This document shows positions 1-64,000 of a stretch of DNA of 64,000 nt, piece by piece; the stretch's first letter is position 1, and every line of letters starts with the position of its first letter. Location: assembly GCA_000307935.1 (NCBI GenBank), contig AMWX01000008.1:124001-188000 (forward strand). The letters run 5' to 3'. The translations under genes and the position numbers were made by a program. The stretch comes from SAR86 cluster bacterium SAR86E. Its GTDB lineage: Bacteria > Pseudomonadota > Gammaproteobacteria > Magnimaribacterales > D2472. The notes under the pieces are model-generated. The model did no database searches. It was not told where the DNA came from and saw only the letters and a list, made by a program, of their open reading frames with translations.

Positions 1-633
1 ATCACATTTTTTAATTTCAGTTAATACCTCTTCAATTAATTTCTCAGAAAAAGATAAAAGTAATGCATCCTTAGCATCTAGAAAATTTATATATTTTGGA
101 TTGAAAAGTATTTCAGAGGCTATTTTCAGATTAACTGGATCCAAATTTTTTCGTTGAAGTTGTAAATAAATAGACTCTTTAAAATTTCTTGCACCAATTC
201 CAGCTGGCTCAAGATCATGCACAATTCCCTCAAGAACATTCTGTATTTCTTTATATGTATAAAAAAAATTAAGGCTCTCCTCAATCACGTCCAATGGATC
301 GTGGAGAAGACCATCTTCCCCAAGAGATTGAATAATAGCTAATGCAATTTTCTCTTTTTTAGGGCTCAGTCTTAAGTCTATAAGTTGTGATTCTAAATGA
401 TCGCCTAATGTAGCCATGCTGGAGAGGTTTTGAATTATGTCTTCATCATCGAAGCTTGAATTATTATCTAAATTTTCAACCTTATTTAAGAATGGATTCT
501 CATCTATTTCATTATTAATTCTATTGATAATTTCTAATCTTGATAATTGAAGTAGATCAATCGATTTTTTTAATTGAGGAGTAATTGAAAGCTGTTGCTT
601 TTGTTGGAATTCTCTAACCAGCCTAATTGCCAT
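1..633 (-). CDS. rpoN: RNA polymerase sigma-54 factor, N-terminal 211 residues (cut by window edge)
   Basis: Translating the complement from the ATG at 633 gives an open frame to base 1 that is absent from the ORF track because it runs off the window. The first ~50 residues are the glutamine-containing region I of sigma-54 (LVREFQQKQQL, then LLQLS and NEIDENPFL), which contacts enhancer-binding ATPases. An acidic linker follows, then the start of the core-binding domain. Sigma-54 directs RNA polymerase to -24/-12 promoters. The start lies 3 bp after the lptB stop, as expected for the conserved lptA-lptB-rpoN order, so it is probably co-transcribed with them. The DNA-binding C-terminus with the RpoN box lies outside the window. 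Confidence 0.93.
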   Translation of the reverse strand, partial: MAIRLVREFQQKQQLSITPQLKKSIDLLQLSRLEIINRINNEIDENPFLNKVENLDNNSSFDDEDIIQNLSSMATLGDHLESQLIDLRLSPKKEKIALAIIQSLGEDGLLHDPLDVIEESLNFFYTYKEIQNVLEGIVHDLEPAGIGARNFKESIYLQLQRKNLDPVNLKIASEILFNPKYINFLDAKDALLLSFSEKLIEEVLTEIKKCD

Positions 634-636
634 CTT

Positions 637-1359
637 TTAAGAAAACATCTCGCCAAAGTAACTTTCTTTTACTGTTGAGTTTTGAGTTAATTCTTCTTGC
701 GTACCTTCAGCTATTATTTTTCCATTATTTAGTATTAATGCACGATCACACAAGCTTAAGGTCTCCCTAACATTATGATCGGTAATTAATAATGCCATAT
801 CTTTTTTTGATATTGCTACAAGCAATTCCTTAATCTCTTCTACAGCAATTGGATCAATTCCAGCAAATGGCTCATCAAGAAGTAAAATGCTTGGCTGAGA
901 GATCATTGTTCGTGCAATTTCAACTTTGCGCCTCTGACCTCCAGACAGCATTCTTCCTTTCAGACCTAAAATTGTATTAAGACTAAAGTCATCGATAATT
1001 TCTTTTACAAAATTTGTGTAGTCAGAACTTCCTGAGATTAATTCAGACATACCCATTAAATTTTGTTCAACTGTTAAATCTAAAAAAAGAGATGCTTCTT
1101 GAGGTAAATATACTAAACCATGTCTAGCCCGAATATGCATAGCATCTTTGCTAACATCTTTATCTCTAATAAATACCTTTCCTTTCTCAGAAAAAACAAG
1201 GCCTGCTGCAATATAAAATGCAGTAGTTTTACCAGCTCCATTAGGTCCAAGCAATCCTACAATTTCATTTCTGTTGATTGAGAAGCTTATGTCAGATAGT
1301 ATCTGGTTTCCGTTTATAGATTTATTTATATTCGAAAGTTTAAGATAAGCATTATTCAT
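637..1359 (-). CDS. lptB: LPS export ABC transporter ATP-binding protein LptB
   Basis: This is the cytoplasmic ATPase of the LptB2FG complex, which extracts lipopolysaccharide from the inner membrane and pushes it across the Lpt bridge. Walker A (GPNGAGKTT) is at residues 38-46. The ABC signature (LSGGQRRKVE) is near 139 and Walker B (ILLLDEPFAGID) near 158; the H-loop (ITDHN) follows. At 240 residues it has the family's usual length. Its start overlaps the end of lptA by 8 bp and it is followed by rpoN, the standard order. lptF and lptG are not in the window. Confidence 0.96.
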   Translation of the reverse strand: MNNAYLKLSNINKSINGNQILSDISFSINRNEIVGLLGPNGAGKTTAFYIAAGLVFSEKGKVFIRDKDVSKDAMHIRARHGLVYLPQEASLFLDLTVEQNLMGMSELISGSSDYTNFVKEIIDDFSLNTILGLKGRMLSGGQRRKVEIARTMISQPSILLLDEPFAGIDPIAVEEIKELLVAISKKDMALLITDHNVRETLSLCDRALILNNGKIIAEGTQEELTQNSTVKESYFGEMFS

Positions 1360-1750
1360 TAGATAGAATTTGGTATGTAATTAAATTTGCATTTATAACG
1401 TTTCCTTGATTATTCAGCTCAGCATTTCCAATCATTTTCATTGCCTCATTGGGAAATATAATAAAGGTCTCTGCTTTTCCTTCGATTTTTTCAGATTTAA
1501 TGGTTGCAGGATTTCCGAAAATTTTTAAACTTTCTTCGTCAAGTATTAAGGTAGCCTCATCTCCAGATATTAAATAATTTCCAAAAGAGATTTTTATGTC
1601 ATCTAAAAAAGCTAAATTACCCTCAATTTCATTTAATGTAATTTCATTTGCCTGAATTGAAATATTTTGAAAATTGCTCAATGCACAGTTTGCATCGTTT
1701 ATATATATACAACCAATAATCAAAAATAATGTTCTATAAAGTTCTTGCAT
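1352..1750 (-). CDS. lptA: LptA-like periplasmic LPS bridge protein (short)
   Basis: This is an OstA/LptA-fold protein expected to form the periplasmic bridge that carries LPS to LptD. The sequence has a signal-like hydrophobic start (residues ~5-20, ending DANCA) and then short beta strands. The run NPATIKSEKIEGKAE resembles the LptA core. At 132 residues it is well short of the roughly 185 in E. coli and stops soon after the ITYQ strand. The track extends it to a TTG at 1777 inside kdsD; I prefer the ATG at 1750, 7 bp past the kdsD stop, because it puts the signal peptide at the N-terminus. The usual lptC upstream is missing, so one short protein occupies the lptC/lptA position. An LptC identity cannot be fully excluded. 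Confidence 0.78.
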   Translation of the reverse strand: MQELYRTLFLIIGCIYINDANCALSNFQNISIQANEITLNEIEGNLAFLDDIKISFGNYLISGDEATLILDEESLKIFGNPATIKSEKIEGKAETFIIFPNEAMKMIGNAELNNQGNVINANLITYQILSNE

Positions 1751-1757
1751 TAGTTTT

Positions 1758-2732
1758 CTAGATAATTCCCGATTCAAGTAATTGATGCATCGTTATTATT
1801 CCAAATTCACTTTTTTCCCCTTCATGAGGTTTAACAACAAGGCTAAGTATTTTATTCTTTTCCATAATTTCTGCCGCATCAATGGCTAAATCATCACCAA
1901 ATATGCTTTTAAAATTTGCTGTCATAATATCTTTTATATTTGTATTTTCTATGTCGACACCATTATTAAGACATCTCCTAAGATCACCGTCTGTGAAGAC
2001 TCCTACGATCTCACCATTGGCTTCAACCAACGTAAGGCCAAGTTTTTTTTCAGAGATAACAATTAGAGTATCTTTTAGTGAGGTTAGCTGATCAACAATA
2101 GGAGTCATTTCACCAATTGTTGCTATATCTTTAACGAGAGTTGTAAGTTTTTTTCCAAGTTGGCCGGCAGGATGCGACTTTGCAAAATCATCTCTGCTGA
2201 AACCTCGAGCTTCTAGCAGTGATATTGCTAAAGCATCCCCAAATACAAGCGCAATTGTTGTTGAAGACGTTGGAGCTAGATCGAGAGGGCAGGCTTCTTC
2301 GGCTGCATTTATTGCAAGACTAATTTTCCCAGCTTTAGATATAGTGGAATGAAGGGTATTAGTAACTGTGTAAATATTTGCTGTAGCTCTTTTTAAGGCA
2401 GGCAATATTTCAATAATTTCCTTTGTCTCACCAGAGTTAGAAAAAATTAATACAGCATCATTTTTTCCAACCATTCCTAAGTCCCCATGAGCAGCTTCCG
2501 TAGGATGAATAAAAAATGAGGGAGTGCCCGTAGAAGATAAGGTAGCGGAAATTTTTTGAGCAACATGTCCTGATTTACCTATGCCCATAAGAATTAACTT
2601 GCCTTTTAGTTGAATTATTTCCTCACATAAATCATCAAATGTAGGTTGAATTTGCTTGGCCAATTCAAGCACTGCATTCCCTTCGATTGTGATTACTGCC
2701 CTAGCTGAATCAATAAAGGTTTTTGCTTTCAT
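1758..2732 (-). CDS. kdsD: Arabinose-5-phosphate isomerase KdsD
   Basis: This enzyme interconverts ribulose 5-phosphate and arabinose 5-phosphate, the first step of Kdo synthesis for LPS. Residues ~35-175 are a SIS sugar isomerase domain with the motifs GIGKSGH, STGTPSFF and HPTEAAHGDLG. Residues ~205-324 contain a tandem CBS pair (VGVFTDGDLRR). Length (324) is typical. It heads the minus-strand lpt operon, but kdsC, which normally follows, is absent; kdsA lies elsewhere in the window at 35.4 kb. It diverges from mlaC with a 40 bp gap. Confidence 0.95.
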   Translation of the reverse strand: MKAKTFIDSARAVITIEGNAVLELAKQIQPTFDDLCEEIIQLKGKLILMGIGKSGHVAQKISATLSSTGTPSFFIHPTEAAHGDLGMVGKNDAVLIFSNSGETKEIIEILPALKRATANIYTVTNTLHSTISKAGKISLAINAAEEACPLDLAPTSSTTIALVFGDALAISLLEARGFSRDDFAKSHPAGQLGKKLTTLVKDIATIGEMTPIVDQLTSLKDTLIVISEKKLGLTLVEANGEIVGVFTDGDLRRCLNNGVDIENTNIKDIMTANFKSIFGDDLAIDAAEIMEKNKILSLVVKPHEGEKSEFGIITMHQLLESGII

Positions 2733-2760
2733 AATTTAAATTTAGTTATTTTACTAATGA

Positions 2761-2772
2761 TATAATAACTAT
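2761..2772 (+). promoter_or_regulatory. Possible -10 element of mlaC, very close to its start codon
   Basis: A perfect TATAAT lies at 2761-2766 and the mlaC ATG is at 2773, only 6 bp further on. If this hexamer is used, transcription would begin at or near the start codon and give a nearly leaderless mRNA. No convincing -35 is seen 16-18 bp upstream and no Shine-Dalgarno sequence precedes the ATG. In an AT-rich gap a chance match is possible. Confidence 0.35.
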
Positions 2773-3384
2773 ATGAATATATCTTTGAAATCTGTTGCGA
2801 TGCTTGTTGTTATTGCAAGCATTAATTTATCTAGCTCTGCATCAGTCAATCCTCACATTTATATTGATCAGCAAGCTCAAAAAATGGTTTCTGTGATTAC
2901 AGAAAATGAGGATTTATATTCTCAGGATCCTGATTTATTTATCTCAAAGATTAATTATATCTTTGAACCCATGGTAGATTTTAGAAGAGTGGGAGCAAGC
3001 GTCATGGGAAAGAAATATTATTTAGCTGCAACCAAAGAACAGCGCATAGAATTCATTAAAGCTTTTAAGAGCTCACTTCTGAATACATATTCGTCCACTC
3101 TTGCACAATGGGGAGATCAAAAAATTGAAACCATTTTTCCTGATGAGGCAAACTATACAAAGGTTGTAGATGTGCAACAAAATCTAATAACATCTAGCAA
3201 CATTTATCCAATTACTTATAAAGTGAGAAATGATGGTAGTGGAAATTGGCTGATTATTAACATAATTGTAAATGGAGTAAATCTTGGGCTGACTTTTAGA
3301 AATCAGTTTCAAGCTTTGGCTACAGAACATAGCGAAAATATAGATCTAATTATTCAAAATTGGACCTCAGACGCCAACCTTTAA
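2773..3384 (+). CDS. mlaC: Phospholipid-binding periplasmic protein MlaC
   Basis: This is the soluble shuttle of the Mla system, which moves phospholipids between the outer membrane lipoprotein MlaA and the inner membrane MlaFEDB complex. A signal peptide covers residues ~1-23. The rest matches the MlaC/Ttg2D family: DFRRVGASVMGK followed by ATKEQRIEFIKAF, and a late NIIVNGVNLG segment. Length 203 is normal. The usual upstream mlaF, mlaE, mlaD and downstream mlaB are not here; mlaC stands directly before ibaG and murA, the tail of the classical mla-ibaG-murA block. The rest of the system must be elsewhere, or is lost. Confidence 0.9.
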   Translation: MNISLKSVAMLVVIASINLSSSASVNPHIYIDQQAQKMVSVITENEDLYSQDPDLFISKINYIFEPMVDFRRVGASVMGKKYYLAATKEQRIEFIKAFKSSLLNTYSSTLAQWGDQKIETIFPDEANYTKVVDVQQNLITSSNIYPITYKVRNDGSGNWLIINIIVNGVNLGLTFRNQFQALATEHSENIDLIIQNWTSDANL

Positions 3385-3401
3385 TCTCTTAATTTAAAAA
3401 G

Positions 3402-3623
3402 ATGGATATAAAAAAACTAATAGAAACCTCCTTCCCTGATGCAAAGGTTCAATTTGAAGGCGAGGACTGTAATTCCAAATTACTAATTATTAGCGAACAG
3501 TTTGCAGGAATGTCCTCTCTAAATAGGCATAAGCTAATAATGAACACTCTAAAAGATAGATTTAAATCTGGTGAATTGCATGCATTAAGTTTATCTACAA
3601 GAACTCCATCTGAGGTTGGCTGA
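3402..3623 (+). CDS. ibaG: BolA-family protein IbaG
   Basis: This is a 73-residue BolA-like protein. The family works with monothiol glutaredoxins in iron-sulfur handling and acid response. The C-terminal motif ELHALSLSTRTP and the central RHKLIMNTL helix, part of the helix-turn-helix-like BolA fold, are recognisable. A histidine in HALSL is the usual cluster-ligand candidate. It sits 17 bp after mlaC and 2 bp before murA, the classical position of ibaG (yrbA). Confidence 0.88.
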   Translation: MDIKKLIETSFPDAKVQFEGEDCNSKLLIISEQFAGMSSLNRHKLIMNTLKDRFKSGELHALSLSTRTPSEVG

Positions 3624-3625
3624 GC

Positions 3626-4885
3626 ATGGAAAAGCTTAAAATAGTTGGTGGCAATAAACTATCAGGTACAATTTCTTGCTCTGGAGCAAAAAATGCTGCG
3701 CTGCCAATGCTTGCTGCAACCATTTTGTCAGATAAACCTGTAACTTTTAAAAATCTTCCATATTTGCAAGACATAACAACGATGTTTGAGATTCTTGGTT
3801 CTATGGGCGCTGATATTACACTTAATGAGTCCATGGATTTTATTATCTCTACAGCTAACCTTAATGATTTTGAGGCTCGTTATGAGCTTGTAAAAACTAT
3901 GAGAGCATCGATATTAGTGCTAGGTTCTTTGGTGGCTAAACATGGCTTCGCAAGAATTGCATTGCCTGGAGGGTGTGCTATTGGATCTCGTCCAGTAAAT
4001 TTCCATCTTGATGCATTGGAGCAGCTTGGGGCAAAGATTGAACTTAAGAGCGGCTATATTGAAGCTAGTTGTTCCAAATTAGTTGGGTGTGAAATTAATT
4101 TTCCAGGTATATCTGTCACTGGAACAGAAAATATCATGATGGCTGCAGTATTGGCAAAAGGGCAAACCATACTAAGAAATGTTGCAAAAGAACCAGAAGT
4201 AGAGGATTTAGCTAACTTTTTAAATTCAATGGGAGCAAAAGTTTCTGGAGCAGGAACTGATGAGATAGTAATTGATGGTGTAGATGTACTAAATGAGTCT
4301 GTATTTGAAATTCCTGCTGATAGGATAGAGGCTGGGACATATCTCATAGCTGCTGCAATTACTGGAGGAGATGTAACAATTCATAATATTGATGCTAAAC
4401 GCATGAACAATATTATTGACAAATTGAAGCTAAGTGGAGCTGCCATTTCAGTGTTTAATTCAAGCATCTCACTTGAAATGAGCAACAAAACACTTAAACC
4501 TGTAGATATATCTACTGCTCCCTATCCAGGTTTTCCTACTGATATGCAAGCTCAATTTACGGTTCTTAATTCTTTATCTTCCGGTCCCTCAGTTGTATCT
4601 GAGAATGTATTCGAAAACAGGTTTATGCATGTACAAGAGTTAAATCGTATGGGGTGTGATATTACAATTAAGGGTAACAACGCATTTGTAAAGGGTGTCT
4701 CTAACCTTAACGGAGCCCCAGTTATGGCAACTGATTTGAGGGCTTCCGCAAGTTTAATTTTGGCTGGGTTGTGTGCAAGCGGCGAGACAATAGTAGATAG
4801 GATTTATCACATTGATCGAGGTTATGAGCGAATTGAAGAAAAGCTTTCATACCTTGGGGCAAACATCACAAGACTGCCAAACTAG
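3626..4885 (+). CDS. murA: UDP-N-acetylglucosamine 1-carboxyvinyltransferase MurA
   Basis: MurA catalyses the first committed step of peptidoglycan synthesis, transferring enolpyruvate from PEP to UDP-GlcNAc. The catalytic cysteine (LPGGCAIG) is C117, so the fosfomycin target residue is intact. The early SGAKNAALP motif and late TDLRASASL are also present. Length 419 is standard. It ends on a CTAG palindrome shared with the stop codon of the convergent degS-like gene. Confidence 0.97.
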   Translation: MEKLKIVGGNKLSGTISCSGAKNAALPMLAATILSDKPVTFKNLPYLQDITTMFEILGSMGADITLNESMDFIISTANLNDFEARYELVKTMRASILVLGSLVAKHGFARIALPGGCAIGSRPVNFHLDALEQLGAKIELKSGYIEASCSKLVGCEINFPGISVTGTENIMMAAVLAKGQTILRNVAKEPEVEDLANFLNSMGAKVSGAGTDEIVIDGVDVLNESVFEIPADRIEAGTYLIAAAITGGDVTIHNIDAKRMNNIIDKLKLSGAAISVFNSSISLEMSNKTLKPVDISTAPYPGFPTDMQAQFTVLNSLSSGPSVVSENVFENRFMHVQELNRMGCDITIKGNNAFVKGVSNLNGAPVMATDLRASASLILAGLCASGETIVDRIYHIDRGYERIEEKLSYLGANITRLPN

Positions 4886-5883
4886 GAATTCATACCAACC
4901 GTCTTTATTTCTGAAAAATTAATCCTATTTTCATCAAGGGTCTCAAAAGTAATTTTATCTCCTGGAAAAGAATTGTTTAAAGCCCGTGTTAAATTTTCCC
5001 ATGTTGCTTGAGCACCATTAATTTTAATAATGATATTTCCCTGTCTAATTTTACTTTCATCAAAAAGTGGGCCATAGTTTTTTAAGTCTAATATTTCTAA
5101 ACCATTGGTTAGCTTTGAGTTGAGTAAAAAACGCCTAGGTCTAACCCTAAAATCACCGATCCACGATCGCTTGACTGAACCAAATTTAATTATTTCAGAT
5201 GCAACTTCAATCATTTTATTTGCTGGAAGGGCGAATCCAATACCCGAATATGAACCTGTTTTAGAAAATATTTTTGTGTTCATTCCAATTAAATTACCTC
5301 TATGATTGATTAACGCTCCTCCAGAATTTCCTGGATTAATAGCAGCATCAGTTTGAATTAATTCAAGATATGGATTGCCATAATCTCTCCCAGTTGCACT
5401 TATAATTCCACTTGTAACTGTTTTTCCAAGACCAAATGCATTCCCAATTGCTATGACATTATCGCCAATCCGCACGTTCTCACTATCAGAGATCTCTATG
5501 GGAGTTAACTCAATTGCAGGATCAATTTTAAGGACCGCTAGGTCTGATCTTTGATCAAATCCAATTAACCTAGCAGAGAATGTTAAACCTTGTTCGAGCT
5601 CAACCTTAATTTCTTTATTGCCTTGCACAACATGAAAATTGGTAACTATATAACCTTCTTTGGAGATTATTATGCCTGAGCCAACAAGATTCCCTTCATT
5701 CCTTTGATTGAAAAAATTAAGATTGTTTTTAATATTTGAATAGATATTCACAACAGAGGGATCAGCCTTATCAATTCCATTAATATAATTTTTACTGCCA
5801 GGCTCCTGGATTGAAATATATGTGATCAGGGAGAGAAGAATTAAAAAGTTTATTCTAGAAAGCTTATTTTTAAAAAATTTCAT
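4882..5883 (-). CDS. degS: DegS-like membrane-anchored serine protease with one PDZ domain
   Basis: This is an S1C (HtrA) protease. An N-terminal hydrophobic anchor (residues ~8-22) is followed by the trypsin-like domain with catalytic His (TNFHVV), Asp (RSDLAVL) and Ser (GNSGGAL). A single PDZ domain follows at ~245-325. One PDZ and an uncleaved anchor fit DegS, the sensor that cleaves RseA and releases sigma-E when misfolded porins bind the PDZ. A DegQ-type role is possible, but those usually have two PDZ domains. The track begins at a GTG (5901); I prefer the ATG at 5883, giving 333 residues. It diverges from zapE with about 20 bp between starts. Confidence 0.88.
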   Translation of the reverse strand: MKFFKNKLSRINFLILLSLITYISIQEPGSKNYINGIDKADPSVVNIYSNIKNNLNFFNQRNEGNLVGSGIIISKEGYIVTNFHVVQGNKEIKVELEQGLTFSARLIGFDQRSDLAVLKIDPAIELTPIEISDSENVRIGDNVIAIGNAFGLGKTVTSGIISATGRDYGNPYLELIQTDAAINPGNSGGALINHRGNLIGMNTKIFSKTGSYSGIGFALPANKMIEVASEIIKFGSVKRSWIGDFRVRPRRFLLNSKLTNGLEILDLKNYGPLFDESKIRQGNIIIKINGAQATWENLTRALNNSFPGDKITFETLDENRINFSEIKTVGMNS

Positions 5884-5902
5884 ACAATTGTTACCTAGCA
5901 CT

Positions 5903-6955
5903 ATGAAAGATATACAAATTGTACTTGAGAATCTATCTTCTCAAGGTATTAAAATAGACCAGCATCAAAAACAATTTATTTTAGAGTTTCTCTCTGCAGA
6001 CGATTTGTTCAAAAAGCCTTCATTTTTTTCTAAAGGAAGAGGACTGGGAAATATTTATCTTTGGGGGCCAGTTGGCAGGGGAAAGACAATGCTACTCAAT
6101 GCAATTTTAGAATCATATTTTCAAGATTTTGGTAAATTTCATTTTTTAGAACTTATGCAAATGATTCATAAAAAGCTTGCAAACTTCACTGGCCAGAAAA
6201 ATCCATTAATCAAAGTAACCCAATCTATTGCCGAAGAGCATTCAGTTATTTTGATTGATGAGTTTCAAGTAGAGGATATTGCTGATGCAATGATCGTTGG
6301 AAATATTTTCAAAGCTTTGATTGGTCATGGAACTAGAATAATGCTGTCATCAAATGCTGAACCAGGTGAATTGTATAAAGAAGGGCTTCAAAGAGCTAAA
6401 TTTCTTCAAACCATAGAATTAATTACTTCTCATTTCAAGGTTTTCAATCTCATTGGCTCTGAAGATTATCGTTTAAAAGAAATTGCATCTTTTGATGATG
6501 ATCTTATTGAGGCCAACACTAATCAAAAAATAAGATCTTTCTTACAAAGCACATTTGATATTGAATTAAGCTCTAAAAGCTCTTTTGAAATTAATAATAG
6601 ATCTTTCCCTTGCCTAGAATCGTTTTCAGATAAATTTCTATGGTTATCCTTTAAAGATTTTTTCTCTCAGCCTTGTTCAAGCATAGATTTCATTGAGATG
6701 GTCAAGAAATTCGATTGGATTTTTATCAATGACTTCCATCATTGCTCAGATGATAATATAGATAAAATAAGACGATTTATAAGTTTTATTGACATAGCCT
6801 ATCAGGAAAAACAAAAAATGAAGTTTTTTTATACTCAAGGCATAGAATCAAATCTCTATTCCGGAGTCCTGCTACAAAAATTTTGGGAAAGATCAGCGAG
6901 CAGATTGCACGAAATCTCCACAAAAAAATATCTTAAGAATTTAAAGAAAAATTAA
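5903..6955 (+). CDS. zapE: Cell division ATPase ZapE (AFG1-like)
   Basis: ZapE is an AFG1/ATPase_2 family P-loop protein associated with the Z ring during constriction in E. coli. Walker A (GPVGRGKT) is at about residue 65 and Walker B (VILIDEFQVEDIADAM) near 120. A sensor-like LSSNAEP follows. The track's start at 5822 lies inside the divergent degS-like gene; the ATG at 5903 (MKDIQIVLE) gives 350 residues, close to the family norm. In gammaproteobacteria zapE usually sits beside rplM-rpsI, as here. Confidence 0.91.
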   Translation: MKDIQIVLENLSSQGIKIDQHQKQFILEFLSADDLFKKPSFFSKGRGLGNIYLWGPVGRGKTMLLNAILESYFQDFGKFHFLELMQMIHKKLANFTGQKNPLIKVTQSIAEEHSVILIDEFQVEDIADAMIVGNIFKALIGHGTRIMLSSNAEPGELYKEGLQRAKFLQTIELITSHFKVFNLIGSEDYRLKEIASFDDDLIEANTNQKIRSFLQSTFDIELSSKSSFEINNRSFPCLESFSDKFLWLSFKDFFSQPCSSIDFIEMVKKFDWIFINDFHHCSDDNIDKIRRFISFIDIAYQEKQKMKFFYTQGIESNLYSGVLLQKFWERSASRLHEISTKKYLKNLKKN

Positions 6956-6973
6956 ACTAAATGCATTAAAATA

Positions 6974-7002
6974 TTGATTAAATAGCTCTTAAACATTAAC
7001 AT
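6974..7002 (+). promoter_or_regulatory. Predicted sigma-70 promoter of rplM-rpsI-petABC
   Basis: TTGATT (6974-6979) and TAACAT (6997-7002) are separated by 17 bp. The rplM ATG at 7037 would have a leader of about 28 nt. This is the only convincing promoter-like pair in the 81 bp gap after zapE. Confidence 0.55.
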
Positions 7003-7036
7003 TCGCATCTAATTTTTTTCTTTAATATAAATTGCA

Positions 7037-7471
7037 ATGAAAACTCTTTCACTCAGAAAAGAAGACGCTCAACATGACTGGTATGTTGTTGATGCTTCTG
7101 ACAAAATCCTAGGCCGCTTGGCAGTTAAAATTGCTGACCGCATCAGAGGTAAAGATAAGCCAACATTTACGCCCCATACAGACGGTGGTGACTATGTTGT
7201 GGTAATCAACGCTGAGAAGATTCAAGTAACTGGAAAAAAATATGATGACAAAAAATATTATACTCACTCACTTTATCCCGGCGGTCTAAAAACTAAGGCT
7301 TTTAAAGATGTCTTGGATGATAAGCCAGAATATATCATTGAGGAGGCAGTTAAGGGCATGCTTCCTAAAAATAAACTTGGAAAACAAATGTTCAAAAAAC
7401 TTAAAGTGTACAAGGGTGAAAGTCACCCGCACGAATCGCAAGAACCTCAAATCTGGGAACCAAAAATATGA
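7037..7471 (+). CDS. rplM: 50S ribosomal protein L13
   Basis: L13 is an early-assembly 23S rRNA-binding protein of the large subunit. The N-terminus ([14 protein letters not shown]), the central [17 protein letters not shown] and the late [15 protein letters not shown] are characteristic. Length 144 is close to the E. coli 142. It overlaps rpsI by 4 bp (ATGA), so the two are translationally coupled, and it heads the operon leading into petABC. Confidence 0.98.
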
Positions 7472-7860
7472 GCACCGCAATTCACTATGCAACAGGAAGA
7501 AGGAAGACCTCTTCAGCACGAGTATATCTTTCAAAGGGCAAAGGAAAAATTTTAGTAAATAATAAAGAGCTATCAAACTACTTTGGTAGACAGGTTGCAC
7601 AAATGCTTGTTATGCAACCTTTAAAACTTACTGAATTGGATGAGCAGGTAGATATTAAAGCAATGGTCAAAGGCGGGGGAAGCTTTGGGCAGGCTGGAGC
7701 CATTCGGCATGGTATCTCAAGAGCTTTGTTGGAGTACGATGAAGCACTCAGGCCTCAGTTAAAATCAGCTGGATTTCTCACCAGAGATGATAGAAAAGTA
7801 GAAAGAAAGAAACCAGGATTAAAGAAGGCAAGAAAAAGCTCTCAATTTTCCAAACGTTAA
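7468..7860 (+). CDS. rpsI: 30S ribosomal protein S9
   Basis: S9 binds the head of the small subunit; its C-terminal tail reaches the P-site tRNA. The sequence shows the N-terminal [15 protein letters not shown], the central [15 protein letters not shown], and the basic tail ending SQFSKR. Length 130 equals that of E. coli. The start overlaps the rplM stop. It is followed after 10 bp by petA, a linkage common in gammaproteobacteria. Confidence 0.98.
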
Positions 7861-7870
7861 TTTCTACTTT

Positions 7871-8455
7871 ATGGAAGAAAAAACTACCACGCGAAGAAAA
7901 GTACTGATCGGCATGACCTCAGCAGTAGGTGCGGTAGGAGCCTCATTTGCTGCCGTTCCTTTTATTGCCTCATGGAACCCTAGTGCAAAAGCAAAAGCCG
8001 TCGGAGGTCCTGTAAAAATTGATGTATCTAAGATGCAGATTGGACAAAAAATTCAAGTATCTTGGAGAAAGCAGCCTGTCTTTGTCATTCGTCACAGCAA
8101 AGAGGCTCTAGAAAGTCTTCCGCAAGTTGAATCCAAGCTTGATGATCCTAGCTCATTAAAAATTGATGAACCATATAGAGATATTAATCCAACTCTATCT
8201 ACTTCAACTGAATATACAGTAATTGCGGGTGTCTGTACTCATCTAGGATGTGCACCAAAATATTATCCTGAGATGGAATCTCAGCCATGGGACGAATCTT
8301 GGGTAGGAGGATTTTTTTGCCCCTGCCATGGATCAATGTTCGATATTGTTGGGAGAGTATTTAAAGGAGTTCCAGCACCAACCAATTTAAAGGTTCCGCC
8401 ACATTATTTTGACGGAAATATATTAACAATAGGGGAAGAAAGAGGCACTGCATAA
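7871..8455 (+). CDS. petA: Ubiquinol-cytochrome c reductase Rieske iron-sulfur subunit
   Basis: This is the high-potential [2Fe-2S] subunit of the cytochrome bc1 complex, which passes one electron from quinol to cytochrome c1. A twin-arginine motif (TRRKVLIG) precedes the single membrane segment (residues ~10-30), consistent with Tat export of the folded domain. The cluster-binding boxes CTHLGC and CPCHGS carry the two Cys and two His ligands and the disulfide cysteines. Length 194 is typical. The stop overlaps the petB start. Confidence 0.97.
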   Translation: MEEKTTTRRKVLIGMTSAVGAVGASFAAVPFIASWNPSAKAKAVGGPVKIDVSKMQIGQKIQVSWRKQPVFVIRHSKEALESLPQVESKLDDPSSLKIDEPYRDINPTLSTSTEYTVIAGVCTHLGCAPKYYPEMESQPWDESWVGGFFCPCHGSMFDIVGRVFKGVPAPTNLKVPPHYFDGNILTIGEERGTA

Positions 8456-9672
8456 TGACCCAAAAATCATCAGGATTTTTTAATTGGATAAATACCCGTT
8501 TACCTATTGTAAATACATATGAACGTCATTTATCTAAACATCCCGTACCTAAAAAAGTTAATTTTTGGTACATGTTTGGTGCCTTAGCATCTGTTGTATT
8601 AATTATTCAGATTGTTTCAGGCATTTGGTTGATGTTTGGGTATGAGAACACCGAGGAAGGCGCCTTCGCTTCAATCGAATATATCATGAGAGATATAGAG
8701 TATGGGTGGATCATCAGATATATGCATACTACCGGCGCTTCAATGTTTTTTGCTGTCGTATACCTTCATATGTTCAGAGGGCTTTTATATGGCTCATATC
8801 ACAAGCCTAGAGAGCTTGTATGGGTTTTTGGAATGACTATTTATCTAGTGATGATGGCGGAAGGTTTTCTGGGATATGTTCTGCCGTATGGGCAAATGTC
8901 TTATTGGGGTGCCCAAGTTATTATTTCATTGTTTGGAGCTATTCCTTACATCGGTGAATCATTAGAAATATGGGTTAGAGGCGACTACTACATATCTGGA
9001 GCTACAATTTCACGGTTCTTTGCTCTTCATGTTGTGGCATTACCACTTATATTAATTGCACTAGTCTTTATGCATTTAGTTGCCTTGCATGAGGTTGGAG
9101 CAGGAAATCCAGAGGGCGTAGATATAGAAAAGCATTTAGATGAAAACGGCGTGCCACTTGATAGTGTCCCATTTTTTCCTTACAAAGTTTTAAATGCCCT
9201 AGTCGCGATCGGGATATTCGGTATTGTGTTTTCAATTATCTTATTCTTCTTTCCCGAGGGTGGTGGATATATGTTAGAGCTTGCGAATTTTGAAGAGGCT
9301 AATCCACTTAGTACCCCAGAGCATATTGCTCCAGTTTGGTACTATTCTCCATATTACGCCATGCTAAGAGCCGTTCCAGATAAGCTAGGCGGTCTTGTGG
9401 TAATGGGTGCAGCCATCGCTATATTATTTGTAGTTCCATGGCTTGATAGAAGTAAGGCTGCTTCAATCAGATACAAAGGTGTTCTTAGTAAAATTGCAAT
9501 GACAGTATTCATATTAAGTTGGCTAATGTTAGCTTGGCTTGGTACCGTCCCTGTTACTGCACTAAGGACTACCCTTAGCATTATTGGAACCATTATTTAC
9601 TTTGCATTTTTCCTTTTAATGCCAATATACACATCAATTGAAAAAACAAAGCCGGTGCCTGAAAGATTATGA
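8455..9672 (+). CDS. petB: Ubiquinol-cytochrome c reductase cytochrome b subunit
   Basis: This membrane core of complex III carries hemes bL and bH and the Qo and Qi sites. The first half has four helices with paired heme histidines (RYMHTTGASMFF, LHMFRGLLYGS, ALHVVALPLILI, FMHLVALHEVG). The PEWY-equivalent Qo motif reads APVWYYSPYYAMLR, so the usual PEWY is PVWY, as in many proteobacteria. C-terminal helices complete 405 residues. It is a full cytochrome b, not a split b6/subunit IV. Confidence 0.97.
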   Translation: MTQKSSGFFNWINTRLPIVNTYERHLSKHPVPKKVNFWYMFGALASVVLIIQIVSGIWLMFGYENTEEGAFASIEYIMRDIEYGWIIRYMHTTGASMFFAVVYLHMFRGLLYGSYHKPRELVWVFGMTIYLVMMAEGFLGYVLPYGQMSYWGAQVIISLFGAIPYIGESLEIWVRGDYYISGATISRFFALHVVALPLILIALVFMHLVALHEVGAGNPEGVDIEKHLDENGVPLDSVPFFPYKVLNALVAIGIFGIVFSIILFFFPEGGGYMLELANFEEANPLSTPEHIAPVWYYSPYYAMLRAVPDKLGGLVVMGAAIAILFVVPWLDRSKAASIRYKGVLSKIAMTVFILSWLMLAWLGTVPVTALRTTLSIIGTIIYFAFFLLMPIYTSIEKTKPVPERL

Positions 9673-10466
9673 AAAAACTTTTTATAGTTATTTTTTTATT
9701 TTTTGGTTCGCAAGAAATCTTTTCTGCAGGTGGAGCACCATGTGGCGATTACGGTGAATGTGATTCATTTAAGCCCGAGCTTGAGAATATCGAATCTTTG
9801 CAATTGGGCGCATTAACTTTTATTAACCATTGCTATGGCTGCCACTCACTTAAATACTCTCGATGGGGAAGAGTTGCCTCAGACCTCGATATTCCCGAAG
9901 AAATCTTTAGTAATAATTTAGTCTTTGGAAAAGACGTCAAGCTGGGCGACAGAATGACCGGTTCAATGGAGCCCTCAGTCTCTGAGACATGGTTTGGAAT
10001 TGCACCGCCTGATCTTACCCTCGTCACTAGGTTACATGGCTCAGATTGGGTCTATACTTATCTCAGAACATTTTATGAAGACTCATCTAAACCATATGGT
10101 GTAAACAATATGGTATACCCTGGAGCAGCCATGCCTAATGTTTTAGCATCTCTCCAAGGCCAACAAATACTAGCATGCAAAGATGTGCCAATGATTGCTA
10201 GCAATGGCGGAGTGAGAAGAGACGAATTTGGCAATGATATTACCGAAGAAAAGTGCGGTTACTTAAAGACTATTGAAGATTCAGGATCTCTGTCTGTTGA
10301 AGAGTTCGATGAGGTAATATTCAATCTTGTTAATTTTATGACTTACGTTGGCGAGCCAAGTAGAGTAGATAGAGAACGAATGGGCTGGTATGCAATATTA
10401 TTTTTTGTTGTCTTTACAGCTCTTTCCTATCTTCTTTTTAGAGAATACCAAAAGGACTATCACTAA
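9669..10466 (+). CDS. petC: Cytochrome c1
   Basis: This is the membrane-anchored c-type cytochrome of the bc1 complex. A signal peptide (~1-20) precedes the heme-binding CYGCH at about residue 56. A distal methionine is likely in the YPGAAMPN segment. A C-terminal helix (WYAILFFVVFTALSYLLF) anchors it with a short cytoplasmic tail. Length 265 is normal. It overlaps petB by 4 bp, completing petABC. Confidence 0.96.
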   Translation: MKKLFIVIFLFFGSQEIFSAGGAPCGDYGECDSFKPELENIESLQLGALTFINHCYGCHSLKYSRWGRVASDLDIPEEIFSNNLVFGKDVKLGDRMTGSMEPSVSETWFGIAPPDLTLVTRLHGSDWVYTYLRTFYEDSSKPYGVNNMVYPGAAMPNVLASLQGQQILACKDVPMIASNGGVRRDEFGNDITEEKCGYLKTIEDSGSLSVEEFDEVIFNLVNFMTYVGEPSRVDRERMGWYAILFFVVFTALSYLLFREYQKDYH

Positions 10467-10491
10467 ATTTAATTTAACACAAAGAGGAAGC

Positions 10492-11100
10492 ATGATTTTA
10501 TATTCTGACAAAGACGATCACTACAGCCATAGAGTAAGAATTGTTCTTGCAGAAAAAGATATTGCTTGTGAAATAAGAGAGACATCCAATGAAGAGGCTC
10601 CTGAGGAGGTTCTAGCCTTGAACCCTGATCATACATTACCCATTCTCGCTGACAGAGATCTCGGCCTCTACAATACAGGAGTAATGCTTGAGTATCTTGA
10701 TGAAAGATTTCCACATCCGCCATTACTGCCAGTATATCCAGTTTCAAGGGCTAATAGCCGAACTTTAATGCTGAGGATAGATAAAGAGTGGTGCCCATTG
10801 GTCGATACTTTAATTGAAAAAAAACTTTCAGAAAAAGAATTACTTATCATTCGTGAAGAGCTTTTAAATGAAATAAGCACAGTCGCACCAACATTCAAAG
10901 AATTCGACTTCTTTATGAGTGAGGATTTTTCATTGGTGGATTGTTATTTAGCGCCAATTTTATGGAGATTACCAAATCTTGGTATTAATCTCCCACTTAA
11001 TAGGCATTTAAAACCATTGCTTGATTATCAAGCAAAGATTTTTGCTAGACCCAGCTTTCAAGATAGCTTATCTATGATCGAGAAGGATCTTCGCAACTAA
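10492..11100 (+). CDS. sspA: Stringent starvation protein A (glutathione S-transferase fold)
   Basis: SspA is a GST-fold protein that binds RNA polymerase-sigma70 and affects stationary-phase transcription in E. coli. The N-terminal thioredoxin-like half (residues 1-80: YSDKDDHYSHRVRIVLAEK, then LNPDHTLPILADR) and an all-helical C-terminal half are visible. The ATG at 10492 has a good Shine-Dalgarno (GAGGAAG); the longer track ORF reads back into petC. The usual partner sspB does not follow. The stop overlaps the convergent lpoA-like stop. Confidence 0.93.
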   Translation: MILYSDKDDHYSHRVRIVLAEKDIACEIRETSNEEAPEEVLALNPDHTLPILADRDLGLYNTGVMLEYLDERFPHPPLLPVYPVSRANSRTLMLRIDKEWCPLVDTLIEKKLSEKELLIIREELLNEISTVAPTFKEFDFFMSEDFSLVDCYLAPILWRLPNLGINLPLNRHLKPLLDYQAKIFARPSFQDSLSMIEKDLRN

Positions 11101-12197
11101 GTAGAGATTAAATCTGGCTTCATTTTTTTAAGAGTTATGTTCCTCTTAATGCATGATCCTGAACTGAAATTCAATCTACCGGTCATGCCACTTATTGTTC
11201 CTGATCTTATGCCTGACTGTTTGAAGATCTCAGCTATCAGCCAATCATTCAGCACTGCTAGCTCAAGGTAACCCTCCATACTAGTGATTTTATGATTTCT
11301 AATTTTGTTTAAGGCCTGATTAGATATAGGAATATATGAATCCTCATAATCTAAAAGTTGCAAGGGGTTCATTATTCCCTCTAATGCAGAAATAAAATTA
11401 TAGTAATTATAAGAATTCTCTCCAAAATACCTAAGAGCTGGAACTATAGATTTGTAGTCACTGGGGTTAATTAAGATAATGATATTTGAGATATCCTCTC
11501 TAGCCCTTGGATTAAATTGTAAATTCTGGTTTGGGTTGATGTTTAAAATTCTTTTATACCTATCATTACTTTGATTCACTTCTAATATAGTTGATGCAAA
11601 ATCTTGAAAGTTTTTTGAGTTAAGTTTTACAAGATATTTATAAGAATTTAGAGAATCAAATTGATTTAAAAGGTATTCATAGTCCGTAGAATAGATAATT
11701 AGAGTATCTCCATCAATGTCGTTTAACTTATTTATGATTGACGACAGAGCATCTTCATAAATGCTTGAACAGAAATTATTAACTTTAGATGTGCGAAAGT
11801 TATCAGGAAAACTCCTTTTATCATTTTCAGACCATTGAATTCTGATTGGAAGATTTAACCCATAAATAAGCTTGATTATTTTTTTAGAATTCTCTCCATT
11901 GGGATGAAGTGATATTGCAAAAGATTCTTTTTCAATTATTTTTTGATAATTTCTTTTTAACTCTCTGATTAACTCAATGTCATAACCATCTTTAAGAATC
12001 GTTTTATCTGACTCAAAAATTAAACTTAGGCTTTCATCAGAAAAATTATTATATTCATTTAGTGTTTGTAATTTTATTGCGCTAAGTGGCTGATTTACTT
12101 CTGCGAGGTCCTGATAGAGATTTGTTGATGCGCATGATGCTAGAATGAATAATATAAAAAGATATTTCACCGTAATATTTTTACTACAAAGATACAT
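11097..12197 (-). CDS. lpoA: LpoA-like outer membrane lipoprotein (penicillin-binding protein activator)
   Basis: A lipobox (FILASC) at residues ~17-22 predicts a lipoprotein. The C-terminal part resembles the LppC domain of LpoA: NPRAREDISNIIILINPSD, then PALRYFGENSYNYYNF, and late GMTGRLNFSSG with an ISREL-like basic tail. LpoA activates PBP1A from the outer membrane. The divergent position beside rsmI matches yraL-yraM in E. coli and supports the call. At 366 residues it is much shorter than E. coli LpoA (678); the N-terminal TPR region is largely missing. Confidence 0.77.
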   Translation of the reverse strand: MYLCSKNITVKYLFILFILASCASTNLYQDLAEVNQPLSAIKLQTLNEYNNFSDESLSLIFESDKTILKDGYDIELIRELKRNYQKIIEKESFAISLHPNGENSKKIIKLIYGLNLPIRIQWSENDKRSFPDNFRTSKVNNFCSSIYEDALSSIINKLNDIDGDTLIIYSTDYEYLLNQFDSLNSYKYLVKLNSKNFQDFASTILEVNQSNDRYKRILNINPNQNLQFNPRAREDISNIIILINPSDYKSIVPALRYFGENSYNYYNFISALEGIMNPLQLLDYEDSYIPISNQALNKIRNHKITSMEGYLELAVLNDWLIAEIFKQSGIRSGTISGMTGRLNFSSGSCIKRNITLKKMKPDLIST

Positions 12198-12206
12198 TGA
12201 CTTTAT

Positions 12207-13028
12207 ATGCTTTTTTTAATTTGTACACCAATTGGTAATTTAAATGATTTCTCATTAAGGTCAATTATTACATTGCAAGAGGCTGATAAAATTTATGCAG
12301 AGGACACTCGTACAGCTGCAAAACTTTTTAAGTTTCATGATATTAAAAAAAAATCAGTATCTTTTCATGAGCATAATGAAGTGAATTTAATTTCAGAGAT
12401 TATGCTTAGTCTTTGTAGTGGCAAAAACATAGCAATAGTTTCAGATGCTGGCGCACCACTTATATCAGATCCAGGCTATCCACTGGTTCAGAAGTGTATT
12501 GAAAATAATATTCCTTATACTGTTTTGCCGGGACCCTCATCCGTTATAAATGCTGTAATGCTTGCTGGGTTGCCAGCAAATAAATTCTTATTTCATGGAT
12601 TTTTACCAAGAAAATACGATTCAAAGATCAAGGTTGCAGAGAATTTAAATGGTACCGGTTTAACACATATTTTTTTTGAGTCTGCAAAGAGGCTTGAAAA
12701 AACCATAGAAGCATTTATTGAGGTATTAGATTCCAGTACTCGTGCTGCAGTTTGCAAAGAAATGACCAAAGAGCACGAATCTATATTTAGAGGCTCTTTG
12801 TATGAAATACATATGCTTTTAAAAAATAAAAAAATTAATTTACTAGGAGAGTTTGTTGTAGCAATTTATTCAGAATTAAGTGCTAAACAGGACAAAAATT
12901 TAGATGAGAGTTTTTGCAAACCATTTTTAGATTATTTATCACCTTCAGATGCATCAAAGCTTATTGCTAAGATTGTAAATTTACCTAAGCAAGATATATA
13001 TAAATATCTTGTAAAGATTTCAAAATAA
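12207..13028 (+). CDS. rsmI: 16S rRNA (cytidine-1402 2'-O)-methyltransferase RsmI
   Basis: RsmI uses S-adenosylmethionine to methylate the ribose of C1402 in the decoding centre; RsmH, also in this window, methylates the base of the same nucleotide. The tetrapyrrole-methylase-type fold shows CTPIGNLNDFSLR at the N-terminus, YAEDTRTAAKL, VSDAGAPLISDPG, and PGPSSVINAVMLAGLP. Length 273 is normal. It lies 9 bp from the divergent lpoA-like gene and 25 bp ahead of the RNase P RNA gene. Confidence 0.96.
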   Translation: MLFLICTPIGNLNDFSLRSIITLQEADKIYAEDTRTAAKLFKFHDIKKKSVSFHEHNEVNLISEIMLSLCSGKNIAIVSDAGAPLISDPGYPLVQKCIENNIPYTVLPGPSSVINAVMLAGLPANKFLFHGFLPRKYDSKIKVAENLNGTGLTHIFFESAKRLEKTIEAFIEVLDSSTRAAVCKEMTKEHESIFRGSLYEIHMLLKNKKINLLGEFVVAIYSELSAKQDKNLDESFCKPFLDYLSPSDASKLIAKIVNLPKQDIYKYLVKISK

Positions 13029-13053
13029 ATATAAAAGGTATTAAAATGTATAT

Positions 13054-13386
13054 GAGTTGATCGGATGGTCGCTAGTAATTGCTAGAGGAAAGTCCGGACT
13101 TCATAGAGTAAAGTGCCAGGTAATTCCTGGGAGGTGTGAACCTACGGCAAGTGCAGCAGAAAATATACCGCCAAGAAATTGGTAAGGGTGAAATGGTAGG
13201 GTAAGAGCCTACCGCGCATTTGGTAACAAATGCGGCAATGTAAACCCCACTTTGAAGCAAGACCAAATAGGAATCCGTTTAGGTTACTCGCTTAGGATTC
13301 GGGTAGGTTGCTTGAGCAATATGGCAACATATTGCCTAGATAGATGACCATTTATTACAGAATCCGGCTTATAGATCAACTCGACT
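13054..13386 (+). ncRNA. rnpB: RNase P RNA, bacterial type A
   Basis: The 5' arm GAGTTGATC (13054-13062) pairs perfectly with GATCAACTC (13374-13382) to form helix P1. Between them lie the universal core elements AGAGGAAAGTCCGGACTTC near the 5' end and ACAGAATCCGGCTTATAG near the 3' end. Middle elements include GGTAAGGGTGAAATGG and CAATGTAAACCCC. Length about 330 nt fits. The catalytic RNA matures tRNA 5' ends. The rsmI-rnpB-mraZ order is as in Pseudomonas. The minus-strand ORF at 13072-13266 is a shadow. Confidence 0.95.
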
Positions 13387-13407
13387 CACTTTTTTTAAAA
13401 AAAAGTG
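13387..13407 (+). terminator. Probable terminator of rnpB (CAC-T7-A8-GTG inverted repeat)
   Basis: Immediately after the P1 helix the sequence reads CAC, seven T, eight A, GTG: a self-complementary stretch whose T-run could serve as the U-tract after P1. The A-rich half is also the first repeat of the mraZ operator, so end of rnpB and control region of mraZ are interlocked. Confidence 0.5.
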
Positions 13408-13440
13408 TGTAAAAGTGTGATAAATGTAGTATAAAGTGTG
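13401..13440 (+). promoter_or_regulatory. MraZ-box operator: four decamer repeats ahead of mraZ
   Basis: Consecutive decamers read AAAAGTGTGT, AAAAGTGTGA, TAAATGTAGT, ATAAAGTGTG. The first two are exactly in phase; the third is degenerate and the fourth is shifted by one base. AAAGTG-type repeats spaced ~10 bp are the known MraZ binding pattern in several bacteria (TGGG-type in E. coli). A -10-like TATAAA (13430-13435) lies within the array, which would suit autorepression of the division cluster. Confidence 0.72.
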
Positions 13441-13463
13441 TAGAAATAATTTATTTACACAAT

Positions 13464-13931
13464 ATGTTTGGTTACACAGCAATTACAATCGATTCAAAGG
13501 GACGATTAGCCATTCCAGCAAAATTCCGTGATCAACTGTTATTTCAAAATGAAGAGAGCATTGCTGTTACAAGAGATCCTCAGTATCCTGCTTTAAAAAT
13601 CTATCCTGGATCAATATGGAATGAAATATCACAGGAGCTTCAATCGCTTCAAGGCCTAGATCCAATTGTAAGAAATCTCCAGTGGACAATTCTTGGAAAT
13701 GCGAGTGTGAGCTCATTTGATCCCAGCGGACGGATGTTAATCTTATTACCATCTGTATTAAGGGATTATGCAGAAATTAATTCATCTGAAAAAATATCTT
13801 TTATTGGAATGGGTAATAAATTTGAAGTTTGGAATGAAAATAATTGGCAAATGAGGCAAACGGGCGGAGCCCTCTCAACCGAAATATTAGAGGTTGTTTT
13901 GCCAGAGAGCTTGAAAACAATATCTTTTTAA
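13464..13931 (+). CDS. mraZ: Transcriptional regulator MraZ
   Basis: MraZ is an AbrB-fold DNA-binding protein that forms ring oligomers and represses its own operon, the division and cell wall cluster. Two SpoVT-AbrB-type halves are visible: residues ~5-50 (AITIDSKGRLAIPAKFRD) and ~80-125 (SVSSFDPSGRMLILLPSVLRDY). Both contain the DxxGR motif used to contact DNA. Length 155 is typical. The ATG at 13464 follows the repeat operator by 23 bp. Confidence 0.96.
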   Translation: MFGYTAITIDSKGRLAIPAKFRDQLLFQNEESIAVTRDPQYPALKIYPGSIWNEISQELQSLQGLDPIVRNLQWTILGNASVSSFDPSGRMLILLPSVLRDYAEINSSEKISFIGMGNKFEVWNENNWQMRQTGGALSTEILEVVLPESLKTISF

Positions 13932-13945
13932 GTAAGGGGTAAAAA

Positions 13946-15073
13946 ATGAATTGGGAAATTATTGAAGAAAATGCTGGTTTAGCAAAGATTAAGGTTATCG
14001 GTGTTGGTGGAGCTGGTGGAAACGCAGTTATACATATGATCAATCATCAGATACAGGGGGCCGATTTTATTTGCGCTAATACTGATTCGCAAGCTTTGGA
14101 TAGGGCTACTGGCTCAACTATCTTAAAACTAGGTGACAATGTTACGAGAGGCCTAGGAGCTGGAGCAGATCCACAAGTTGGAAGAGCTGCTGCAGAAAGA
14201 GACAGAGCTGCCATTGAAGAATTACTTGCTGGTGCTGACATGATTTTTATAACTGCTGGAATGGGTGGTGGAACTGGAACAGGTGCTGCGCCTGTGATTG
14301 CTGAAATTGCTAAAGAATTGGGAGCATTAACAGTAGCCGTTGTAACTAAACCATTCAATTTTGAAGGACATAAAAGAAAGGCTGCTGCAGAACAAGGCAT
14401 TGCTGAGCTGGTCGAAGAGGTGGATAGCCTGATCACAATACCAAATCAAAAATTGATGGATATTTTAGGAAGAAAGACCTCTATGGAGGAAGCTTTTGCA
14501 AAAGCAGATGATATTTTAAAGGGAGCAGTTCAAGGTATTTCAGACATTATTATGAAGCCTGGATATATTAATGTAGATTTTGCAGATGTTAAAACAGTTA
14601 TGTCTGAAAAGGGAATTGCAATGATGGGTACCGGTCAGTCAACTGCAGAAGAAAGAGGCATTGATGCAGCAAGTCAAGCTGTAAGCTCAGAGTTGCTCGA
14701 AGACATAGAGCTTAAAGATGCAAGAGGGATTCTAGTAAATATAACGGCAAAATCTCCGACTATGGCAGATTTTGATGAGGTGGATTCAGTCATTAGAGAT
14801 TTTACAGCTGATGACGCCACGATTATTTATGGAACAGTAATGGAAGATTCAATGGATGAGGATGAGTTACTTGTTACCGTGGTTGCAACAGGAGTTAATC
14901 AAAAAACAGCTACATTGGCCGTAGATAACACTCGAAGAGCTACTGTTCAACTTAACCCAGTGGGATTAGATGCACCAAAATTAGACAAATCAATCGAGTC
15001 AGGTGGCACATCGTCTGCAGAGGATATAGATTTCCTTGATGTGCCGACCTTCATGAGAAAACAAGTAGATTAA
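13946..15073 (+). CDS. ftsZ: Cell division GTPase FtsZ (relocated to the head of the cluster)
   Basis: FtsZ is the tubulin homologue that forms the Z ring. The GTP-binding signature GGGTGTGAAP, the N-terminal KVIGVGGAGGNAV and the T7-loop region (NVDFADVKTVM) are intact. A short linker leads to the conserved tail DFLDVPTFMRKQVD, which binds FtsA and ZipA. Length 375 is typical. A Shine-Dalgarno-like AAGGGG precedes the ATG by about 6 bp. In nearly all gammaproteobacteria ftsZ follows ftsA at the far end of this cluster; here it lies 14 bp after mraZ and 4 bp before rsmH, under MraZ-proximal control. No copy follows ftsA. Confidence 0.98.
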   Translation: MNWEIIEENAGLAKIKVIGVGGAGGNAVIHMINHQIQGADFICANTDSQALDRATGSTILKLGDNVTRGLGAGADPQVGRAAAERDRAAIEELLAGADMIFITAGMGGGTGTGAAPVIAEIAKELGALTVAVVTKPFNFEGHKRKAAAEQGIAELVEEVDSLITIPNQKLMDILGRKTSMEEAFAKADDILKGAVQGISDIIMKPGYINVDFADVKTVMSEKGIAMMGTGQSTAEERGIDAASQAVSSELLEDIELKDARGILVNITAKSPTMADFDEVDSVIRDFTADDATIIYGTVMEDSMDEDELLVTVVATGVNQKTATLAVDNTRRATVQLNPVGLDAPKLDKSIESGGTSSAEDIDFLDVPTFMRKQVD

Positions 15074-15077
15074 ATCA

Positions 15078-15971
15078 ATGCTGCATGTTCCAGTTTTACT
15101 GGAAGAATCGTTAGATTTTATGCTCCATAATTTGTCTGGAACTTATCTAGACCTTACTTTTGGAAGAGGCAGTCACTCCCAAGAAATCTTGAATAGACTT
15201 AATCCAAAGGGAAGGCTCTATGCAGTTGATAGGGATTTTGAAGCAGTTTTATATGGTAAAAACAATATAAATGACTGTCGTTTCAGTATCCTCCATGCCA
15301 ATTATTCAGAGATTGATTCACTCTTTCCTGAGCTAAAATTTGACGGAATTCTTTTAGATTTAGGTACCTGTTCAACTCATCTTGATAATCCTGAGAGAGG
15401 TTTTAGTTTTCAAGCTGATGGTCCATTGGATATGAGAATGGATACGACTCGAGGCTTCAGTGCATCTGAATGGCTAAATAACGCCAATGAGAGCGAGATA
15501 AGTAATATTTTGTTTGAATACGGAGATGAAAAAGCTGCAAGAAAAATTGCAAAAGCAATAATAAAGTTTAGAGAAATAAAAAAACTGGAAACTACCTCCG
15601 ATTTAACTCATGCTGTTGAGTCAGTATTAAAAAGAGTAGGAAAAATACACCCTGCAACTAAATCATTTCAGGCTATTAGAATTCATGTTAATGATGAATT
15701 ACACCATCTTAAAACAGTACTCCCAAAGATTGAGAAGATCTTAAAAATAAATGGAATAGTAACAATAATATCATTCCACTCTTTAGAGGATCGAATCGTA
15801 AAAAATTTTTTTAAACCTGAAGTAACAGAGCTACCCAAAGATATTCCAGTTAATACTTCAATTAAAGAATCTTATAAGTGCATAAAGAAAAAATTGAGAC
15901 CTTCCGAAGATGAGATTAAGAGAAATCCTCGCTCCAGAAGCGCGGTGATGAGGGTATTCTCTAAGCTATGA
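15078..15971 (+). CDS. rsmH: 16S rRNA (cytosine-1402 N4)-methyltransferase RsmH
   Basis: RsmH (MraW) methylates N4 of C1402 using S-adenosylmethionine. Motifs include HVPVLLEES near the start, YLDLTFGRGSHS in the SAM-binding region (family usually DGTFGRGGHS), DGILLDLGTCSTHLD (usually LGVSSPQLD) and FHSLEDRIVK near the C-terminus. Length 297 is slightly short of the usual ~313. The gene normally follows mraZ directly; ftsZ intervenes here. It overlaps ftsL by 4 bp. Confidence 0.95.
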   Translation: MLHVPVLLEESLDFMLHNLSGTYLDLTFGRGSHSQEILNRLNPKGRLYAVDRDFEAVLYGKNNINDCRFSILHANYSEIDSLFPELKFDGILLDLGTCSTHLDNPERGFSFQADGPLDMRMDTTRGFSASEWLNNANESEISNILFEYGDEKAARKIAKAIIKFREIKKLETTSDLTHAVESVLKRVGKIHPATKSFQAIRIHVNDELHHLKTVLPKIEKILKINGIVTIISFHSLEDRIVKNFFKPEVTELPKDIPVNTSIKESYKCIKKKLRPSEDEIKRNPRSRSAVMRVFSKL

Positions 15972-16243
15972 GTGTTAAGTTTTATTTATACTTCTTGTTT
16001 ATAAATATTTTTCTATTATTTCTTCTGTGCATCGAAACTATTAAGGTTAGGTGGCAGTTTAGTCAGGAATATGAAAATAATGCATACCTCAAAGTGGCTA
16101 ACAGTAAGCTAAAAGAGATTAATTTTAATCTAAAAACAGAGCTTTATCATTTGAATTCTCCAGCTAAAGTTGAGCGACATGCAAAAGAGGGTTTAAAGAT
16201 GATTACGATCGAAGAGGTTATTTATATTAATTATGAAAGATAA
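15968..16243 (+). CDS. ftsL: Cell division protein FtsL
   Basis: FtsL is a small bitopic protein that joins FtsB and FtsQ to activate FtsWI. Residues ~5-24 form the membrane segment (LYFLFINIFLLFLLC). A periplasmic coiled coil follows (NAYLKVANSKLKEINFNLKTEL), then VERHAKEGLKM, the usual FtsL end motif. Length 91 is short but in range. The call rests on topology plus position between rsmH and ftsI. It overlaps ftsI by 11 bp. Confidence 0.9.
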   Translation: MSVKFYLYFLFINIFLLFLLCIETIKVRWQFSQEYENNAYLKVANSKLKEINFNLKTELYHLNSPAKVERHAKEGLKMITIEEVIYINYER

Positions 16244-17837
16244 TTTTTCTTTAAGTTGGCGCGCTACTTTGATTTATATTATGTTATTTGCCTGCTTAAT
16301 CATAATAATTTTTAGGATAACAAGCCTTTATTATTTTGAAGGAGATTTTTTAACATCCAAGGGCAAGAACATGTTGGAAACCTCACGCTCGATACCGGCA
16401 ATTCGAGGCAGCATGCTTGATAGAAATAATTTCCCCTTAGCAGTTTCAATCAATCAGTATGATTTATATGCACTGAAAAAATTCTCTGAAGAGGATTTTA
16501 TTGCATTAAAAAATATTCTATTGCTTACAAAGAGTTTTTTGGAAATAAAAGAGTTCGAAAAAAAAATTTTAATATTTTCAAACTTAAATTTTTCTCAGTA
16601 TGAAAAAATTCAAGGATTAAAGCTTTCGGGTATTGAGATTGAGTCTTCTCAGAAACGATATTATCCACTTGGAGAGCAGATTGCTCCCTTAATTGGGTTT
16701 TCAGGAAAGGATGGAATTGGTTTAGAGGGGCTTGAAAATATTCTTAATTCAGAGCTATCTGGAGTGCCTGGTCAAGAGATCATTTATAAAAATGCAAGTA
16801 GGAGACCTCAAACCATCCAAGAAGTTATTCAAGGTAAAGATATTAAGCTAACAATTGACAGCAGAGTGCAATTTTTTGCATTTAAACATCTTTCTAGATT
16901 TGTTGAGGCAAATAATGCGAAGGGCGGAAGTGCAATAGTGTTAGATAATATTTCTGGAGAAATCCTTGCAATTGCAAGTTATCCTTCCTACAACCCTAAT
17001 AGTCCCCAAAGGCAAATTAAGAGAAATAGGGCCCTGGTTGACGCTTTTGAACCAGGATCAATTATCAAGCCCTTAGTTCTAGCAAAAGGTATAGATCTTG
17101 GATTACTTGAGATTGATCAAGTCGTTAAAACGAGCCCAGGATTTATTAAATTAAATGGTCGCACCATATCAGATCCAAGAAATTACAGCGATCTCACAAT
17201 GAGCGAAATCATTGCAAAGTCGAGTCAAGTTGGAGCATCGAAGTTAGCTCTCAAAGTTGGCATAGACGCAATCACCTCAGGATACAAAGGTTTTGGTCTG
17301 TCAAAGCCACCAAACATATTTTTTCCTAGCATTGCATATGGTGTAATTAATTCTAGAGAAAATATAACTGATCATGAAATAGCAAGTATTGGATTCGGCT
17401 ATGGAATGACAGCATCATCTCTGCAACTAGCGCAGGCTTATTCTGTTTTTGCAAACAAGGGTTATTTGAAGGATTTTAAAATATTTAAGAATGATACCCC
17501 GCCTTATCAACAGAGGGTAATAGGTAAAAATACTGCAGATCATGTCCTCAGTTCCTTAGAGCTAGTTGTAAAAGAGGGAACAGGCCAGCTTGCTCAATTG
17601 TCGGATTATGTTGTCGCTGGAAAAACTGGGACTTCTCACAAATCAAGTGCAAAAGGAGGATACGATCAAAGTAAATATATAGCTTCATTCGCTGGAATAG
17701 CTCCATTGCAGTCAAGACGGCTAACCATTTTTGTTACCGTTGATGAGCCTGGTTTAAACAACTATTCTGGTGGCAGTGTTGCTGCCCCATTGTTTGCTGC
17801 AATTTCAAATGATGTTCTAAATTATTTAGATGAATAG
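16233..17837 (+). CDS. ftsI: Division transpeptidase FtsI (penicillin-binding protein 3)
   Basis: FtsI crosslinks septal peptidoglycan with FtsW. A membrane anchor covers residues ~12-32, followed by a dimerisation domain with IRGSMLDRN near 58. The transpeptidase domain has the acyl-acceptor SxxK (PGSIIKP, S276) and the KTGT motif near residue 464. The middle motif, normally SSN, reads S330-S331-Q332. Length 534 is a little shorter than in E. coli (588). The gene overlaps both neighbours (ftsL by 11 bp, murE by 8 bp). Confidence 0.96.
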   Translation: MKDNFSLSWRATLIYIMLFACLIIIIFRITSLYYFEGDFLTSKGKNMLETSRSIPAIRGSMLDRNNFPLAVSINQYDLYALKKFSEEDFIALKNILLLTKSFLEIKEFEKKILIFSNLNFSQYEKIQGLKLSGIEIESSQKRYYPLGEQIAPLIGFSGKDGIGLEGLENILNSELSGVPGQEIIYKNASRRPQTIQEVIQGKDIKLTIDSRVQFFAFKHLSRFVEANNAKGGSAIVLDNISGEILAIASYPSYNPNSPQRQIKRNRALVDAFEPGSIIKPLVLAKGIDLGLLEIDQVVKTSPGFIKLNGRTISDPRNYSDLTMSEIIAKSSQVGASKLALKVGIDAITSGYKGFGLSKPPNIFFPSIAYGVINSRENITDHEIASIGFGYGMTASSLQLAQAYSVFANKGYLKDFKIFKNDTPPYQQRVIGKNTADHVLSSLELVVKEGTGQLAQLSDYVVAGKTGTSHKSSAKGGYDQSKYIASFAGIAPLQSRRLTIFVTVDEPGLNNYSGGSVAAPLFAAISNDVLNYLDE

Positions 17838-19290
17838 ACTATCTTTAATTGAAACATTTATAACAAATAATGCATTTGATTCATGTGTTATTAACTATGT
17901 TACCGATGACTCTAGGGATGTTAAAAAAAACACATTGTTTGTTGCAAGACAAGGTTCTGGATCTCATGGAATAGAGCACATTGATGATGCTATTAAAAAT
18001 GGAGCCTCTTGTGTAATCAGCTCTCAAAAAATTAAGAAAAAAATTGATATTCCAATTTGTTATATGGATAACTTAGAGGATTGTATTGTTGAAATTTTAT
18101 TTAAGTTTTACGAGCTATCACCCGAAAAATTTTTTTTACATGGCGTGACTGGTACTAATGGAAAAACTACAACAGCATATATGGCTCACAACATAATGCG
18201 ACAACTCAAAAAACCTTCTATGTATGTGGGTACTATTGGAGCCCTTATTAATGACCAACATATACTTACTCAAGGAAACACAACCCCAGGAATATTTGAG
18301 CTATTTAAAATTTTAAATCAGTCTAATCGCGAGGAAATAACCTATGTTTTTGTTGAGATTTCTTCTCATGCTTTAGTTCAAAAGAGATTATGTAATCTAC
18401 CTTTCCATCAAAGCATAATTCTGAACATTCAATCTGATCACTTGGATTATCATCTTTCTAACGAGAATTACATTAATGCAAAACTATCTATCATCAATCT
18501 TAATAACATCAATCCAACTTTAATTTATATAGACAAATTTAAAAATCTTAATTTTGAATTTTCAAAAAAACAAAATGATCTTTTGCGCCAATCAAAATTT
18601 ATAAGTTCAATTGATTCAAAAGCTGAATTTTATTATTCATTGGACTTTAACTCGCATGGGTATTCAAAGATAGACTTTCAATTTCCTGGATTGGATCTAA
18701 CTTTAAAGATATCAACATTACTAAAATTTAATATTGAAAACTATATTTCAGCTATAGCACTAATTTTCAAGCATTTATCATTAAGCGATTTTAAGAAAAT
18801 TGATTCTCAGTCACTTAGACTTCCTGAGGGAAGGGGAGAATTACTTAAATTAAATTCAGGTAAAGTTTTGATAGATTTTGCACATGATCATCAGTCTATG
18901 CAAAATATCTTAAGCGCTTTGGCAGTTTCTTATAAGGAGATAGTTCTAGTATTTGGTTGCGGAGGAGATAGAGACAAATCAAAGAGACCAAAGATGATGA
19001 GGGTCGCTCAGAGCATTGCACAAAAAATTATCTTCACATCAGACAATAATCGCTTTGAGGAGTTCGCATTAATTGCTGCTGATGCTCTAAAGGGTAATGA
19101 ATTAAAAAATACTACAATTATAGAAAACAGAAAAGAAGCAATAACCGAAGCACTTAAATATTTAAATGAAGACAATATATTAGTTATATTGGGTAAAGGT
19201 CATGAAACTCATATGGAAACATTAGGTAAGAAAATTATCTTTAATGATAAGGATTGCGTTTTAAAAATATCAAATAATGAAACTTATTAA
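17830..19290 (+). CDS. murE: UDP-MurNAc-L-Ala-D-Glu ligase MurE (probably meso-diaminopimelate adding)
   Basis: MurE adds the third residue of the stem peptide in an ATP-dependent step. The P-loop GVTGTNGKTTT lies near residue 111, the central domain has HALVQKRL, and the C-terminal domain carries FGCGGDRDKSKRPKM. The amino acid selectivity motif, DNPR in diaminopimelate enzymes, reads DNNR; the Asp, Asn and Arg that contact the substrate are kept. Length 486 is typical. It overlaps ftsI by 8 bp and murF by 14 bp. Confidence 0.95.
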   Translation: MNRLSLIETFITNNAFDSCVINYVTDDSRDVKKNTLFVARQGSGSHGIEHIDDAIKNGASCVISSQKIKKKIDIPICYMDNLEDCIVEILFKFYELSPEKFFLHGVTGTNGKTTTAYMAHNIMRQLKKPSMYVGTIGALINDQHILTQGNTTPGIFELFKILNQSNREEITYVFVEISSHALVQKRLCNLPFHQSIILNIQSDHLDYHLSNENYINAKLSIINLNNINPTLIYIDKFKNLNFEFSKKQNDLLRQSKFISSIDSKAEFYYSLDFNSHGYSKIDFQFPGLDLTLKISTLLKFNIENYISAIALIFKHLSLSDFKKIDSQSLRLPEGRGELLKLNSGKVLIDFAHDHQSMQNILSALAVSYKEIVLVFGCGGDRDKSKRPKMMRVAQSIAQKIIFTSDNNRFEEFALIAADALKGNELKNTTIIENRKEAITEALKYLNEDNILVILGKGHETHMETLGKKIIFNDKDCVLKISNNETY

Positions 19291-20632
19291 AAATACATAT
19301 GATCTTGCAACCTCCTTAAAGCTTGAGTGCAAAGAAAATTTACCTATTTCAAATTTTCATATTGATTCTAGAGATGTGAAAAAGCACTCAGTGTTTTTTG
19401 GTCTCCATGGAATTAATCAGGATGGGAGCTTTTATGCCGAAGACGCAATCAAAAAAGGTGCTTCTCTGGCAATAATTAAAAAGTCAAAAGCTGCGATTCA
19501 GACGATCAAATCAAAAAAAGTAATCTTTGTTAGAAGTCCTGAAAAATCTCTTATTGAGGCATCTAAGATAGCGATGAAGAGATATAAAGGGAATGTTATA
19601 GGTATTACGGGCAGTAACGGGAAAACTACAACAAAAAATATTTTGAAATGCGGTATACCAAAGAGCTTTGCTAGTTATAAAAATTTTAATAATGAGATTG
19701 GCTTGCCGCTCTGCGCTCTATCTCTAGATTCAAAAAATACCAATGCTATTTTTGAAATGGGCGCAGCAAAACTAGGTGATATAGACCTACTTTCCAATAT
19801 TATTAAACCAAATATAGGCATAATCACTCATATTGGTTATTCACACTTAGAGGGGTTAAATTCTATAAAAGGAGTCTTGAAGGTTAAATCAGAACTTATA
19901 CATAATATCAGAAGTAATGGCGCAGCTATTGTTCCAGATTCTAATCATTTACCTTACTGGAAGAAAATGAGAAGTGATCTCTCGTTTTATACCTTTGGAC
20001 ATAATCCCTCCGCATCTTTTTATCCCACTCAAATCAAGATGACTAAATTCGGATTATCGTTTTTTATTGAATCCAAGCATTTAACCAAAAGAATTCCAAT
20101 CAAAACTAAATTGATAGGTGCTCATAATGTGTTAAATATCCTTGCATCCTTTGCTGTAATTTTTATTTCAAAATTGGATATCCCATCATTCCAAAATGGA
20201 CTGAAAGAGCTTAAGAACCCGTCTCAAAGATTATGTTTAAGACGATGGAAAAGGGAATCACAAGTGATTGATGATTCATATAATGCCAATCCAGATTCTA
20301 TGAAGGCCGCTATTGATGTGTTGACTAAATTTAATAATAGAAAAATAGCAATTTTTGGAGATATGCTTGAGCTTGGAAGATATAGAAAAAAACTGCACCT
20401 AGAGCTGGGTGACTATGCAAAAATACAAGGAATAGATATGTTGCTGGGCTATGGTGACCTTATGCGATACACAGTCAATGCATTTGGGACTGAAGGCTTT
20501 TTTTTTAAAAATAAAATAGAGCTAATTAGTTTTTTAAAGAAAAATTTAGTAAAGGGAGATAGTATTTTATTAAAAGGCTCGCGATCAATGCGCATGGAAG
20601 AGATATTAAACCTGTGGGGAAAAAATGATTGA
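19277..20632 (+). CDS. murF: UDP-MurNAc-tripeptide D-Ala-D-Ala ligase MurF
   Basis: MurF adds D-Ala-D-Ala (made by Ddl, also in this cluster) to the UDP-MurNAc tripeptide. The N-terminal domain shows DSRDVKKHSVFFGLHG; the P-loop is GITGSNGKTTTKN near residue 115. The central ALSLDSKNTNAIFEMGA and the C-terminal IDDSYNANPDSMKAAI and FGDMLELG are classic MurF sequences. Length 451 is normal. It overlaps mraY by 8 bp. Confidence 0.96.
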   Translation: MKLIKNTYDLATSLKLECKENLPISNFHIDSRDVKKHSVFFGLHGINQDGSFYAEDAIKKGASLAIIKKSKAAIQTIKSKKVIFVRSPEKSLIEASKIAMKRYKGNVIGITGSNGKTTTKNILKCGIPKSFASYKNFNNEIGLPLCALSLDSKNTNAIFEMGAAKLGDIDLLSNIIKPNIGIITHIGYSHLEGLNSIKGVLKVKSELIHNIRSNGAAIVPDSNHLPYWKKMRSDLSFYTFGHNPSASFYPTQIKMTKFGLSFFIESKHLTKRIPIKTKLIGAHNVLNILASFAVIFISKLDIPSFQNGLKELKNPSQRLCLRRWKRESQVIDDSYNANPDSMKAAIDVLTKFNNRKIAIFGDMLELGRYRKKLHLELGDYAKIQGIDMLLGYGDLMRYTVNAFGTEGFFFKNKIELISFLKKNLVKGDSILLKGSRSMRMEEILNLWGKND

Positions 20633-21710
20633 ATTACTTGGAACATGGCTTATAACCTATGACTCAGGTTTTGATGTATTGCGTTATTTAACTGTTCGAA
20701 CAATAGGTGGGACGTTAACAGCGCTCATATTGTCAATTTTACTTGGACCTGTGCTAATAAAATTCTTGCAAAACATTCAATTTTCTCAATCTATCAGAAG
20801 TGATGGACCCCAATCTCACATAAAAAAATCTGGCACACCAACTATGGGTGGCTTGATTATTATTTCGTCATTAATTATCTCAACTTTGCTTTGGTCAGAT
20901 TTTTCAAATCCATATATATGGATTTTAATCTTTATCACTATTTCATTTAGTACCATTGGCTTTTTTGATGACTGGTTAAAGATCAAAGAGAGAAATTCAA
21001 AAGGGTTGCCGGGGAAATATAAACTTTGTTTACAGCTTTTCTTTTCTTTTATAGCTATGAGCCTTTTCTTACATGTCTCATCGGAAGGAGCAGGTCAGAT
21101 TTTTATCCTGCCATTCAATAAAGAATATATTTTTTTGATTTCACCTGTTCTTTTTCTTTGCATTAGTACCTTTGTAATTATTGGATCCTCTAATGCAGTT
21201 AATCTTACGGATGGGTTAGATGGATTGGCAATACTGCCGTCAGTTTTAATTGCAGGTGGGTTAGGTCTTATCGCTTATGCATCAGGAAATTCCATTATTG
21301 CTAATTATTTATTTATCCCCTTTAACCCTTTAAGTGGTGAGCTTATAGTATTTTGTGGGGCTATGATTGGAGCTGGGATAGGTTTTCTTTGGTACAACAC
21401 ATATCCTGCACAAATTTTTATGGGTGACTTGGGGTCTCTAACTCTTGGGGGAATACTAGGAACCTTAGCTGTTTTGGTAAGACATGAAATAGTTTTTGCC
21501 ATTATGGCAGGAGTTTTTGTAATGGAGACTCTGAGCGTTATTATTCAAGTCGGTTCTTATAAACTCAGAGGTAAAAGAGTTTTTCTAATGGCTCCAATAC
21601 ATCATCATTTTGAATTAAAGGGATGGGCTGAACCCAAGATTATTGTCAGATTCTGGATTATTACCTTTGTTCTTGTTTTATTTGCGCTTGCAACCTTGAA
21701 GCTGAGATAA
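20625..21710 (+). CDS. mraY: Phospho-MurNAc-pentapeptide transferase MraY
   Basis: MraY moves phospho-MurNAc-pentapeptide from UDP to undecaprenyl phosphate, forming lipid I at the inner face of the membrane. It has about ten hydrophobic segments. Catalytic motifs include GTPTMGG, the DDWLK aspartates (IGFFDDWLKI), NAVNLTDGLDGL, and the histidine-rich MAPIHHHFELKGW. Length 361 matches E. coli (360). A 6 bp gap separates it from murD. Confidence 0.97.
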   Translation: MIELLGTWLITYDSGFDVLRYLTVRTIGGTLTALILSILLGPVLIKFLQNIQFSQSIRSDGPQSHIKKSGTPTMGGLIIISSLIISTLLWSDFSNPYIWILIFITISFSTIGFFDDWLKIKERNSKGLPGKYKLCLQLFFSFIAMSLFLHVSSEGAGQIFILPFNKEYIFLISPVLFLCISTFVIIGSSNAVNLTDGLDGLAILPSVLIAGGLGLIAYASGNSIIANYLFIPFNPLSGELIVFCGAMIGAGIGFLWYNTYPAQIFMGDLGSLTLGGILGTLAVLVRHEIVFAIMAGVFVMETLSVIIQVGSYKLRGKRVFLMAPIHHHFELKGWAEPKIIVRFWIITFVLVLFALATLKLR

Positions 21711-21716
21711 AAATTT

Positions 21717-22778
21717 ATGACGTCTCTTATTTTTGGTTATGGAGTCACGGGCCAATCTTTTGAAAGATACTTAAATAAAAAAAATATAGACTTTTCGATA
21801 TATGATGAAAAAATTTCTGGCAGTAATATAACTAACAAATTACCAAATCGAGATAGATTGCAATCTTTTGAAATGATTTATCTGAGCCCTGGAATTAATT
21901 TAAAACAAATTTATCCAAATGGAGAGTTTGAGGAAATACCCTATCAAACAGATTTAGATATTTTTTTTAAAGAAGATAATTCCTATAAAATTGGGATTAC
22001 TGGTACAAATGGTAAAAGTAGTTGCTGTTATTATTTGCATCAACTTTTAGAGGGATCTCAATTAGTTGGAAATATTGGCAACCCAGTCCTTGATAACATA
22101 AACAAATGTGCTTATTCGATAATTGAGCTTTCTAGTTTCCAGCTTGAAAAGGCAAAGTTTATTGAATTAGATTTTGGTGTTCTTTTAAACATCGAGCCTG
22201 ATCACATAGATCATCATGGAAGTTTTGCAGAATATGCCAAAGCAAAAAATAAAATTAATAAATCCAAGGTATTTACCAAAGAAGCTAATCCAAGAAAATT
22301 ATGGTCAATGATTACTGGAGAAGAGCAATCATCTATCAGAAATATTCAACTGAAAAATTTACCTCATAGGCAAGAACATATTACAACATGGAAAAACCTG
22401 ACATTCATAAATGACTCAAAGGCTACTAATATTGCTGCTTTAAAATATGCACTTAATAAAATGTCAGGCCAATATCTTTTGATTCTTTGTGGAGATCCGA
22501 ATAAAGAGCGGTATAAAAATATAGAAATTACCGGGCCTCTTAAGATATACATTTTTGGCACTCATGCAAATGATATATATAAGAAAGTTACCCATCCAAA
22601 TAAAATTTTACTTCACAATAAAAGTATAGAGACTGTTATAAAATTAGTTGCGGAAGATATTTATCAAAATCCTACTACTATTCTTTTTTCTCCTGGCCAT
22701 CCAAGTGGCAAAGATTTTAAGAATTTTGAGGACCGCGGTAAGCGTTTTTCCAATTTAGCAATGAATTTAGATGGTTAA
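21717..22778 (+). CDS. murD: UDP-MurNAc-L-alanine:D-glutamate ligase MurD (short form)
   Basis: MurD adds D-glutamate to UDP-MurNAc-L-Ala. The N-terminal nucleotide-binding domain (FGYGVTGQS), P-loop GITGTNGKSS near 94, LLNIEPDHIDHHG, and the C-terminal FINDSKATNIAALKYAL and FSPGHPSGKDFKNFEDRG are all present. At 353 residues it is about 80 shorter than the usual ~440, mainly through a reduced central domain. It overlaps ftsW by 8 bp. Confidence 0.94.
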   Translation: MTSLIFGYGVTGQSFERYLNKKNIDFSIYDEKISGSNITNKLPNRDRLQSFEMIYLSPGINLKQIYPNGEFEEIPYQTDLDIFFKEDNSYKIGITGTNGKSSCCYYLHQLLEGSQLVGNIGNPVLDNINKCAYSIIELSSFQLEKAKFIELDFGVLLNIEPDHIDHHGSFAEYAKAKNKINKSKVFTKEANPRKLWSMITGEEQSSIRNIQLKNLPHRQEHITTWKNLTFINDSKATNIAALKYALNKMSGQYLLILCGDPNKERYKNIEITGPLKIYIFGTHANDIYKKVTHPNKILLHNKSIETVIKLVAEDIYQNPTTILFSPGHPSGKDFKNFEDRGKRFSNLAMNLDG

Positions 22779-23874
22779 CAGAGATACTATATTGATTGTC
22801 TTGCCATATATTTGCTTGCTATTTATAGGAATTGTAATGGTGGCATCATCGAGTGTTTATGTTTCCGAAGCAATTTATGGCAACCCATTTCATTTTGCAT
22901 CAAGGCAAATCATTTTTTTTATAATTGGTGTTTTAGCAACAATAATTGCGTTAAGCATCCCTTCAAATATATTTCTTAGATTAGATTGGTTGATTCTTCT
23001 AGGGTCTTTGATTTTGCTGGCTGCTCTTTTTTTTCCGGGTGTTGGCACAGAAGTAAATGGAAGCTTGCGCTGGATAAGGATTGGTCCAATTAATGTGCAA
23101 CCATCAGAAGTAAGCAAGCTAGCTTTAGTTATTTACATTGCAGGTTACTGTGTACGAAGGCTTAGCGAAATTAATACTTCATTAGGCTTTGTAAGACCAT
23201 TAATTGTATTAGCTCTTTTTGGATTATTGATTATGTCTCAACCAGATCTTGGATCTACCTTAGTGATTGGAGCTTTGGTAATAGCAGTACTATTTTTTGC
23301 AGGTATTTCATTTTTACAATTTTCATTATTAGTTTCTTTGATGGCGATCCTAGCTGTTGTCGCTATTTATTTGGAGCCATATAGATATATTAGGTTTATT
23401 TCTTTTACCGAGCCCTTTGAAAATTTCTATGGCCCCGGATGGCAGCTATCAAATGCTTTGTTGAGTATAGGCAGGGGAGAATGGTTTGGCATGGGTTTAG
23501 GTAATGGCTTACAAAAAAATCTTTATTTGCCTGAACCACATACAGATTTTATATTTGCGGTAATAGTTGAAGAGTTTGGTTTGATCGGAGGTTTAGTTAT
23601 TATTTTTTTATTTTCCATGCTCATTTTTGGAGTTATCAAAACATCAATCAAATCATTAGAGCTTGGAAAGTTGTTTCAAGGGTTAATAGCTTTTGGCGTA
23701 GGTATTTTAATTGCAATCCAAGCAATATTTAATATTGGTGTTAATCTTGGAATTCTCCCTACCAAAGGATTAACACTTCCCTTCATTAGTTATGGAGGCA
23801 CTAGTTTAATTTTGTTTATGTTTTTAATGGGAATGGTTTTAAGAATTAATTTTGAAAATAACACTATAAAATAA
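22771..23874 (+). CDS. ftsW: Septal peptidoglycan glycosyltransferase FtsW
   Basis: FtsW is the SEDS-family polymerase that works with FtsI at the septum. About ten membrane helices are visible. Conserved SEDS motifs are NGSLRWIRIGPINVQPSE, SQPDLGSTLV, GPGWQLSNALLSIGRGEWFGMGLG, LPEPHTDFIFAVIVEEFG and the late GLTLPFISYGGTSL. The catalytic aspartate expected in the extracellular loop falls in the EPHTDFIF region. Length 367 is compact. A RodA identity is less likely given its position between murD and murG. Confidence 0.94.
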   Translation: MVNRDTILIVLPYICLLFIGIVMVASSSVYVSEAIYGNPFHFASRQIIFFIIGVLATIIALSIPSNIFLRLDWLILLGSLILLAALFFPGVGTEVNGSLRWIRIGPINVQPSEVSKLALVIYIAGYCVRRLSEINTSLGFVRPLIVLALFGLLIMSQPDLGSTLVIGALVIAVLFFAGISFLQFSLLVSLMAILAVVAIYLEPYRYIRFISFTEPFENFYGPGWQLSNALLSIGRGEWFGMGLGNGLQKNLYLPEPHTDFIFAVIVEEFGLIGGLVIIFLFSMLIFGVIKTSIKSLELGKLFQGLIAFGVGILIAIQAIFNIGVNLGILPTKGLTLPFISYGGTSLILFMFLMGMVLRINFENNTIK

Positions 23875-24914
23875 TGAATTTTTTAATTTCTGCTGCTGGA
23901 ACGGGAGGTCATGTTTTTCCTGCCTTGGAATTTAGCAAGGAGTGTATATCAAAAGATCATAAAGTAGTTTGGATTGGAACGAAATTTGGAATAGAAAATC
24001 AAATCATGCCCTCTAACATTAAATTTTTAAATATTCCTATGAGTGGATTTAGAGGAAAAAGCTTAGTTTTAAAATTCAATGCAATATTTAGGTTGATACA
24101 ATCTGTTTGTAAAAGTATTTATTTTTTACAAAAAAATGAAATCGATTATGTGGTTTGCTTTGGTGGATATGTAACATTGCCAGTTGGAATATCTGCATGG
24201 GTTTGCAGAAAGCCTCTTTTTTTGCATGAACAAAACTCAGTTGTAGGAACATCAAACAGATTATTGAAAATTTTTGCAAAAAAAGTTTTCTTAGGCTTTG
24301 CCATCAATGAACCCATGGAAAAAAAAATGATGCTGGTAGGAAATCCTATCAAGAAGTTTACTGGAGATGATAGTCTCAATTCTAACAATCAAAGTTTGAA
24401 AATATACATAACTGGTGGAAGCCAAGGCTCTGAGTATATCAATCATAATATTCCAAAAGCATTAAATGATTTGGAAATACCCTTAAAGGTTAAACATCAG
24501 ACCGGAATAGGCAAAACTCATGGAATCCTTGACCTATATTCAAATAAAATCGATGCTGAGATTGTTGAGTTTTATGATTCTCCTCAAGACTCAATGCTGT
24601 GGTCAGATTTTATTATTTCCAGAGCTGGAGCATTATCCCTTTCTGAGGCTATTAGTTTAAATAGAGGGTTATTAATGATTCCTCTGTTGATTTCGATTGA
24701 TAATCATCAATTTTTAAATGCACAAAATATTGTTAAGCAAGGCATGGGTCTATTGCATGAAGAGACCGATTCCTTTGAACAGCTTTCTAACAAACTTAAA
24801 GAGATTATTGATCAAGAATTGCACTTAAAATGGGCAAAAAAAAATAATAACACTTATCATTTTAGTGCATCAGAGAAAATGTTAAATTCAATTCTAAAAC
24901 TTGAAAAAAAATGA
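23874..24914 (+). CDS. murG: Lipid II synthase MurG
   Basis: MurG transfers GlcNAc from UDP-GlcNAc to lipid I. It is a GT-B fold enzyme with the N-terminal G-loop AAGTGGHVFPALE, VCFGGYVTLPVG, LHEQNSVVGTSNR, the second G-loop GGSQGSEYIN, and the C-terminal SRAGALSLSEAI. Length 346 is typical. It begins one base before the ftsW stop is complete and overlaps murC by 4 bp. Confidence 0.96.
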   Translation: MNFLISAAGTGGHVFPALEFSKECISKDHKVVWIGTKFGIENQIMPSNIKFLNIPMSGFRGKSLVLKFNAIFRLIQSVCKSIYFLQKNEIDYVVCFGGYVTLPVGISAWVCRKPLFLHEQNSVVGTSNRLLKIFAKKVFLGFAINEPMEKKMMLVGNPIKKFTGDDSLNSNNQSLKIYITGGSQGSEYINHNIPKALNDLEIPLKVKHQTGIGKTHGILDLYSNKIDAEIVEFYDSPQDSMLWSDFIISRAGALSLSEAISLNRGLLMIPLLISIDNHQFLNAQNIVKQGMGLLHEETDSFEQLSNKLKEIIDQELHLKWAKKNNNTYHFSASEKMLNSILKLEKK

Positions 24915-26305
24915 AACTACTAGGTTTTCAAAAGTATAAAAAAATTCACATGATTGGCATCGGCGGATCAGGAATGATCGGAGTTGCTACCATTTTGCAG
25001 AAACGCGGTTTTAAGGTAACTGGTTCTGATTTAACAATTACAGGCGAACTTAATGAATTGAAAAAGCTTGGAGCAAAGGTGCAGATTGGCCATGAGCCAA
25101 AGCTCATTAAAAATGCTGATTTGATTGTAGCCTCATCTGCAATATCCAAAAGAAATCCTGAGCTTGTTTATGCCAATCAGTCTGGATTAACAATAATCCC
25201 TCGGGCTGAAATGCTAGGCACTTTGATGAAGCCATATAGAAGTATTGCGGTTGCAGGCAGTCATGGTAAAACTAGCACTACAAGTATAATTGCAAGTATT
25301 TTTAATGCTGCAAATCTCAGCCCTACCTATGTTATTGGTGGGCAAGTTTTGAGTGTAGGGCGAAGCTCTAACTTAGGAGAGGGTGATTACATGGTAGTTG
25401 AAGCAGATGAGAGCGACGGATCTTTCTTGCATCTGCAGCCAGATGTTGCAGTGATTACCAACATTGATAATGACCATTTAAACTTTTATGAGTCTGATCA
25501 AAACAAACTTAATCAATCATTTGTGAGTTTTGCTGAAAACCTACCATTTTATGGGCATATTTTACTTAACTTAGATAACGTCAATATTAGAAAAATTTCT
25601 AAAAAGATTCACAGAAAACAAATAACTTTTGGATTTTCTGCAAAAAATAGATTTCAAATATCTAATGTTCATATAAAAAATGGTACTCAAAAATTTAAAC
25701 TAGTAGATCACCTTAATAATAAAAAAAATTATAAATTTGCTACAAAACTTAGTGGCAAACATAATTTATACAATGTTACTGCTGCAATCTGCGTGGCCTT
25801 GGAAGAAAAAATATCTATAAAAAATATTGCTAAAGGGTTAGATGATTTTAAAGGGGTAGGAAGAAGATTTGAGATTTCAAATATTTATATTGATTCAAAG
25901 ACTCAAGTTGTAATAGATGATTACGGGCATCATCCTGCTGAAATAGACGCAACTATTCAAGCAACTAAAGAAAAATTCCCTCGAGAGAAAATTTGCATGA
26001 TTTTTGAACCACATCGATTTTCAAGAACCCAACAACTGTTTGATGATTTTGTAAAAGTTCTTTCAAAAGTTGACTATTTGCTATTGCTGGATATATATCC
26101 CGCAAGTGAAAGGCCAATACGCGGAGTTTCATCTAGAAAATTGATCTCTGAAATTTCTAAAAATCACAAAAATACTTATCTTATGAGCGGGGCTAATCCT
26201 ATTGATTGGCTGCAAGTAAATCATCATCAATTTTCAGTTATCATCACACAAGGTGCAGGTACAATTTCAAAATTGCATCAAAAGATTCAAAATAAGTGGC
26301 AGTAA
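24911..26305 (+). CDS. murC: UDP-N-acetylmuramate:L-alanine ligase MurC
   Basis: MurC attaches the first amino acid, L-alanine, to UDP-MurNAc. The N-terminal Rossmann motif (MIGIGGSGMIGVA), P-loop AGSHGKTSTTS near residue 116, EADESDGSFLHLQPDVAVITNIDNDHL split over the central domain, and the C-terminal IDDYGHHPAEIDATI and FEPHRFSRT are diagnostic. Length 464 is normal. It overlaps ddl by 10 bp. Confidence 0.97.
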   Translation: MKLLGFQKYKKIHMIGIGGSGMIGVATILQKRGFKVTGSDLTITGELNELKKLGAKVQIGHEPKLIKNADLIVASSAISKRNPELVYANQSGLTIIPRAEMLGTLMKPYRSIAVAGSHGKTSTTSIIASIFNAANLSPTYVIGGQVLSVGRSSNLGEGDYMVVEADESDGSFLHLQPDVAVITNIDNDHLNFYESDQNKLNQSFVSFAENLPFYGHILLNLDNVNIRKISKKIHRKQITFGFSAKNRFQISNVHIKNGTQKFKLVDHLNNKKNYKFATKLSGKHNLYNVTAAICVALEEKISIKNIAKGLDDFKGVGRRFEISNIYIDSKTQVVIDDYGHHPAEIDATIQATKEKFPREKICMIFEPHRFSRTQQLFDDFVKVLSKVDYLLLLDIYPASERPIRGVSSRKLISEISKNHKNTYLMSGANPIDWLQVNHHQFSVIITQGAGTISKLHQKIQNKWQ

Positions 26306-27207
26306 AAAAAATCACAGTCTTGTATGGCGGACAATCTTCGGAGAGAGAAGTTTCTCTTGAAAGTGGTAAATATATTTATCAATCAATAAAAGACTTAGGG
26401 TACGAAACACAGCTCATTGATTACCCGGCTGAATTTTTGTTAGATAAATTTTCTCATGAAGACTTAGTTTTTATTGCTCTTCACGGAAAAGATGGAGAAT
26501 CTGGCGAATTACAAAATCATCTGAAGGAACAAGGAGTTTTATATACTGGTAGTGGAGATGAGGCATGCAAGAAGACTTGGAATAAAGATACCTTCAAGAA
26601 AATTTTAAGGGAAAATAACGTTCCTACCCCTAATTGGATCTCTGTTCCTTCTTTGCTCGAAATAAAAAGTTTAGAGGATATTCTTTTTAAAAATCTTGAT
26701 CTTTCTAATAATATCTTTTTAAAACCCGCAGAGGATGGATCTAGCATAGATGTTTTTAAAATATCAACGAGCAAAGATTTAGAGATGGCAATCAGCAATT
26801 GTGTAAATGCAAATAGACAATTCATTTTTGAGGAGAGCATAAATCACAGAGAGCTAACAGTTCCAATATTAAACGGAAAATGCTTGCCTGCTGTCGAAAT
26901 AATAACCTCAGAAATATTTTATAACTTCAATGCAAAATATGTGAATGAGGACACAAAACTAAATAATTTAAATCTATCTTTTGATAAGAAAAAAGAGCTT
27001 GAACAAATCTGTTTGAAAACTCTAAAAGTTACAAAATGCAGAGGCTGGTTAAGAATTGATCTTATGCAAGACAGCGATGGTAACTTTTATGTTCTCGAAG
27101 TAAATACCGCTCCTGGAATGACATCTCATAGCCTATTTCCTAAATCTGCACAATCCATAGGTCTTTCATATAACAGTTTAGTTCAAGAGATCATCAATGC
27201 TAGTTAA
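26296..27207 (+). CDS. ddl: D-alanine:D-alanine ligase
   Basis: Ddl makes the D-Ala-D-Ala dipeptide used by MurF. It is an ATP-grasp enzyme: GGQSSEREVSLESG near the N-terminus, ALHGKDGESGELQ, FLKPAEDGSSIDV, and the Mg-binding RIDLMQDSDGNFYVLEVNTAPGMT split at the C-terminus. Length 303 matches DdlB. The start is GTG (26296), inside the end of murC; its amino acid source Alr is also in the window at 31.6 kb. Confidence 0.96.
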   Translation: MAVKKITVLYGGQSSEREVSLESGKYIYQSIKDLGYETQLIDYPAEFLLDKFSHEDLVFIALHGKDGESGELQNHLKEQGVLYTGSGDEACKKTWNKDTFKKILRENNVPTPNWISVPSLLEIKSLEDILFKNLDLSNNIFLKPAEDGSSIDVFKISTSKDLEMAISNCVNANRQFIFEESINHRELTVPILNGKCLPAVEIITSEIFYNFNAKYVNEDTKLNNLNLSFDKKKELEQICLKTLKVTKCRGWLRIDLMQDSDGNFYVLEVNTAPGMTSHSLFPKSAQSIGLSYNSLVQEIINAS

Positions 27208-27832
27208 AAGACTGCTATCTATTTCTATTCTCGCGCTGATATCTTTGGGTTGTACAAAAAATTTACAAAACGATGTAGTTATATTGTTTGAAAAGCCTTT
27301 GATGTTAAAGCAAGAGCAAGAGCTAGTTTTAAATCTTTTAAATAGCTCATCTAAAAAAAAGCTATCAGAAATTTTAAAAGATCAAAGCTGGATAGAATCT
27401 TATTTGATTAAGAAATATGCATTCCAACCTACTCAACTATTTATAAATTCAAAGGAACCAAAATATGTTTGGAAAAATTTATTTTACTTAGATGCTCAAT
27501 TAAGCAAATTTCCATATTTAGGTGATATTAACAATTTGCTGCACCTCAATATGCCAATTGAATTTGTTAGTAACTGGATGCAAATTGAAAATGAATTATT
27601 TTCAATAATAGATACTTATAAGCTAAAGATTTCCTCGGTATCATTTACTGAAGCTGAGGGTTGGTATTTTCAGACAAGCAATAATTTGCGAATAAATCTT
27701 GGTTCAGATATTTCCGCTAATGCACTCAAAAAACTGTCAAATGCTTTGAAATATATTTTCGAAAAAAACCTAACTCCTAGTATTATTGATTTAAGATACA
27801 AGAATGGAGCAGCATTAAACTATGGCAAATAA
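27197..27832 (+). CDS. ftsQ: Divergent FtsQ-like division protein with a lipoprotein-like N-terminus
   Basis: Position between ddl and ftsA, overlapping both (by 11 bp each), is that of ftsQ. The C-terminal IIDLRYKNGAALNYGK fits the conserved FtsQ beta domain end (DLRYxNG), and YFQTSNNLRINLG resembles the preceding strand. It is short (211 residues against ~276). The N-terminus is unusual: MLVKRLLSISILALISLGC, a 14-residue hydrophobic stretch ending in a cysteine that fits a loose lipobox, rather than the cytoplasmic tail plus ~20-residue helix of normal FtsQ. The POTRA region is not clearly recognisable. Confidence 0.72.
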   Translation: MLVKRLLSISILALISLGCTKNLQNDVVILFEKPLMLKQEQELVLNLLNSSSKKKLSEILKDQSWIESYLIKKYAFQPTQLFINSKEPKYVWKNLFYLDAQLSKFPYLGDINNLLHLNMPIEFVSNWMQIENELFSIIDTYKLKISSVSFTEAEGWYFQTSNNLRINLGSDISANALKKLSNALKYIFEKNLTPSIIDLRYKNGAALNYGK

Positions 27833-29051
27833 TGGAGCAAAAGATACCGACTATGTTGTTGGTTTAGATATTGGCACCTCAAAGGTAGTGTGCATTATAG
27901 GAAAGTATGTTGACCAGCATTCTATCGAAGTTATTTCAATGGGTTCATACCCATCGAGTGGTCTCAAGAAAGGAGTTGTTGTAAATATAGATGCAACAAC
28001 AGATGCAATTCAAAAATCTATTGATCAGGCTCAGGCATCTTTTGAGGGAAAAATTAAAAATGTATATGTTGGTATTGCTGGCAATCATATACGAAGCTTA
28101 AACTCTCATGGGATAGTTGGCATTAAAGATAAAGAAGTAGAAGCAAGTGATATTGATAGAGTCATTGAGGCTGCTCAGGCAGTAGCAATTCCTTCAGATC
28201 AAAGAGTTTTACATGTTCTCCCTCAAGAGTATGTTATTGATAATCAAGATTCTATTCGAGAGCCTCTTGGTATGTCAGGAGTCAGATTAGAGTCTCATGT
28301 GCATCTCGTAACTTGCGCAAATAACGCTATTCAAAATATAGAAAAGTGCGTTAAAAGATGTGGAATTGGTGTAGACGGATTTGTTTTAGAGCAGCTTGCC
28401 AGCTCATACTCTGTTCTATCTGAAGATGAAAAAGAACTTGGTGTTTGTTTAGTTGATATCGGTGGTGGAACAACAGATATTGCTGTATTTAATTCTGGTT
28501 CAATATCATTTACTGGTGTTATACCAATTGCAGGAGATCAGGTTACCAGCGACATTGCTGTTGCTTTGAGAACCCCCACAGCTCAAGCTGAGGACATTAA
28601 GCAAAAGCATGGTTGTGCCGCGGCTGAATTAACTCATGATGGAGAAACTCTCGAAGTAATGAGAGTAGGTGGAAGGCCTCCAGAGGACTTATCTAGACGA
28701 TCATTAGCCGAAATTATTGAGCCAAGATATGTCGAACTTTTTGATCTTGTTAAAGCAGAGATCAAAAGAAATGGATTTGAAAACAAGATTCCTGCTGGGA
28801 TAGTACTTACAGGAGGGACTTCTAAAATGGAGGGAGCTGTTGCTTTGGCAGAATCTATTTTTCAAACAAGCGTAAGGTTAGGAATTCCAGAAAAGTTTAA
28901 TGGCATGGAGCCTGTTCTTAAAAACCCAATTTATGCAACAGCGCTTGGTTTGGTCGGTTTTGGTTTTGATCAGATTAAACAAGGTTATACATTAGAAAAT
29001 AATAAGAGCTTCTTTGATAAAGCATTTGGTTTCTTAAAAAATAATTATTGA
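27822..29051 (+). CDS. ftsA: Cell division protein FtsA
   Basis: FtsA is the actin-like ATPase that tethers FtsZ to the membrane. Phosphate-binding motifs GLDIGTSKVVCIIG and LVDIGGGTTDIAVF, and the adenosine motif IVLTGGTSKMEGA, are present. A C-terminal amphipathic helix is plausible (SFFDKAFGFLKNNY). Length 409 is typical. Unlike in other gammaproteobacteria it is followed by rpsF, not ftsZ. Confidence 0.97.
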   Translation: MANNGAKDTDYVVGLDIGTSKVVCIIGKYVDQHSIEVISMGSYPSSGLKKGVVVNIDATTDAIQKSIDQAQASFEGKIKNVYVGIAGNHIRSLNSHGIVGIKDKEVEASDIDRVIEAAQAVAIPSDQRVLHVLPQEYVIDNQDSIREPLGMSGVRLESHVHLVTCANNAIQNIEKCVKRCGIGVDGFVLEQLASSYSVLSEDEKELGVCLVDIGGGTTDIAVFNSGSISFTGVIPIAGDQVTSDIAVALRTPTAQAEDIKQKHGCAAAELTHDGETLEVMRVGGRPPEDLSRRSLAEIIEPRYVELFDLVKAEIKRNGFENKIPAGIVLTGGTSKMEGAVALAESIFQTSVRLGIPEKFNGMEPVLKNPIYATALGLVGFGFDQIKQGYTLENNKSFFDKAFGFLKNNY

Positions 29052-29130
29052 TTGCAGGACCTATTTGGAATAGAATTCAGGCTCCTTGGTTTTTTGGTAT
29101 TCAAAAAATCTTTTAACTCATAGGGAAAAC

Positions 29131-29574
29131 ATGAATAATTACGAATTAATATTAATACTTAATCCAGACCTATCAAATAAGTTTGACGAGTTTCAGACCA
29201 AGTTTGAAAAAACTCTTACTGATTTAAAATTTCAGATTGATAAGCTTGAGAATATAGGCAGAAGACAGCTTGCCTACAGTATTCTTAATCATAACAAAGG
29301 CCACTACGCGATTTTTCAGATTCAGGGACCATCTGATGCTGCATTAGAGCTAGAAACTAAATTAAAATATGATACTTCCGTTATACGACATTTATTACTA
29401 AAAGTTGAAAATCCATCCTTGGAAGATTCAATGTTACTGGTAGAGTCTAGAGAAACCAAAAAAACACCACAAGATGAAACTTCACAAGACAAACCAAAAA
29501 CTAAATTAGTAGAAAAAAATGAAAGCAGCGCCGATCAATCTGATATTAAAGCTGAAGCCAAGGAAGGTGAATAA
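29131..29574 (+). CDS. rpsF: 30S ribosomal protein S6
   Basis: S6 binds the central domain of 16S rRNA with S18. The start [15 protein letters not shown] at 29131 is the conserved N-terminus; the track's extension to 29086 adds unrelated residues. The core continues through [18 protein letters not shown] and [11 protein letters not shown] to about residue 95. A ~50-residue polar, Lys/Glu/Ser-rich tail follows, longer than in E. coli. The stop overlaps the rpsR start by one base. Confidence 0.95.
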
Positions 29575-29765
29575 TGAATGAGTCAAATAAAAAAAACTTT
29601 AATTACAAAAACGTTGATTTGCTCAAAAGATACATTACTGAGACTGGAAAAATCATACCCGCAAGAGTTTCAAATATTAGCGCAGCTGAGCAAAGAAAAT
29701 TAACAAAAGCAGTAAAAATTGCTCGATTCCTAGCATTACTTCCATATACAGATTCACATAGATAG
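29574..29765 (+). CDS. rpsR: 30S ribosomal protein S18 (N-terminally short)
   Basis: S18 pairs with S6 on the platform of the small subunit. [21 protein letters not shown] and the C-terminal [17 protein letters not shown] are unmistakable. It has 63 residues against 75 in E. coli; the basic N-terminal FRRKKFCRF element is absent. An in-frame stop a few bases upstream of 29574 rules out a longer start, so the shortening is real in this sequence. Confidence 0.95.
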
Positions 29766-29768
29766 ATT

Positions 29769-30215
29769 ATGAAAATTATACTTTTAGACAAAATTCAAAA
29801 ACTTGGTGAAATTGGTGACGTGGTTGAGGTTAGCTCAGGATACGCAAGGAATTTTCTTATTCCAAAAAAGAAGGCTATGTTTGCATCTGATGAAAATCTT
29901 AAATATGTAGAGAGCAAGAAAGCTGAACTTGCCGCCGCCTCAGCAGATGAAATGGCAAACGCACAAGGCAAAGCTGATCTTATTTCAGGGGCAAAGGTAG
30001 AAATCAAAGTTCAAGTTACAGAAGAGGGTGCCTTATATGGTTCAGTTGGTACAAGAGAAATCTCAGAAGCCTTCAGCGCAATAGATCATATAGTTGATAA
30101 AAGTGTCATCCAGTTACCTGATGGCGCGCTCAAAGAACTCGGGGACTACTCTATAACTTTGTTGTTTCACCCTGAAGTGTCATGTGTTGTTGAGGTATCT
30201 GTTCAGCCTGAGTAG
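29769..30215 (+). CDS. rplI: 50S ribosomal protein L9
   Basis: L9 links two domains at the base of the L1 stalk through a long helix. The N-terminal RNA-binding domain (IILLDKIQKLGEIGDVVEV, GYARNFLIPKKKA) and C-terminal domain (GSVGTREISEAF, FHPEVSCVVEV) are intact. Length 148 equals about that of E. coli (149). It follows rpsR by 3 bp in the standard rpsF-rpsR-rplI order. Confidence 0.97.
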   Translation: MKIILLDKIQKLGEIGDVVEVSSGYARNFLIPKKKAMFASDENLKYVESKKAELAAASADEMANAQGKADLISGAKVEIKVQVTEEGALYGSVGTREISEAFSAIDHIVDKSVIQLPDGALKELGDYSITLLFHPEVSCVVEVSVQPE

Positions 30216-30228
30216 TTGTTATCTTAAT

Positions 30229-30250
30229 AATATGATGTAAGAATCATATT
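30229..30250 (+). repeat. Inverted repeat abutting the dnaB start codon
   Basis: AATATGAT (30229-30236), a 6-base loop, then ATCATATT (30243-30250) form a perfect 8 bp AT-only stem ending 1 base before the dnaB ATG (30252). It could be a weak transcription end for rplI, an operator, or a structure that masks the dnaB start. AT-only stems arise easily by chance here. Confidence 0.4.
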
Positions 30251-30251
30251 T

Positions 30252-31622
30252 ATGTCCAGTAAATCCATAGAAAATACAGAGCAAGTCAGAGAACTTGAAA
30301 GAGCTATTCTGGGCGGATTAATGCTTGAAACAGAAAGATACGATGCGGTGAGTGAAATCATTGAATTCACAGACTTTGAGGGTCAAGATCACCAAAATAT
30401 TTTTCAATCAATGGGTGAGCTTGTTAATTCTAATAAACCCTTAGATCCTCTTACGGTTTCAGATAGATTGGATAGTAAAAACCTCTTAACAAGAGCAGGT
30501 GGTAAGAATTATTTAATTGATTTAGCTTCCACCAGTCCCTCCGCTGCAAATTTAGAAGCATATGCCGGCATGATTAGGCAAAAATCTATTTCAAGAAGGC
30601 TAATGAAAATTAACTCAGAGATTTCTGAGCTTATTATTAATCCCCAGGGTAAAGATGCAGCTGAATTGCTTGATGAGGCTGAAACAAAAATTTTTTCATT
30701 AAATGATGAAGCCAGTAGAACATCGACTAATATTCAGAAATTAGATGAATTAATTCCTCAATCAATCGAGAGGATGAATGAAATTGCAAAAAATGGATCA
30801 TCTCTACTTGGAGCCTCTACAGGATATAAAGATCTTGATAGCAAGTTGCAGGGACTGCAAAAAGGAGATTTGATCATTGTTGCTGCTAGGCCAAGCATGG
30901 GTAAAACAGCATTAAGCATGAATATTGTTGAGAACTTTGTTCTTAACAAAGAAATTTCTGGTGGCGTCTTGGTATTCAGCTTGGAAATGCCAGCTGAGTC
31001 ACTAACTACTAGATTATTAGCAAGCAACGCTAAGATTGATCAACAAAAAGTTAGATCTGCCTCCATGAATCAAGCTGATCTTAAAAAGTTTATGGAGTCA
31101 TCCTCTAAATTAAAAGACTTACCTCTTTATATTGATGATAGCTCTATGCTATCCCCCATGGAGCTTCGAGCAAGAGCTCGTCGAATTGCAAGACAAGAGC
31201 CTAACGGACTATCATTAATAGTTGTTGATTATCTTCAGTTAATGCAGTTACCTACCTCTCAAGAAAACAGAGTGAATCAAATTTCAGAAATTTCTCGATC
31301 TTTAAAAATGCTTGCAAAAGAACTCAATGTTCCTGTGATTGCATTGTCTCAGTTAAATCGTGCTGTTGAGCAAAGACCTAATAAACGTCCAATTATGGCT
31401 GATTTAAGAGATTCAGGTGCAATTGAGCAGGACGCAGATGTGATCTTATTTATATATAGAGATGAGGTATATAACGAAGATTCTGAAGAAGGAAACAAGG
31501 CTGAAATTATTATTGGCAAACAAAGAAATGGACCAATTGGAAAAGTAAATCTTACTTTCCTTAAAGAATTTACAAGGTTTGAGGACTTTGCTGTTGATAG
31601 CTATTACGACTCAATTCAATGA
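30252..31622 (+). CDS. dnaB: Replicative DNA helicase DnaB
   Basis: DnaB is the hexameric 5'-3' helicase of the replication fork. The N-terminal primase-interaction domain covers ~1-130 (ERAILGGLMLE, QNIFQSMGEL). The RecA-like motor shows Walker A ARPSMGKTA near 214, LEMPAESLTTRLLAS, Walker B LIVVDYLQLM, and the late DLRDSGAIEQDADVILFIYRDE. Length 456 is normal. No intein is seen. It overlaps alr by 4 bp, a common gammaproteobacterial pairing. Confidence 0.97.
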   Translation: MSSKSIENTEQVRELERAILGGLMLETERYDAVSEIIEFTDFEGQDHQNIFQSMGELVNSNKPLDPLTVSDRLDSKNLLTRAGGKNYLIDLASTSPSAANLEAYAGMIRQKSISRRLMKINSEISELIINPQGKDAAELLDEAETKIFSLNDEASRTSTNIQKLDELIPQSIERMNEIAKNGSSLLGASTGYKDLDSKLQGLQKGDLIIVAARPSMGKTALSMNIVENFVLNKEISGGVLVFSLEMPAESLTTRLLASNAKIDQQKVRSASMNQADLKKFMESSSKLKDLPLYIDDSSMLSPMELRARARRIARQEPNGLSLIVVDYLQLMQLPTSQENRVNQISEISRSLKMLAKELNVPVIALSQLNRAVEQRPNKRPIMADLRDSGAIEQDADVILFIYRDEVYNEDSEEGNKAEIIIGKQRNGPIGKVNLTFLKEFTRFEDFAVDSYYDSIQ

Positions 31623-32668
31623 TTGAACCAAATTCAGAGCTTGTAATTGATTACGAGCGCGTAAGAAATAATATCCAAATCATTAAAGGCAAGTTACCTT
31701 CTAACTGCAAAATCATGGGTGTTATTAAGAGCAATGCATATGGACATGATCTTCAGATGGCTACTGAGGCATTAGATGGTGCAATTGATGGATATGGTGT
31801 GGTTAGATTGGGAGAGGCTCTTAAGATACGAGAAACATCCTCAAAGCCAATCTTGACTATGCAAGGTGTATATTCGTCGGATGCCTATGATGCTCTAAAA
31901 CAAAATAATATATGGTCTGTTATTCATTCAATTTCTCAATTGCCATTAGCAAGGCAATACCAAGATGATTTACAGTTTTGGATTAAAGTAAATACTGGCA
32001 TGAATAGGTTGGGTGTTGGATTGGATGAGCTAGATCAGTTTGAGTCACTGTTAAATGATTCTAGCGTTTTGATGACGCATTTGGCTTGTGCAGATACGCC
32101 AGAAGATGAGTTAAACAATACTCAATTTAAGAATTTTGATTATGCATGGAATCAAATTGAAATAGACATCCAGAGAAGTGTATTGAATTCTGCAGGAGTC
32201 TTTAATTTTCCAGATAAGGCATACGACTGGGTTAGACCAGGCATTGCCATGTACGGAGGGATTGACTTCTCCGGTTTAAAAACTGCCATGACATTTAGAA
32301 GCCAAATTATCTCTATTCAATCTTTGCCTAAAAATGAAAGACTTGGATATGGTGGAAGGGTAAAGACAGAACAACCTTCTAAGATTGCTATTGTTTATTG
32401 TGGTTATGCTGATGGTTTTCCTCAAACAGCAATAGATGGAACGTCCGTGTTAGTGAATAGCCATCGCTCTCACATACTTGGAAGGGTAAGCATGGATCTA
32501 ATTTCAATTGATGTTACAGAAATTCCTGATTGTAAAATTGGAGACTGGTGTGAATTATGGTCTCCTGAATTATCTATCCTAGAAAATACAAAAATGAATC
32601 GTTTGCTTTCTTATGAACTTATGACCAAAATGAGTCAAAGAGTAAAACGACACTATTTAAATATATGA
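31619..32668 (+). CDS. alr: Alanine racemase
   Basis: This PLP enzyme interconverts L- and D-alanine, supplying Ddl. The PLP lysine lies in VIKSNAYGHDL (residue ~38). The partner catalytic tyrosine is in LGYGGR, followed by YADGFPQ and GRVSMDLISIDVTE. Length 349 is typical. It overlaps dnaB and the downstream diiron gene by 4 bp each, so the three are likely one transcript. Confidence 0.95.
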   Translation: MIEPNSELVIDYERVRNNIQIIKGKLPSNCKIMGVIKSNAYGHDLQMATEALDGAIDGYGVVRLGEALKIRETSSKPILTMQGVYSSDAYDALKQNNIWSVIHSISQLPLARQYQDDLQFWIKVNTGMNRLGVGLDELDQFESLLNDSSVLMTHLACADTPEDELNNTQFKNFDYAWNQIEIDIQRSVLNSAGVFNFPDKAYDWVRPGIAMYGGIDFSGLKTAMTFRSQIISIQSLPKNERLGYGGRVKTEQPSKIAIVYCGYADGFPQTAIDGTSVLVNSHRSHILGRVSMDLISIDVTEIPDCKIGDWCELWSPELSILENTKMNRLLSYELMTKMSQRVKRHYLNI

Positions 32669-33744
32669 AAATTGATTATTTAAAAAACAATCCTAGAGAA
32701 ATTCAACTTGAGGAGGATCTCCCTCCATACATGACCGAAGGTGTCGCTAATGACATTGCAGAAATCTTTAGCACTCCTTTGTCTGGGGCATATAACTGGG
32801 ATTACACCGTTCAGGATAATAGGATTAAAAAACTTTATGAATTAGGCAAGGAGCTTAACTGGAATGTTGAAGTTGATATTGATTGGTCCAGACCATTTGA
32901 GCCAATGACTGAGCCAGCTCCAATATTTTGGGATGATTATGCTCCCTATCAAAAACTTTCTGATGATAAAAAAATAGAATTTTTAAATCATCGAATTGCT
33001 TGGAGTCAAAGTCAATTTCTTCACGGAGAGCAAGGAGCTCTTCTGGTTGCATCTCAACTAACCTCATGTGCTCCAACTTATAATGCAAAGCTTTATGCAG
33101 CATCCCAGACATTTGATGAGGCTAGACATGTAGAAGCTTTTAATAAGTATATTCAAACAAGAATAAAGCTTATGTACCCAATCGGAAATGCTTTGAAATC
33201 AATTCTAGATAAAATACTTACAGATCCAAGATGGGATCTCAAGTTTATTGGCATGCAGATTATTATTGAGGGATTGGCACTAGCTGCTTTTCAAACCTCT
33301 AGAGAGCTAACCAAGGATCCGGTATTACGAGATATGCTTGGTTTAATCATTCGGGACGAAGCTAGGCATGTTACTTTTGGAATAAATTATTTAGAAGAAT
33401 TTGTTGAAACTTTATCTGAAGATGAAAAAGAAGACCGAGCTCAATTTGCATACGAGGCATGCTGGTTAAGTAGAGAGAGACTTGTTTCAATGGATGTTTT
33501 TGAGCATTTTGGCTGGAATGCTGAAGATGCAAGACAATTTCAATTAAACTCTGACATCACTAAACATTTTCAAAAACTTCTTTTTCAAAGAGTTATGCCG
33601 AACTTAAGAAGAATTGGTCTTCTGAGAGACTCGGTAAAAGGTAAATTTGAAGATTTAGGAATCTTGGAATATGCCGAAGCCAAAAGTGATGCTGATATAG
33701 ATTGGGCTGATTTATCAAGACCACTATTTGAAGAATCTGCTTAA
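32665..33744 (+). CDS. Ferritin-like diiron protein of unknown substrate
   Basis: The fold can be inferred from a complete diiron ligand set: E122 (HGEQGALL), E152 and H155 (FDEARHVEAF), E202 (IIIEGLAL), E232 and H235 (RDEARHVTFG). This E, ExxH, E, ExxH pattern is that of ribonucleotide reductase R2-like and N-oxygenase-type ferritin-like oxygenases. At 359 residues it resembles family members annotated only as ferritin-like domain proteins. It is not a recognisable NrdB: the tyrosyl radical context and NrdA are absent nearby. Coupling to alr (ATGA overlap) and nearness to pyrG do not reveal a substrate. Oxidation, desaturation or N-oxygenation are all possible. Confidence 0.7.
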   Translation: MKIDYLKNNPREIQLEEDLPPYMTEGVANDIAEIFSTPLSGAYNWDYTVQDNRIKKLYELGKELNWNVEVDIDWSRPFEPMTEPAPIFWDDYAPYQKLSDDKKIEFLNHRIAWSQSQFLHGEQGALLVASQLTSCAPTYNAKLYAASQTFDEARHVEAFNKYIQTRIKLMYPIGNALKSILDKILTDPRWDLKFIGMQIIIEGLALAAFQTSRELTKDPVLRDMLGLIIRDEARHVTFGINYLEEFVETLSEDEKEDRAQFAYEACWLSRERLVSMDVFEHFGWNAEDARQFQLNSDITKHFQKLLFQRVMPNLRRIGLLRDSVKGKFEDLGILEYAEAKSDADIDWADLSRPLFEESA

Positions 33745-33798
33745 CTTAGTTTTTATTAGGACTAGAATCTGATATTCTGTATTCCCATCATAACTTAA

Positions 33799-35439
<1,641 letters not shown>

Positions 35440-35443
35440 AAAA

Positions 35444-36277
35444 ATGAAAACTTTAAAATTAGAAAACTTTTTGATTGGAAATCATGAGCCTATGACGCTA
35501 ATGGGCGGTGTTAATGTTCTAGAGTCTGAATCAGTTGTAATGGCCGTTGCAGAAAAGTTTGCAGAAACAACATCAAGTTTAAATATTAATTGGATTTTTA
35601 AGGGATCTTTTGATAAAGCAAATCGAAGCTCTATTTCGTCGTTCAGAGGCCCCGGCCTTGATGAGGGTTTAAAAATGCTTGAAAAAGTTAAATCAGAATT
35701 TAATGCTCCTGTCATAACTGATATTCATGAGCCATCTCAAGCAGATCCAGTTTCAAAAGTTTGTGATGTAATTCAGATTCCAGCGTTTTTGTGCAGACAA
35801 ACTGATTTGGTTGTTGCGGCAGCTAAAACAAAAAAAATAATTCAGTTTAAAAAGCCTCAATTTCTTTCTGCTCCAGAGATGAAAAATGTAATAGAGAAGT
35901 GTCATCAGGCTGGAAATGAAAATGTAACTCTATGCGAAAGAGGCAACTCTTTTGGCTATAACAATTTAGTGGTTGATATGCTGAATTTCCAAATTATGAA
36001 GGATCTTGGCGTGCCGGTAATATTTGATGCAACTCATTCCCTTCAACTTCCGGGCGGTCTGGGTAATGCTGCTGGAGGTCGAAGAGAATATTTACTTCCT
36101 CTTGCCAAAGCAGGTCTAAGTCAAGGTATAGCAGGTTTATTTATAGAGGCTCATCCCGATCCTGATTTAGCAAAATGTGATGGTCCCTGCGCAATTTCTT
36201 GTGATGAAATACCTCAAGTGCTCGCTGAACTTTCCTCATTAGATCAATTTATGAAAAATCAAAATAGTGATAATTGA
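35444..36277 (+). CDS. kdsA: 2-dehydro-3-deoxyphosphooctonate aldolase (Kdo-8-phosphate synthase)
   Basis: KdsA condenses PEP with arabinose 5-phosphate (the KdsD product) to Kdo 8-phosphate. Motifs include MGGVNVLES near the start, [53 protein letters not shown] and [17 protein letters not shown]. Length 277 is standard. It lies between pyrG and eno as in Pseudomonas, and its stop overlaps the eno start. Confidence 0.97.
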
Positions 36278-37566
36278 TGCCAATTATTCAATTCATTAAG
36301 CCTATTCAAGTTATCGATTCTCGAGGCACACCAACTGTTTCATGTAAGGTGATTCTTGAGAATGGAATTACTGCTACCTCAATGGTTCCTAGTGGAGCTT
36401 CAACAGGTTCAAGGGAGGCGTTGGAGCTTAGAGATGGCGATAAAGCTTTTATGGGAAAGGGAGTAAAACAGGCAATTGAAAATATTGAAACAATTATTGC
36501 TCCTGCATTAGTTGGTATGGATGTAAGAAAGCAAGCAGAGATTGATAATCAAATGCTGAGCCTTGATGGAACATCTTCCAAATCAATGCTCGGTGCAAAT
36601 GCTATTCTCGGAGTTTCTTTGGCCGTTCTAGAGGCTGGATCAAAGGCCTCAGAAAAACCTTTATATCAATATATCAATCAAGTCTTCAATGAAATAAATG
36701 GTAATAAGCCAAAAATGCAGATGCCAGTTCCAATGCTCAATATTATTAATGGTGGAGAGCACGCAAATAATAATATTGATATTCAAGAATTTATGATTAT
36801 GCCTGTTGGAGCAAAGAATTTTTCTCAGGCTATGCAATGGGCCACTGAAATATATGCCATATTAAAAAAATCCTTGCATGATAGAGGTCTTAGTACTAGC
36901 GTGGGTGACGAAGGAGGCTTTGCACCAAACCTTCAATCGAATGAAGAGGCTATAGAGCTTATCATTGATGCCATTAGAAAAAATGATCTTGTCGAAGGAA
37001 AAGATGTTGGGATTGCATTAGATTGTGCTGCATCAGAGTTTTATAAAAATGGTATGTATTATCTTGCAGGCGAATCCAAGCAACTAAGTCCAAAAAATTT
37101 TACTACTTACCTCCAAGAGCTAGCTAATAAATACCCTATTTTGTCTATCGAAGATGGAATGGATGAGAGCGATTTCGATGGCTGGAAAAATCTTACTAGC
37201 GTTTTGGGAGATAAGTGCCAACTAGTAGGCGATGATTTATTTGTTACGAATGTTAAAGAGCTTCAAAGAGGCATTGATGAGTCACTTGCAAATGCAATTC
37301 TCATTAAATTTAATCAAATTGGGACAATTACTGAAACCCTGAAAACTATTCATCTTGGTAATATGAATGGATTCAATTCAATTATTTCTCATCGCTCAGG
37401 TGAAACAGAGGATAGCATCATAGCAGACCTTTGCGTCGGCCTTGGTACTGGTCAAATCAAAACAGGCGCCCCTTGCAGATCAGATAGAGTAGCAAAATAC
37501 AATAGATTACTATGGATTGAAGCTGATCAACCCAATCTTTCTTTTGCTAAAAATGTCATTGGTTAA
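36277..37566 (+). CDS. eno: Enolase
   Basis: Enolase interconverts 2-phosphoglycerate and PEP; in many gammaproteobacteria it is also part of the RNA degradosome. [62 protein letters not shown] and [15 protein letters not shown] are intact. The track begins at a TTG (36274); the ATG at 36277 overlaps the kdsA stop by one base (TGATG) and gives 429 residues, the usual length. Confidence 0.97.
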
Positions 37567-37855
37567 ATCTTTAAATATAGTTATTATTTTTTTGATCGGT
37601 CTTGTTCTTTATAGCCTCTTTTTTGGGGTTGATAATAAGTTGAGTTTTGAAAACCTTCAAAATGAAAATCAAAAAATACTTAAAGAAAATGAAATGCTTA
37701 CTCAAGAAAATAATACCTTAGAATCAAGCATCAAGAGCAGACAAAAAAATGACGCCCATGCTGAAAAATTTGCAAGAGAAGAGCTTAATTTGATATATAA
37801 AGATGAGCAGTTTTTGAGCTTCAAGGAAATCAATCCTAATGAACCTAAAAAATAA
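37553..37855 (+). CDS. ftsB: Cell division protein FtsB
   Basis: FtsB pairs with FtsL and FtsQ in the divisome. From the ATG at 37553 the protein has 100 residues: a membrane segment at ~8-24 ([18 protein letters not shown]), a coiled coil ([19 protein letters not shown]), and [17 protein letters not shown] at the C-terminal end, the usual FtsB ending. The track's start at 37517 is inside eno. It overlaps eno by 14 bp and ispDF by 17 bp; the eno-ftsB-ispD order is conserved. Confidence 0.93.
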
Positions 37856-38993
37856 TATTGCAGTAATCATTCCTGCTGCAGGAAGCAGCAGCCGCTTCGA
37901 TGGAAAGCTACCAAAGCAATTTTTAAATATTGGACATGAAACAGTTCTGGAAAAAACTGTAAACTTATTTCTTGGCATCACAAGCGTTAAAAAAATATTT
38001 GTAGCAATCAATCCTGCCGAAAAAATTATTCAATCACAGTCTTTTTATGACCACTCTAGAATAAATATTGTTGAGGGTGGCAATTCGAGAAGCCAATCTG
38101 TGCTGAATGCACTGGATGAAATTGATGATGATATTTCAATCGTAGCAATTCACGATGCTGCAAGACCTTGGCTGCGTAAAGATCATTTTAATGATCTTTT
38201 ATCAGAATTTATTAATGATCAAAATATTCATGGAGTTTATCCAGTCATTCCAATCTCAGACTCACTGAGAATGAATAGCAAATCAGGCCCAATACCTGTT
38301 CAAAGAGAGGATTTTCTTGGGGTACAAACACCTCAAATTTTTTATATTGATAATTTAAAAAAAGCATTTAAACAAGCAAATAAGAAAGATCTAAATTTTA
38401 GCGACGAATCGCAACTCATGGAGTATGCAGGCTTCAAGATATCTTCAATACCCGGTGATACATCAAATTCTAAAATCACATATAAAGATGATCTACCAGA
38501 TAATCATCAACAAGATAGTCGAGTGGGTCGCGGTGTAGATTTTCATAAATTTGAATCTGGCAATGGAATCATCTTGGGAAATGTTCATATAGAATGCGAC
38601 AAAAAGATAGTAGCCCACTCAGATGGCGATATTGTGCTGCATGCAATTGCGGATGCTTTGCTAGGAGCAGCAGGTTTGCGGGATATTGGTTATTATTTTC
38701 CTGACAATGATCCCAAAAATAAAAATATAAGCAGTCTCAAAATACTTCAAAAATGCATAGACCTTTTAAATAAGGAGTCTTTGGAGCCTAGCAATATTGA
38801 TTTTGTTATCGTTTGTGAGGAGCCTAAAATTGGACCTTATGTTAACTATATCAAACAATCCCTCTCTTCAATCTTAAACATCCAAGAAAATCATATTGGA
38901 GTTAAAGCAACTACAACAGAGAAGATGGGAATAATTGGAGATGGGAATGGTATTGCAGTATTTGCAATAGCATCTTTAAGGAAGGGCTCATGA
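37839..38993 (+). CDS. ispDF: Bifunctional IspD-IspF enzyme of the MEP isoprenoid pathway
   Basis: Residues 1 to ~222 are the MEP cytidylyltransferase IspD: IPAAGSSSRFDGKLPKQFL, IAIHDAARPWL, GVQTPQIF. Residues ~228-384 are the MECDP synthase IspF: RVGRGVDFHKF with metal ligands D234 and H236, the HSDGDIVLHAIADALLGA segment, FPDNDP, and ATTTEKMGIIGDG. The two catalyse the third and fifth steps toward IPP and DMAPP, precursors of undecaprenyl phosphate and quinones. In most gammaproteobacteria they are separate neighbouring genes; a single frame with a ~6-residue junction is a fusion. It overlaps surE by 4 bp. Confidence 0.94.
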   Translation: MNLKNNIAVIIPAAGSSSRFDGKLPKQFLNIGHETVLEKTVNLFLGITSVKKIFVAINPAEKIIQSQSFYDHSRINIVEGGNSRSQSVLNALDEIDDDISIVAIHDAARPWLRKDHFNDLLSEFINDQNIHGVYPVIPISDSLRMNSKSGPIPVQREDFLGVQTPQIFYIDNLKKAFKQANKKDLNFSDESQLMEYAGFKISSIPGDTSNSKITYKDDLPDNHQQDSRVGRGVDFHKFESGNGIILGNVHIECDKKIVAHSDGDIVLHAIADALLGAAGLRDIGYYFPDNDPKNKNISSLKILQKCIDLLNKESLEPSNIDFVIVCEEPKIGPYVNYIKQSLSSILNIQENHIGVKATTTEKMGIIGDGNGIAVFAIASLRKGS

Positions 38994-39739
38994 ATATTCT
39001 TTTAACAAATGATGATGGTTATAAGGCTTCAGGTATTAATGCATTATTTAAATCTTTAAGTTTGGAGCATAATGTTTATTTAATTGCACCAAAAGAAAAC
39101 TGTAGTGGCATGAGTGCAGCTATAAGCCTGCGCAAGGAAATAGAGGTTAAAGAAATCTCTAAAAATATTTTTTCAGTATCTGGCACTCCAGCAGATTGTT
39201 CTTATCTAGGATTGCTTTCAGTAATACCTAACTCAATTGAAATGATTGTTTCTGGTATAAATTTAGGTGCGAATTTAGGAGAAGATATTTTTTATTCTGG
39301 TACTGTGGGCGCTGCAATTGCAGGACGAAGGCTTGATTATGTTCCTGTGGCTTTCTCAGTTTCAGCTTACTCTCCAGAAAATCTTCAATTTATTTCGGAA
39401 ACTGCATCCATTATTACAAATCAGGTTGCGAAACTTCCTTCTGATAAAAACTTACTTGTAAATGTAAATTTTCCTGATCTGCCGTCTTCTAAAGTCAAAG
39501 GAACGCGCATCACTTCACTTGGTAAAAGAGGTACTCCCGATATACCTGATCTTACTAGGGTGCAAGATGCTTCTAAATTCTATAGTTTTGGTCCCTCAGG
39601 AAAGTTGTTGCCTGATCAGTTGGGCACAGATATTCAAGCGATTGAAGAAAATTATATTTCAATATCAATACTTGATTACAACCTAACATCTGAAGAAATG
39701 AATTGGGATTTTTATAAGGAAATTTTTAACTGTGAATAG
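38990..39739 (+). CDS. surE: 5'/3'-nucleotidase SurE
   Basis: SurE is a metal-dependent nucleoside monophosphate phosphatase. The metal-binding N-terminus ILLTNDDGYKASG, the APKENCSGMSAAI region, SGINLGANLGEDIFYSGTVGAA and the VNFPDLP segment are diagnostic. Length 249 is normal. truD, which usually lies between ispF and surE, is missing. It overlaps pcm by 8 bp. Confidence 0.96.
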   Translation: MNILLTNDDGYKASGINALFKSLSLEHNVYLIAPKENCSGMSAAISLRKEIEVKEISKNIFSVSGTPADCSYLGLLSVIPNSIEMIVSGINLGANLGEDIFYSGTVGAAIAGRRLDYVPVAFSVSAYSPENLQFISETASIITNQVAKLPSDKNLLVNVNFPDLPSSKVKGTRITSLGKRGTPDIPDLTRVQDASKFYSFGPSGKLLPDQLGTDIQAIEENYISISILDYNLTSEEMNWDFYKEIFNCE

Positions 39740-40409
39740 TTCGGGTTTTACTTTTACACGTGTCAAGGATCAAATGATTCAGCAATTGCTTGAGATGGAC
39801 ATCAAAGATTTTCGTGTTCTTGATGCATTAAGCCAAGTCCCTAGACACATTTTTTTAGACGAAGCGCTGTGGAGTAGAGCCTATGAAAATAGAGCATTAA
39901 CAATTGGCTACAAACAAACAATTTCTCAACCTTATATAGTTGCTCGAATGACCGAACATTTAGTTTCACACACATCCAAAAGGGGCAAAGTGCTCAAAAA
40001 TGTTCTCGAGATAGGTTCTGGCTGCGGCTACCAATCTGCTGTTTTATCTTATTTTGCAAAAGATGTTTTTGCAGTTGAAAGAATCAAGCCTCTAGTTACA
40101 AAGTCTAGAGAAAATCTTAGCAAGCTAAAAATTAGAAATGTTATTTTTAAGCACGCAGATGGATTTAATGGATGGGAAGAAGATCTTAAATTTGATGGGA
40201 TTATTTGTGCAGCTGCACCCAGAGCATATCCTGAAGAATTACTTGAACTATTAGAGATAGGGGGGAAACTTGTTATTCCAGTTGGGAATGAGGGCCAGCA
40301 AAAACTTTTTGTTGTTACAAAAAAAAGTAACACTGAAAATGAGGAGATCATTCATGAAGAAGTTGCATTTGTGCCCATGTTGCCAGGCATTTCAAATGGT
40401 GAGGTATGA
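39732..40409 (+). CDS. pcm: Protein-L-isoaspartate O-methyltransferase
   Basis: Pcm repairs isoaspartyl residues in aged proteins with S-adenosylmethionine. YKQTISQPYIVARMTE, the SAM motif LEIGSGCGYQSAVLSYFAK and the late GGKLVIPVG are typical. Length 225 is slightly longer than in E. coli (208). The start is GTG within the end of surE. It overlaps the DUF368 gene by 4 bp. Confidence 0.95.
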   Translation: MNSSGFTFTRVKDQMIQQLLEMDIKDFRVLDALSQVPRHIFLDEALWSRAYENRALTIGYKQTISQPYIVARMTEHLVSHTSKRGKVLKNVLEIGSGCGYQSAVLSYFAKDVFAVERIKPLVTKSRENLSKLKIRNVIFKHADGFNGWEEDLKFDGIICAAAPRAYPEELLELLEIGGKLVIPVGNEGQQKLFVVTKKSNTENEEIIHEEVAFVPMLPGISNGEV

Positions 40410-41134
40410 TAGAAAATAATAGGATTAAATATTCTCTAGCAGGTTTCTTTATGGGGGTTGCAGAATTAATTCCGGGTATTTCTGGGGCCACTGTTGCAGT
40501 AATCTTTAAAATTTATCCAAATTTAATGACTATTCTGAGTAAATTAAGAATAAAACATTTATCGTTCAGCCTTTCATCCCTCTCAAAAAAATTCCAATTT
40601 GATCTTCTTCTCCCTCTGATATTCTCAATGATAGCTGCGATTATTTTATGCTCTAAGGCAATTAACTTCTTACTAAACAACTATGAAGAAAATTTTTTAA
40701 CATTTCTGGGTTGCTTGATGATCATCTTATCTCTCCAAATTATAAATTTTTTTAAAGGTATCTTGCATCAAAAAAAACTTTTCATTTTTATATTTTTAGG
40801 TACCAGTATTGGATTCATATTAGGGCAATTAGATGTTGAGTCTGAAAATATTTCAATTTTTTATTTAATCTTAAGCGGAGTTTTGGCTTTTTCTTTTTTT
40901 CTTATACCTGGAATTTCAGGCAGCTCAATGTTGGTTGTTTTGGGGATTTATAGTCCCATTATTGGAGCAATAGCTAACTTTAATTTCGATATTTTGATTC
41001 CATTTGCACTGGGATGTTTAATCTCTCTCTTGCTTTTACCTAGATTAATTCTTTCAATTTATTCATCTTATGAACAGAGCTTGCTTTATCTTTTTTCTGG
41101 GTTAATTGCCTCATCCGGATTGCTCTTGCTGTGA
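40406..41134 (+). CDS. DUF368 family membrane protein, probable undecaprenyl phosphate translocase
   Basis: The protein has about eight hydrophobic segments and two inverted-looking halves, each with a PGISG motif: GVAELIPGISGATVAV near residue 17 and FFLIPGISGSSMLVV near 165. This is the DUF368 signature; family members (named PopT) were recently shown to return undecaprenyl phosphate to the cytoplasmic face. Length 242 is near the lower end of the family. It is inserted between pcm and nlpD, which are usually adjacent, and overlaps both by 4 bp. Confidence 0.85.
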   Translation: MIENNRIKYSLAGFFMGVAELIPGISGATVAVIFKIYPNLMTILSKLRIKHLSFSLSSLSKKFQFDLLLPLIFSMIAAIILCSKAINFLLNNYEENFLTFLGCLMIILSLQIINFFKGILHQKKLFIFIFLGTSIGFILGQLDVESENISIFYLILSGVLAFSFFLIPGISGSSMLVVLGIYSPIIGAIANFNFDILIPFALGCLISLLLLPRLILSIYSSYEQSLLYLFSGLIASSGLLLL

Positions 41135-41781
41135 TCAAATTTCAAAATCATTTTAAATTATTAATTCTTGTGCTGTTATCAAGTTGCTCCAGCCTTGATT
41201 TTTTTCAGAGTGCCTACTCAGATTTTGTGCCTTCATTATATAAAGAGAGCTATATCGTACAGCCAGGAGACTCTATTTGGTCTATCTCAATTAAACAAAA
41301 CTTAGATGTAAATTTATTAATTGAAAATAATAATTTAGAAAACCCTTTTATTATTTATCCAAATCAAAAATTAATTCTAAGAAGGGAAAAGAGTAACAAT
41401 AATTATGTAGAGAATTCTAAAATTACAGAATGGCATTACCCTTTAGGCAAGAAATCAAAAAATATAATTAATGATGAGGCATGGCTAATCATTAAAGAGC
41501 CCAAAGGTACTCCTATTCATTCAATATATAGTGGAAAGATTGTAGTTTCAGGACCTGATATTCCAGGGTATGGAAACTTAGTAATGATTTCTCATCCAAA
41601 TGGTTTTTTAAGTTTATACGCTCATTGCGATAGGATCTTCGTTAATACAGGAGATGAGGTAAAAAAAGGTGAGGTCATAGCCCAGATTGGCAATTCAGAA
41701 GCAGCTTATCCTATGTTACGGTTTCAGTTAAGGAAGAATGGCAAGCCTATGATGAATGATAAACTAGATTTTTTATTTTAA
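41131..41781 (+). CDS. nlpD: NlpD-like murein hydrolase activator lipoprotein (LysM and degenerate M23)
   Basis: A lipobox (VLLSSC) predicts an outer membrane lipoprotein. LysM occupies residues ~43-90 (YIVQPGDSIWSISIKQN). The M23 domain spans ~120-216 (GYGNLVMISHPNGFLSLYAHCD). The catalytic HxH motif is replaced by LRFQLR and the first zinc motif is also absent, so it is probably non-catalytic like E. coli NlpD, which activates AmiC. The start is GTG overlapping the DUF368 stop. rpoS, normally next, is missing. Length 216 is compact. Confidence 0.86.
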   Translation: MIKFQNHFKLLILVLLSSCSSLDFFQSAYSDFVPSLYKESYIVQPGDSIWSISIKQNLDVNLLIENNNLENPFIIYPNQKLILRREKSNNNYVENSKITEWHYPLGKKSKNIINDEAWLIIKEPKGTPIHSIYSGKIVVSGPDIPGYGNLVMISHPNGFLSLYAHCDRIFVNTGDEVKKGEVIAQIGNSEAAYPMLRFQLRKNGKPMMNDKLDFLF

Positions 41782-41796
41782 AATTCTTCGCATTAA

Positions 41797-42120
41797 TTAC
41801 TTTTCAAGAAGATGCTTCTTATCTTTAATATCCGCATACTCATTAGCCTCAGGGAGCTGGTCTTTTTCTTCTGTAATATTTGGCCAAATTTCACTTAGCT
41901 CAGCATTGATTTCAATAAAATCTATTTGATCTTCAGGTAATTCATCTTCAGAAAAAATTGCATCTACAGGACACTCAGGCTCACATAACGCACAATCAAT
42001 GCATTCTTCTGGATGAATTACAAGAAAATTTGGACCTTCATAAAAACAATCAACAGGACATACTTCAACGCAGTCTGTATGTTTACATTTAATACATGAT
42101 TCAGTAACTATGAATGCCAT
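41797..42120 (-). CDS. fdxA: 7Fe ferredoxin FdxA (FdI type)
   Basis: This 107-residue protein is very close to Azotobacter ferredoxin I. The N-terminal cysteine set [18 protein letters not shown] and second set [17 protein letters not shown] bind a [3Fe-4S] and a [4Fe-4S] cluster. A C-terminal extension ([15 protein letters not shown]) is characteristic. In Pseudomonas fdxA lies just after rpoS; here it follows nlpD directly on the opposite strand, 15 bp away. Confidence 0.96.
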
Positions 42121-42212
42121 TTATTTTAAGTATTGATATATAGTTGCAATTAAGATTAATCGATTTTAGCAATGACTTTTATACAAGTCAGCATGAATTT
42201 AAGAATATTTAA

Positions 42213-42257
42213 TTTTACTTTTTTATAATTTATTATATACTGTATAGATATACAGTA
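42213..42257 (+). promoter_or_regulatory. recA promoter with overlapping LexA (SOS) box
   Basis: TACTGTATAGATATACAGTA at 42238-42257 matches the gammaproteobacterial LexA box (CTGT-N8-ACAG with TA flanks). A -10 hexamer TATACT (42236-42241) overlaps its left arm; TTTTAC (42213-42218) lies 17 bp upstream as a -35. LexA bound here would block RNA polymerase. Confidence 0.93.
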
Positions 42258-42273
42258 ATAAATGGAGTTAATT

Positions 42274-43281
42274 ATGTCTGACAAAGATAAAAACTTGAAC
42301 GAAGCGCTATCACAAATTGAAAAACAATTTGGTAAAGGCACCGTTATGAAGATGGGTGATAGGGAGATAGTAGATATACCATCAGTCTCAACAGGTTCTC
42401 TCGGTCTGGATATTGCTCTTGGAATTGGAGGCCTTCCTAAAGGAAGAGTGGTCGAAATTTTTGGCCCTGAATCATCAGGTAAAACAACTTTAACTCTTCA
42501 GGCTATTGCCGAGTGTCAAAAAGCTGGAGGCACTGCTGCTTTTATTGATGCAGAGCATGCTCTTGATCCAAATTATGCTGAAAAACTTGGCGTTGATGTT
42601 GATGAGTTGCTTCTTTCTCAGCCAGATACTGGTGAGCAAGCATTAGAGGTTACAGATATGCTTGTAAAATCTGGCAGTGTTGACTTGATTGTTGTAGATT
42701 CAGTTGCAGCTTTAACTCCTCGTGCAGAAATTGAAGGAGATATGGGTGACCATCATGTTGGATTGCAAGCCCGTCTGATGTCACAAGCACTCAGAAAGAT
42801 CACCGGAAATATTCAGCGATCTAATGCAATGGTAATTTTTATTAACCAAATTAGAATGAAAATTGGTGTGATGTTTGGAAATCCTGAAACTACTACAGGC
42901 GGAAATGCTCTTAAATTTTATTCATCCGTTCGTTTAGATATTCGCAGGATTGGTGCTGTAAAAGAGGGCGAGGAGGTTGTTGGTAACGAAACTAGAGTGA
43001 AGGTTGTTAAGAATAAAGTTTCCCCTCCGTTTAAACAGGCTGAATTTCAAATCATGTATGGTGAAGGTATTAATACAGAAGGTGAAATTCTAGAGTTAGG
43101 TCAAAAATTAGAATTAGTTGAAAAATCTGGATCTTGGTATAGTCACAATGGAGAGAAAATTGGCCAAGGCAAGGTAAATGCAAGTAAATTCTTAAGAGAA
43201 AATACTAAGATTAGAGATACCTTAGTTAAAGAAATAAGAAATGCATATATTCCTTCTGCCAAGAAAGCAGCTAAGAAATAA
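42274..43281 (+). CDS. recA: Recombinase RecA
   Basis: RecA forms filaments on single-stranded DNA, drives strand exchange and triggers LexA self-cleavage. Walker [10 protein letters not shown] lies near residue 66, followed by [37 protein letters not shown] and [21 protein letters not shown]. The track starts at 42262, but GGAG at 42265-42268 is then part of the coding region; the ATG at 42274 ([12 protein letters not shown]) uses it as a Shine-Dalgarno and gives 335 residues. recX is not downstream. Confidence 0.98.
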
Positions 43282-43344
43282 TTCGTTTTAAACTTGTTAT
43301 GCAGTCTTAAAATTGATTAAGATACTCTCAAGTAGGAGAGAAAA

Positions 43345-44523
43345 ATGTCAAACAATGCATATATAGTTTCAGCTGTTCGTACTGCTGGTGGAAAAAAGAA
43401 TGGAAGTTTAAGCCAATGGCATCCAGCCGATCTTGGTGCAAAAGTATTAGATGAGCTCGTTCATCAGTCTGGTATTGACCCTGCCTTAATAGATGATGTT
43501 ATTTTTGGTTGTGTAGATCAGGTTGGAGCTCAGTCAGGAAATGTTGCAAGAAATGCAATTTTAGCATCCAGCCTTCCAGAGTCTGTTCCGGGAACCTCAG
43601 TAGATCGTCAATGTGGATCATCTCAGCAAGCAATTCATTTTGCTATTCAGGCAGTTATGTCTGGTACTCAAGATGTCGTAATAGGTGGAGGGGTAGAAGT
43701 AATGTCAATGGTGCCAATTGGGGCCAGCATTAAGGATGGTTTTGATGCGGGTCACGGACTTCCCTTTGATTCTGATGGAATGAAAGAAAGATATCCTGGC
43801 ATATTTTTTTCACAATTCACAGGTGCTGAGCTCATGGCTGAAAAATGGAACTTATCCAGAGAAGATTTAGACAAGTTTGCACTTAGCAGTCATCAAAAAG
43901 CTTCTGCAGCTGTAGAAGGCAAATACTTTGATAGAGAAATTCTTCCTGTTCAAGCTAAAAATGCAGAAGGAAAAACTGATATGCTATTTAATGACGAGGG
44001 TATAAGATATGATGCAAGTCTTGATGCTCTTTCAGGTTTAAATCCAGTGACTGAGGGCGGAGTCATTACTGCCGGTAATGCAAGCCAGATAACAGATGGT
44101 GCTGCAGCACTTATGATATGCAATGATGAAGGGCTCAAAAAGGTAAAAGCAGATCCAAGAGCAAGGATTGTTGGTATTAGTGTTGTTGGGGATGATCCAA
44201 TCATGATGCTTGGTGGTCCAATACCGGCCTCTCATAAAGTTTTAAAAGCTACTAATCTCAATATTAATAATATTGATCTTTATGAAGTAAATGAGGCTTT
44301 TGCTCCTGTTCCATTGTCATGGGCAATTGAGCTTAAGGCAGATCTAACAAAATTAAATGTTAACGGAGGCGCCATGGCACTTGGCCATCCATTAGGTGCT
44401 ACTGGAGCCAAGCTTATGACTACATTGCTTCACGAACTTGAAAGAACCAATGGTAAATACGGGCTTCAAGCTATTTGTGAGGGTGGAGGAACAGCAAACG
44501 CAACAATTATTGAGAGACTTTAG
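43345..44523 (+). CDS. Acetyl-CoA C-acyltransferase (thiolase)
   Basis: This is a thiolase that cleaves 3-ketoacyl-CoA or, in reverse, condenses acyl-CoAs. The acyl-accepting cysteine lies in SVDRQCGSSQQAIHF (residue ~93). The other active-site elements are EVNEAFAPVPL, GGAMALGHPLGATGA and CEGGGTANATIIERL. The last motif, with CEGGG followed by A-N-A, is the form seen in FadA6/steroid-type thiolases rather than the usual CxGGGxG of AtoB. A good Shine-Dalgarno (AGGAGAG) precedes the ATG. No fadB partner is adjacent. Substrate length is not clear. Confidence 0.88.
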   Translation: MSNNAYIVSAVRTAGGKKNGSLSQWHPADLGAKVLDELVHQSGIDPALIDDVIFGCVDQVGAQSGNVARNAILASSLPESVPGTSVDRQCGSSQQAIHFAIQAVMSGTQDVVIGGGVEVMSMVPIGASIKDGFDAGHGLPFDSDGMKERYPGIFFSQFTGAELMAEKWNLSREDLDKFALSSHQKASAAVEGKYFDREILPVQAKNAEGKTDMLFNDEGIRYDASLDALSGLNPVTEGGVITAGNASQITDGAAALMICNDEGLKKVKADPRARIVGISVVGDDPIMMLGGPIPASHKVLKATNLNINNIDLYEVNEAFAPVPLSWAIELKADLTKLNVNGGAMALGHPLGATGAKLMTTLLHELERTNGKYGLQAICEGGGTANATIIERL

Positions 44524-45804
44524 TTATTTGTTCTTAAAGTGTTCAAAGATTGTTTTTATATCTTCTAATGTTCCAATAGAGCTTTGACCATCTCGGTGTT
44601 TAAGCTCTATTTCTTTTTTTTCAATATAATTCTTACCAATAATTACATTCATTGGGATCCCGATCAGTTCAGCATCTTTCATTTTAGTTCCGTATCCATC
44701 TTTTCTGTCATCAAGAATTACCTCATATCCCATTGATAAAAAATCTTCATATAAACTCAAAGCAGCTTTTGTAATTTTTTCATCCTTATCAAATCCAATG
44801 GCAACAATATTAACTTCATACGGAGCAATCGATTCAGGCCAAATGATTCCATTTTTATCATTATTTTGTTCTATTGCAGCGGCAACAAGTCTGGAAACCC
44901 CAATACCATAACAACCCATTAATAGGTTTTCTTTTTTGCCCTCATGATTCAAAACATTGGAACCCATCGCATCAGAATAAACTCTCCCAAGTTGAAAGAT
45001 ATGACCTACCTCAATTCCTTTTTTAATCTGAATAACTCCTTTACCATCTGGAGATGGTTTCCCTTCAAGCGAATTTAAATCCTCTCCTTTCTTAAGCAAA
45101 AGTTCAGTATTAATAGCAAATTCTGACCCATTACTTACAGCAATAGTATCTTCTCCATTTTCAGCTAGCACATGGAATTCTTCTGACGCGTCCCCCCCAA
45201 TAGCTCCTGAGTCCGCTTTAACAATCTTAAATTCAAGACCTACTCTACTAATAATATTTTTATATGTGTCCCTCATTTTCATATAAGATTTTTGAAGTGA
45301 CTCTTCGTTTAGATCAAAACTATAGGAGTCTTTCATTAAGAACTCTCTTCCTCTCATGACCCCATACCTTGGCCTAACTTCATCTCTAAATTTAGTTTGA
45401 ATTTGATATAGATTTAGAGGAAGCTCCTTATAACTTTTTACATTGTTCCTTATTAAATCTGTTATGACCTCTTCGTGCGTTGGTCCAAGACAAAAATCTC
45501 TTTCATGTCTGTCTTGAATTCTTAGTAACTCTGGACCCATTTTTTTCCATCTTTTAGTCTCTTCCCATAATTCTTTTGGCTGAACCATGGGCATCAAAAC
45601 TTCTTGCGCTCCAGATGCATTCATTTCTTCTCTTACTATATTTTCTACCTTCCTTAAAACCCTAAGCCCAAGAGGGAGCCATGTATATATTCCTGAAGCA
45701 ACTTTCCTTATCATCCCAGCTCTTAGCATAAGTTGATGACTAATAACCTCAGCATCTTGGGGCGTATCTTTTAAAGTGGGTAAAAAAATCTTAGACCAAA
45801 ACAT
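44524..45804 (-). CDS. proS: Prolyl-tRNA synthetase, compact form lacking the editing insertion
   Basis: This is a class II synthetase charging tRNA-Pro. Motif 1 and 2 regions are clear: [43 protein letters not shown]. Motif 3 is [15 protein letters not shown]-terminal anticodon-binding domain follows ([20 protein letters not shown]). With 426 residues it lacks the ~180-residue INS editing domain of the E. coli type (572) and is like the alphaproteobacterial and mitochondrial form. Its stop is adjacent to the stop of the convergent thiolase gene. Confidence 0.93.
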
Positions 45805-45858
45805 TTTTTATATTTGAATTTTCATTTAGTTTATAATTCTATATTTTTTTAGAGACTT

Positions 45859-46143
45859 ATGCCGATTTATGAATATAAATGCTCAAAATGTGGGCATCAA
45901 TTTGAGATAATTCAGAGATTTTCAGATAATCCAATTGAAACTTGTCCTGAATGTGATGAAAACTCAGTTAAAAAACTTGTGTCTGCTCCATCATTCAGAC
46001 TTAAAGGTGGAGGTTGGTACGAAACTGATTTTAAAACTGGGTCTAAAAAGAATATAGTAGACTCCAAGGATGAAAAAATAAAACAATCAAAAGATAAAAC
46101 TAAAACTACTGAAAAATCAAAAAATACAAGCTCTGATACCTAA
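45859..46143 (+). CDS. FmdB-family zinc ribbon protein
   Basis: The N-terminal ~45 residues form a zinc ribbon: PIYEYKCSKCGHQFE, then CPECDENSVKKLVSAPSFRL. Two CxxC pairs can bind zinc. A conserved GGGWYETDFK follows, then a disordered Lys/Asp/Ser-rich tail. The family (FmdB/YfcZ-type regulatory proteins) has no firmly known biochemical role. It is commonly found just ahead of aspS, as here. A TATAAT (45832-45837) lies ~20 bp before the start. Confidence 0.85.
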   Translation: MPIYEYKCSKCGHQFEIIQRFSDNPIETCPECDENSVKKLVSAPSFRLKGGGWYETDFKTGSKKNIVDSKDEKIKQSKDKTKTTEKSKNTSSDT

Positions 46144-46165
46144 TATTTTAAAAGAGAGATAAAAC

Positions 46166-47587
46166 ATGCGTTCACATTATTGCGGGGACATTAATAATTC
46201 AAATATAGCTAGCGAAGTTGAAATTTCTGGCTGGGTTCATAAAAGAAGAGATCATGGCGGTGTAATTTTCTTAGATATCCGTGATTTACACGGGATAGTT
46301 CAGGTTGTTTTTAACCCTGATATTAAAGAGGTTTTTGACTTAGCTGATTCATGCAGAAGTGAGTATGTTGTTAATGTAAAAGGCTTGGTTCGTAAAAGAA
46401 TTGAAGGTGCTATAAACCCAAAAATGGCTACTGGTGAAATTGAAATCGAAGCCAAAGAAATTAAAATTTTTAGTGAAGCTGTTACACCTCAGTTTCCTTT
46501 GGATGACTATCAAGAGGTTAGTGAAGATGTAAGATTAAAGCATAGATTTATCGATCTCAGGCGACCTGATGTTAGTCAAAAACTTGTTAAAAGATCTAAA
46601 ATAAATTCAAAAATAAGGTCAATTCTTGAGAAAAATAACTTCCATGAGATTGAAACTCCAATTTTAACAAGAGCAACTCCAGAGGGAGCAAGGGATTACT
46701 TGGTACCTAGCAGAGTTCATCCAGGTGAGTTCTTTGCTCTCCCACAATCACCTCAACTTTTTAAGCAACTATTAATGATAGGAGGTTTAGACAAATATTA
46801 TCAAATAGCTAAGTGTTTTAGGGATGAGGATTTACGTGCAGATCGTCAGCCAGAGTTTACACAGGTAGATATCGAGGCTTCATTTGTAACGACTGAGGAT
46901 ATCATTAGGCTTGGAGAGGATATGATTCTTTCTTTGTTAAGCAATTTTACTGACTATAAAAAAACGACAGTTCCTAGAATTACATACAAAGAATCTATTA
47001 AAAAATATGGCTGTGATAAACCTGATCTAAGAATCCCATTAGAGTTACAAGATATATCTGAGTTGGTAAAAAATGAGGATTTTAAAGTATTCTCTGGGCC
47101 TGCAAATGATAAGGAATCCAGGGTTGTTGCATTAAAAGTACCTGGAGCCGCATCTATGACAAGGAAAAAAATAGATGCATATACTGATTATGTAGCGAAG
47201 CTTGGTGCAAAGGGTCTCGCATATATCAAAGTAGTTGAACTGAACAAAGAGAACGGATTGCAATCACCAATATTGAAATTTTTTCAAAAAGAAACAATTG
47301 ATTCAATTATTGCATCCTTAGATGTATCCAATGATGACATGATTTTTTTTGGCGCCGGAAAGGAAAATATTGTTAATCTTTCTATGAGCTCTCTTATTAA
47401 AAGGCTAGGTGAAGATCTTGGTCTGATAAATGCATCTTGGGCGCCATGTTGGATTATTGATTTTCCTATGTTTGAGAGGAACAAGGAAAATAACCTTACA
47501 TCGTTACATCATCCCTTTACATTACCCGCAGTATCAGTAGATGAACTAAAAGCTGATCCAGATAAAACCTTAAGCGACCGTCACTGA
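46166..47587 (+). CDS. aspS: Aspartyl-tRNA synthetase, 3' end lost at a sequence junction
   Basis: The N-terminal OB-fold anticodon-binding domain (SGWVHKRRDHGGVIFLDIRD) and the start of the class II core are intact: ETPILTRATPEGARDYLVPSR, FALPQSPQLFKQLLM, KCFRDEDLRADRQPEFTQ, and the bacterial insertion domain up to FPMFERNKE and HHPFT. After KADPDKTLSD the frame ends RH-stop. Normal bacterial AspRS has ~590 residues, so ~120, including motif 3 (GLDR) and the ATP-binding end, are missing. True aspS sequence ends at about 47,577. As written the product could not charge tRNA; because the enzyme is essential, a misjoin is the first suspicion. Confidence 0.9.
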   Translation: MRSHYCGDINNSNIASEVEISGWVHKRRDHGGVIFLDIRDLHGIVQVVFNPDIKEVFDLADSCRSEYVVNVKGLVRKRIEGAINPKMATGEIEIEAKEIKIFSEAVTPQFPLDDYQEVSEDVRLKHRFIDLRRPDVSQKLVKRSKINSKIRSILEKNNFHEIETPILTRATPEGARDYLVPSRVHPGEFFALPQSPQLFKQLLMIGGLDKYYQIAKCFRDEDLRADRQPEFTQVDIEASFVTTEDIIRLGEDMILSLLSNFTDYKKTTVPRITYKESIKKYGCDKPDLRIPLELQDISELVKNEDFKVFSGPANDKESRVVALKVPGAASMTRKKIDAYTDYVAKLGAKGLAYIKVVELNKENGLQSPILKFFQKETIDSIIASLDVSNDDMIFFGAGKENIVNLSMSSLIKRLGEDLGLINASWAPCWIIDFPMFERNKENNLTSLHHPFTLPAVSVDELKADPDKTLSDRH

Positions 47588-49682
47588 GAACTGTTTTCCA
47601 ACCAAATTCATAATTGGTCACTTCATCTGATTCAGTAATAGGTGGAACGGTATATTTTCCATCAGGCGTAGAATCACCACCAGGTCGATTCAAAAGTCCG
47701 GGTCTAAAACCCTCTGACCAAGTGAGGTAGTACATAATGTCTTCAGATGGATTCCAAGAGTAAGTAATTTTTCCAATCACCCCATCAGTCTCAGCTTTAT
47801 CAGGATAATCCATTGCATCTAATGCAGGATTACCTGAACTGCCTCCAGGCCCATTGTATTTATTGGAAAGGTTAGTTCCAAATCTTTGGCGATCATTATG
47901 AGCAGCTAATCCAGGCACAAATCCAGTAGAAAATGAGGAGTTGGCACTTCCTTCCAAGTCCACTTCAATATCGTACCAACGTGCGCCAACCGTCAGCTCA
48001 GATGTTTCTGATACATCGACACTTAGCTCACCGAAAACACCTTGTTGCTTATCAGTCCTTCTTACATCATTAACAAACATGACAGGGGGAGCATACGGTC
48101 CCCTACCTGAATGCCAGCCAGCACCAGCATTTGAGCTGCTTCCAGTTAGCGGAACACCTGTGACTGAGGTATCTGTAAGCGCATAATTAAGCCCATAGCC
48201 TATATCACTTACAAGCGCGCCTGGATAAGTAAACATATTGTGCTCTGTTAACTCAAGATCACTAAAAAATACTCCGGCAGTAAGACTCATGGTGTCATTG
48301 ATTGGAGCATTAACTCTGAGTTCATGGGTTTGAACTTCAGATTCAACTATTGAATCTACATACATATCTGGCGCTCCACAATCACCATATGGAAGACCTG
48401 TATATGGAGCGGGAACTTTAGCTGGGTCACTGTTTGCATATGTGACGTAATAATCACAAATGTAGTATGGGAGATACTGACCCACAAAAAGATAGTCAGT
48501 ATAGTCAATTCTTTGATCAGAGCGTCTGTCAGTATAAGCACCAGCATAGACAACCTCCAAATCACCGATTGATCCTTCTAAGGTTAAGCTTAAATTATCA
48601 AATTCATCAGCAATGCTGTCATCATGATATCTCTTTACTTCTAGATCTCCCAGGGTTGGATCTGCAAAAAAGACCCCATCAGATTCGATGGTTTGATTGG
48701 CAACGCTAACTAAAGCATCCCAATTATCATTCAGCTCAGTTTTAATGCTTGCTCTGAAGCCATGATAAGTTGATGTGTTGACATCATCTTCAACAATTGC
48801 ATTTGCACTTTGTCTGGTCACACCTGTTAAATCAGCATTTGCTCTCCAACCATCTCTTGAAGAAGCAACAGGTAAGCCATTGGATCTTACAGTACCAGCT
48901 GGTCTCCAAGCTGCAGATTGACTGACATCTACCGACCCAGCAACCTGATCAATGTATCCGCCCCTTTCATCACGATATGCAACAAATCTTAAAGCCGAAG
49001 AATCACTCAAAGGTACATTAGACATGTATTCAACCTTAGAGCCTACATCACCGTCAGGCATGTATCTTCTTTCAATTTCTAAACTGCTAGCTGATTCACC
49101 AATAACAGGTTTATTTGTAATCAGCCTAACAACACCAGCTTGTGAGCTTGCACCAAATAAAGTTCCTTGAGGTCCTGACAATACCTCAATACGAGAAACA
49201 TCTGCAGCATAAACATCAAGATTTCTGCCCGGATAAGCAAGCGGTTGCTCATCTAAATAAAAAGATACGTTTGGAGCCAAACCCCCAACACCGGCAGTTG
49301 TTAAATTTGGGGTAGTTGATGCTAAACCTCTTATATAAATGGTACTTTGACCAGGCCCCGATCCACCTGCTGTGACACCAGGTAACTGTAAAAGATAGTC
49401 CTCAAAAACATTGATTCCTTTCTCTTCAAGAGTTTCTTCCCTCAATGCAGAGACAGAAAGTGGAACATCTTGCAGGCTTTCAGTTCGCTTTCGAGCTGTC
49501 ACCACCACCTCTTCAACCGTCGCTTGAGTTTGCGCAGCTATATATCCACTGAATGCAGAGGCATTAACAATTGCCATCGCAGACAAAGATGGAATTATCT
49601 TCTGAGTAATTTTGTTAACAGTAGCCTTGCTAAAGATATTTTTTATTTTATTTAAATAGTTACTTTTCATAGTATTCAGCAT
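47517..49682 (-). CDS. TonB-dependent outer membrane receptor, 3' end lost at the same junction
   Basis: A long signal region (residues ~25-52) precedes the TonB box EEVVVTARKR at ~57. The plug domain follows (QDVPLSVSAL, GLLPG-like LQLPGVTAG, YIRGLAS, VLSGPQGTLFGASSQAGVVRLIT). Beta strands of the barrel run to NYEFGWKTVLSDGRLRF at about residue 706. After that the frame reads antisense aspS (YLDQLLVHLL...) and stops. Receptors of this subtype continue ~100-250 residues further, ending in an aromatic. Real receptor sequence is therefore ~47,565-49,682. The ligand is unknown; such receptors take up siderophores, vitamins, glycans or lipids. It diverges from a BCCT transporter. Confidence 0.9.
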   Translation of the reverse strand: MLNTMKSNYLNKIKNIFSKATVNKITQKIIPSLSAMAIVNASAFSGYIAAQTQATVEEVVVTARKRTESLQDVPLSVSALREETLEEKGINVFEDYLLQLPGVTAGGSGPGQSTIYIRGLASTTPNLTTAGVGGLAPNVSFYLDEQPLAYPGRNLDVYAADVSRIEVLSGPQGTLFGASSQAGVVRLITNKPVIGESASSLEIERRYMPDGDVGSKVEYMSNVPLSDSSALRFVAYRDERGGYIDQVAGSVDVSQSAAWRPAGTVRSNGLPVASSRDGWRANADLTGVTRQSANAIVEDDVNTSTYHGFRASIKTELNDNWDALVSVANQTIESDGVFFADPTLGDLEVKRYHDDSIADEFDNLSLTLEGSIGDLEVVYAGAYTDRRSDQRIDYTDYLFVGQYLPYYICDYYVTYANSDPAKVPAPYTGLPYGDCGAPDMYVDSIVESEVQTHELRVNAPINDTMSLTAGVFFSDLELTEHNMFTYPGALVSDIGYGLNYALTDTSVTGVPLTGSSSNAGAGWHSGRGPYAPPVMFVNDVRRTDKQQGVFGELSVDVSETSELTVGARWYDIEVDLEGSANSSFSTGFVPGLAAHNDRQRFGTNLSNKYNGPGGSSGNPALDAMDYPDKAETDGVIGKITYSWNPSEDIMYYLTWSEGFRPGLLNRPGGDSTPDGKYTVPPITESDEVTNYEFGWKTVLSDGRLRFYLDQLLVHLLILRVM
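47565..47577. other. Junction between two unrelated gene fragments with ~13 bp microhomology
   Basis: The bases AAACCTTAAGCGA (47565-47577) read as KTLSD in aspS on the plus strand and as part of SDGRLRF in the receptor on the minus strand, and both readings fit their families. Left of it only aspS makes sense; right of it only the receptor does. This is the pattern expected when two sequences are joined at a short shared word. Confidence 0.8.
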
Positions 49683-49848
49683 GATATTCCCCCAAGGGAT
49701 TAAATAGATTTAGAGTTGATTAATGGACTGGAAGCGGTTATGAATCCTGCTTCTTTGATTTGATTTGCTTAAGCCGTAACTTAAGTTTTTTAAAAACATA
49801 CTAAGACCATAACAAATGAAATCAATGTTTTTAACTAAATATGAAAAA

Positions 49849-49887
49849 AACAGCATTTATTTTCAATTTAAAGCATTTAATGCTGTT
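49849..49887. repeat. Inverted repeat upstream of the BCCT transporter
   Basis: AACAGCATT (49849-49857) and AATGCTGTT (49879-49887) are perfectly complementary with a 21-base spacer, in the 226 bp gap between the divergent receptor and transporter genes. It could be an operator or an mRNA structure. No T-run follows it, so it is unlikely to be a terminator. Confidence 0.45.
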
Positions 49888-49908
49888 CTTGAGTAGACTG
49901 ACTTCGCA

Positions 49909-51411
49909 ATGTTTAAAAATATAGCGCCCAAACGCTTTCTATTTTCAATCCTAGTCATTACTTCGTTTATTGGAATTACGCTTGCCAATCTAAATCAAGC
50001 TGATAGCTTATTTGCAAATCTCCAGAAAGAAATTTCTGACAACCTTGGCTGGTTGATTATTTTAGCAGCAAATGCAATTTTGATATTTGTAATATTTCTG
50101 GCATTTAGCAAACATAAAAATGTGATTCTGGGAGGAGCGGATGCAAGACCTGAGTTTTCAAATATTAACTGGATCGCTATGTTGTTTAGCGCTGGATTAG
50201 GTATAGGCCTTCTGTTCTATGGTGTTGCAGAGCCCATTTTACATTTAAGTTCTGATGTAATACATCCAGTTGATGCTGAGTTTGCAGATCGAGCCAATCT
50301 TGCCATGAACTTTACATACCTGCACTGGGGCTTTCATGGTTGGTCAATATACGCCGTGGTTGGACTTTGTTTTGCATACTTTACGTTTAATAAAAATAAA
50401 CCTTTTAGAATAAGCTCATTTTTTTCTGGCAGCCTCACCGATCGAGTTTGGGGTCGAGTCTCTCTTGATGTGATTGCAATCATAGCGACCATTTTTGGAA
50501 TAGCGACCTCGCTTGGTCTTGGAGCTAACCAAATTAACTCAGGTCTTGGATACATGGGTGTTCTCGATGAAAGCTTTAGCAGCACAGTAGGCATTATTAT
50601 TTTTATTACAATCCTTGGATTGATCAGCGTGGTGCTTGGTCTCAAGACTGGAATTAAAAGATTGTCTCAAATCAACATGATTTTATGCTCATTGTTTCTT
50701 TTATTTATCTTTTTTGCTGGGCCGTCTGCCTACATTCTTGATGGCATTATTCAAAATATTGGTTCGTATCTTCAGAAGATCTTAATTCTATCCTCGAGCA
50801 CTCAGGGATATGCTGATTCGGCATGGCAAAATAGCTGGACTCTTTTTTATTATTCATGGTGGTTTGCCTGGTCTCCATTTGTTGGACTATTTATCGCGCG
50901 AATTTCATACGGTAGATCGATTCAAGAATTTTTATTAGGAGTGGTACTTGTGCCCTCTATATTGGTATTCATTTGGATGGGCGTTTTTGGTAATGCTGCT
51001 TTAAATCAGGAGTTTCTGGAGCCAGGCTCGCTCAGCACAGCAATTAACAATGATATTACGATCTCTTTGTTCGTATTTCTTGAACAATTCCCATATGCAC
51101 CTGTGTTAATGGGTTTATCAATATTAATTATATTAACTTTTTTTGTAACTTCTTCAGATTCAGGTGCATTGGTTACATCAATGCTAACTGCCGCAAACAA
51201 TGAAAGCGCGCAAGAAGAACCGCCGATGACGCTGAGGGTAATATGGGCTCTATCTTTGGGTGTTATAGCAATTGTACTTTTAGCGGGAGGAGGGCTGAGT
51301 GCACTTCAAACCTCAGTGATTGTCACTGGCGCTCCTTTTGCAATTCTAATTTTCTTTGCTTGCAAAAATTTATTAAACAATCTTAATGAACAATCTAACT
51401 CATTAGATTGA
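49909..51411 (+). CDS. BCCT-family betaine/carnitine/choline transporter
   Basis: Twelve hydrophobic segments are expected in this 500-residue permease. Family signatures are NWIAMLFSAGLGIGLLFYGVAEP (residues ~82-105) and SWWFAWSPFVGLFIARISYGRSIQEF (~325-350), whose tryptophans form the substrate cage for trimethylammonium compounds. The glycine-rich unwound helix (SAGLGIGLLFYG) resembles sodium-coupled members such as BetP. Substrates may be glycine betaine, choline, carnitine or DMSP; the sequence alone does not decide. The long regulatory C-terminus of BetP is absent. Confidence 0.92.
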   Translation: MFKNIAPKRFLFSILVITSFIGITLANLNQADSLFANLQKEISDNLGWLIILAANAILIFVIFLAFSKHKNVILGGADARPEFSNINWIAMLFSAGLGIGLLFYGVAEPILHLSSDVIHPVDAEFADRANLAMNFTYLHWGFHGWSIYAVVGLCFAYFTFNKNKPFRISSFFSGSLTDRVWGRVSLDVIAIIATIFGIATSLGLGANQINSGLGYMGVLDESFSSTVGIIIFITILGLISVVLGLKTGIKRLSQINMILCSLFLLFIFFAGPSAYILDGIIQNIGSYLQKILILSSSTQGYADSAWQNSWTLFYYSWWFAWSPFVGLFIARISYGRSIQEFLLGVVLVPSILVFIWMGVFGNAALNQEFLEPGSLSTAINNDITISLFVFLEQFPYAPVLMGLSILIILTFFVTSSDSGALVTSMLTAANNESAQEEPPMTLRVIWALSLGVIAIVLLAGGGLSALQTSVIVTGAPFAILIFFACKNLLNNLNEQSNSLD

Positions 51412-51414
51412 CTG

Positions 51415-51666
51415 CTAATCTGAAGATTGTTCCATTGACACAAGATAAATAACCCCAAATAAAAAAGTCATGGTGAATGCTTTTATGGGTGCATCGGATG
51501 AACTTAATATTCTCTTGCGGAGAAGAATACACTCAACCAAATGTGAAATTAATAAGAGCCAAAAAATAAAAGTTGAGAAATAAAAAAGAAATCCTTTAAA
51601 GGGTTGGAAAAAATTAATGATGCCCATAGACCATAAAACCAGTGGAATAAGATAACGAACTTTCAT
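51415..51666 (-). CDS. Small inner membrane protein, possibly DUF1145-like
   Basis: An 83-residue protein with three predicted membrane stretches: residues ~5-20, ~25-47 (FLFYFSTFIFWLLLISHLVECILL) and ~63-77 (AFTMTFLFGVIYL). The HLVECILLRKRI segment and TFLFG near the C-terminus recall the DUF1145/YhhL group of unknown function, but I am not certain. It is convergent with the BCCT gene, with 3 bp between stops, and preceded by a long non-coding gap. Confidence 0.6.
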   Translation of the reverse strand: MKVRYLIPLVLWSMGIINFFQPFKGFLFYFSTFIFWLLLISHLVECILLRKRILSSSDAPIKAFTMTFLFGVIYLVSMEQSSD

Positions 51667-51830
51667 AAATACATATTAAAGAATCTTGATGATCGTGACT
51701 ATCAATAAAAATCAATAACATATTCTGAATCAGTCCTAGCCTGGAGATATCCTTTGTTTATTTAAAATTTTAATCTGCTAATTGGCATCAAAATTGCAAC
51801 TACCGATATTGTAAATTTTTGGGATTAGTA
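51667..51830. other. Intergenic region between small genes
   Basis: This begins the longest sparsely coding stretch of the window (51,667-52,384). No RNA gene or strong terminator was seen. A possible weak promoter for the 34-codon ORF is TTGGCA at 51782-51787 and GATATT 17 bp later. Confidence 0.4.
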
Positions 51831-51935
51831 ATGTTAGATTATATTAATAAGTTAATTGTTTTTTGCTCTGATTATCCTTCATGGTCAGTGGCTTTCTTTG
51901 TCTGCGGTTTTATAATGGGCGAAGTATATTTCTAG
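51831..51935 (+). CDS. Possible 34-residue membrane peptide
   Basis: This ORF is too short for the supplied track. It reads ATG at 51831 to TAG at 51935: MLDYINKLIVFCSD, then YPSWSVAFFVCGFIMGEVYF. A hydrophobic stretch (WSVAFFVCGFIMG) of ~13-16 residues suggests a single membrane segment. A weak GGGA lies ~9 bp before the ATG. No family is recognised. Its composition is plausible for a small membrane protein, but a chance ORF of this length is not rare. Confidence 0.3.
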   Translation: MLDYINKLIVFCSDYPSWSVAFFVCGFIMGEVYF

Positions 51936-52006
51936 AATCTTTAATTCTTGATAGAACATTTAGATAAATTCACTGTCTGGAAGATTGTGAGTAAAGTTGA
52001 TGAATT

Positions 52007-52022
52007 ACTTAAACTTTTAAGT
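52007..52022. repeat. Palindrome upstream of the 61-codon gene
   Basis: ACTTAA-ACTT-TTAAGT is a perfect 6 bp inverted repeat with a 4-base loop, ending 31 bp before the ATG at 52054. A TATACT -10-like hexamer follows at about 52027-52032, so the palindrome would lie in the promoter spacer, where an operator could sit. Confidence 0.35.
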
Positions 52023-52053
52023 GTCATATACTTTTACATAACTAGGAGGTTTG

Positions 52054-52239
52054 ATGAAAGACTTAGAATTTATAAACGACCATAGAAAAAAACGAATATC
52101 TAAAGATTTAAATAAACAATTGCAAAAGCATACAGACCTTATTGCAATCAACTCAGAATTAATCCAATTATCTGGAACTAGCAGTCAAAAGATACAATTA
52201 ACTGAATTATTAAGAAAAATAAATAATCTCTATTTATAA
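52054..52239 (+). CDS. Hypothetical 61-residue charged helical protein
   Basis: A perfect Shine-Dalgarno AGGAGG (52044-52049) lies 4 bp before the ATG at 52054, the strongest ribosome binding site in this region; the track uses the TTG three bases earlier. The product is polar and helical (FINDHRKKRISKDLNKQLQKH, then SSQKIQLTELLRKINNLYL), with no signal peptide, cysteines or membrane segment. I recognise no family. The good translation signal makes a real gene likely. Confidence 0.6.
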   Translation: MKDLEFINDHRKKRISKDLNKQLQKHTDLIAINSELIQLSGTSSQKIQLTELLRKINNLYL

Positions 52240-52384
52240 AAAGTTTTTTTAAAATAAATTGAGTTTTAGATAAATTTGAATGCCATAGAAAAATATAAAA
52301 GAATTTTATATTTCTTTGCACTCCCCTTAGGTGACTTTATAAAACACGAAGTGTGACTACTGCATTTATTGTATATTTATATTT
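52240..52384. other. Intergenic region before the ceramidase-like gene
   Basis: The 145 bp between the small gene and the ceramidase-like gene are AT-rich. A T-run (AAAAAGTTTTTTTAAAA) just after the 52239 stop may end transcription. No clear promoter pair was found for the downstream gene. Confidence 0.35.
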
Positions 52385-53881
52385 ATGAAAATTAACTTCC
52401 TTACATTAGTAACTGCTGGGATTCTTTTACTTGCTCGAGTTGAAGCAGGAGAATTCCAGGTTGGATTTGCACAGCTCTCAATTACTCCCGACCTGATAGA
52501 TCAATGGGTCGACATAAACAATGATGCCCAATTTGATCCTGATATTGATCTATGGACAGATGTTAATGGTAATGAAAAATTTGATGCTGTGTGGATGGCA
52601 GGTTTTCAAAAAAAACGACCTGCGCAAGGCATAAAAGACGACCTTATGGCAGTGGCGGTAGTAATTGATGATGGTATAAATCGTATTGGGATTGTATCTG
52701 CTGATACGGTCGGCTTGATGCGTAAATTTGTAATTGATATTCGTGAAGCTGTGCCTACAAATTGGGGTTTAGATTATCTTATGGTGCATGCAACTCATAA
52801 TCATGAAGGTCCCGATACTCAAGGTCTTTGGGGGCCAGGTTTTTTTACCTCCGGCATTGATCCTGATTACATGGCGCAATTACAGCAAAATATACTAGAT
52901 GCACTAAGCGAAGCCATAGACAACTTAGAGCCCGCGCAGATGAGTATGGCGCGCATTCCAACAAATCCATTAACACCAATCAAAGATAAGCGTAAACCCA
53001 TCGTAATAGATGACGATATTCGAGCATTATTATTTAGCCGACCAGATGGTTCAGTGATAGGTACATTAATTAATTTTGGAATTCATGTAGAACTTGCTTG
53101 GGATAAAAATCTAGAATTAACAGCAGATGTGGCTGGCTATCTTAGAAGAGGACTCAGTGAGGGTATTTATTATGAGAACGAGCTATTGAAGCCTGGACTT
53201 GGTGGAACCACATTATGGCTTACAGGCAATATTGGAGGCTTAATGACTTCTGGGCCAGATGATGCCATCTATGATCCATTTTTAGAGAAAACTATTACTA
53301 AGCCAGGTCACTCCAAAGCTCGTACCTTTGGTTATAGTTTGGCAAACAGCGTCATTGATGCTTTCAATGAAAATAGTTTTGTGCCTAGTCCAGAACCAAC
53401 AATAACTTTCAGCGCCCTCGAGGTAGAATTAGGTATAGATAATTTCATGTTATCGTTGGGCACCCTGCTAGGTATTGTCGATAGCAGCCCCCAATTTCAT
53501 CTGATGCCACCATTCATTCGTTATCTCAGTGAAGTGGCATTCATTCAATTGGGAGATGCAACTATTACTGGCATTCCTGGCGAGCTATATCCAGAAATTG
53601 CTGTGGGTGGCATAGAAAATCCCAAAGGTGCTGATTACGCCATAGCACCTCAAGAAGTACCTCATTTGCGCAGTCAACTTCCGGGTAAATTAAATCTCAT
53701 GGTGAACTTGGCAAATGATGCTATCGGTTACATCATTCCAAAAAGTGAATGGGATAACGCCCCTCCCTGGATCTATGATGAGAATGATGAGACTTATGGC
53801 GAGGTTGTATCCTTGGGTCCAAATACTGCTCCAATTATTCACCAAACTGTAATCAAGTTAGCAGAAGAGTCAAAACCTTAA
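52385..53881 (+). CDS. Secreted neutral-ceramidase-like hydrolase
   Basis: A signal peptide covers residues ~1-22 (ending VEAGE). The motif ATHNHEGPDTQG (136-147) corresponds to the zinc- and substrate-binding HTHSGP region of neutral/alkaline non-lysosomal ceramidases. Other fits are GFAQLSITP near the N-terminus, NFGIHVEL (zinc His) near 250, and YIIPKSEWDNAPPW near 460. Known members hydrolyse the amide bond of ceramide. An unusual insert right after the N-terminal strand has two acidic loops, DINNDAQFD (43-51) and DVNGNEKFD (59-67), resembling calcium-binding loops. With 498 residues it lacks the C-terminal domain of full ceramidases (~640-670), so the natural substrate may be another amide or ester. 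Confidence 0.75.
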   Translation: MKINFLTLVTAGILLLARVEAGEFQVGFAQLSITPDLIDQWVDINNDAQFDPDIDLWTDVNGNEKFDAVWMAGFQKKRPAQGIKDDLMAVAVVIDDGINRIGIVSADTVGLMRKFVIDIREAVPTNWGLDYLMVHATHNHEGPDTQGLWGPGFFTSGIDPDYMAQLQQNILDALSEAIDNLEPAQMSMARIPTNPLTPIKDKRKPIVIDDDIRALLFSRPDGSVIGTLINFGIHVELAWDKNLELTADVAGYLRRGLSEGIYYENELLKPGLGGTTLWLTGNIGGLMTSGPDDAIYDPFLEKTITKPGHSKARTFGYSLANSVIDAFNENSFVPSPEPTITFSALEVELGIDNFMLSLGTLLGIVDSSPQFHLMPPFIRYLSEVAFIQLGDATITGIPGELYPEIAVGGIENPKGADYAIAPQEVPHLRSQLPGKLNLMVNLANDAIGYIIPKSEWDNAPPWIYDENDETYGEVVSLGPNTAPIIHQTVIKLAEESKP

Positions 53882-53896
53882 TTTGTTTTTGCCTTG

Positions 53897-53920
53897 AGAA
53901 GCCCTATTTAAAGGGCTTCT
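53897..53920. repeat. Strong GC-containing hairpin between the ceramidase-like gene and tRNA-Glu
   Basis: AGAAGCCCT (53897-53905) pairs perfectly with AGGGCTTCT (53912-53920) around a 6-base loop. It lies between convergent transcripts and probably ends one or both, but neither side has a following T-run in the needed orientation; on the plus strand the T5 run precedes the stem. Confidence 0.5.
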
Positions 53921-53928
53921 AGAGAAAT

Positions 53929-54004
53929 TGGCATCCCGTAGGGGAGTCGAACCCCTGTTGCCGAGATGAAAACCCGGTGTCCTAGGCCTCTAGACGAACG
54001 GGAC
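53929..54004 (-). tRNA. tRNA-Glu (anticodon UUC)
   Basis: The complement reads GTCCCGTTCGTCTAGAGG..., with the anticodon loop GTTTTCAT (TTC), T-arm GGGGTTCGACTCCCC, and an encoded 3' CCA. It is 76 nt long and matches the bacterial tRNA-Glu body closely. It stands alone rather than in an rRNA operon. Confidence 0.96.
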
Positions 54005-54016
54005 TAGATTGCGGCA

Positions 54017-54022
54017 ATTATA
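54017..54022 (-). promoter_or_regulatory. -10 element of tRNA-Glu
   Basis: On the minus strand TATAAT is followed by a GC-containing stretch (TGCCGC) and then the tRNA 12 bp downstream. A -35-like TTTTCA lies 17 bp upstream. Perfect -10 spacing to the tRNA supports use. Confidence 0.6.
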
Positions 54023-54056
54023 AAAGCTAATAAGTCTCTTGAAAAGGTTTAAATAC

Positions 54057-54782
54057 CTATTTAATTCTCTTATTTATAGCTTTTAAAAACCCTCTTAGAA
54101 AATTGCCTTCCATCTGATCTGGGTAAAGCCTTCGAAACATTCTTTCCATCCTGGTCATGATTTGCTTTGGATTTTTGGAGTCTACTAGATCCAGTGCTTG
54201 AACGGTTTCGTTGAAGTGCTGGATGAGATGATTCAACTCTTCAGATGTATACTCTGGAAAATCTTGCCAAGATTCTATCGAATGATTTTGTGCCGCCTGA
54301 TAAATCTCATAACAAATAACTTGGGTAGACATGGCGATATTCAAAACGGGGTAATCAGGATGGGCCGGGATAATTAAATGTTTATTCGCTAATTGCAACT
54401 CCTCATTGGTCAGTCCCCTGTCCTCTCGACCAAAAATTATTGAAACTTCGATGTTGTTATTTACTAAATCCTGAATCTCTTCTGCAGCATCTTTTGCTGA
54501 TAATATTGGCCACTCTATAGTTCGATCTCTTGCAGAGGTTGCATATATAACTTTTGAACCTTTGACTGCGGTTTGAATTGAATCAAAAACCTGAGCATTG
54601 TCCAAAAGATCCGTAGCATTGCCAGCCAGTGCGGTAGCATCTTGATGGGGAAATTTTTTTGGATTAATCAAAGCTAGCTTTGCCAACCCCATGTTTTTCA
54701 TAGCTCGAGCAACTGAACCAATATTACCTGGATGAGAAGTTTCTACTAAAACGATTTGAATAAACCTATTAATGGGATTCAT
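54057..54782 (-). CDS. trmJ: tRNA (cytidine/uridine-32 2'-O)-methyltransferase TrmJ
   Basis: TrmJ is a SPOUT-class enzyme that methylates the ribose at position 32 of several tRNAs. The N-terminal IVLVETSHPGNIGSVARAMKNMGL, the SIIFGREDRGLTNEEL loop and the knot segment IPAHPDYPVLNIAMSTQVICYE are diagnostic. Length 241 is typical. It diverges from suhB with 36 bp between starts, the arrangement common in gammaproteobacteria. Confidence 0.95.
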   Translation of the reverse strand: MNPINRFIQIVLVETSHPGNIGSVARAMKNMGLAKLALINPKKFPHQDATALAGNATDLLDNAQVFDSIQTAVKGSKVIYATSARDRTIEWPILSAKDAAEEIQDLVNNNIEVSIIFGREDRGLTNEELQLANKHLIIPAHPDYPVLNIAMSTQVICYEIYQAAQNHSIESWQDFPEYTSEELNHLIQHFNETVQALDLVDSKNPKQIMTRMERMFRRLYPDQMEGNFLRGFLKAINKRIK

Positions 54783-54818
54783 ATAACTATTATCGTCATT
54801 TCCAGTACAATATGCGAC

Positions 54819-55619
54819 ATGTCTAAGCCTGCTTTACTAAATGTCGCTATTCTTGCAGCCAGAGTTGGAGCTGCAGAGCTAGAATTTGCAGTGAAAAAAG
54901 TACATAAGCTTGATGTAATTAAAAAAGGTCCTACGGATTATGTTACTGAGGTTGATAGAAAGGTTGAGGCAATTGTTTTTGAGGAAATCAAAAAATACTA
55001 CCCTGAAGATAACTTTCTCGGGGAGGAGTCTGGTCATGAGATCAATACCTCAGATACCACATGGATCTTAGATCCGATAGATGGCACCACTAATTTCATT
55101 CATGGCTATCCTCAATATTGTATTTCTCTAGCATGCGTTGTTAAAAATCAAACTCACCATGCGGTAATTATTGATCCAACTAGAAGAGAGGAATTTAGCG
55201 CCTCTAGAGGGAAAGGTGCTGAGCTCAATGGAGAAAGGATTAGAGTAAGTACACGCAAAAGCTTAAAAGATGCTTTGGTTGGTAACACCTCGCATGTAAA
55301 TGATTCACAAAAATATACTTTCGATAATATTGCTACCTTCAGATCTCTATACAAACATAGTCTGACTATCAGAAGATCGGGTTGTTCTGCATTGGATCTG
55401 GCTTATGTGGCATCCGGAAGATTAGATGCGTTTTGGGCTCAAGGATTGGGTATTTGGGATGTTGCTGCTGGCATGCTCATAGCCGAAGAAGCAGGAGCGT
55501 TAACTAGCAATTTTCTTGGAAATCCAGACTACAAGGATAGCGATCACTATCTTTGCGCTACTCCCAAATGTTTTAAACCCATGCTAGAGGCTATCAAGCC
55601 AAACTTCAAAGCCCATTAG
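54819..55619 (+). CDS. suhB: Inositol-1-monophosphatase family protein SuhB
   Basis: SuhB is a Mg-dependent inositol monophosphatase-fold protein that in E. coli also joins the rRNA antitermination complex. Metal-binding motifs are GEESGHE, LDPIDGTTNFIHGYP and IWDVAAGMLIAEEAGA. From the ATG at 54819 (MSKPALLNVAI) it has 266 residues, matching E. coli (267); the track's start at 54756 is inside trmJ. Its stop overlaps the convergent secF stop. Confidence 0.95.
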   Translation: MSKPALLNVAILAARVGAAELEFAVKKVHKLDVIKKGPTDYVTEVDRKVEAIVFEEIKKYYPEDNFLGEESGHEINTSDTTWILDPIDGTTNFIHGYPQYCISLACVVKNQTHHAVIIDPTRREEFSASRGKGAELNGERIRVSTRKSLKDALVGNTSHVNDSQKYTFDNIATFRSLYKHSLTIRRSGCSALDLAYVASGRLDAFWAQGLGIWDVAAGMLIAEEAGALTSNFLGNPDYKDSDHYLCATPKCFKPMLEAIKPNFKAH

Positions 55620-56530
55620 GGCATATCGTCAAACTCAGCTCCTTCAGGTTCTGGAATTGCTAGATCATCTTGAGTGATTGAAAGTCCTAAGAGCATATTT
55701 GCAACCACATAGATGGATGAATAGGTTCCAATTAACACACCAATGATTAATGCCTGACTAAATCCTCGGATCATGTCTCCACCAAAGAAAAATAAGGCAA
55801 GCAAAACTAACAATGTTGTTAATGAAGTAATTAATGTTCTTGAAAGCGTTTGATTGATAGATTTATTAACAATTTCTTCTGGCTCATAACCCCTTTCGCC
55901 TCGAAAGTTTTCCCTTATTCTGTCAGAAACAACGATGGTGTCATTAAGTGAGTAACCTATCACAGCCAACAATGCAGCCAGAACTGTCAAGTCAAAATCC
56001 CATGAGAACAGGGAAAAAAGGCCAAAGATTATTACTACATCATGAGCAAGAGCCGCAACAGCTCCCAAGGCAAATTTATATTGAAATCTGAAGGCAACGT
56101 ATAACAAAATCATACCCAGAGCGACAAGCATTCCAAGCCCACCTTGATCTCTTAGCTCAGTCCCAATTTGAGGGCCTACAAACTCAATTCTTTTTAACTC
56201 TATTGCTGGATCTGCAGCTTGTAAAAACTTAAAAACAACATCCCCAATTTGACTGTTTCCATTTTTGTCTGCAACCTTTATAAGTACGTCAGAATTTGAT
56301 CCAAAGTTAACAACTTGAAAATCATCAAATCCATTGGTGAAAACTAAATCCCTTATATCAGCAAGATCAGCAGCCTGCTCATATGACACCTCAATTAATG
56401 TACCGCCACTAAAATCTAAGCCAAGATTTAATCCCTTGAAACTAAGTGAGCCAATTGATAGAACAAGTAACACTAACGAACTGATGGTCGCAACACGTCG
56501 ATAACTCATAAATGGAATATTAAAATTCAC
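55616..56530 (-). CDS. secF: Protein translocase subunit SecF
   Basis: SecF works with SecD to pull exported proteins through SecYEG using the proton gradient. Six membrane segments are present. Motifs include LGLDFSGGTLIEVSY, VGPQIGTELRDQGGLGML and the helix 4 region VIGYSLNDTIVVSDRIREN followed by SINQTLSRTLITSLTTLLVLL. Length 304 is normal. The start meets the secD stop. Confidence 0.96.
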   Translation of the reverse strand: MNFNIPFMSYRRVATISSLVLLVLSIGSLSFKGLNLGLDFSGGTLIEVSYEQAADLADIRDLVFTNGFDDFQVVNFGSNSDVLIKVADKNGNSQIGDVVFKFLQAADPAIELKRIEFVGPQIGTELRDQGGLGMLVALGMILLYVAFRFQYKFALGAVAALAHDVVIIFGLFSLFSWDFDLTVLAALLAVIGYSLNDTIVVSDRIRENFRGERGYEPEEIVNKSINQTLSRTLITSLTTLLVLLALFFFGGDMIRGFSQALIIGVLIGTYSSIYVVANMLLGLSITQDDLAIPEPEGAEFDDMP

Positions 56531-58392
56531 TAGACTCTTAGCTCCTTAATATTTTTATTACCATACATTAAATTAACAATTGCTCTGGTTCCTAAAATGG
56601 CTGTAAACATGGACGTTAAAATTCCTATGGATAAAGTAATTGCAAAGCCTTTTACAGGGCCAGTTCCAATAGCGTATAAGACTATAGAGGCAATCAGAGT
56701 GGTCACATTGGCATCAACAATGGTTACAAAAGCTCTAGAAAAGCCCTCTTGTATAGCTGTTTGGGGATCCTTACCTTCTTTTAATTCTTCACGTATTCGA
56801 GAGAAAATTAAAACATTGGCATCTACCGCCATACCTATGGTCAGCACAATTCCTGCAATACCAGGAAGAGTTAAGGTGGCGCCAAGCAATGACATAAAAC
56901 CGGTAATAAGAACTACATTTGCAAATAAAGCAATATTCGCAGCTAGACCAAACCAGCGATAGTAAAAGAACATAAATGCAATTACAGATAGTAGACCCAT
57001 AATGATTGATCTAACACCCAGCTGAATATTCTCTTTACCCAGGCTTGGTCCAACTGTTCTTTCCTCAACGAATTTCATTGGTGCTGCAAGAGCTCCAGCT
57101 CTAAGCAACAATGCTAGCTCACTGGCTTCTTGCGGAGAACCCACTCCAGTTATTCTAAAATTAGTCCCCAATACTGCTTGAACCGTTGCCAAGCTAATAA
57201 TTCTTTTTTCAATATAAGAGGTTTGTTCTATTACTTCATTGCCAGCATCATCAATGACAAGAGTAGATTTATTTTTTTGCTCAACAAACAACACTCCTAA
57301 ACGCCGTCCGATATTTCCATTGGTTGCTTTTTGCATCGCCCGACCACCTTGCATGTCCAATGTTATGTTTACTTGAGCGAAGCCACTTTCATCAAATCCT
57401 GAGTTAGCATTGGTGACTCTTTCGCCAGCAACAATAATTTTTTTCTCTAAATAAGCTGAACCCATTCTCTCGTCTTGGTAGGAGAACTCCTCCTTGCGCA
57501 GTCGTGAGGCTGTTGGAGCTGCTTCCAGTCTAAACTCTAGGTTAGCAGTCTTACCAATAATTTTTTTGGCTGCCGTTGTATCTTGAACACCTGGAAGTTG
57601 AACGACTATTCGGCTGCTGCCTTGGCGTTGAACTATTGGTTCTGAGACTCCTAACTCATTCACCCTATTGCGCAAAGTCATCAAATTCTGGCCCACAGCA
57701 TAATCTCTGATCTCTTTGATAGCAGATTGTGAATATTTAAGGGAGACTATATTTCGAATACTATTTAACTGAAGATCATAAAGACTGGTTCCGACTGCAG
57801 TTATATTGTCTTCATTGAATGCTCTAATTGCTTTGTTGTAATCTTCATCGCTAACAAATGCAAAGGTTAAAACTGTATCATCTTTGGTCGAGCTTTCAAC
57901 ACCAATTCTGTCATCTCTAAATTTTTTTCTATATTCATTCAGCAATGATTCAAGCCGGTTATCAAGAGCGTTTTCAATATCAACTTCAAGCAGAAAGTGA
58001 ACTCCGCCAGAAAGATCTAGACCAAGCTTTAAAGGGCCGCCACCAATATCTCTGAGCCATTGAGGTGTTGAAGGCTCTAAGTTTAGCGCAACAATGGCTT
58101 GATCAAGTAGATTCTTCTGTAATGCAGCCTTAGCTGCAAGCTGATCATCAAAAGAACTAAATTTTGCAACGATATTATTTTCTTTTAAACCGACAGATTC
58201 GACCAGAATAGAGTTCGAAGTCAAAATTTGCTCAACATCAGATAGCAGTCTCTGATCAGCAGATTTACTTGAATCCGTGTATGCAACTTGAATAGCTGGT
58301 TTTGCAGGATATAGATTGGGCAGTGAATAGAGAATTCCGATAGAAAGAACTAATACAATAAATGCATGAGTCAGGGGTGAAAATCTATTCAT
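56530..58392 (-). CDS. secD: Protein translocase subunit SecD
   Basis: SecD has one N-terminal membrane helix, the large periplasmic P1 domain (~35-440), and five C-terminal helices. LKLGLDLSGGVHFLLEVD near residue 120, RNRVNELGVSEPIVQRQGSSRIVVQLPG near 235, and the membrane motifs GIVLTIGMAVDANVLIFSRIREEL and DANVTTLIASIVLY are typical. Length 620 is normal (E. coli 615). Confidence 0.97.
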   Translation of the reverse strand: MNRFSPLTHAFIVLVLSIGILYSLPNLYPAKPAIQVAYTDSSKSADQRLLSDVEQILTSNSILVESVGLKENNIVAKFSSFDDQLAAKAALQKNLLDQAIVALNLEPSTPQWLRDIGGGPLKLGLDLSGGVHFLLEVDIENALDNRLESLLNEYRKKFRDDRIGVESSTKDDTVLTFAFVSDEDYNKAIRAFNEDNITAVGTSLYDLQLNSIRNIVSLKYSQSAIKEIRDYAVGQNLMTLRNRVNELGVSEPIVQRQGSSRIVVQLPGVQDTTAAKKIIGKTANLEFRLEAAPTASRLRKEEFSYQDERMGSAYLEKKIIVAGERVTNANSGFDESGFAQVNITLDMQGGRAMQKATNGNIGRRLGVLFVEQKNKSTLVIDDAGNEVIEQTSYIEKRIISLATVQAVLGTNFRITGVGSPQEASELALLLRAGALAAPMKFVEERTVGPSLGKENIQLGVRSIIMGLLSVIAFMFFYYRWFGLAANIALFANVVLITGFMSLLGATLTLPGIAGIVLTIGMAVDANVLIFSRIREELKEGKDPQTAIQEGFSRAFVTIVDANVTTLIASIVLYAIGTGPVKGFAITLSIGILTSMFTAILGTRAIVNLMYGNKNIKELRV

Positions 58393-58400
58393 AAAAACTA

Positions 58401-58712
58401 CTAATCTATCGAAGCAATGGTGCCTTTTGGCAATGTATTTGCTATGGCAGTTTTTTGAAGTTTAAAGGTAATATTCTCGCTAACTTCAATGGACACATAA
58501 GGGCCCTTAATATCTTTGATTTTGCCAATGATACCGCCAGCAGCTACAACCTCATCGCCTTTCTCAAGACCATCCATCATAGCTTGAAGTGCTTTCATGC
58601 GTTTTTGTTGGGGACGGATAGTCATAAAATACATTAAAGCAAGAAATCCAATAAAGAAAACAATAATGGGATCTGGTAACCACCAAGGTAATTGCTGTGC
58701 TGTTTCGTTCAT
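58401..58712 (-). CDS. yajC: Sec translocon accessory subunit YajC
   Basis: A 103-residue protein with a single membrane helix (PIIVFFIGFLALMYFMTI, residues ~17-34) followed by RPQQKRMKALQAMMDGLEKGDEVVAAGGIIGKI, the conserved YajC cytoplasmic domain. It sits 8 bp before secD and 9 bp after tgt, the classical queA-tgt-yajC-secD-secF order. Confidence 0.96.
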   Translation of the reverse strand: MNETAQQLPWWLPDPIIVFFIGFLALMYFMTIRPQQKRMKALQAMMDGLEKGDEVVAAGGIIGKIKDIKGPYVSIEVSENITFKLQKTAIANTLPKGTIASID

Positions 58713-58721
58713 ATAATGTTC

Positions 58722-59837
58722 CTAAGTTAAGTGCTTGGGTATATCTAATTGCCGCATATTATAAAAGTCTTTTAAGAACTTAGCGAATGAATCTGTTGCA
58801 ATTGATTCACGAATATTTCGCATTAAATCTTGATAGTAATAAATATTATGAAAGCTATTAAGAATGGAGCCCAGCATCTCATTTGTTTTATCAAGATGAT
58901 TTAAATATGCCTGAGAATAATTTTGACAAACTTTGCAAGGGCAATTTTTATCAATGGGGTCATCATTATTTTTGCTGGGTGCATTGCGAATATTCAATAC
59001 GCCTGCGGAAGTGATTAACTGACCGTTTCTTGCGTTTCGAGTAGGCAAAACACAGTCAAACATGTCGATGCCATAAAATACTGCCTCAACAATGTCCTCA
59101 GGTTTCCCAACTCCCATTAAATAATGAGGTTTATCCTCTGGAAGATGGCTCGCAAGGGCTTGCAAAATTCTTGTTTTATCTTCCTTGGGCTCTCCAACAC
59201 TTAAACCCCCGACCGCAATTCCTTCAAAACCAATTTTTTGCAACCCCTCAAGCGATTGCAATCGTAGTTCCTCATGCATGCCACCTTGAATTATTCCAAA
59301 TAATGCTGAATTGGTCTCATGTGCATCTCTTGAACGTTGAGCCCATCTTAATGAAAGTTCCATGGATGTCTTGGCTTCATTGTATTCTGAGGGGTATGGT
59401 GTGCACTCATCAAAAACCATCACTATATCTGAACCAAGATTTGCTTGGATGCGCATTGAGTCTTCAGGGCTCATAAAGAATTTTTTCCCATCATAGGGAG
59501 ATTGAAAAGCTACACCCTCCTCTGAGATTTTAGCAAGATCACCTAAGCTCCATACCTGAAATCCACCAGAATCAGTAAGAATTGGTTTGTCCCAATTTGA
59601 AAATTTATGAAGGCCGCCAAGGTCTTTAATCAACTCATCGCCCGGCCGAAGCATAAGATGGTAAGTGTTTCCCAAAATAATTTCTGAATTTGTTTCAAGT
59701 AAATTTTCTACTTCAAGAGATTTCACTGTTCCGTTGGTGCCAACAGGCATAAATGCTGGAGTTTGCACTGAACCTCTTGAAAATTGAAGTTCACCTCGAC
59801 GGGCAAATCCAGATTTAGCAAGTAAATTAAATTTCAT
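58722..59837 (-). CDS. tgt: tRNA-guanine transglycosylase
   Basis: Tgt exchanges guanine 34 for preQ1 in tRNAs for Asp, Asn, His and Tyr. Active-site motifs are [53 protein letters not shown] split over the barrel, and the zinc site [17 protein letters not shown]. Length 371 is standard. It overlaps the queA end by 11 bp. Confidence 0.97.
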
Positions 59838-60855
59838 GATTCCTTAGAAGCATAGCATCGCCATAAGACAAAAATCTGTACTCATTTTTTATTGCTGTAG
59901 AGTAAATTTCCATCATTCTTTCATAGCCTACAAATGCAGCAACAAGCATCAATAAAGAAGATTTAGGTAGATGAAAATTGGTGATCATGTGATCAACCAC
60001 TTTAAACTTATAACCAGGATAAATAAATAAATCGGTTTCACCTCTAAAGGGTTGGAAACCATTCTGACAAGCTGTTTCAAGTGCTCTAACCGAAGTTGTC
60101 CCTACAGCAATAATTTTTCCGTTACTTGCCTTAGTGTGAGCAAGTTTTTTAATCAGATCTGAGTCTACCTCCACCACTTCTTTGTGAATTATGTGGTCCT
60201 CGATATTATCTGATTTTACTGGTTGAAAGGTGCCTGCTCCAACATTTAGATTTACATGACCAATTTCAACACCTAAACTGATCAACTCTTTTAAAAGAGC
60301 ATCATCAAAATGCATTCCTGCTGTTGGCGCTGCAACAGATGCTTGCTTTTCAGGGTTTGCATATATGGTTTCATATCTCTCATTATCAATAGGCTCTGGA
60401 TCTCTTTTCATATATGGAGGCAATGGAATTTGACCATGATTTATAAATAATGCTTGAGGATCTATTGACCACTCTAAAATAAAGAAATTTTCTTTTCTGC
60501 CTATTACTTTTGCTGTAAATTTTTCTTTGCCAAACAAAAAAACTAATTCACTGCCCTCCTTAGGAGTTCTTGCAGATTTGACCTGAGCTAGGGTTTGACT
60601 ATCAGATAAAAATCGCTCTAAAAGAATCTCTATCTTTCCACCAGTACTTTTTTCTCCAAAAAGTCTTGCCGGTATGACTGATGTTTGATTCAAAACCAAC
60701 AAATCTCCTGAAGTAAAATATGATCCAATATTCTTAAAAATATTATGTTGCAAGGACTCAATTGCTACCAAGAGCTTAGAGTCACTTCTCCTATCAGAGG
60801 GATATTTTGCAATTAAATGCTCAGGAAGATGGTAGTTAAATTTTTCAGTTTTCAT
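59827..60855 (-). CDS. queA: S-adenosylmethionine:tRNA ribosyltransferase-isomerase QueA
   Basis: QueA transfers the ribosyl part of S-adenosylmethionine to preQ1 in tRNA, forming epoxyqueuosine. The sequence starts [14 protein letters not shown] and has [49 protein letters not shown], and [19 protein letters not shown]. Length 342 is normal. It precedes tgt in the queuosine operon and diverges from tRNA-Leu. Confidence 0.97.
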
Positions 60856-60890
60856 TGGAGAGGCTAATTCTAAAAGATGTTGATCTCAGC

Positions 60891-60905
60891 TACAATGACC
60901 CGCGT
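60891..60905 (+). promoter_or_regulatory. Predicted -10 and GC-rich discriminator of tRNA-Leu
   Basis: TACAAT (60891-60896) is followed by GACCCGCGT up to the tRNA. A GC-rich discriminator is typical of stable-RNA promoters under stringent control. No good -35 is visible. Confidence 0.45.
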
Positions 60906-60990
60906 GCCCCATTGGCGGAATTGGTAGACGCGCGCGATTCAAAATCGCGTTCCTTCGGGAGTACCTGTTCGACTCAGGTATGGGGCACCA
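60906..60990 (+). tRNA. tRNA-Leu (anticodon CAA)
   Basis: The acceptor stem GCCCCAT pairs with ATGGGGC; discriminator A and CCA are encoded. The anticodon stem-loop is GCGATTCAAAATCGC with anticodon CAA. A long variable arm (TTCCTTCGGGAGT) marks it as a class II tRNA, and the T-arm is CCTGTTCGACTCAGG. Length 85 nt. Confidence 0.96.
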
Positions 60991-61010
60991 CTGTATAATA
61001 AGTATTAAAA

Positions 61011-61790
61011 ATGCAAAACATAAACTCATTTAAAAGAATTGTAATCAAGGTAGGCTCTTCACTTTTAGCTGATTCAAAAGGCAGGGTAAATCAGAGCTTC
61101 TTATCTGCTGTAAGTGCTGATATTGAGTGGTTACTTGAAAATGGTAAAGAGGTATTGGTGGTTTCCTCAGGCGCAATTGCAATGGGAAGAAAAAAAATTA
61201 TATTGCCTAAAAAATTATCACTTTCTGAATCACAGGCACTAGCTGCACACGGGCAGATTGAGCTAATGTCCGCGTGGAAGAAAAGTTTAAGTAAATACTC
61301 AATTTCTATTGGTCAAATGCTTCTTACCCCCAAAGAAACAGAGCTCAAGGTTTCATCAATTAACGCCAAACAAACAGTCAATAAGCTGATAGAAATTGGT
61401 TGTTTGCCAGTAATTAATGAAAATGATAGCACTGCAACAGATGAGATTAAATTTGGCGATAATGATTTGCTCGCTGCAAAAGTTGCTAAGCTAATGGATG
61501 CAGATTTATTGATAATTTTATCAAGCGTTGACGGGTTATTTACATCCGAAGACATGATAAATAAAAAAAAACCGATAGGCTTGGTACAAAAAGTAACAAA
61601 AATTAATTCAAAAATTAAAAGAATGGCTGGAACTGCAAGTGAGATGGGCAAAGGTGGCATGATTTCAAAAATTGAGGCAGCTGAAATATGTTTTCAAAAT
61701 AATTGCTCAATGGTTATAACCTCTGGAAATAAAATTAGGCCAATTAGAGCGTTGAATAGAGGAGCCAAATCAACCTGGTTTGTGAAATAG
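61011..61790 (+). CDS. proB: Glutamate 5-kinase without PUA domain
   Basis: ProB phosphorylates glutamate in the first step of proline synthesis. The amino acid kinase domain is complete: RIVIKVGSSLLAD, VLVVSSGAIAMG, QALAAHGQIELM, VINENDSTATDEIKFGDNDLLAAKVA, and GTASEMGKGGMISKIEAA. With 259 residues it ends at the kinase domain and lacks the ~100-residue C-terminal PUA domain of E. coli ProB (367). It directly abuts proA. Confidence 0.95.
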   Translation: MQNINSFKRIVIKVGSSLLADSKGRVNQSFLSAVSADIEWLLENGKEVLVVSSGAIAMGRKKIILPKKLSLSESQALAAHGQIELMSAWKKSLSKYSISIGQMLLTPKETELKVSSINAKQTVNKLIEIGCLPVINENDSTATDEIKFGDNDLLAAKVAKLMDADLLIILSSVDGLFTSEDMINKKKPIGLVQKVTKINSKIKRMAGTASEMGKGGMISKIEAAEICFQNNCSMVITSGNKIRPIRALNRGAKSTWFVK

Positions 61791-63055
61791 TGAACTTAGA
61801 TCTTAAAAAAACCCTCGATGAGATAGGTATAAATGCAGTTAAGGCAAGCAAAATACTTAATTCTGCAACAACGTCTCAAAAAAATAGATTTTTTGATATT
61901 GCGATACAGGAAATTAAAAATAATGAGCAAATAATTTTGGCAGCCAACATTAAAGACGTTGAAACAGCAAAGGAAAATGGAAAAGATGCCTCATTTATTG
62001 ATCGCTTGATGCTTTCATCAGAAAGAATCAAGGGTATTTGCAAAACATTGGAGGATATCAGGGATTTTGATGATCCAGTCGGTAAAACACTTGCATGCTG
62101 GGACAGGCCTAATGGTCTGAAGATTTCTAGAGTTGCAACCCCTCTTGGAGTTATTGGCTTAATTTTTGAAAGTAGACCAAATGTTGCTGCTGATGCAGGA
62201 GGCCTATGCTTAAAATCAGGTAATGCCGTAATTCTAAGAAGTGGAAAAGATGGTTTGCATTCAGCTCAATCAATAGTCATTGCAATGCAAACAGCACTTG
62301 TAAAATCAAAACTACCAGAGCACTCAATTCAAATTGTGCCCTCGGAGGACAGAAGTGCAGCTACATTTATGCTAGAGGGAATAAATGGATCAATTGATGT
62401 AATTGTGCCAAGGGGAGGAAAAAGTCTTGTTGCTGAGGTTGAACGTTCAGCAAAGGTTCCAGTTTTCGGCCATCTTGAAGGTATTTGTCATATATATGTT
62501 GATAACAAAGCTGACATAGCAAAAGCTCTCTCTGTATGTGTTAACGCCAAGATGAGAAGAACGGGTATTTGTGGTGCCGTAGAGACAATATTAATTCATA
62601 GAGAAATTGCAGAATTATTCGTACCCAGCTTAATTGATCATCTAGATGAATTAAATTGTGAGGTTAGATGTTGCAAAGAAACACAATCTCTTCACCCAAA
62701 AGCTGTGCTTGCTAATGAAAATGATTGGACAACAGAATATTTAGCTCCAATTGTAAGTCTCAAGTTAGTCGAATCAATTAATGAAGCAATTGAACATATT
62801 GATGATTATGGAACAGGGCATACAGAATCTATTATTAGTGAAAATTTAGAAAGCCAAGAGCAATTTACATCAATGATAGATAGTGCAATAGTTATGGTTA
62901 ATGCCTCCACTCAATTTGCAGATGGAGGAGAGTTTGGGTTAGGCGGTGAAATTGGAATTGCAACTGGAAAATTTCATGCTCGTGGCCCAGTAGGTGTCGA
63001 GCAGTTAACAAGCTTCAAATACGTTGTCCACGGAGAAGGACATATAAGAAAATAA
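61790..63055 (+). CDS. proA: Glutamate-5-semialdehyde dehydrogenase (gamma-glutamyl phosphate reductase)
   Basis: ProA reduces gamma-glutamyl phosphate with NADPH, the second step of proline synthesis. It is an aldehyde dehydrogenase-fold enzyme: RVATPLGVIGLIFESRPNVAADAGGLCLKSGNAVILR, VPRGGKSLV, the catalytic cysteine in GHLEGICHIYVD, and late GGEFGLGGEIGIATGK. Length 421 is normal (E. coli 417). The start is a GTG whose first base is the last of the proB stop. Confidence 0.96.
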   Translation: MNLDLKKTLDEIGINAVKASKILNSATTSQKNRFFDIAIQEIKNNEQIILAANIKDVETAKENGKDASFIDRLMLSSERIKGICKTLEDIRDFDDPVGKTLACWDRPNGLKISRVATPLGVIGLIFESRPNVAADAGGLCLKSGNAVILRSGKDGLHSAQSIVIAMQTALVKSKLPEHSIQIVPSEDRSAATFMLEGINGSIDVIVPRGGKSLVAEVERSAKVPVFGHLEGICHIYVDNKADIAKALSVCVNAKMRRTGICGAVETILIHREIAELFVPSLIDHLDELNCEVRCCKETQSLHPKAVLANENDWTTEYLAPIVSLKLVESINEAIEHIDDYGTGHTESIISENLESQEQFTSMIDSAIVMVNASTQFADGGEFGLGGEIGIATGKFHARGPVGVEQLTSFKYVVHGEGHIRK

Positions 63056-63155
63056 CTTATTTTAAGATTCATTGCTTTATACCCTCTTATTTTTGTAGTA
63101 AAGCTACATTAAAATATACTGATTTACCCTTTATTAATAGTGTTTTTAATTTATA
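63056..63155. other. Intergenic region after proA
   Basis: Very AT-rich sequence between proA and the promoter of the terminal lipoprotein gene. A small stem TGTAG-TAAAG-CTACA near 63,100 might be part of a weak terminator. Nothing else was recognised. Confidence 0.35.
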
Positions 63156-63184
63156 TTGACAATTATTTATTCATTTATTTTAAT
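63156..63184 (+). promoter_or_regulatory. Predicted sigma-70 promoter of the cadherin-like lipoprotein gene
   Basis: A perfect -35 TTGACA (63156-63161) and a -10 TTTAAT (63179-63184) are 17 bp apart, one of the best matches in the window. It would give a ~98 nt leader containing a small GGGC-AC-GCCC stem before the ATG at 63289. Confidence 0.6.
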
Positions 63185-63288
63185 TCACTACATATCTGCT
63201 TTGCCTAAATTTTGAGTTTTGCGGGCACGCCCTACTCTTACATATTCAGGACGCTCAGTTAACTAAATATAATTGTTGAGAGTGAGCT

Positions 63289-64000
63289 ATGAATATTAAT
63301 AAACTTTTTGCGGTACTAGTCCCACTTCTTGTCATTGCATCCTGCGGCGGAGGCGGAGGCGGCAATGGTGGACCTGACTATACAGCCCCATTACAAAACG
63401 TAGCACCTGTCATAAATAATTCGGTAACTAACTACTCAGTTGAAGAAAATCAATCCTCTGGTTTTTCAGTCAACGCATCTGATGCTGATGGAGACCCCCT
63501 ATCTTATTCGATATCCGGCACCGACGCCTCGAATATGTCCATCAGCGCCACAGGTGTTGTTACTTTTAATACTGCGCCAGATTTTGAAAGTCCAACTGAC
63601 ACAGATTTAGATAACATCTACTCGCTTAGTGTAAGCGTCAGTGACGGAATACTCAGTACATCTAAAGATTTTACGGTCACTGTGACCAATGATGTCAGAG
63701 ACGATGTAATTTCGGTTTCATTTAATGGTGTAGTTATTCGCTCAGGATATGTTCAAAGTGCAAATGTATGTGTTGAGGTGACGGAAGGTTCAGGATGCTC
63801 AGGATCAAGCTCAACTACAACAACTAATTCCGATGGAACATTCAATTTAACTCAAGATTATTCCGGTGCGCTAGTTGCTAACGATGGTTTCGATGTGGTT
63901 ACGAATCAATCTTTCTCATCTTCAAGCAATATGTACTTAAGCAATCCATCGTCTGATGGTACCAATGTTATTTCACAATTAAGCACTCTAATGCACTTCA
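63289..64000 (+). CDS. Glycine-rich lipoprotein with cadherin-like repeat (cut by window edge)
   Basis: This frame is not in the track because it runs off the window; it has no stop in 237 codons. A signal peptide ends in a lipobox (VIASC), followed by GGGGGG and a polar linker. Residues ~45-135 form a cadherin-like module: SVEENQSSGFSVNASDADGDPLSYSIS, then FEXPTDTD-like DFESPTDTDLDN and YSLSVSVSDG, with the calcium-binding DADGD. A second, Ser/Thr-rich beta domain with two cysteines follows. Such surface lipoproteins are usually adhesins or carriers of C-terminal enzymes. The region is visibly richer in GC than its surroundings. Function cannot be stated. Confidence 0.85.
   Translation, partial: MNINKLFAVLVPLLVIASCGGGGGGNGGPDYTAPLQNVAPVINNSVTNYSVEENQSSGFSVNASDADGDPLSYSISGTDASNMSISATGVVTFNTAPDFESPTDTDLDNIYSLSVSVSDGILSTSKDFTVTVTNDVRDDVISVSFNGVVIRSGYVQSANVCVEVTEGSGCSGSSSTTTTNSDGTFNLTQDYSGALVANDGFDVVTNQSFSSSSNMYLSNPSSDGTNVISQLSTLMHF

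Follow-up and report, generated by a model that had tools for sequence, protein, structure and literature searches.

Two opposed genes are cut at one inverted join

The contig studied here carries an inverted join between aspS and a TonB-dependent receptor gene that was very probably made in the laboratory, most likely as a chimera from multiple displacement amplification (MDA) of a single SAR86 cell. The window, i.e., the whole 64,000-nucleotide stretch that was analyzed, covers positions 124,001–188,000 of contig C8 in assembly G000 (1.397 Mb, 13 contigs, 87.8% complete), and SAR86 cluster bacteria are the closest named relatives of its genome. From sequence comparison, we infer rather than prove that the join, termed J1, is an artefact; it was almost certainly not carried by the living cell. 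The features concerned are the following:

1..47565, no strand: left block, colinear with G009:C2; its right part is also colinear with G010:C1 and G022:C2, up to aspS
46166..47565, plus strand: 5' part of aspS, genuine codons 1 to ~466 of ~588; homology ends at 47,565
47566..47587, plus strand: spurious 3' tail of aspS, the receptor antisense read through to a chance stop (DNA comparison, genus probe)
47565..47566, no strand: J1, the inverted aspS/receptor join, with 0–1 bp shared (G000:C8:171,565/171,566)
47517..47565, minus strand: spurious 3' tail of the receptor, aspS antisense read-through; no receptor match enters it
47566..49682, minus strand: 5' part of the TonB-dependent receptor, genuine ~706 of roughly 880–890 codons; homology starts at 47,565/47,566
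47567..64000, no strand: displaced inverted block, continuing outside the window to C8:227,027, about 55 kb in total
C8:227,027 (region C8:226,961–230,810; L073:6961–10810), no strand, outside the window: J2, an inverted fusion of the rpsP tail with groEL at groEL residue ~359

The aspS frame (46166–47587) encodes 473 aa, compared with frames of 585–597 aa in relatives (translations of 584–588 aa), and matches AspRS of the same genus over residues 1–470 only, with 80–87% identity to most of them. It retains the OB-fold, the GAD domain, and the first two thirds of the class II catalytic core as judged by Pfam domains; positions 1–216 of the 308 in Pfam tRNA-synt_2 are matched, compared with 1–308 in a relative, and motif 3 (GLDR) falls within the lost part. 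All 19 of the same-genus aspS loci that were read are intact, with yebC 3–16 bp downstream, and in every further SAR86 locus at which both genes could be placed, aspS is likewise intact and directly followed by yebC. The living cell would be expected to carry an intact aspS followed by yebC. An earlier note, made from the window alone, had regarded the loss as credible only if a second copy exists. Neither a second aspS nor a detached aspS 3' end bearing motif 3 was found in the searchable assembly, which excludes the masked contigs C4, C7, C10, and C13 (~2.4 kb in total); apart from the truncated gene itself, the search hit only a class II synthetase paralogue, 30% identical.

On the opposite strand, the receptor frame (47517–49682) encodes 721 aa, of which homology extends to about residue 713, and the frames of its closest relatives measure ~873–895 aa. 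The protein is 81–83% identical to the closest same-genus receptors and keeps the plug domain (Pfam Plug) and most of the barrel. A search of the same searchable assembly for the missing receptor C-terminus, which the earlier note had also proposed, returned only paralogues at 27–37% identity and the window's own stub.

Breakpoint and shared bases

The two frames overlap tail to tail at 47,517–47,587. The breakpoint was mapped with a 301-base probe across the join, which was compared with 26 genus genomes, the window's own included. Most aspS matches to the probe end at query position 150 (window 47,565) and none reaches beyond it, and receptor matches start at 150–151 or later (47,565/47,566), so the proposal that both genes are truncated at a shared point is borne out. 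Each side of the probe matches same-genus loci at up to 85–86% DNA identity. The join itself is absent from the 25 other genomes, G000 alone matching across the probe, and it contains no Ns.

The probe and a DNA comparison at the join did not uphold the ~13 bp that had been proposed to fit both protein families. On the aspS side, relatives read GATAA-TTCATTGGCA, compared with GATAA-AACCTTAAGC in the window. Relatives of aspS diverge after GATAA and relatives of the receptor match from AAACC on, leaving a single A common to both sides; by homology to relatives, the microhomology at J1 is therefore 0–1 bp. In the aspS frame, the residues K-T-L-S only loosely resemble the N-S-L-A of relatives. 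Only if codon usage in the lost aspS was unusual here could the overlap be longer, and even then it would not exceed about 8 bp (AAACCTTA).

Gene order in relatives

In G022, G009, and G010, aspS and the receptor lie on one strand, 122–131 kb apart: the distance is 123 kb in G022 and 131 kb in G009, and the start coordinates in G010 are 448.5 kb for aspS and 570.1 kb for the receptor. Over about 104 kb to the left of J1, C8 keeps the gene order of G009. To the right, it runs from the receptor back toward aspS for ~55 kb, in the reverse of the order in relatives; on G022:C2, this displaced block runs from 100.9 kb up to 165 kb, where colinearity continued from aspS would run downward from 224 kb. 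Since the two genes share a strand in relatives and the right side is reversed in C8, J1 is an inverted join. In the living cell, the receptor is presumably intact and on the same strand as aspS, roughly 120 kb away.

Two further observations concern gene order. A 638-aa ORF (C8:187,289–189,205; window 63289–64000) lies inside the otherwise colinear displaced block and has almost no counterpart at the same place in G022, G009, and G010, apart from a 14% stretch in G010 only. A third break in gene order, J3, is located at C1:349,892–349,922 and cuts no gene. Its left side continues in relatives toward the window's receptor, and its right side lies ~395 kb away in G010; none of the natural continuations that were tested (receptor-side genes and an oligopeptide-binding protein) is present in the assembly. 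Either a further chimera or a rearrangement of natural origin may therefore underlie J3.

A missing block and a second inverted join

A composite query was built from marker fragments of the region, roughly 55 kb long, that separates groEL from aspS in G022. In the searchable assembly, this search gave no orthologue-level match for the groEL N-terminus, ileS, murJ, sucC, sdhA, hisS, iscS, dapA, tolB, yebC, or one more marker. Such absences depend on the search tool; orthologues of neighboring genes were recovered in the same search, with typA and receptor-side neighbors found at 64–92%. Separate searches returned GroEL as residues 359–549 only and again no sdhA in the searchable assembly. The genes ileS, hisS, groEL, and aspS are of established essentiality. 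The groEL–aspS block is best read as an assembly dropout rather than a gene loss, because the joint loss of these genes is not credible in a living gammaproteobacterium.

J1 and J2 form the two edges of this one missing block. Beyond J2, C8 reads in reverse through the genes in between and ends at rpsP; the two segments joined there lie about 3–4 kb apart, with a strict overlap of about 1 bp. The last 67 bases of C8 are the exact reverse complement (100% identical) of the 67 bases that immediately precede J2, and a common unit, TAKDVVEDVVEAAADVAEDAVD, stands at the end of the right copy of this repeat and at the start of the left one. No exact inverted repeat was found in the 8-kb ends examined of other contigs. 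J2 looks like a fold-back amplification chimera, on evidence that is strong yet short of conclusive. Such a chimera would duplicate these bases and make the assembler stop at the end of C8, and a simple inversion would leave them single; but the rpsP tail is repetitive, and a natural origin of two identical units is conceivable in principle. The gene for ribosomal protein S16, rpsP (L073:10285–10810), encodes a long acidic C-terminal tail of imperfect ~22-residue repeats rich in A, E, D, and V, and rpsP of G022 has a different, A/E/P-rich tail at the same place.

Origin of the join

Chimeras form during MDA when a 3' end that has been displaced primes wrongly on another displaced strand close by, and 85% of them are inverted (PMC1855051). 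By this route, the inverted join would have arisen when a 3' end displaced in the aspS region misprimed on a displaced strand from the receptor region. The true template from aspS to groEL and beyond the receptor 3' end would have gone unrecovered, leaving the assembler with the chimeric molecule alone. We infer both the single amplified genome as source and MDA as the responsible step. Many named relatives bear AG-/AH- plate identifiers in the style of SAGs (GORG-type SAGs), which is circumstantial with respect to a single-cell source, and the assembly includes contigs as short as 224–305 bases, which would be unusual for a binned metagenome genome. Contig C3 had no RNA match and no match in relatives. 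A viral origin was rejected, with no matches in phage records or viral contigs.

As in the inverted MDA chimeras of Lasken and Stockwell (2007), the segments joined at J1 come from one genome, are non-adjacent in intact relatives, and are inverted, lying on the same strand in relatives and opposed in the window, with the intervening DNA skipped (PMC1855051). Short complementarity of 2–21 nt accompanies over 70% of MDA chimera cases and is common but not required (PMC1855051); J1 shows 0–1 nt. In that study, 83% of inversions span <10 kb, and 69 of 406 inverted chimeras span >10 kb, with complementarity in only 34.8% of the latter (PMC1855051). With ~122 kb between its segments and little or no complementarity, J1 fits this distant class, and J2, at ~3–4 kb, fits the near class. 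Two points count against MDA: the span of J1 exceeds that of most MDA chimeras, and J1 and J2 each have a strict overlap of ~1 bp, below the usual several bases. The chimeras of Lasken and Stockwell were seen in single reads and mostly span <10 kb, whereas J1 stands in a finished contig (PMC1855051). MDA chimeras in short-read data also join non-adjacent segments in inverted orientation, but their overlaps peak at 6 nt and their distances at 250–300 nt, the distance at J1 being far larger (PMC4595205).

It is very unlikely that the chromosome itself underwent an inversion of ~122 kb that broke both aspS and the receptor and whose reciprocal join falls in the unassembled part of the genome. The geometry is exactly that of one half of an inversion, with same-strand genes in relatives and one end inverted, and the gene order of relatives is also broken at J3, where no gene is cut. 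Such an inversion would, however, destroy the only aspS, motif 3 included, and AspRS is essential; viability would call for a second or intact aspS, and the one aspS present is truncated. The reciprocal join was not found, neither missing end being present in the searchable assembly (2.4 kb of masked contigs left out); the event is shared by none of the 25 other genomes probed; and it would leave unexplained the second gene-breaking join, J2, at the block's opposite edge. A natural inversion that split aspS in a SAR86 lineage, in which AspRS activity then came from a second, unassembled gene or from two fragments that complement each other, is extremely improbable.

A pure assembly or scaffolding error without any chimeric molecule, for example contigs linked through mate information with no N gap left between them, is also given little credence. 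J1 does lie at the edge of missing regions, and composite SAR86 SAG assemblies are reported to be extensively misassembled (PMC11582366). Those genomes share with the present one the bacterial order, artificial joins, and, as presumed here, derivation from single cells, but they are co-assemblies of several cells (PMC11582366); in the present assembly, nothing points to more than one genome. Against such an error, the 0–1 bp shared at J1 is too short for overlap-based joining, no Ns mark a gap, and the fold-back repeat at the end of C8 suits chimeric molecules better. Chimeric molecules therefore probably existed, and amplification is likelier than pure assembly error because a k-mer mis-join would need a much longer overlap. 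The earlier note had named a chimeric join as the most likely cause, and this reading is supported by the inverted synteny, the absent continuations, and the second inverted gene-breaking join.

Consequences for the use of the assembly

The warning that any inference from synteny across 47.57 kb would be affected is well founded: claims of altered gene order, gene loss, or a 'truncated aspS' drawn from the assembly across this point would be wrong. A simple screen for pairs of opposed genes that are cut at the same point and whose natural continuations are both missing would detect such joins in the reference genomes on which synteny work relies. The contamination score of the assembly, 0.05%, missed the join because both halves belong to one genome.

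Follow-up and report, generated by a model that had tools for sequence, protein, structure and literature searches.

The closest described systems are the neutral ceramidases (EC 3.5.1.23), represented by the Pseudomonas aeruginosa structures 2zws and 2zxc and by human ASAH2 (4wgk). These enzymes comprise about 640–690 aa and carry a C-terminal Ig-like domain. For the Pseudomonas aeruginosa ceramidase (PaCD), we take the zinc ligands and active-site residues of the structure to be H97, H99, R160, H204, S274, E411, Y448 and Y460, counted on the 2zws chain. In human neutral ceramidase, the catalytic residues are His196, Arg257, Tyr579 and Tyr591, and Ser354 stabilises Arg257 (PMC6952831). A second group comprises short ceramidase N-terminal-domain proteins from Ponticoccus, Nitratireductor, Sphingopyxis, Agrobacterium and haloarchaea, which have a single catalytic domain and the zinc residues, while the active-site Ser is often replaced. 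The third group consists of three gammaproteobacterial proteins, designated L028, L036 and L037.

SAR86 bacteria are among the most abundant in the surface ocean, with streamlined genomes and few exported enzymes. The window analysed here, a stretch of 64,000 nucleotides from SAR86 cluster bacterium SAR86E, contains a ceramidase-like open reading frame of 498 aa, with an ATG at 52385 and a stop at 53881. Its extent and N-terminal segment are as follows.

52385–53881, plus strand: ceramidase-like gene, 498 aa (open reading frame, orthologues and dN/dS).
52385–52447, plus strand: signal-peptide-like segment, residues 1–21 (MKINFLTLVTAGILLLARVEA), read from the sequence; helix at residues 2–20 in the model.

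This is a genuine, functional gene with a patchy distribution. It is single-copy in its genome (1.4 Mb assembly, 87.8% complete) and was identified in 21 of 116 genomes of the same order, each at least 80% complete, with all 21 frames open and free of stops. Orthologues in SAR86 and in a small number of other marine gammaproteobacteria are 69–89% identical over the full length; most of the named carriers are SAR86 genomes from single cells or metagenomes, together with a K189A-clade bacterium. Comparison with two near orthologues indicated purifying selection, with a dN/dS of about 0.08–0.13 (dN 0.053–0.062, dS 0.47–0.64). Relatives were not found in the viral contigs and phages searched, and our literature search returned no paper joining SAR86 with ceramidase in substance. 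With its hydrophobic N-terminal segment of signal-peptide type, the protein is probably exported, either to the periplasm or beyond the cell.

The protein lies outside both curated families. Pfam PF04734 (Ceramidase_alk) scored 23.2 bits over residues 69–190 only, below the gathering cut-off of 32.1, with 20–25 bits in SAR86 relatives, and the NCBIfam neutral ceramidase equivalog NF041649 (EC 3.5.1.23) scored 18.6 bits against a cut-off of 1200. A phmmer search of the PDB with the single sequence found nothing relevant, and a profile of 16 orthologues matched human neutral ceramidase 4wgk with an E-value of 9e-5. Structure prediction had been proposed as a check in the sequence-only reading. 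The first model, built from close orthologues alone (pLDDT 55), was replaced by an AlphaFold2 model whose alignment included distant relatives (pLDDT 84.2, pTM 0.87). This model covers the catalytic domain only, and its confidence is low at residues 463–470, where one of the candidate catalytic tyrosines lies. Foldseek against the PDB matched it to neutral ceramidases only (4wgk, 2zws and 2zxc; E about 1e-21, TMq 0.61–0.63, 552–590 columns), with the fifth match falling to E 0.01; the weaker first model returned the same four matches. Over the catalytic domain, the protein thus shares the neutral-ceramidase fold as modelled. Profile, alignment and fold comparison together bear out the ceramidase-like fold and zinc site proposed from the sequence.

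At about 14% sequence identity to the neutral ceramidases, the protein keeps the catalytic His and all four zinc ligands in the alignments. The residues around the zinc site are listed below.

52796–52804, plus strand: H138 (zinc ligand) and H140 (PaCD H99, human His196), invariant in all 30 rows of alignment A2.
52991–52993, plus strand: R203, putative equivalent of PaCD R160 and human Arg257, from alignment of the NR(S/R) motif; present in 30 of 30 orthologues.
53084–53092, plus strand: H234 (zinc ligand) and the subfamily-specific E236, from alignments; E236 in 30 of 30 orthologues.
53234–53248, plus strand: G284-G-L-M287-T288, replacing the ceramidase hexapeptide G(D/N)xSP in gapless alignments; M287 in 30 of 30 orthologues.
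53582–53584, plus strand: E400, zinc ligand (PaCD E411), from alignments.
53729–53731, plus strand: Y449, zinc ligand (PaCD Y448), invariant in A2.
53795–53797, plus strand: Y471, candidate for PaCD Y460 and human Tyr591, in 29 of 29 orthologues covering the position.

In the alignments, H138 and H234 correspond to PaCD H97 and H204, and PaCD H99, R160, S274 and Y460 correspond to H140, R203, M287 and Y471 (or Y464). H138, H140, H234, D248 and Y449 are invariant across the 30 members of A2, and E400 is conserved in at least 90%. The His-rich catalytic motif that had been recognised from the letters is real and reads VHATHNHEGPD, containing H138 and H140. The register of R203 is less sure than those of the zinc ligands, and that of Y471 is uncertain, with Y464 as the alternative.

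Two substitutions set this site apart from that of the neutral ceramidases. Glu236, two residues past the second His ligand, replaces PaCD Thr206; relatives carry Thr, Val or Ile at this position, and it was not Glu in any of the short N-terminal-domain proteins read. The active-site Ser of G(D/N)xSP (PaCD Ser274) is replaced by Met287, in the sequence GGLMT. Gly284 was considered as the counterpart of the lost Ser and ruled out, since the gapless alignments give Met287. Other Ser-less relatives carry Asn (Ponticoccus, Sphingopyxis, Natronosalvus and Nitratireductor), Val (L066 and L043) or Ala (Agrobacterium) at the same site. Activity may thus survive without the Ser, since human Ser354 stabilises Arg257 and is not among the catalytic residues (PMC6952831). 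The dN/dS values further imply that selection outlasted the loss of the Ser.

An acidic insert of about 25 residues follows the first strand (span 41–70, WVDINNDAQFDPDIDLWTDVNGNEKFDAVW) and contains two DxNx(D/N) loops.

52511–52549, plus strand: acidic loop 1, D43-I-N45-N-D47-A-Q-F-D51...D55 (orthologue conservation; pLDDT 86–89).
52559–52585, plus strand: acidic loop 2, D59-V-N61-G-N63-E-K-F-D67 (orthologue conservation).

Across 30 distinct orthologues, D43, D47, D55, D59, N61, G62, N63, F66 and D67 are invariant, while N45 and D51 are kept in 29; this near-total conservation indicates that the pattern is not due to chance. The two loops noted earlier beside the N-terminal strand are therefore real, with ligand-type residues retained in 29–30 of 30 sequences, although the second is strictly DxNxN. 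The whole insert region was modelled at pLDDT 86–89. A Pfam scan of the insert identified no calcium-loop family (EF-hand, dockerin or TSP3), the only match being GEVED at E 0.18, below the cut-off. Given the acidic loop pattern and its conservation, the insert is a probable binding site for one or two calcium ions. It is absent from the neutral ceramidases, from the short N-terminal-domain proteins and from the 20 distant relatives aligned, so that within the genomes and plasmids searched here it is restricted to the clade. Inserts of the form DxNGNxxFD-VW resembling it presumably occur in annotated ceramidase-like proteins of other phyla.

L028, L036 and L037 share with the SAR86E protein the C-terminal motif GYII(P/T)xxx...Y(E/G)E-VS(L/M)G-TAP and a comparable length after the His motif. 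They differ in having the Ser, within ADAS(P/S/G), and a different, longer insert at the position of the acidic one. L036 (G170:C8 249096–249590) also differs by a fusion, its ceramidase-like domain following long, acidic thrombospondin-type-3-like repeats in an open frame of 6,307 aa.

The SAR86E protein ends about 50 residues past Y449, compared with total lengths of 646 aa for 2zws and 688 aa for 4wgk. The absence of the C-terminal domain, which the sequence-only reading had pointed out, is thus confirmed against both structures, but it is not a special feature. A large number of relatives that bear the annotation 'neutral/alkaline non-lysosomal ceramidase N-terminal domain-containing' consist of one domain and are equally short or shorter, including those of Ponticoccus, Sphingopyxis, Agrobacterium, Natronosalvus and Nitratireductor (about 394–448 aa). 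The short N-terminal-domain proteins align with the SAR86E protein at 23–31% identity over part of its length, and some lie within amidohydrolase/sugar clusters. In Ponticoccus and Nitratireductor, the gene has an amidohydrolase gene on one side and one for a sugar-type solute-binding protein on the other, a setting which suggests that short, Ser-less members of the fold do not all act on lipids. Short ceramidase-like genes were observed on alphaproteobacterial plasmids (L038:2947–4230 and L079:1947–3209), in clusters with genes for a SIS/sugar isomerase, 6-phosphogluconolactonase, an amidohydrolase and a sugar ABC transporter, a context that hints at an amide, such as an amino sugar, as the substrate.

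We consider it fairly probable that the SAR86E protein is an exported zinc-dependent amide hydrolase with the neutral-ceramidase catalytic fold, belonging to an uncharacterised marine gammaproteobacterial subfamily. The data above establish homology, fold, purifying selection and the conservation of the zinc residues and of the insert; export, metal binding, catalysis and substrate are what we infer. In the proposed mechanism, zinc held by H138, H234, E400 and Y449 would activate water, H140 would serve as acid/base, and R203 together with a tyrosine (Y471 or Y464) would polarise the substrate carbonyl. With calcium bound, the insert (41–70) would stiffen the segment next to the first strand, perhaps making up in part for the stabilising effect of the domain missing at the C-terminus. 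The substrate may be an N-acyl compound other than ceramide, such as an N-acyl amino acid, an aminolipid or an amino sugar, scavenged from seawater. The exchanges of Ser for Met and Thr for Glu beside the zinc suggest that it is not ordinary ceramide, which is possible as a substrate and not favoured.

An unlikely alternative is a true ceramidase, with ceramide specificity kept despite Met287 in place of Ser, that cleaves algal, protist or viral ceramides or glycosphingolipid-derived lipids. The exclusive fold match to neutral ceramidases and the complete zinc site are in its favour. In addition, no serine-palmitoyltransferase-like gene was found in the genome (88% complete assembly; best TIGR01825 score 23 bits), in line with the earlier remark that most gammaproteobacteria make no sphingolipids, and any sphingolipid substrate would therefore be foreign. 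This reading has to contend with the failure of both family models, the missing C-terminal domain and hexapeptide Ser, and Glu236 by the zinc ligand. The doubt already raised about ceramide was reasonable, and it is strengthened by the loss of the Ser and by relatives in amidohydrolase/sugar operons.

The departures at Met287 and Glu236, in a family that is large and mostly uncharacterised, would also suit a zinc enzyme of this fold that hydrolyses an ester, lactone or phosphate bond. We regard this as improbable, since to our knowledge all characterised enzymes of the neutral-ceramidase fold cleave amides, and no gene neighbourhood backs another chemistry. Least probable is a catalytically dead binding protein, for example one that binds extracellular lipids or glycans: the hexapeptide Ser is missing in all 30 orthologues, but it varies across the wider family, and the zinc ligands and catalytic His are strictly retained. 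Returning to the amide hydrolase, a bolder form of this reading, to which we give only tentative credence, is that of a distinct marine subfamily in which calcium loops at the N-terminus stand in for the stabilising C-terminal domain, with a zinc site re-tooled (Met for Ser, Glu by the second His ligand) for an amide that abounds in dissolved organic matter and had not earlier been attributed to this fold. What is new is an invariant insert of metal-loop type and a remodelled active site on a known fold. If the amide hydrolase reading is true, a conserved exported zinc enzyme in part of SAR86 would point to a testable way in which lipid- or amino-derived amides are used, and would show how the ceramidase fold operates when both the customary Ser and the C-terminal domain are gone.

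The gene sits in a variable region beside a tRNA gene, and two upstream genes provide context only.

47517–49682, minus strand: TonB-dependent receptor, its 3' end truncated by a junction near 47.57 kb.
49909–51411, plus strand: BCCT transporter (PF02028, E 3.9e-161); adjacency not conserved.

These two neighbours had been read as a hint at the use of lipid-derived compounds. The receptor and BCCT pair was observed near the ceramidase-like gene in only 1 of 12 other loci (L004), about 5 kb away, so this hint finds no support. Neighbours differ by locus (SDR, aldo/keto reductase, MsrAB, malate dehydrogenase/LysS, or M20 peptidase with a PQQ fusion), and proximity to the pair was therefore dropped as a substrate clue. 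No conserved partner gene naming the substrate was found among the loci compared. Downstream, tRNA-Glu, trmJ, suhB, secF and secD are common to L002 and L013, and tRNA-Glu–trmJ also to L004, while the upstream side varies. At the tRNA-Glu(TTC) gene (53929–54004), the trmJ-suhB-secFD side is constant in near relatives, and the ceramidase side varies in gene content and length. Further upstream, aspS (46166–47587) stops at position 474 of 586 of TIGR00459 and runs up against the inverted frame of the TonB receptor, whose 3' end is likewise cut. As aspS, broken there, is single-copy in the assembly, the 47510–47600 junction has the look of a chimera arising from assembly or whole-genome amplification, not of a true gene order. 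In L008, L009 and L012, the ceramidase-like gene adjoins an M20 peptidase gene and, downstream, a gene whose conserved product is about 1,100 aa long (L008:3188–6496, L009:9404–12736 and L012:9458–12757) and has beta-lactamase-like, PKD and PQQ domains; in L008 these form a fusion of a beta-lactamase-like serine hydrolase with a PKD domain and a PQQ-dehydrogenase propeller.
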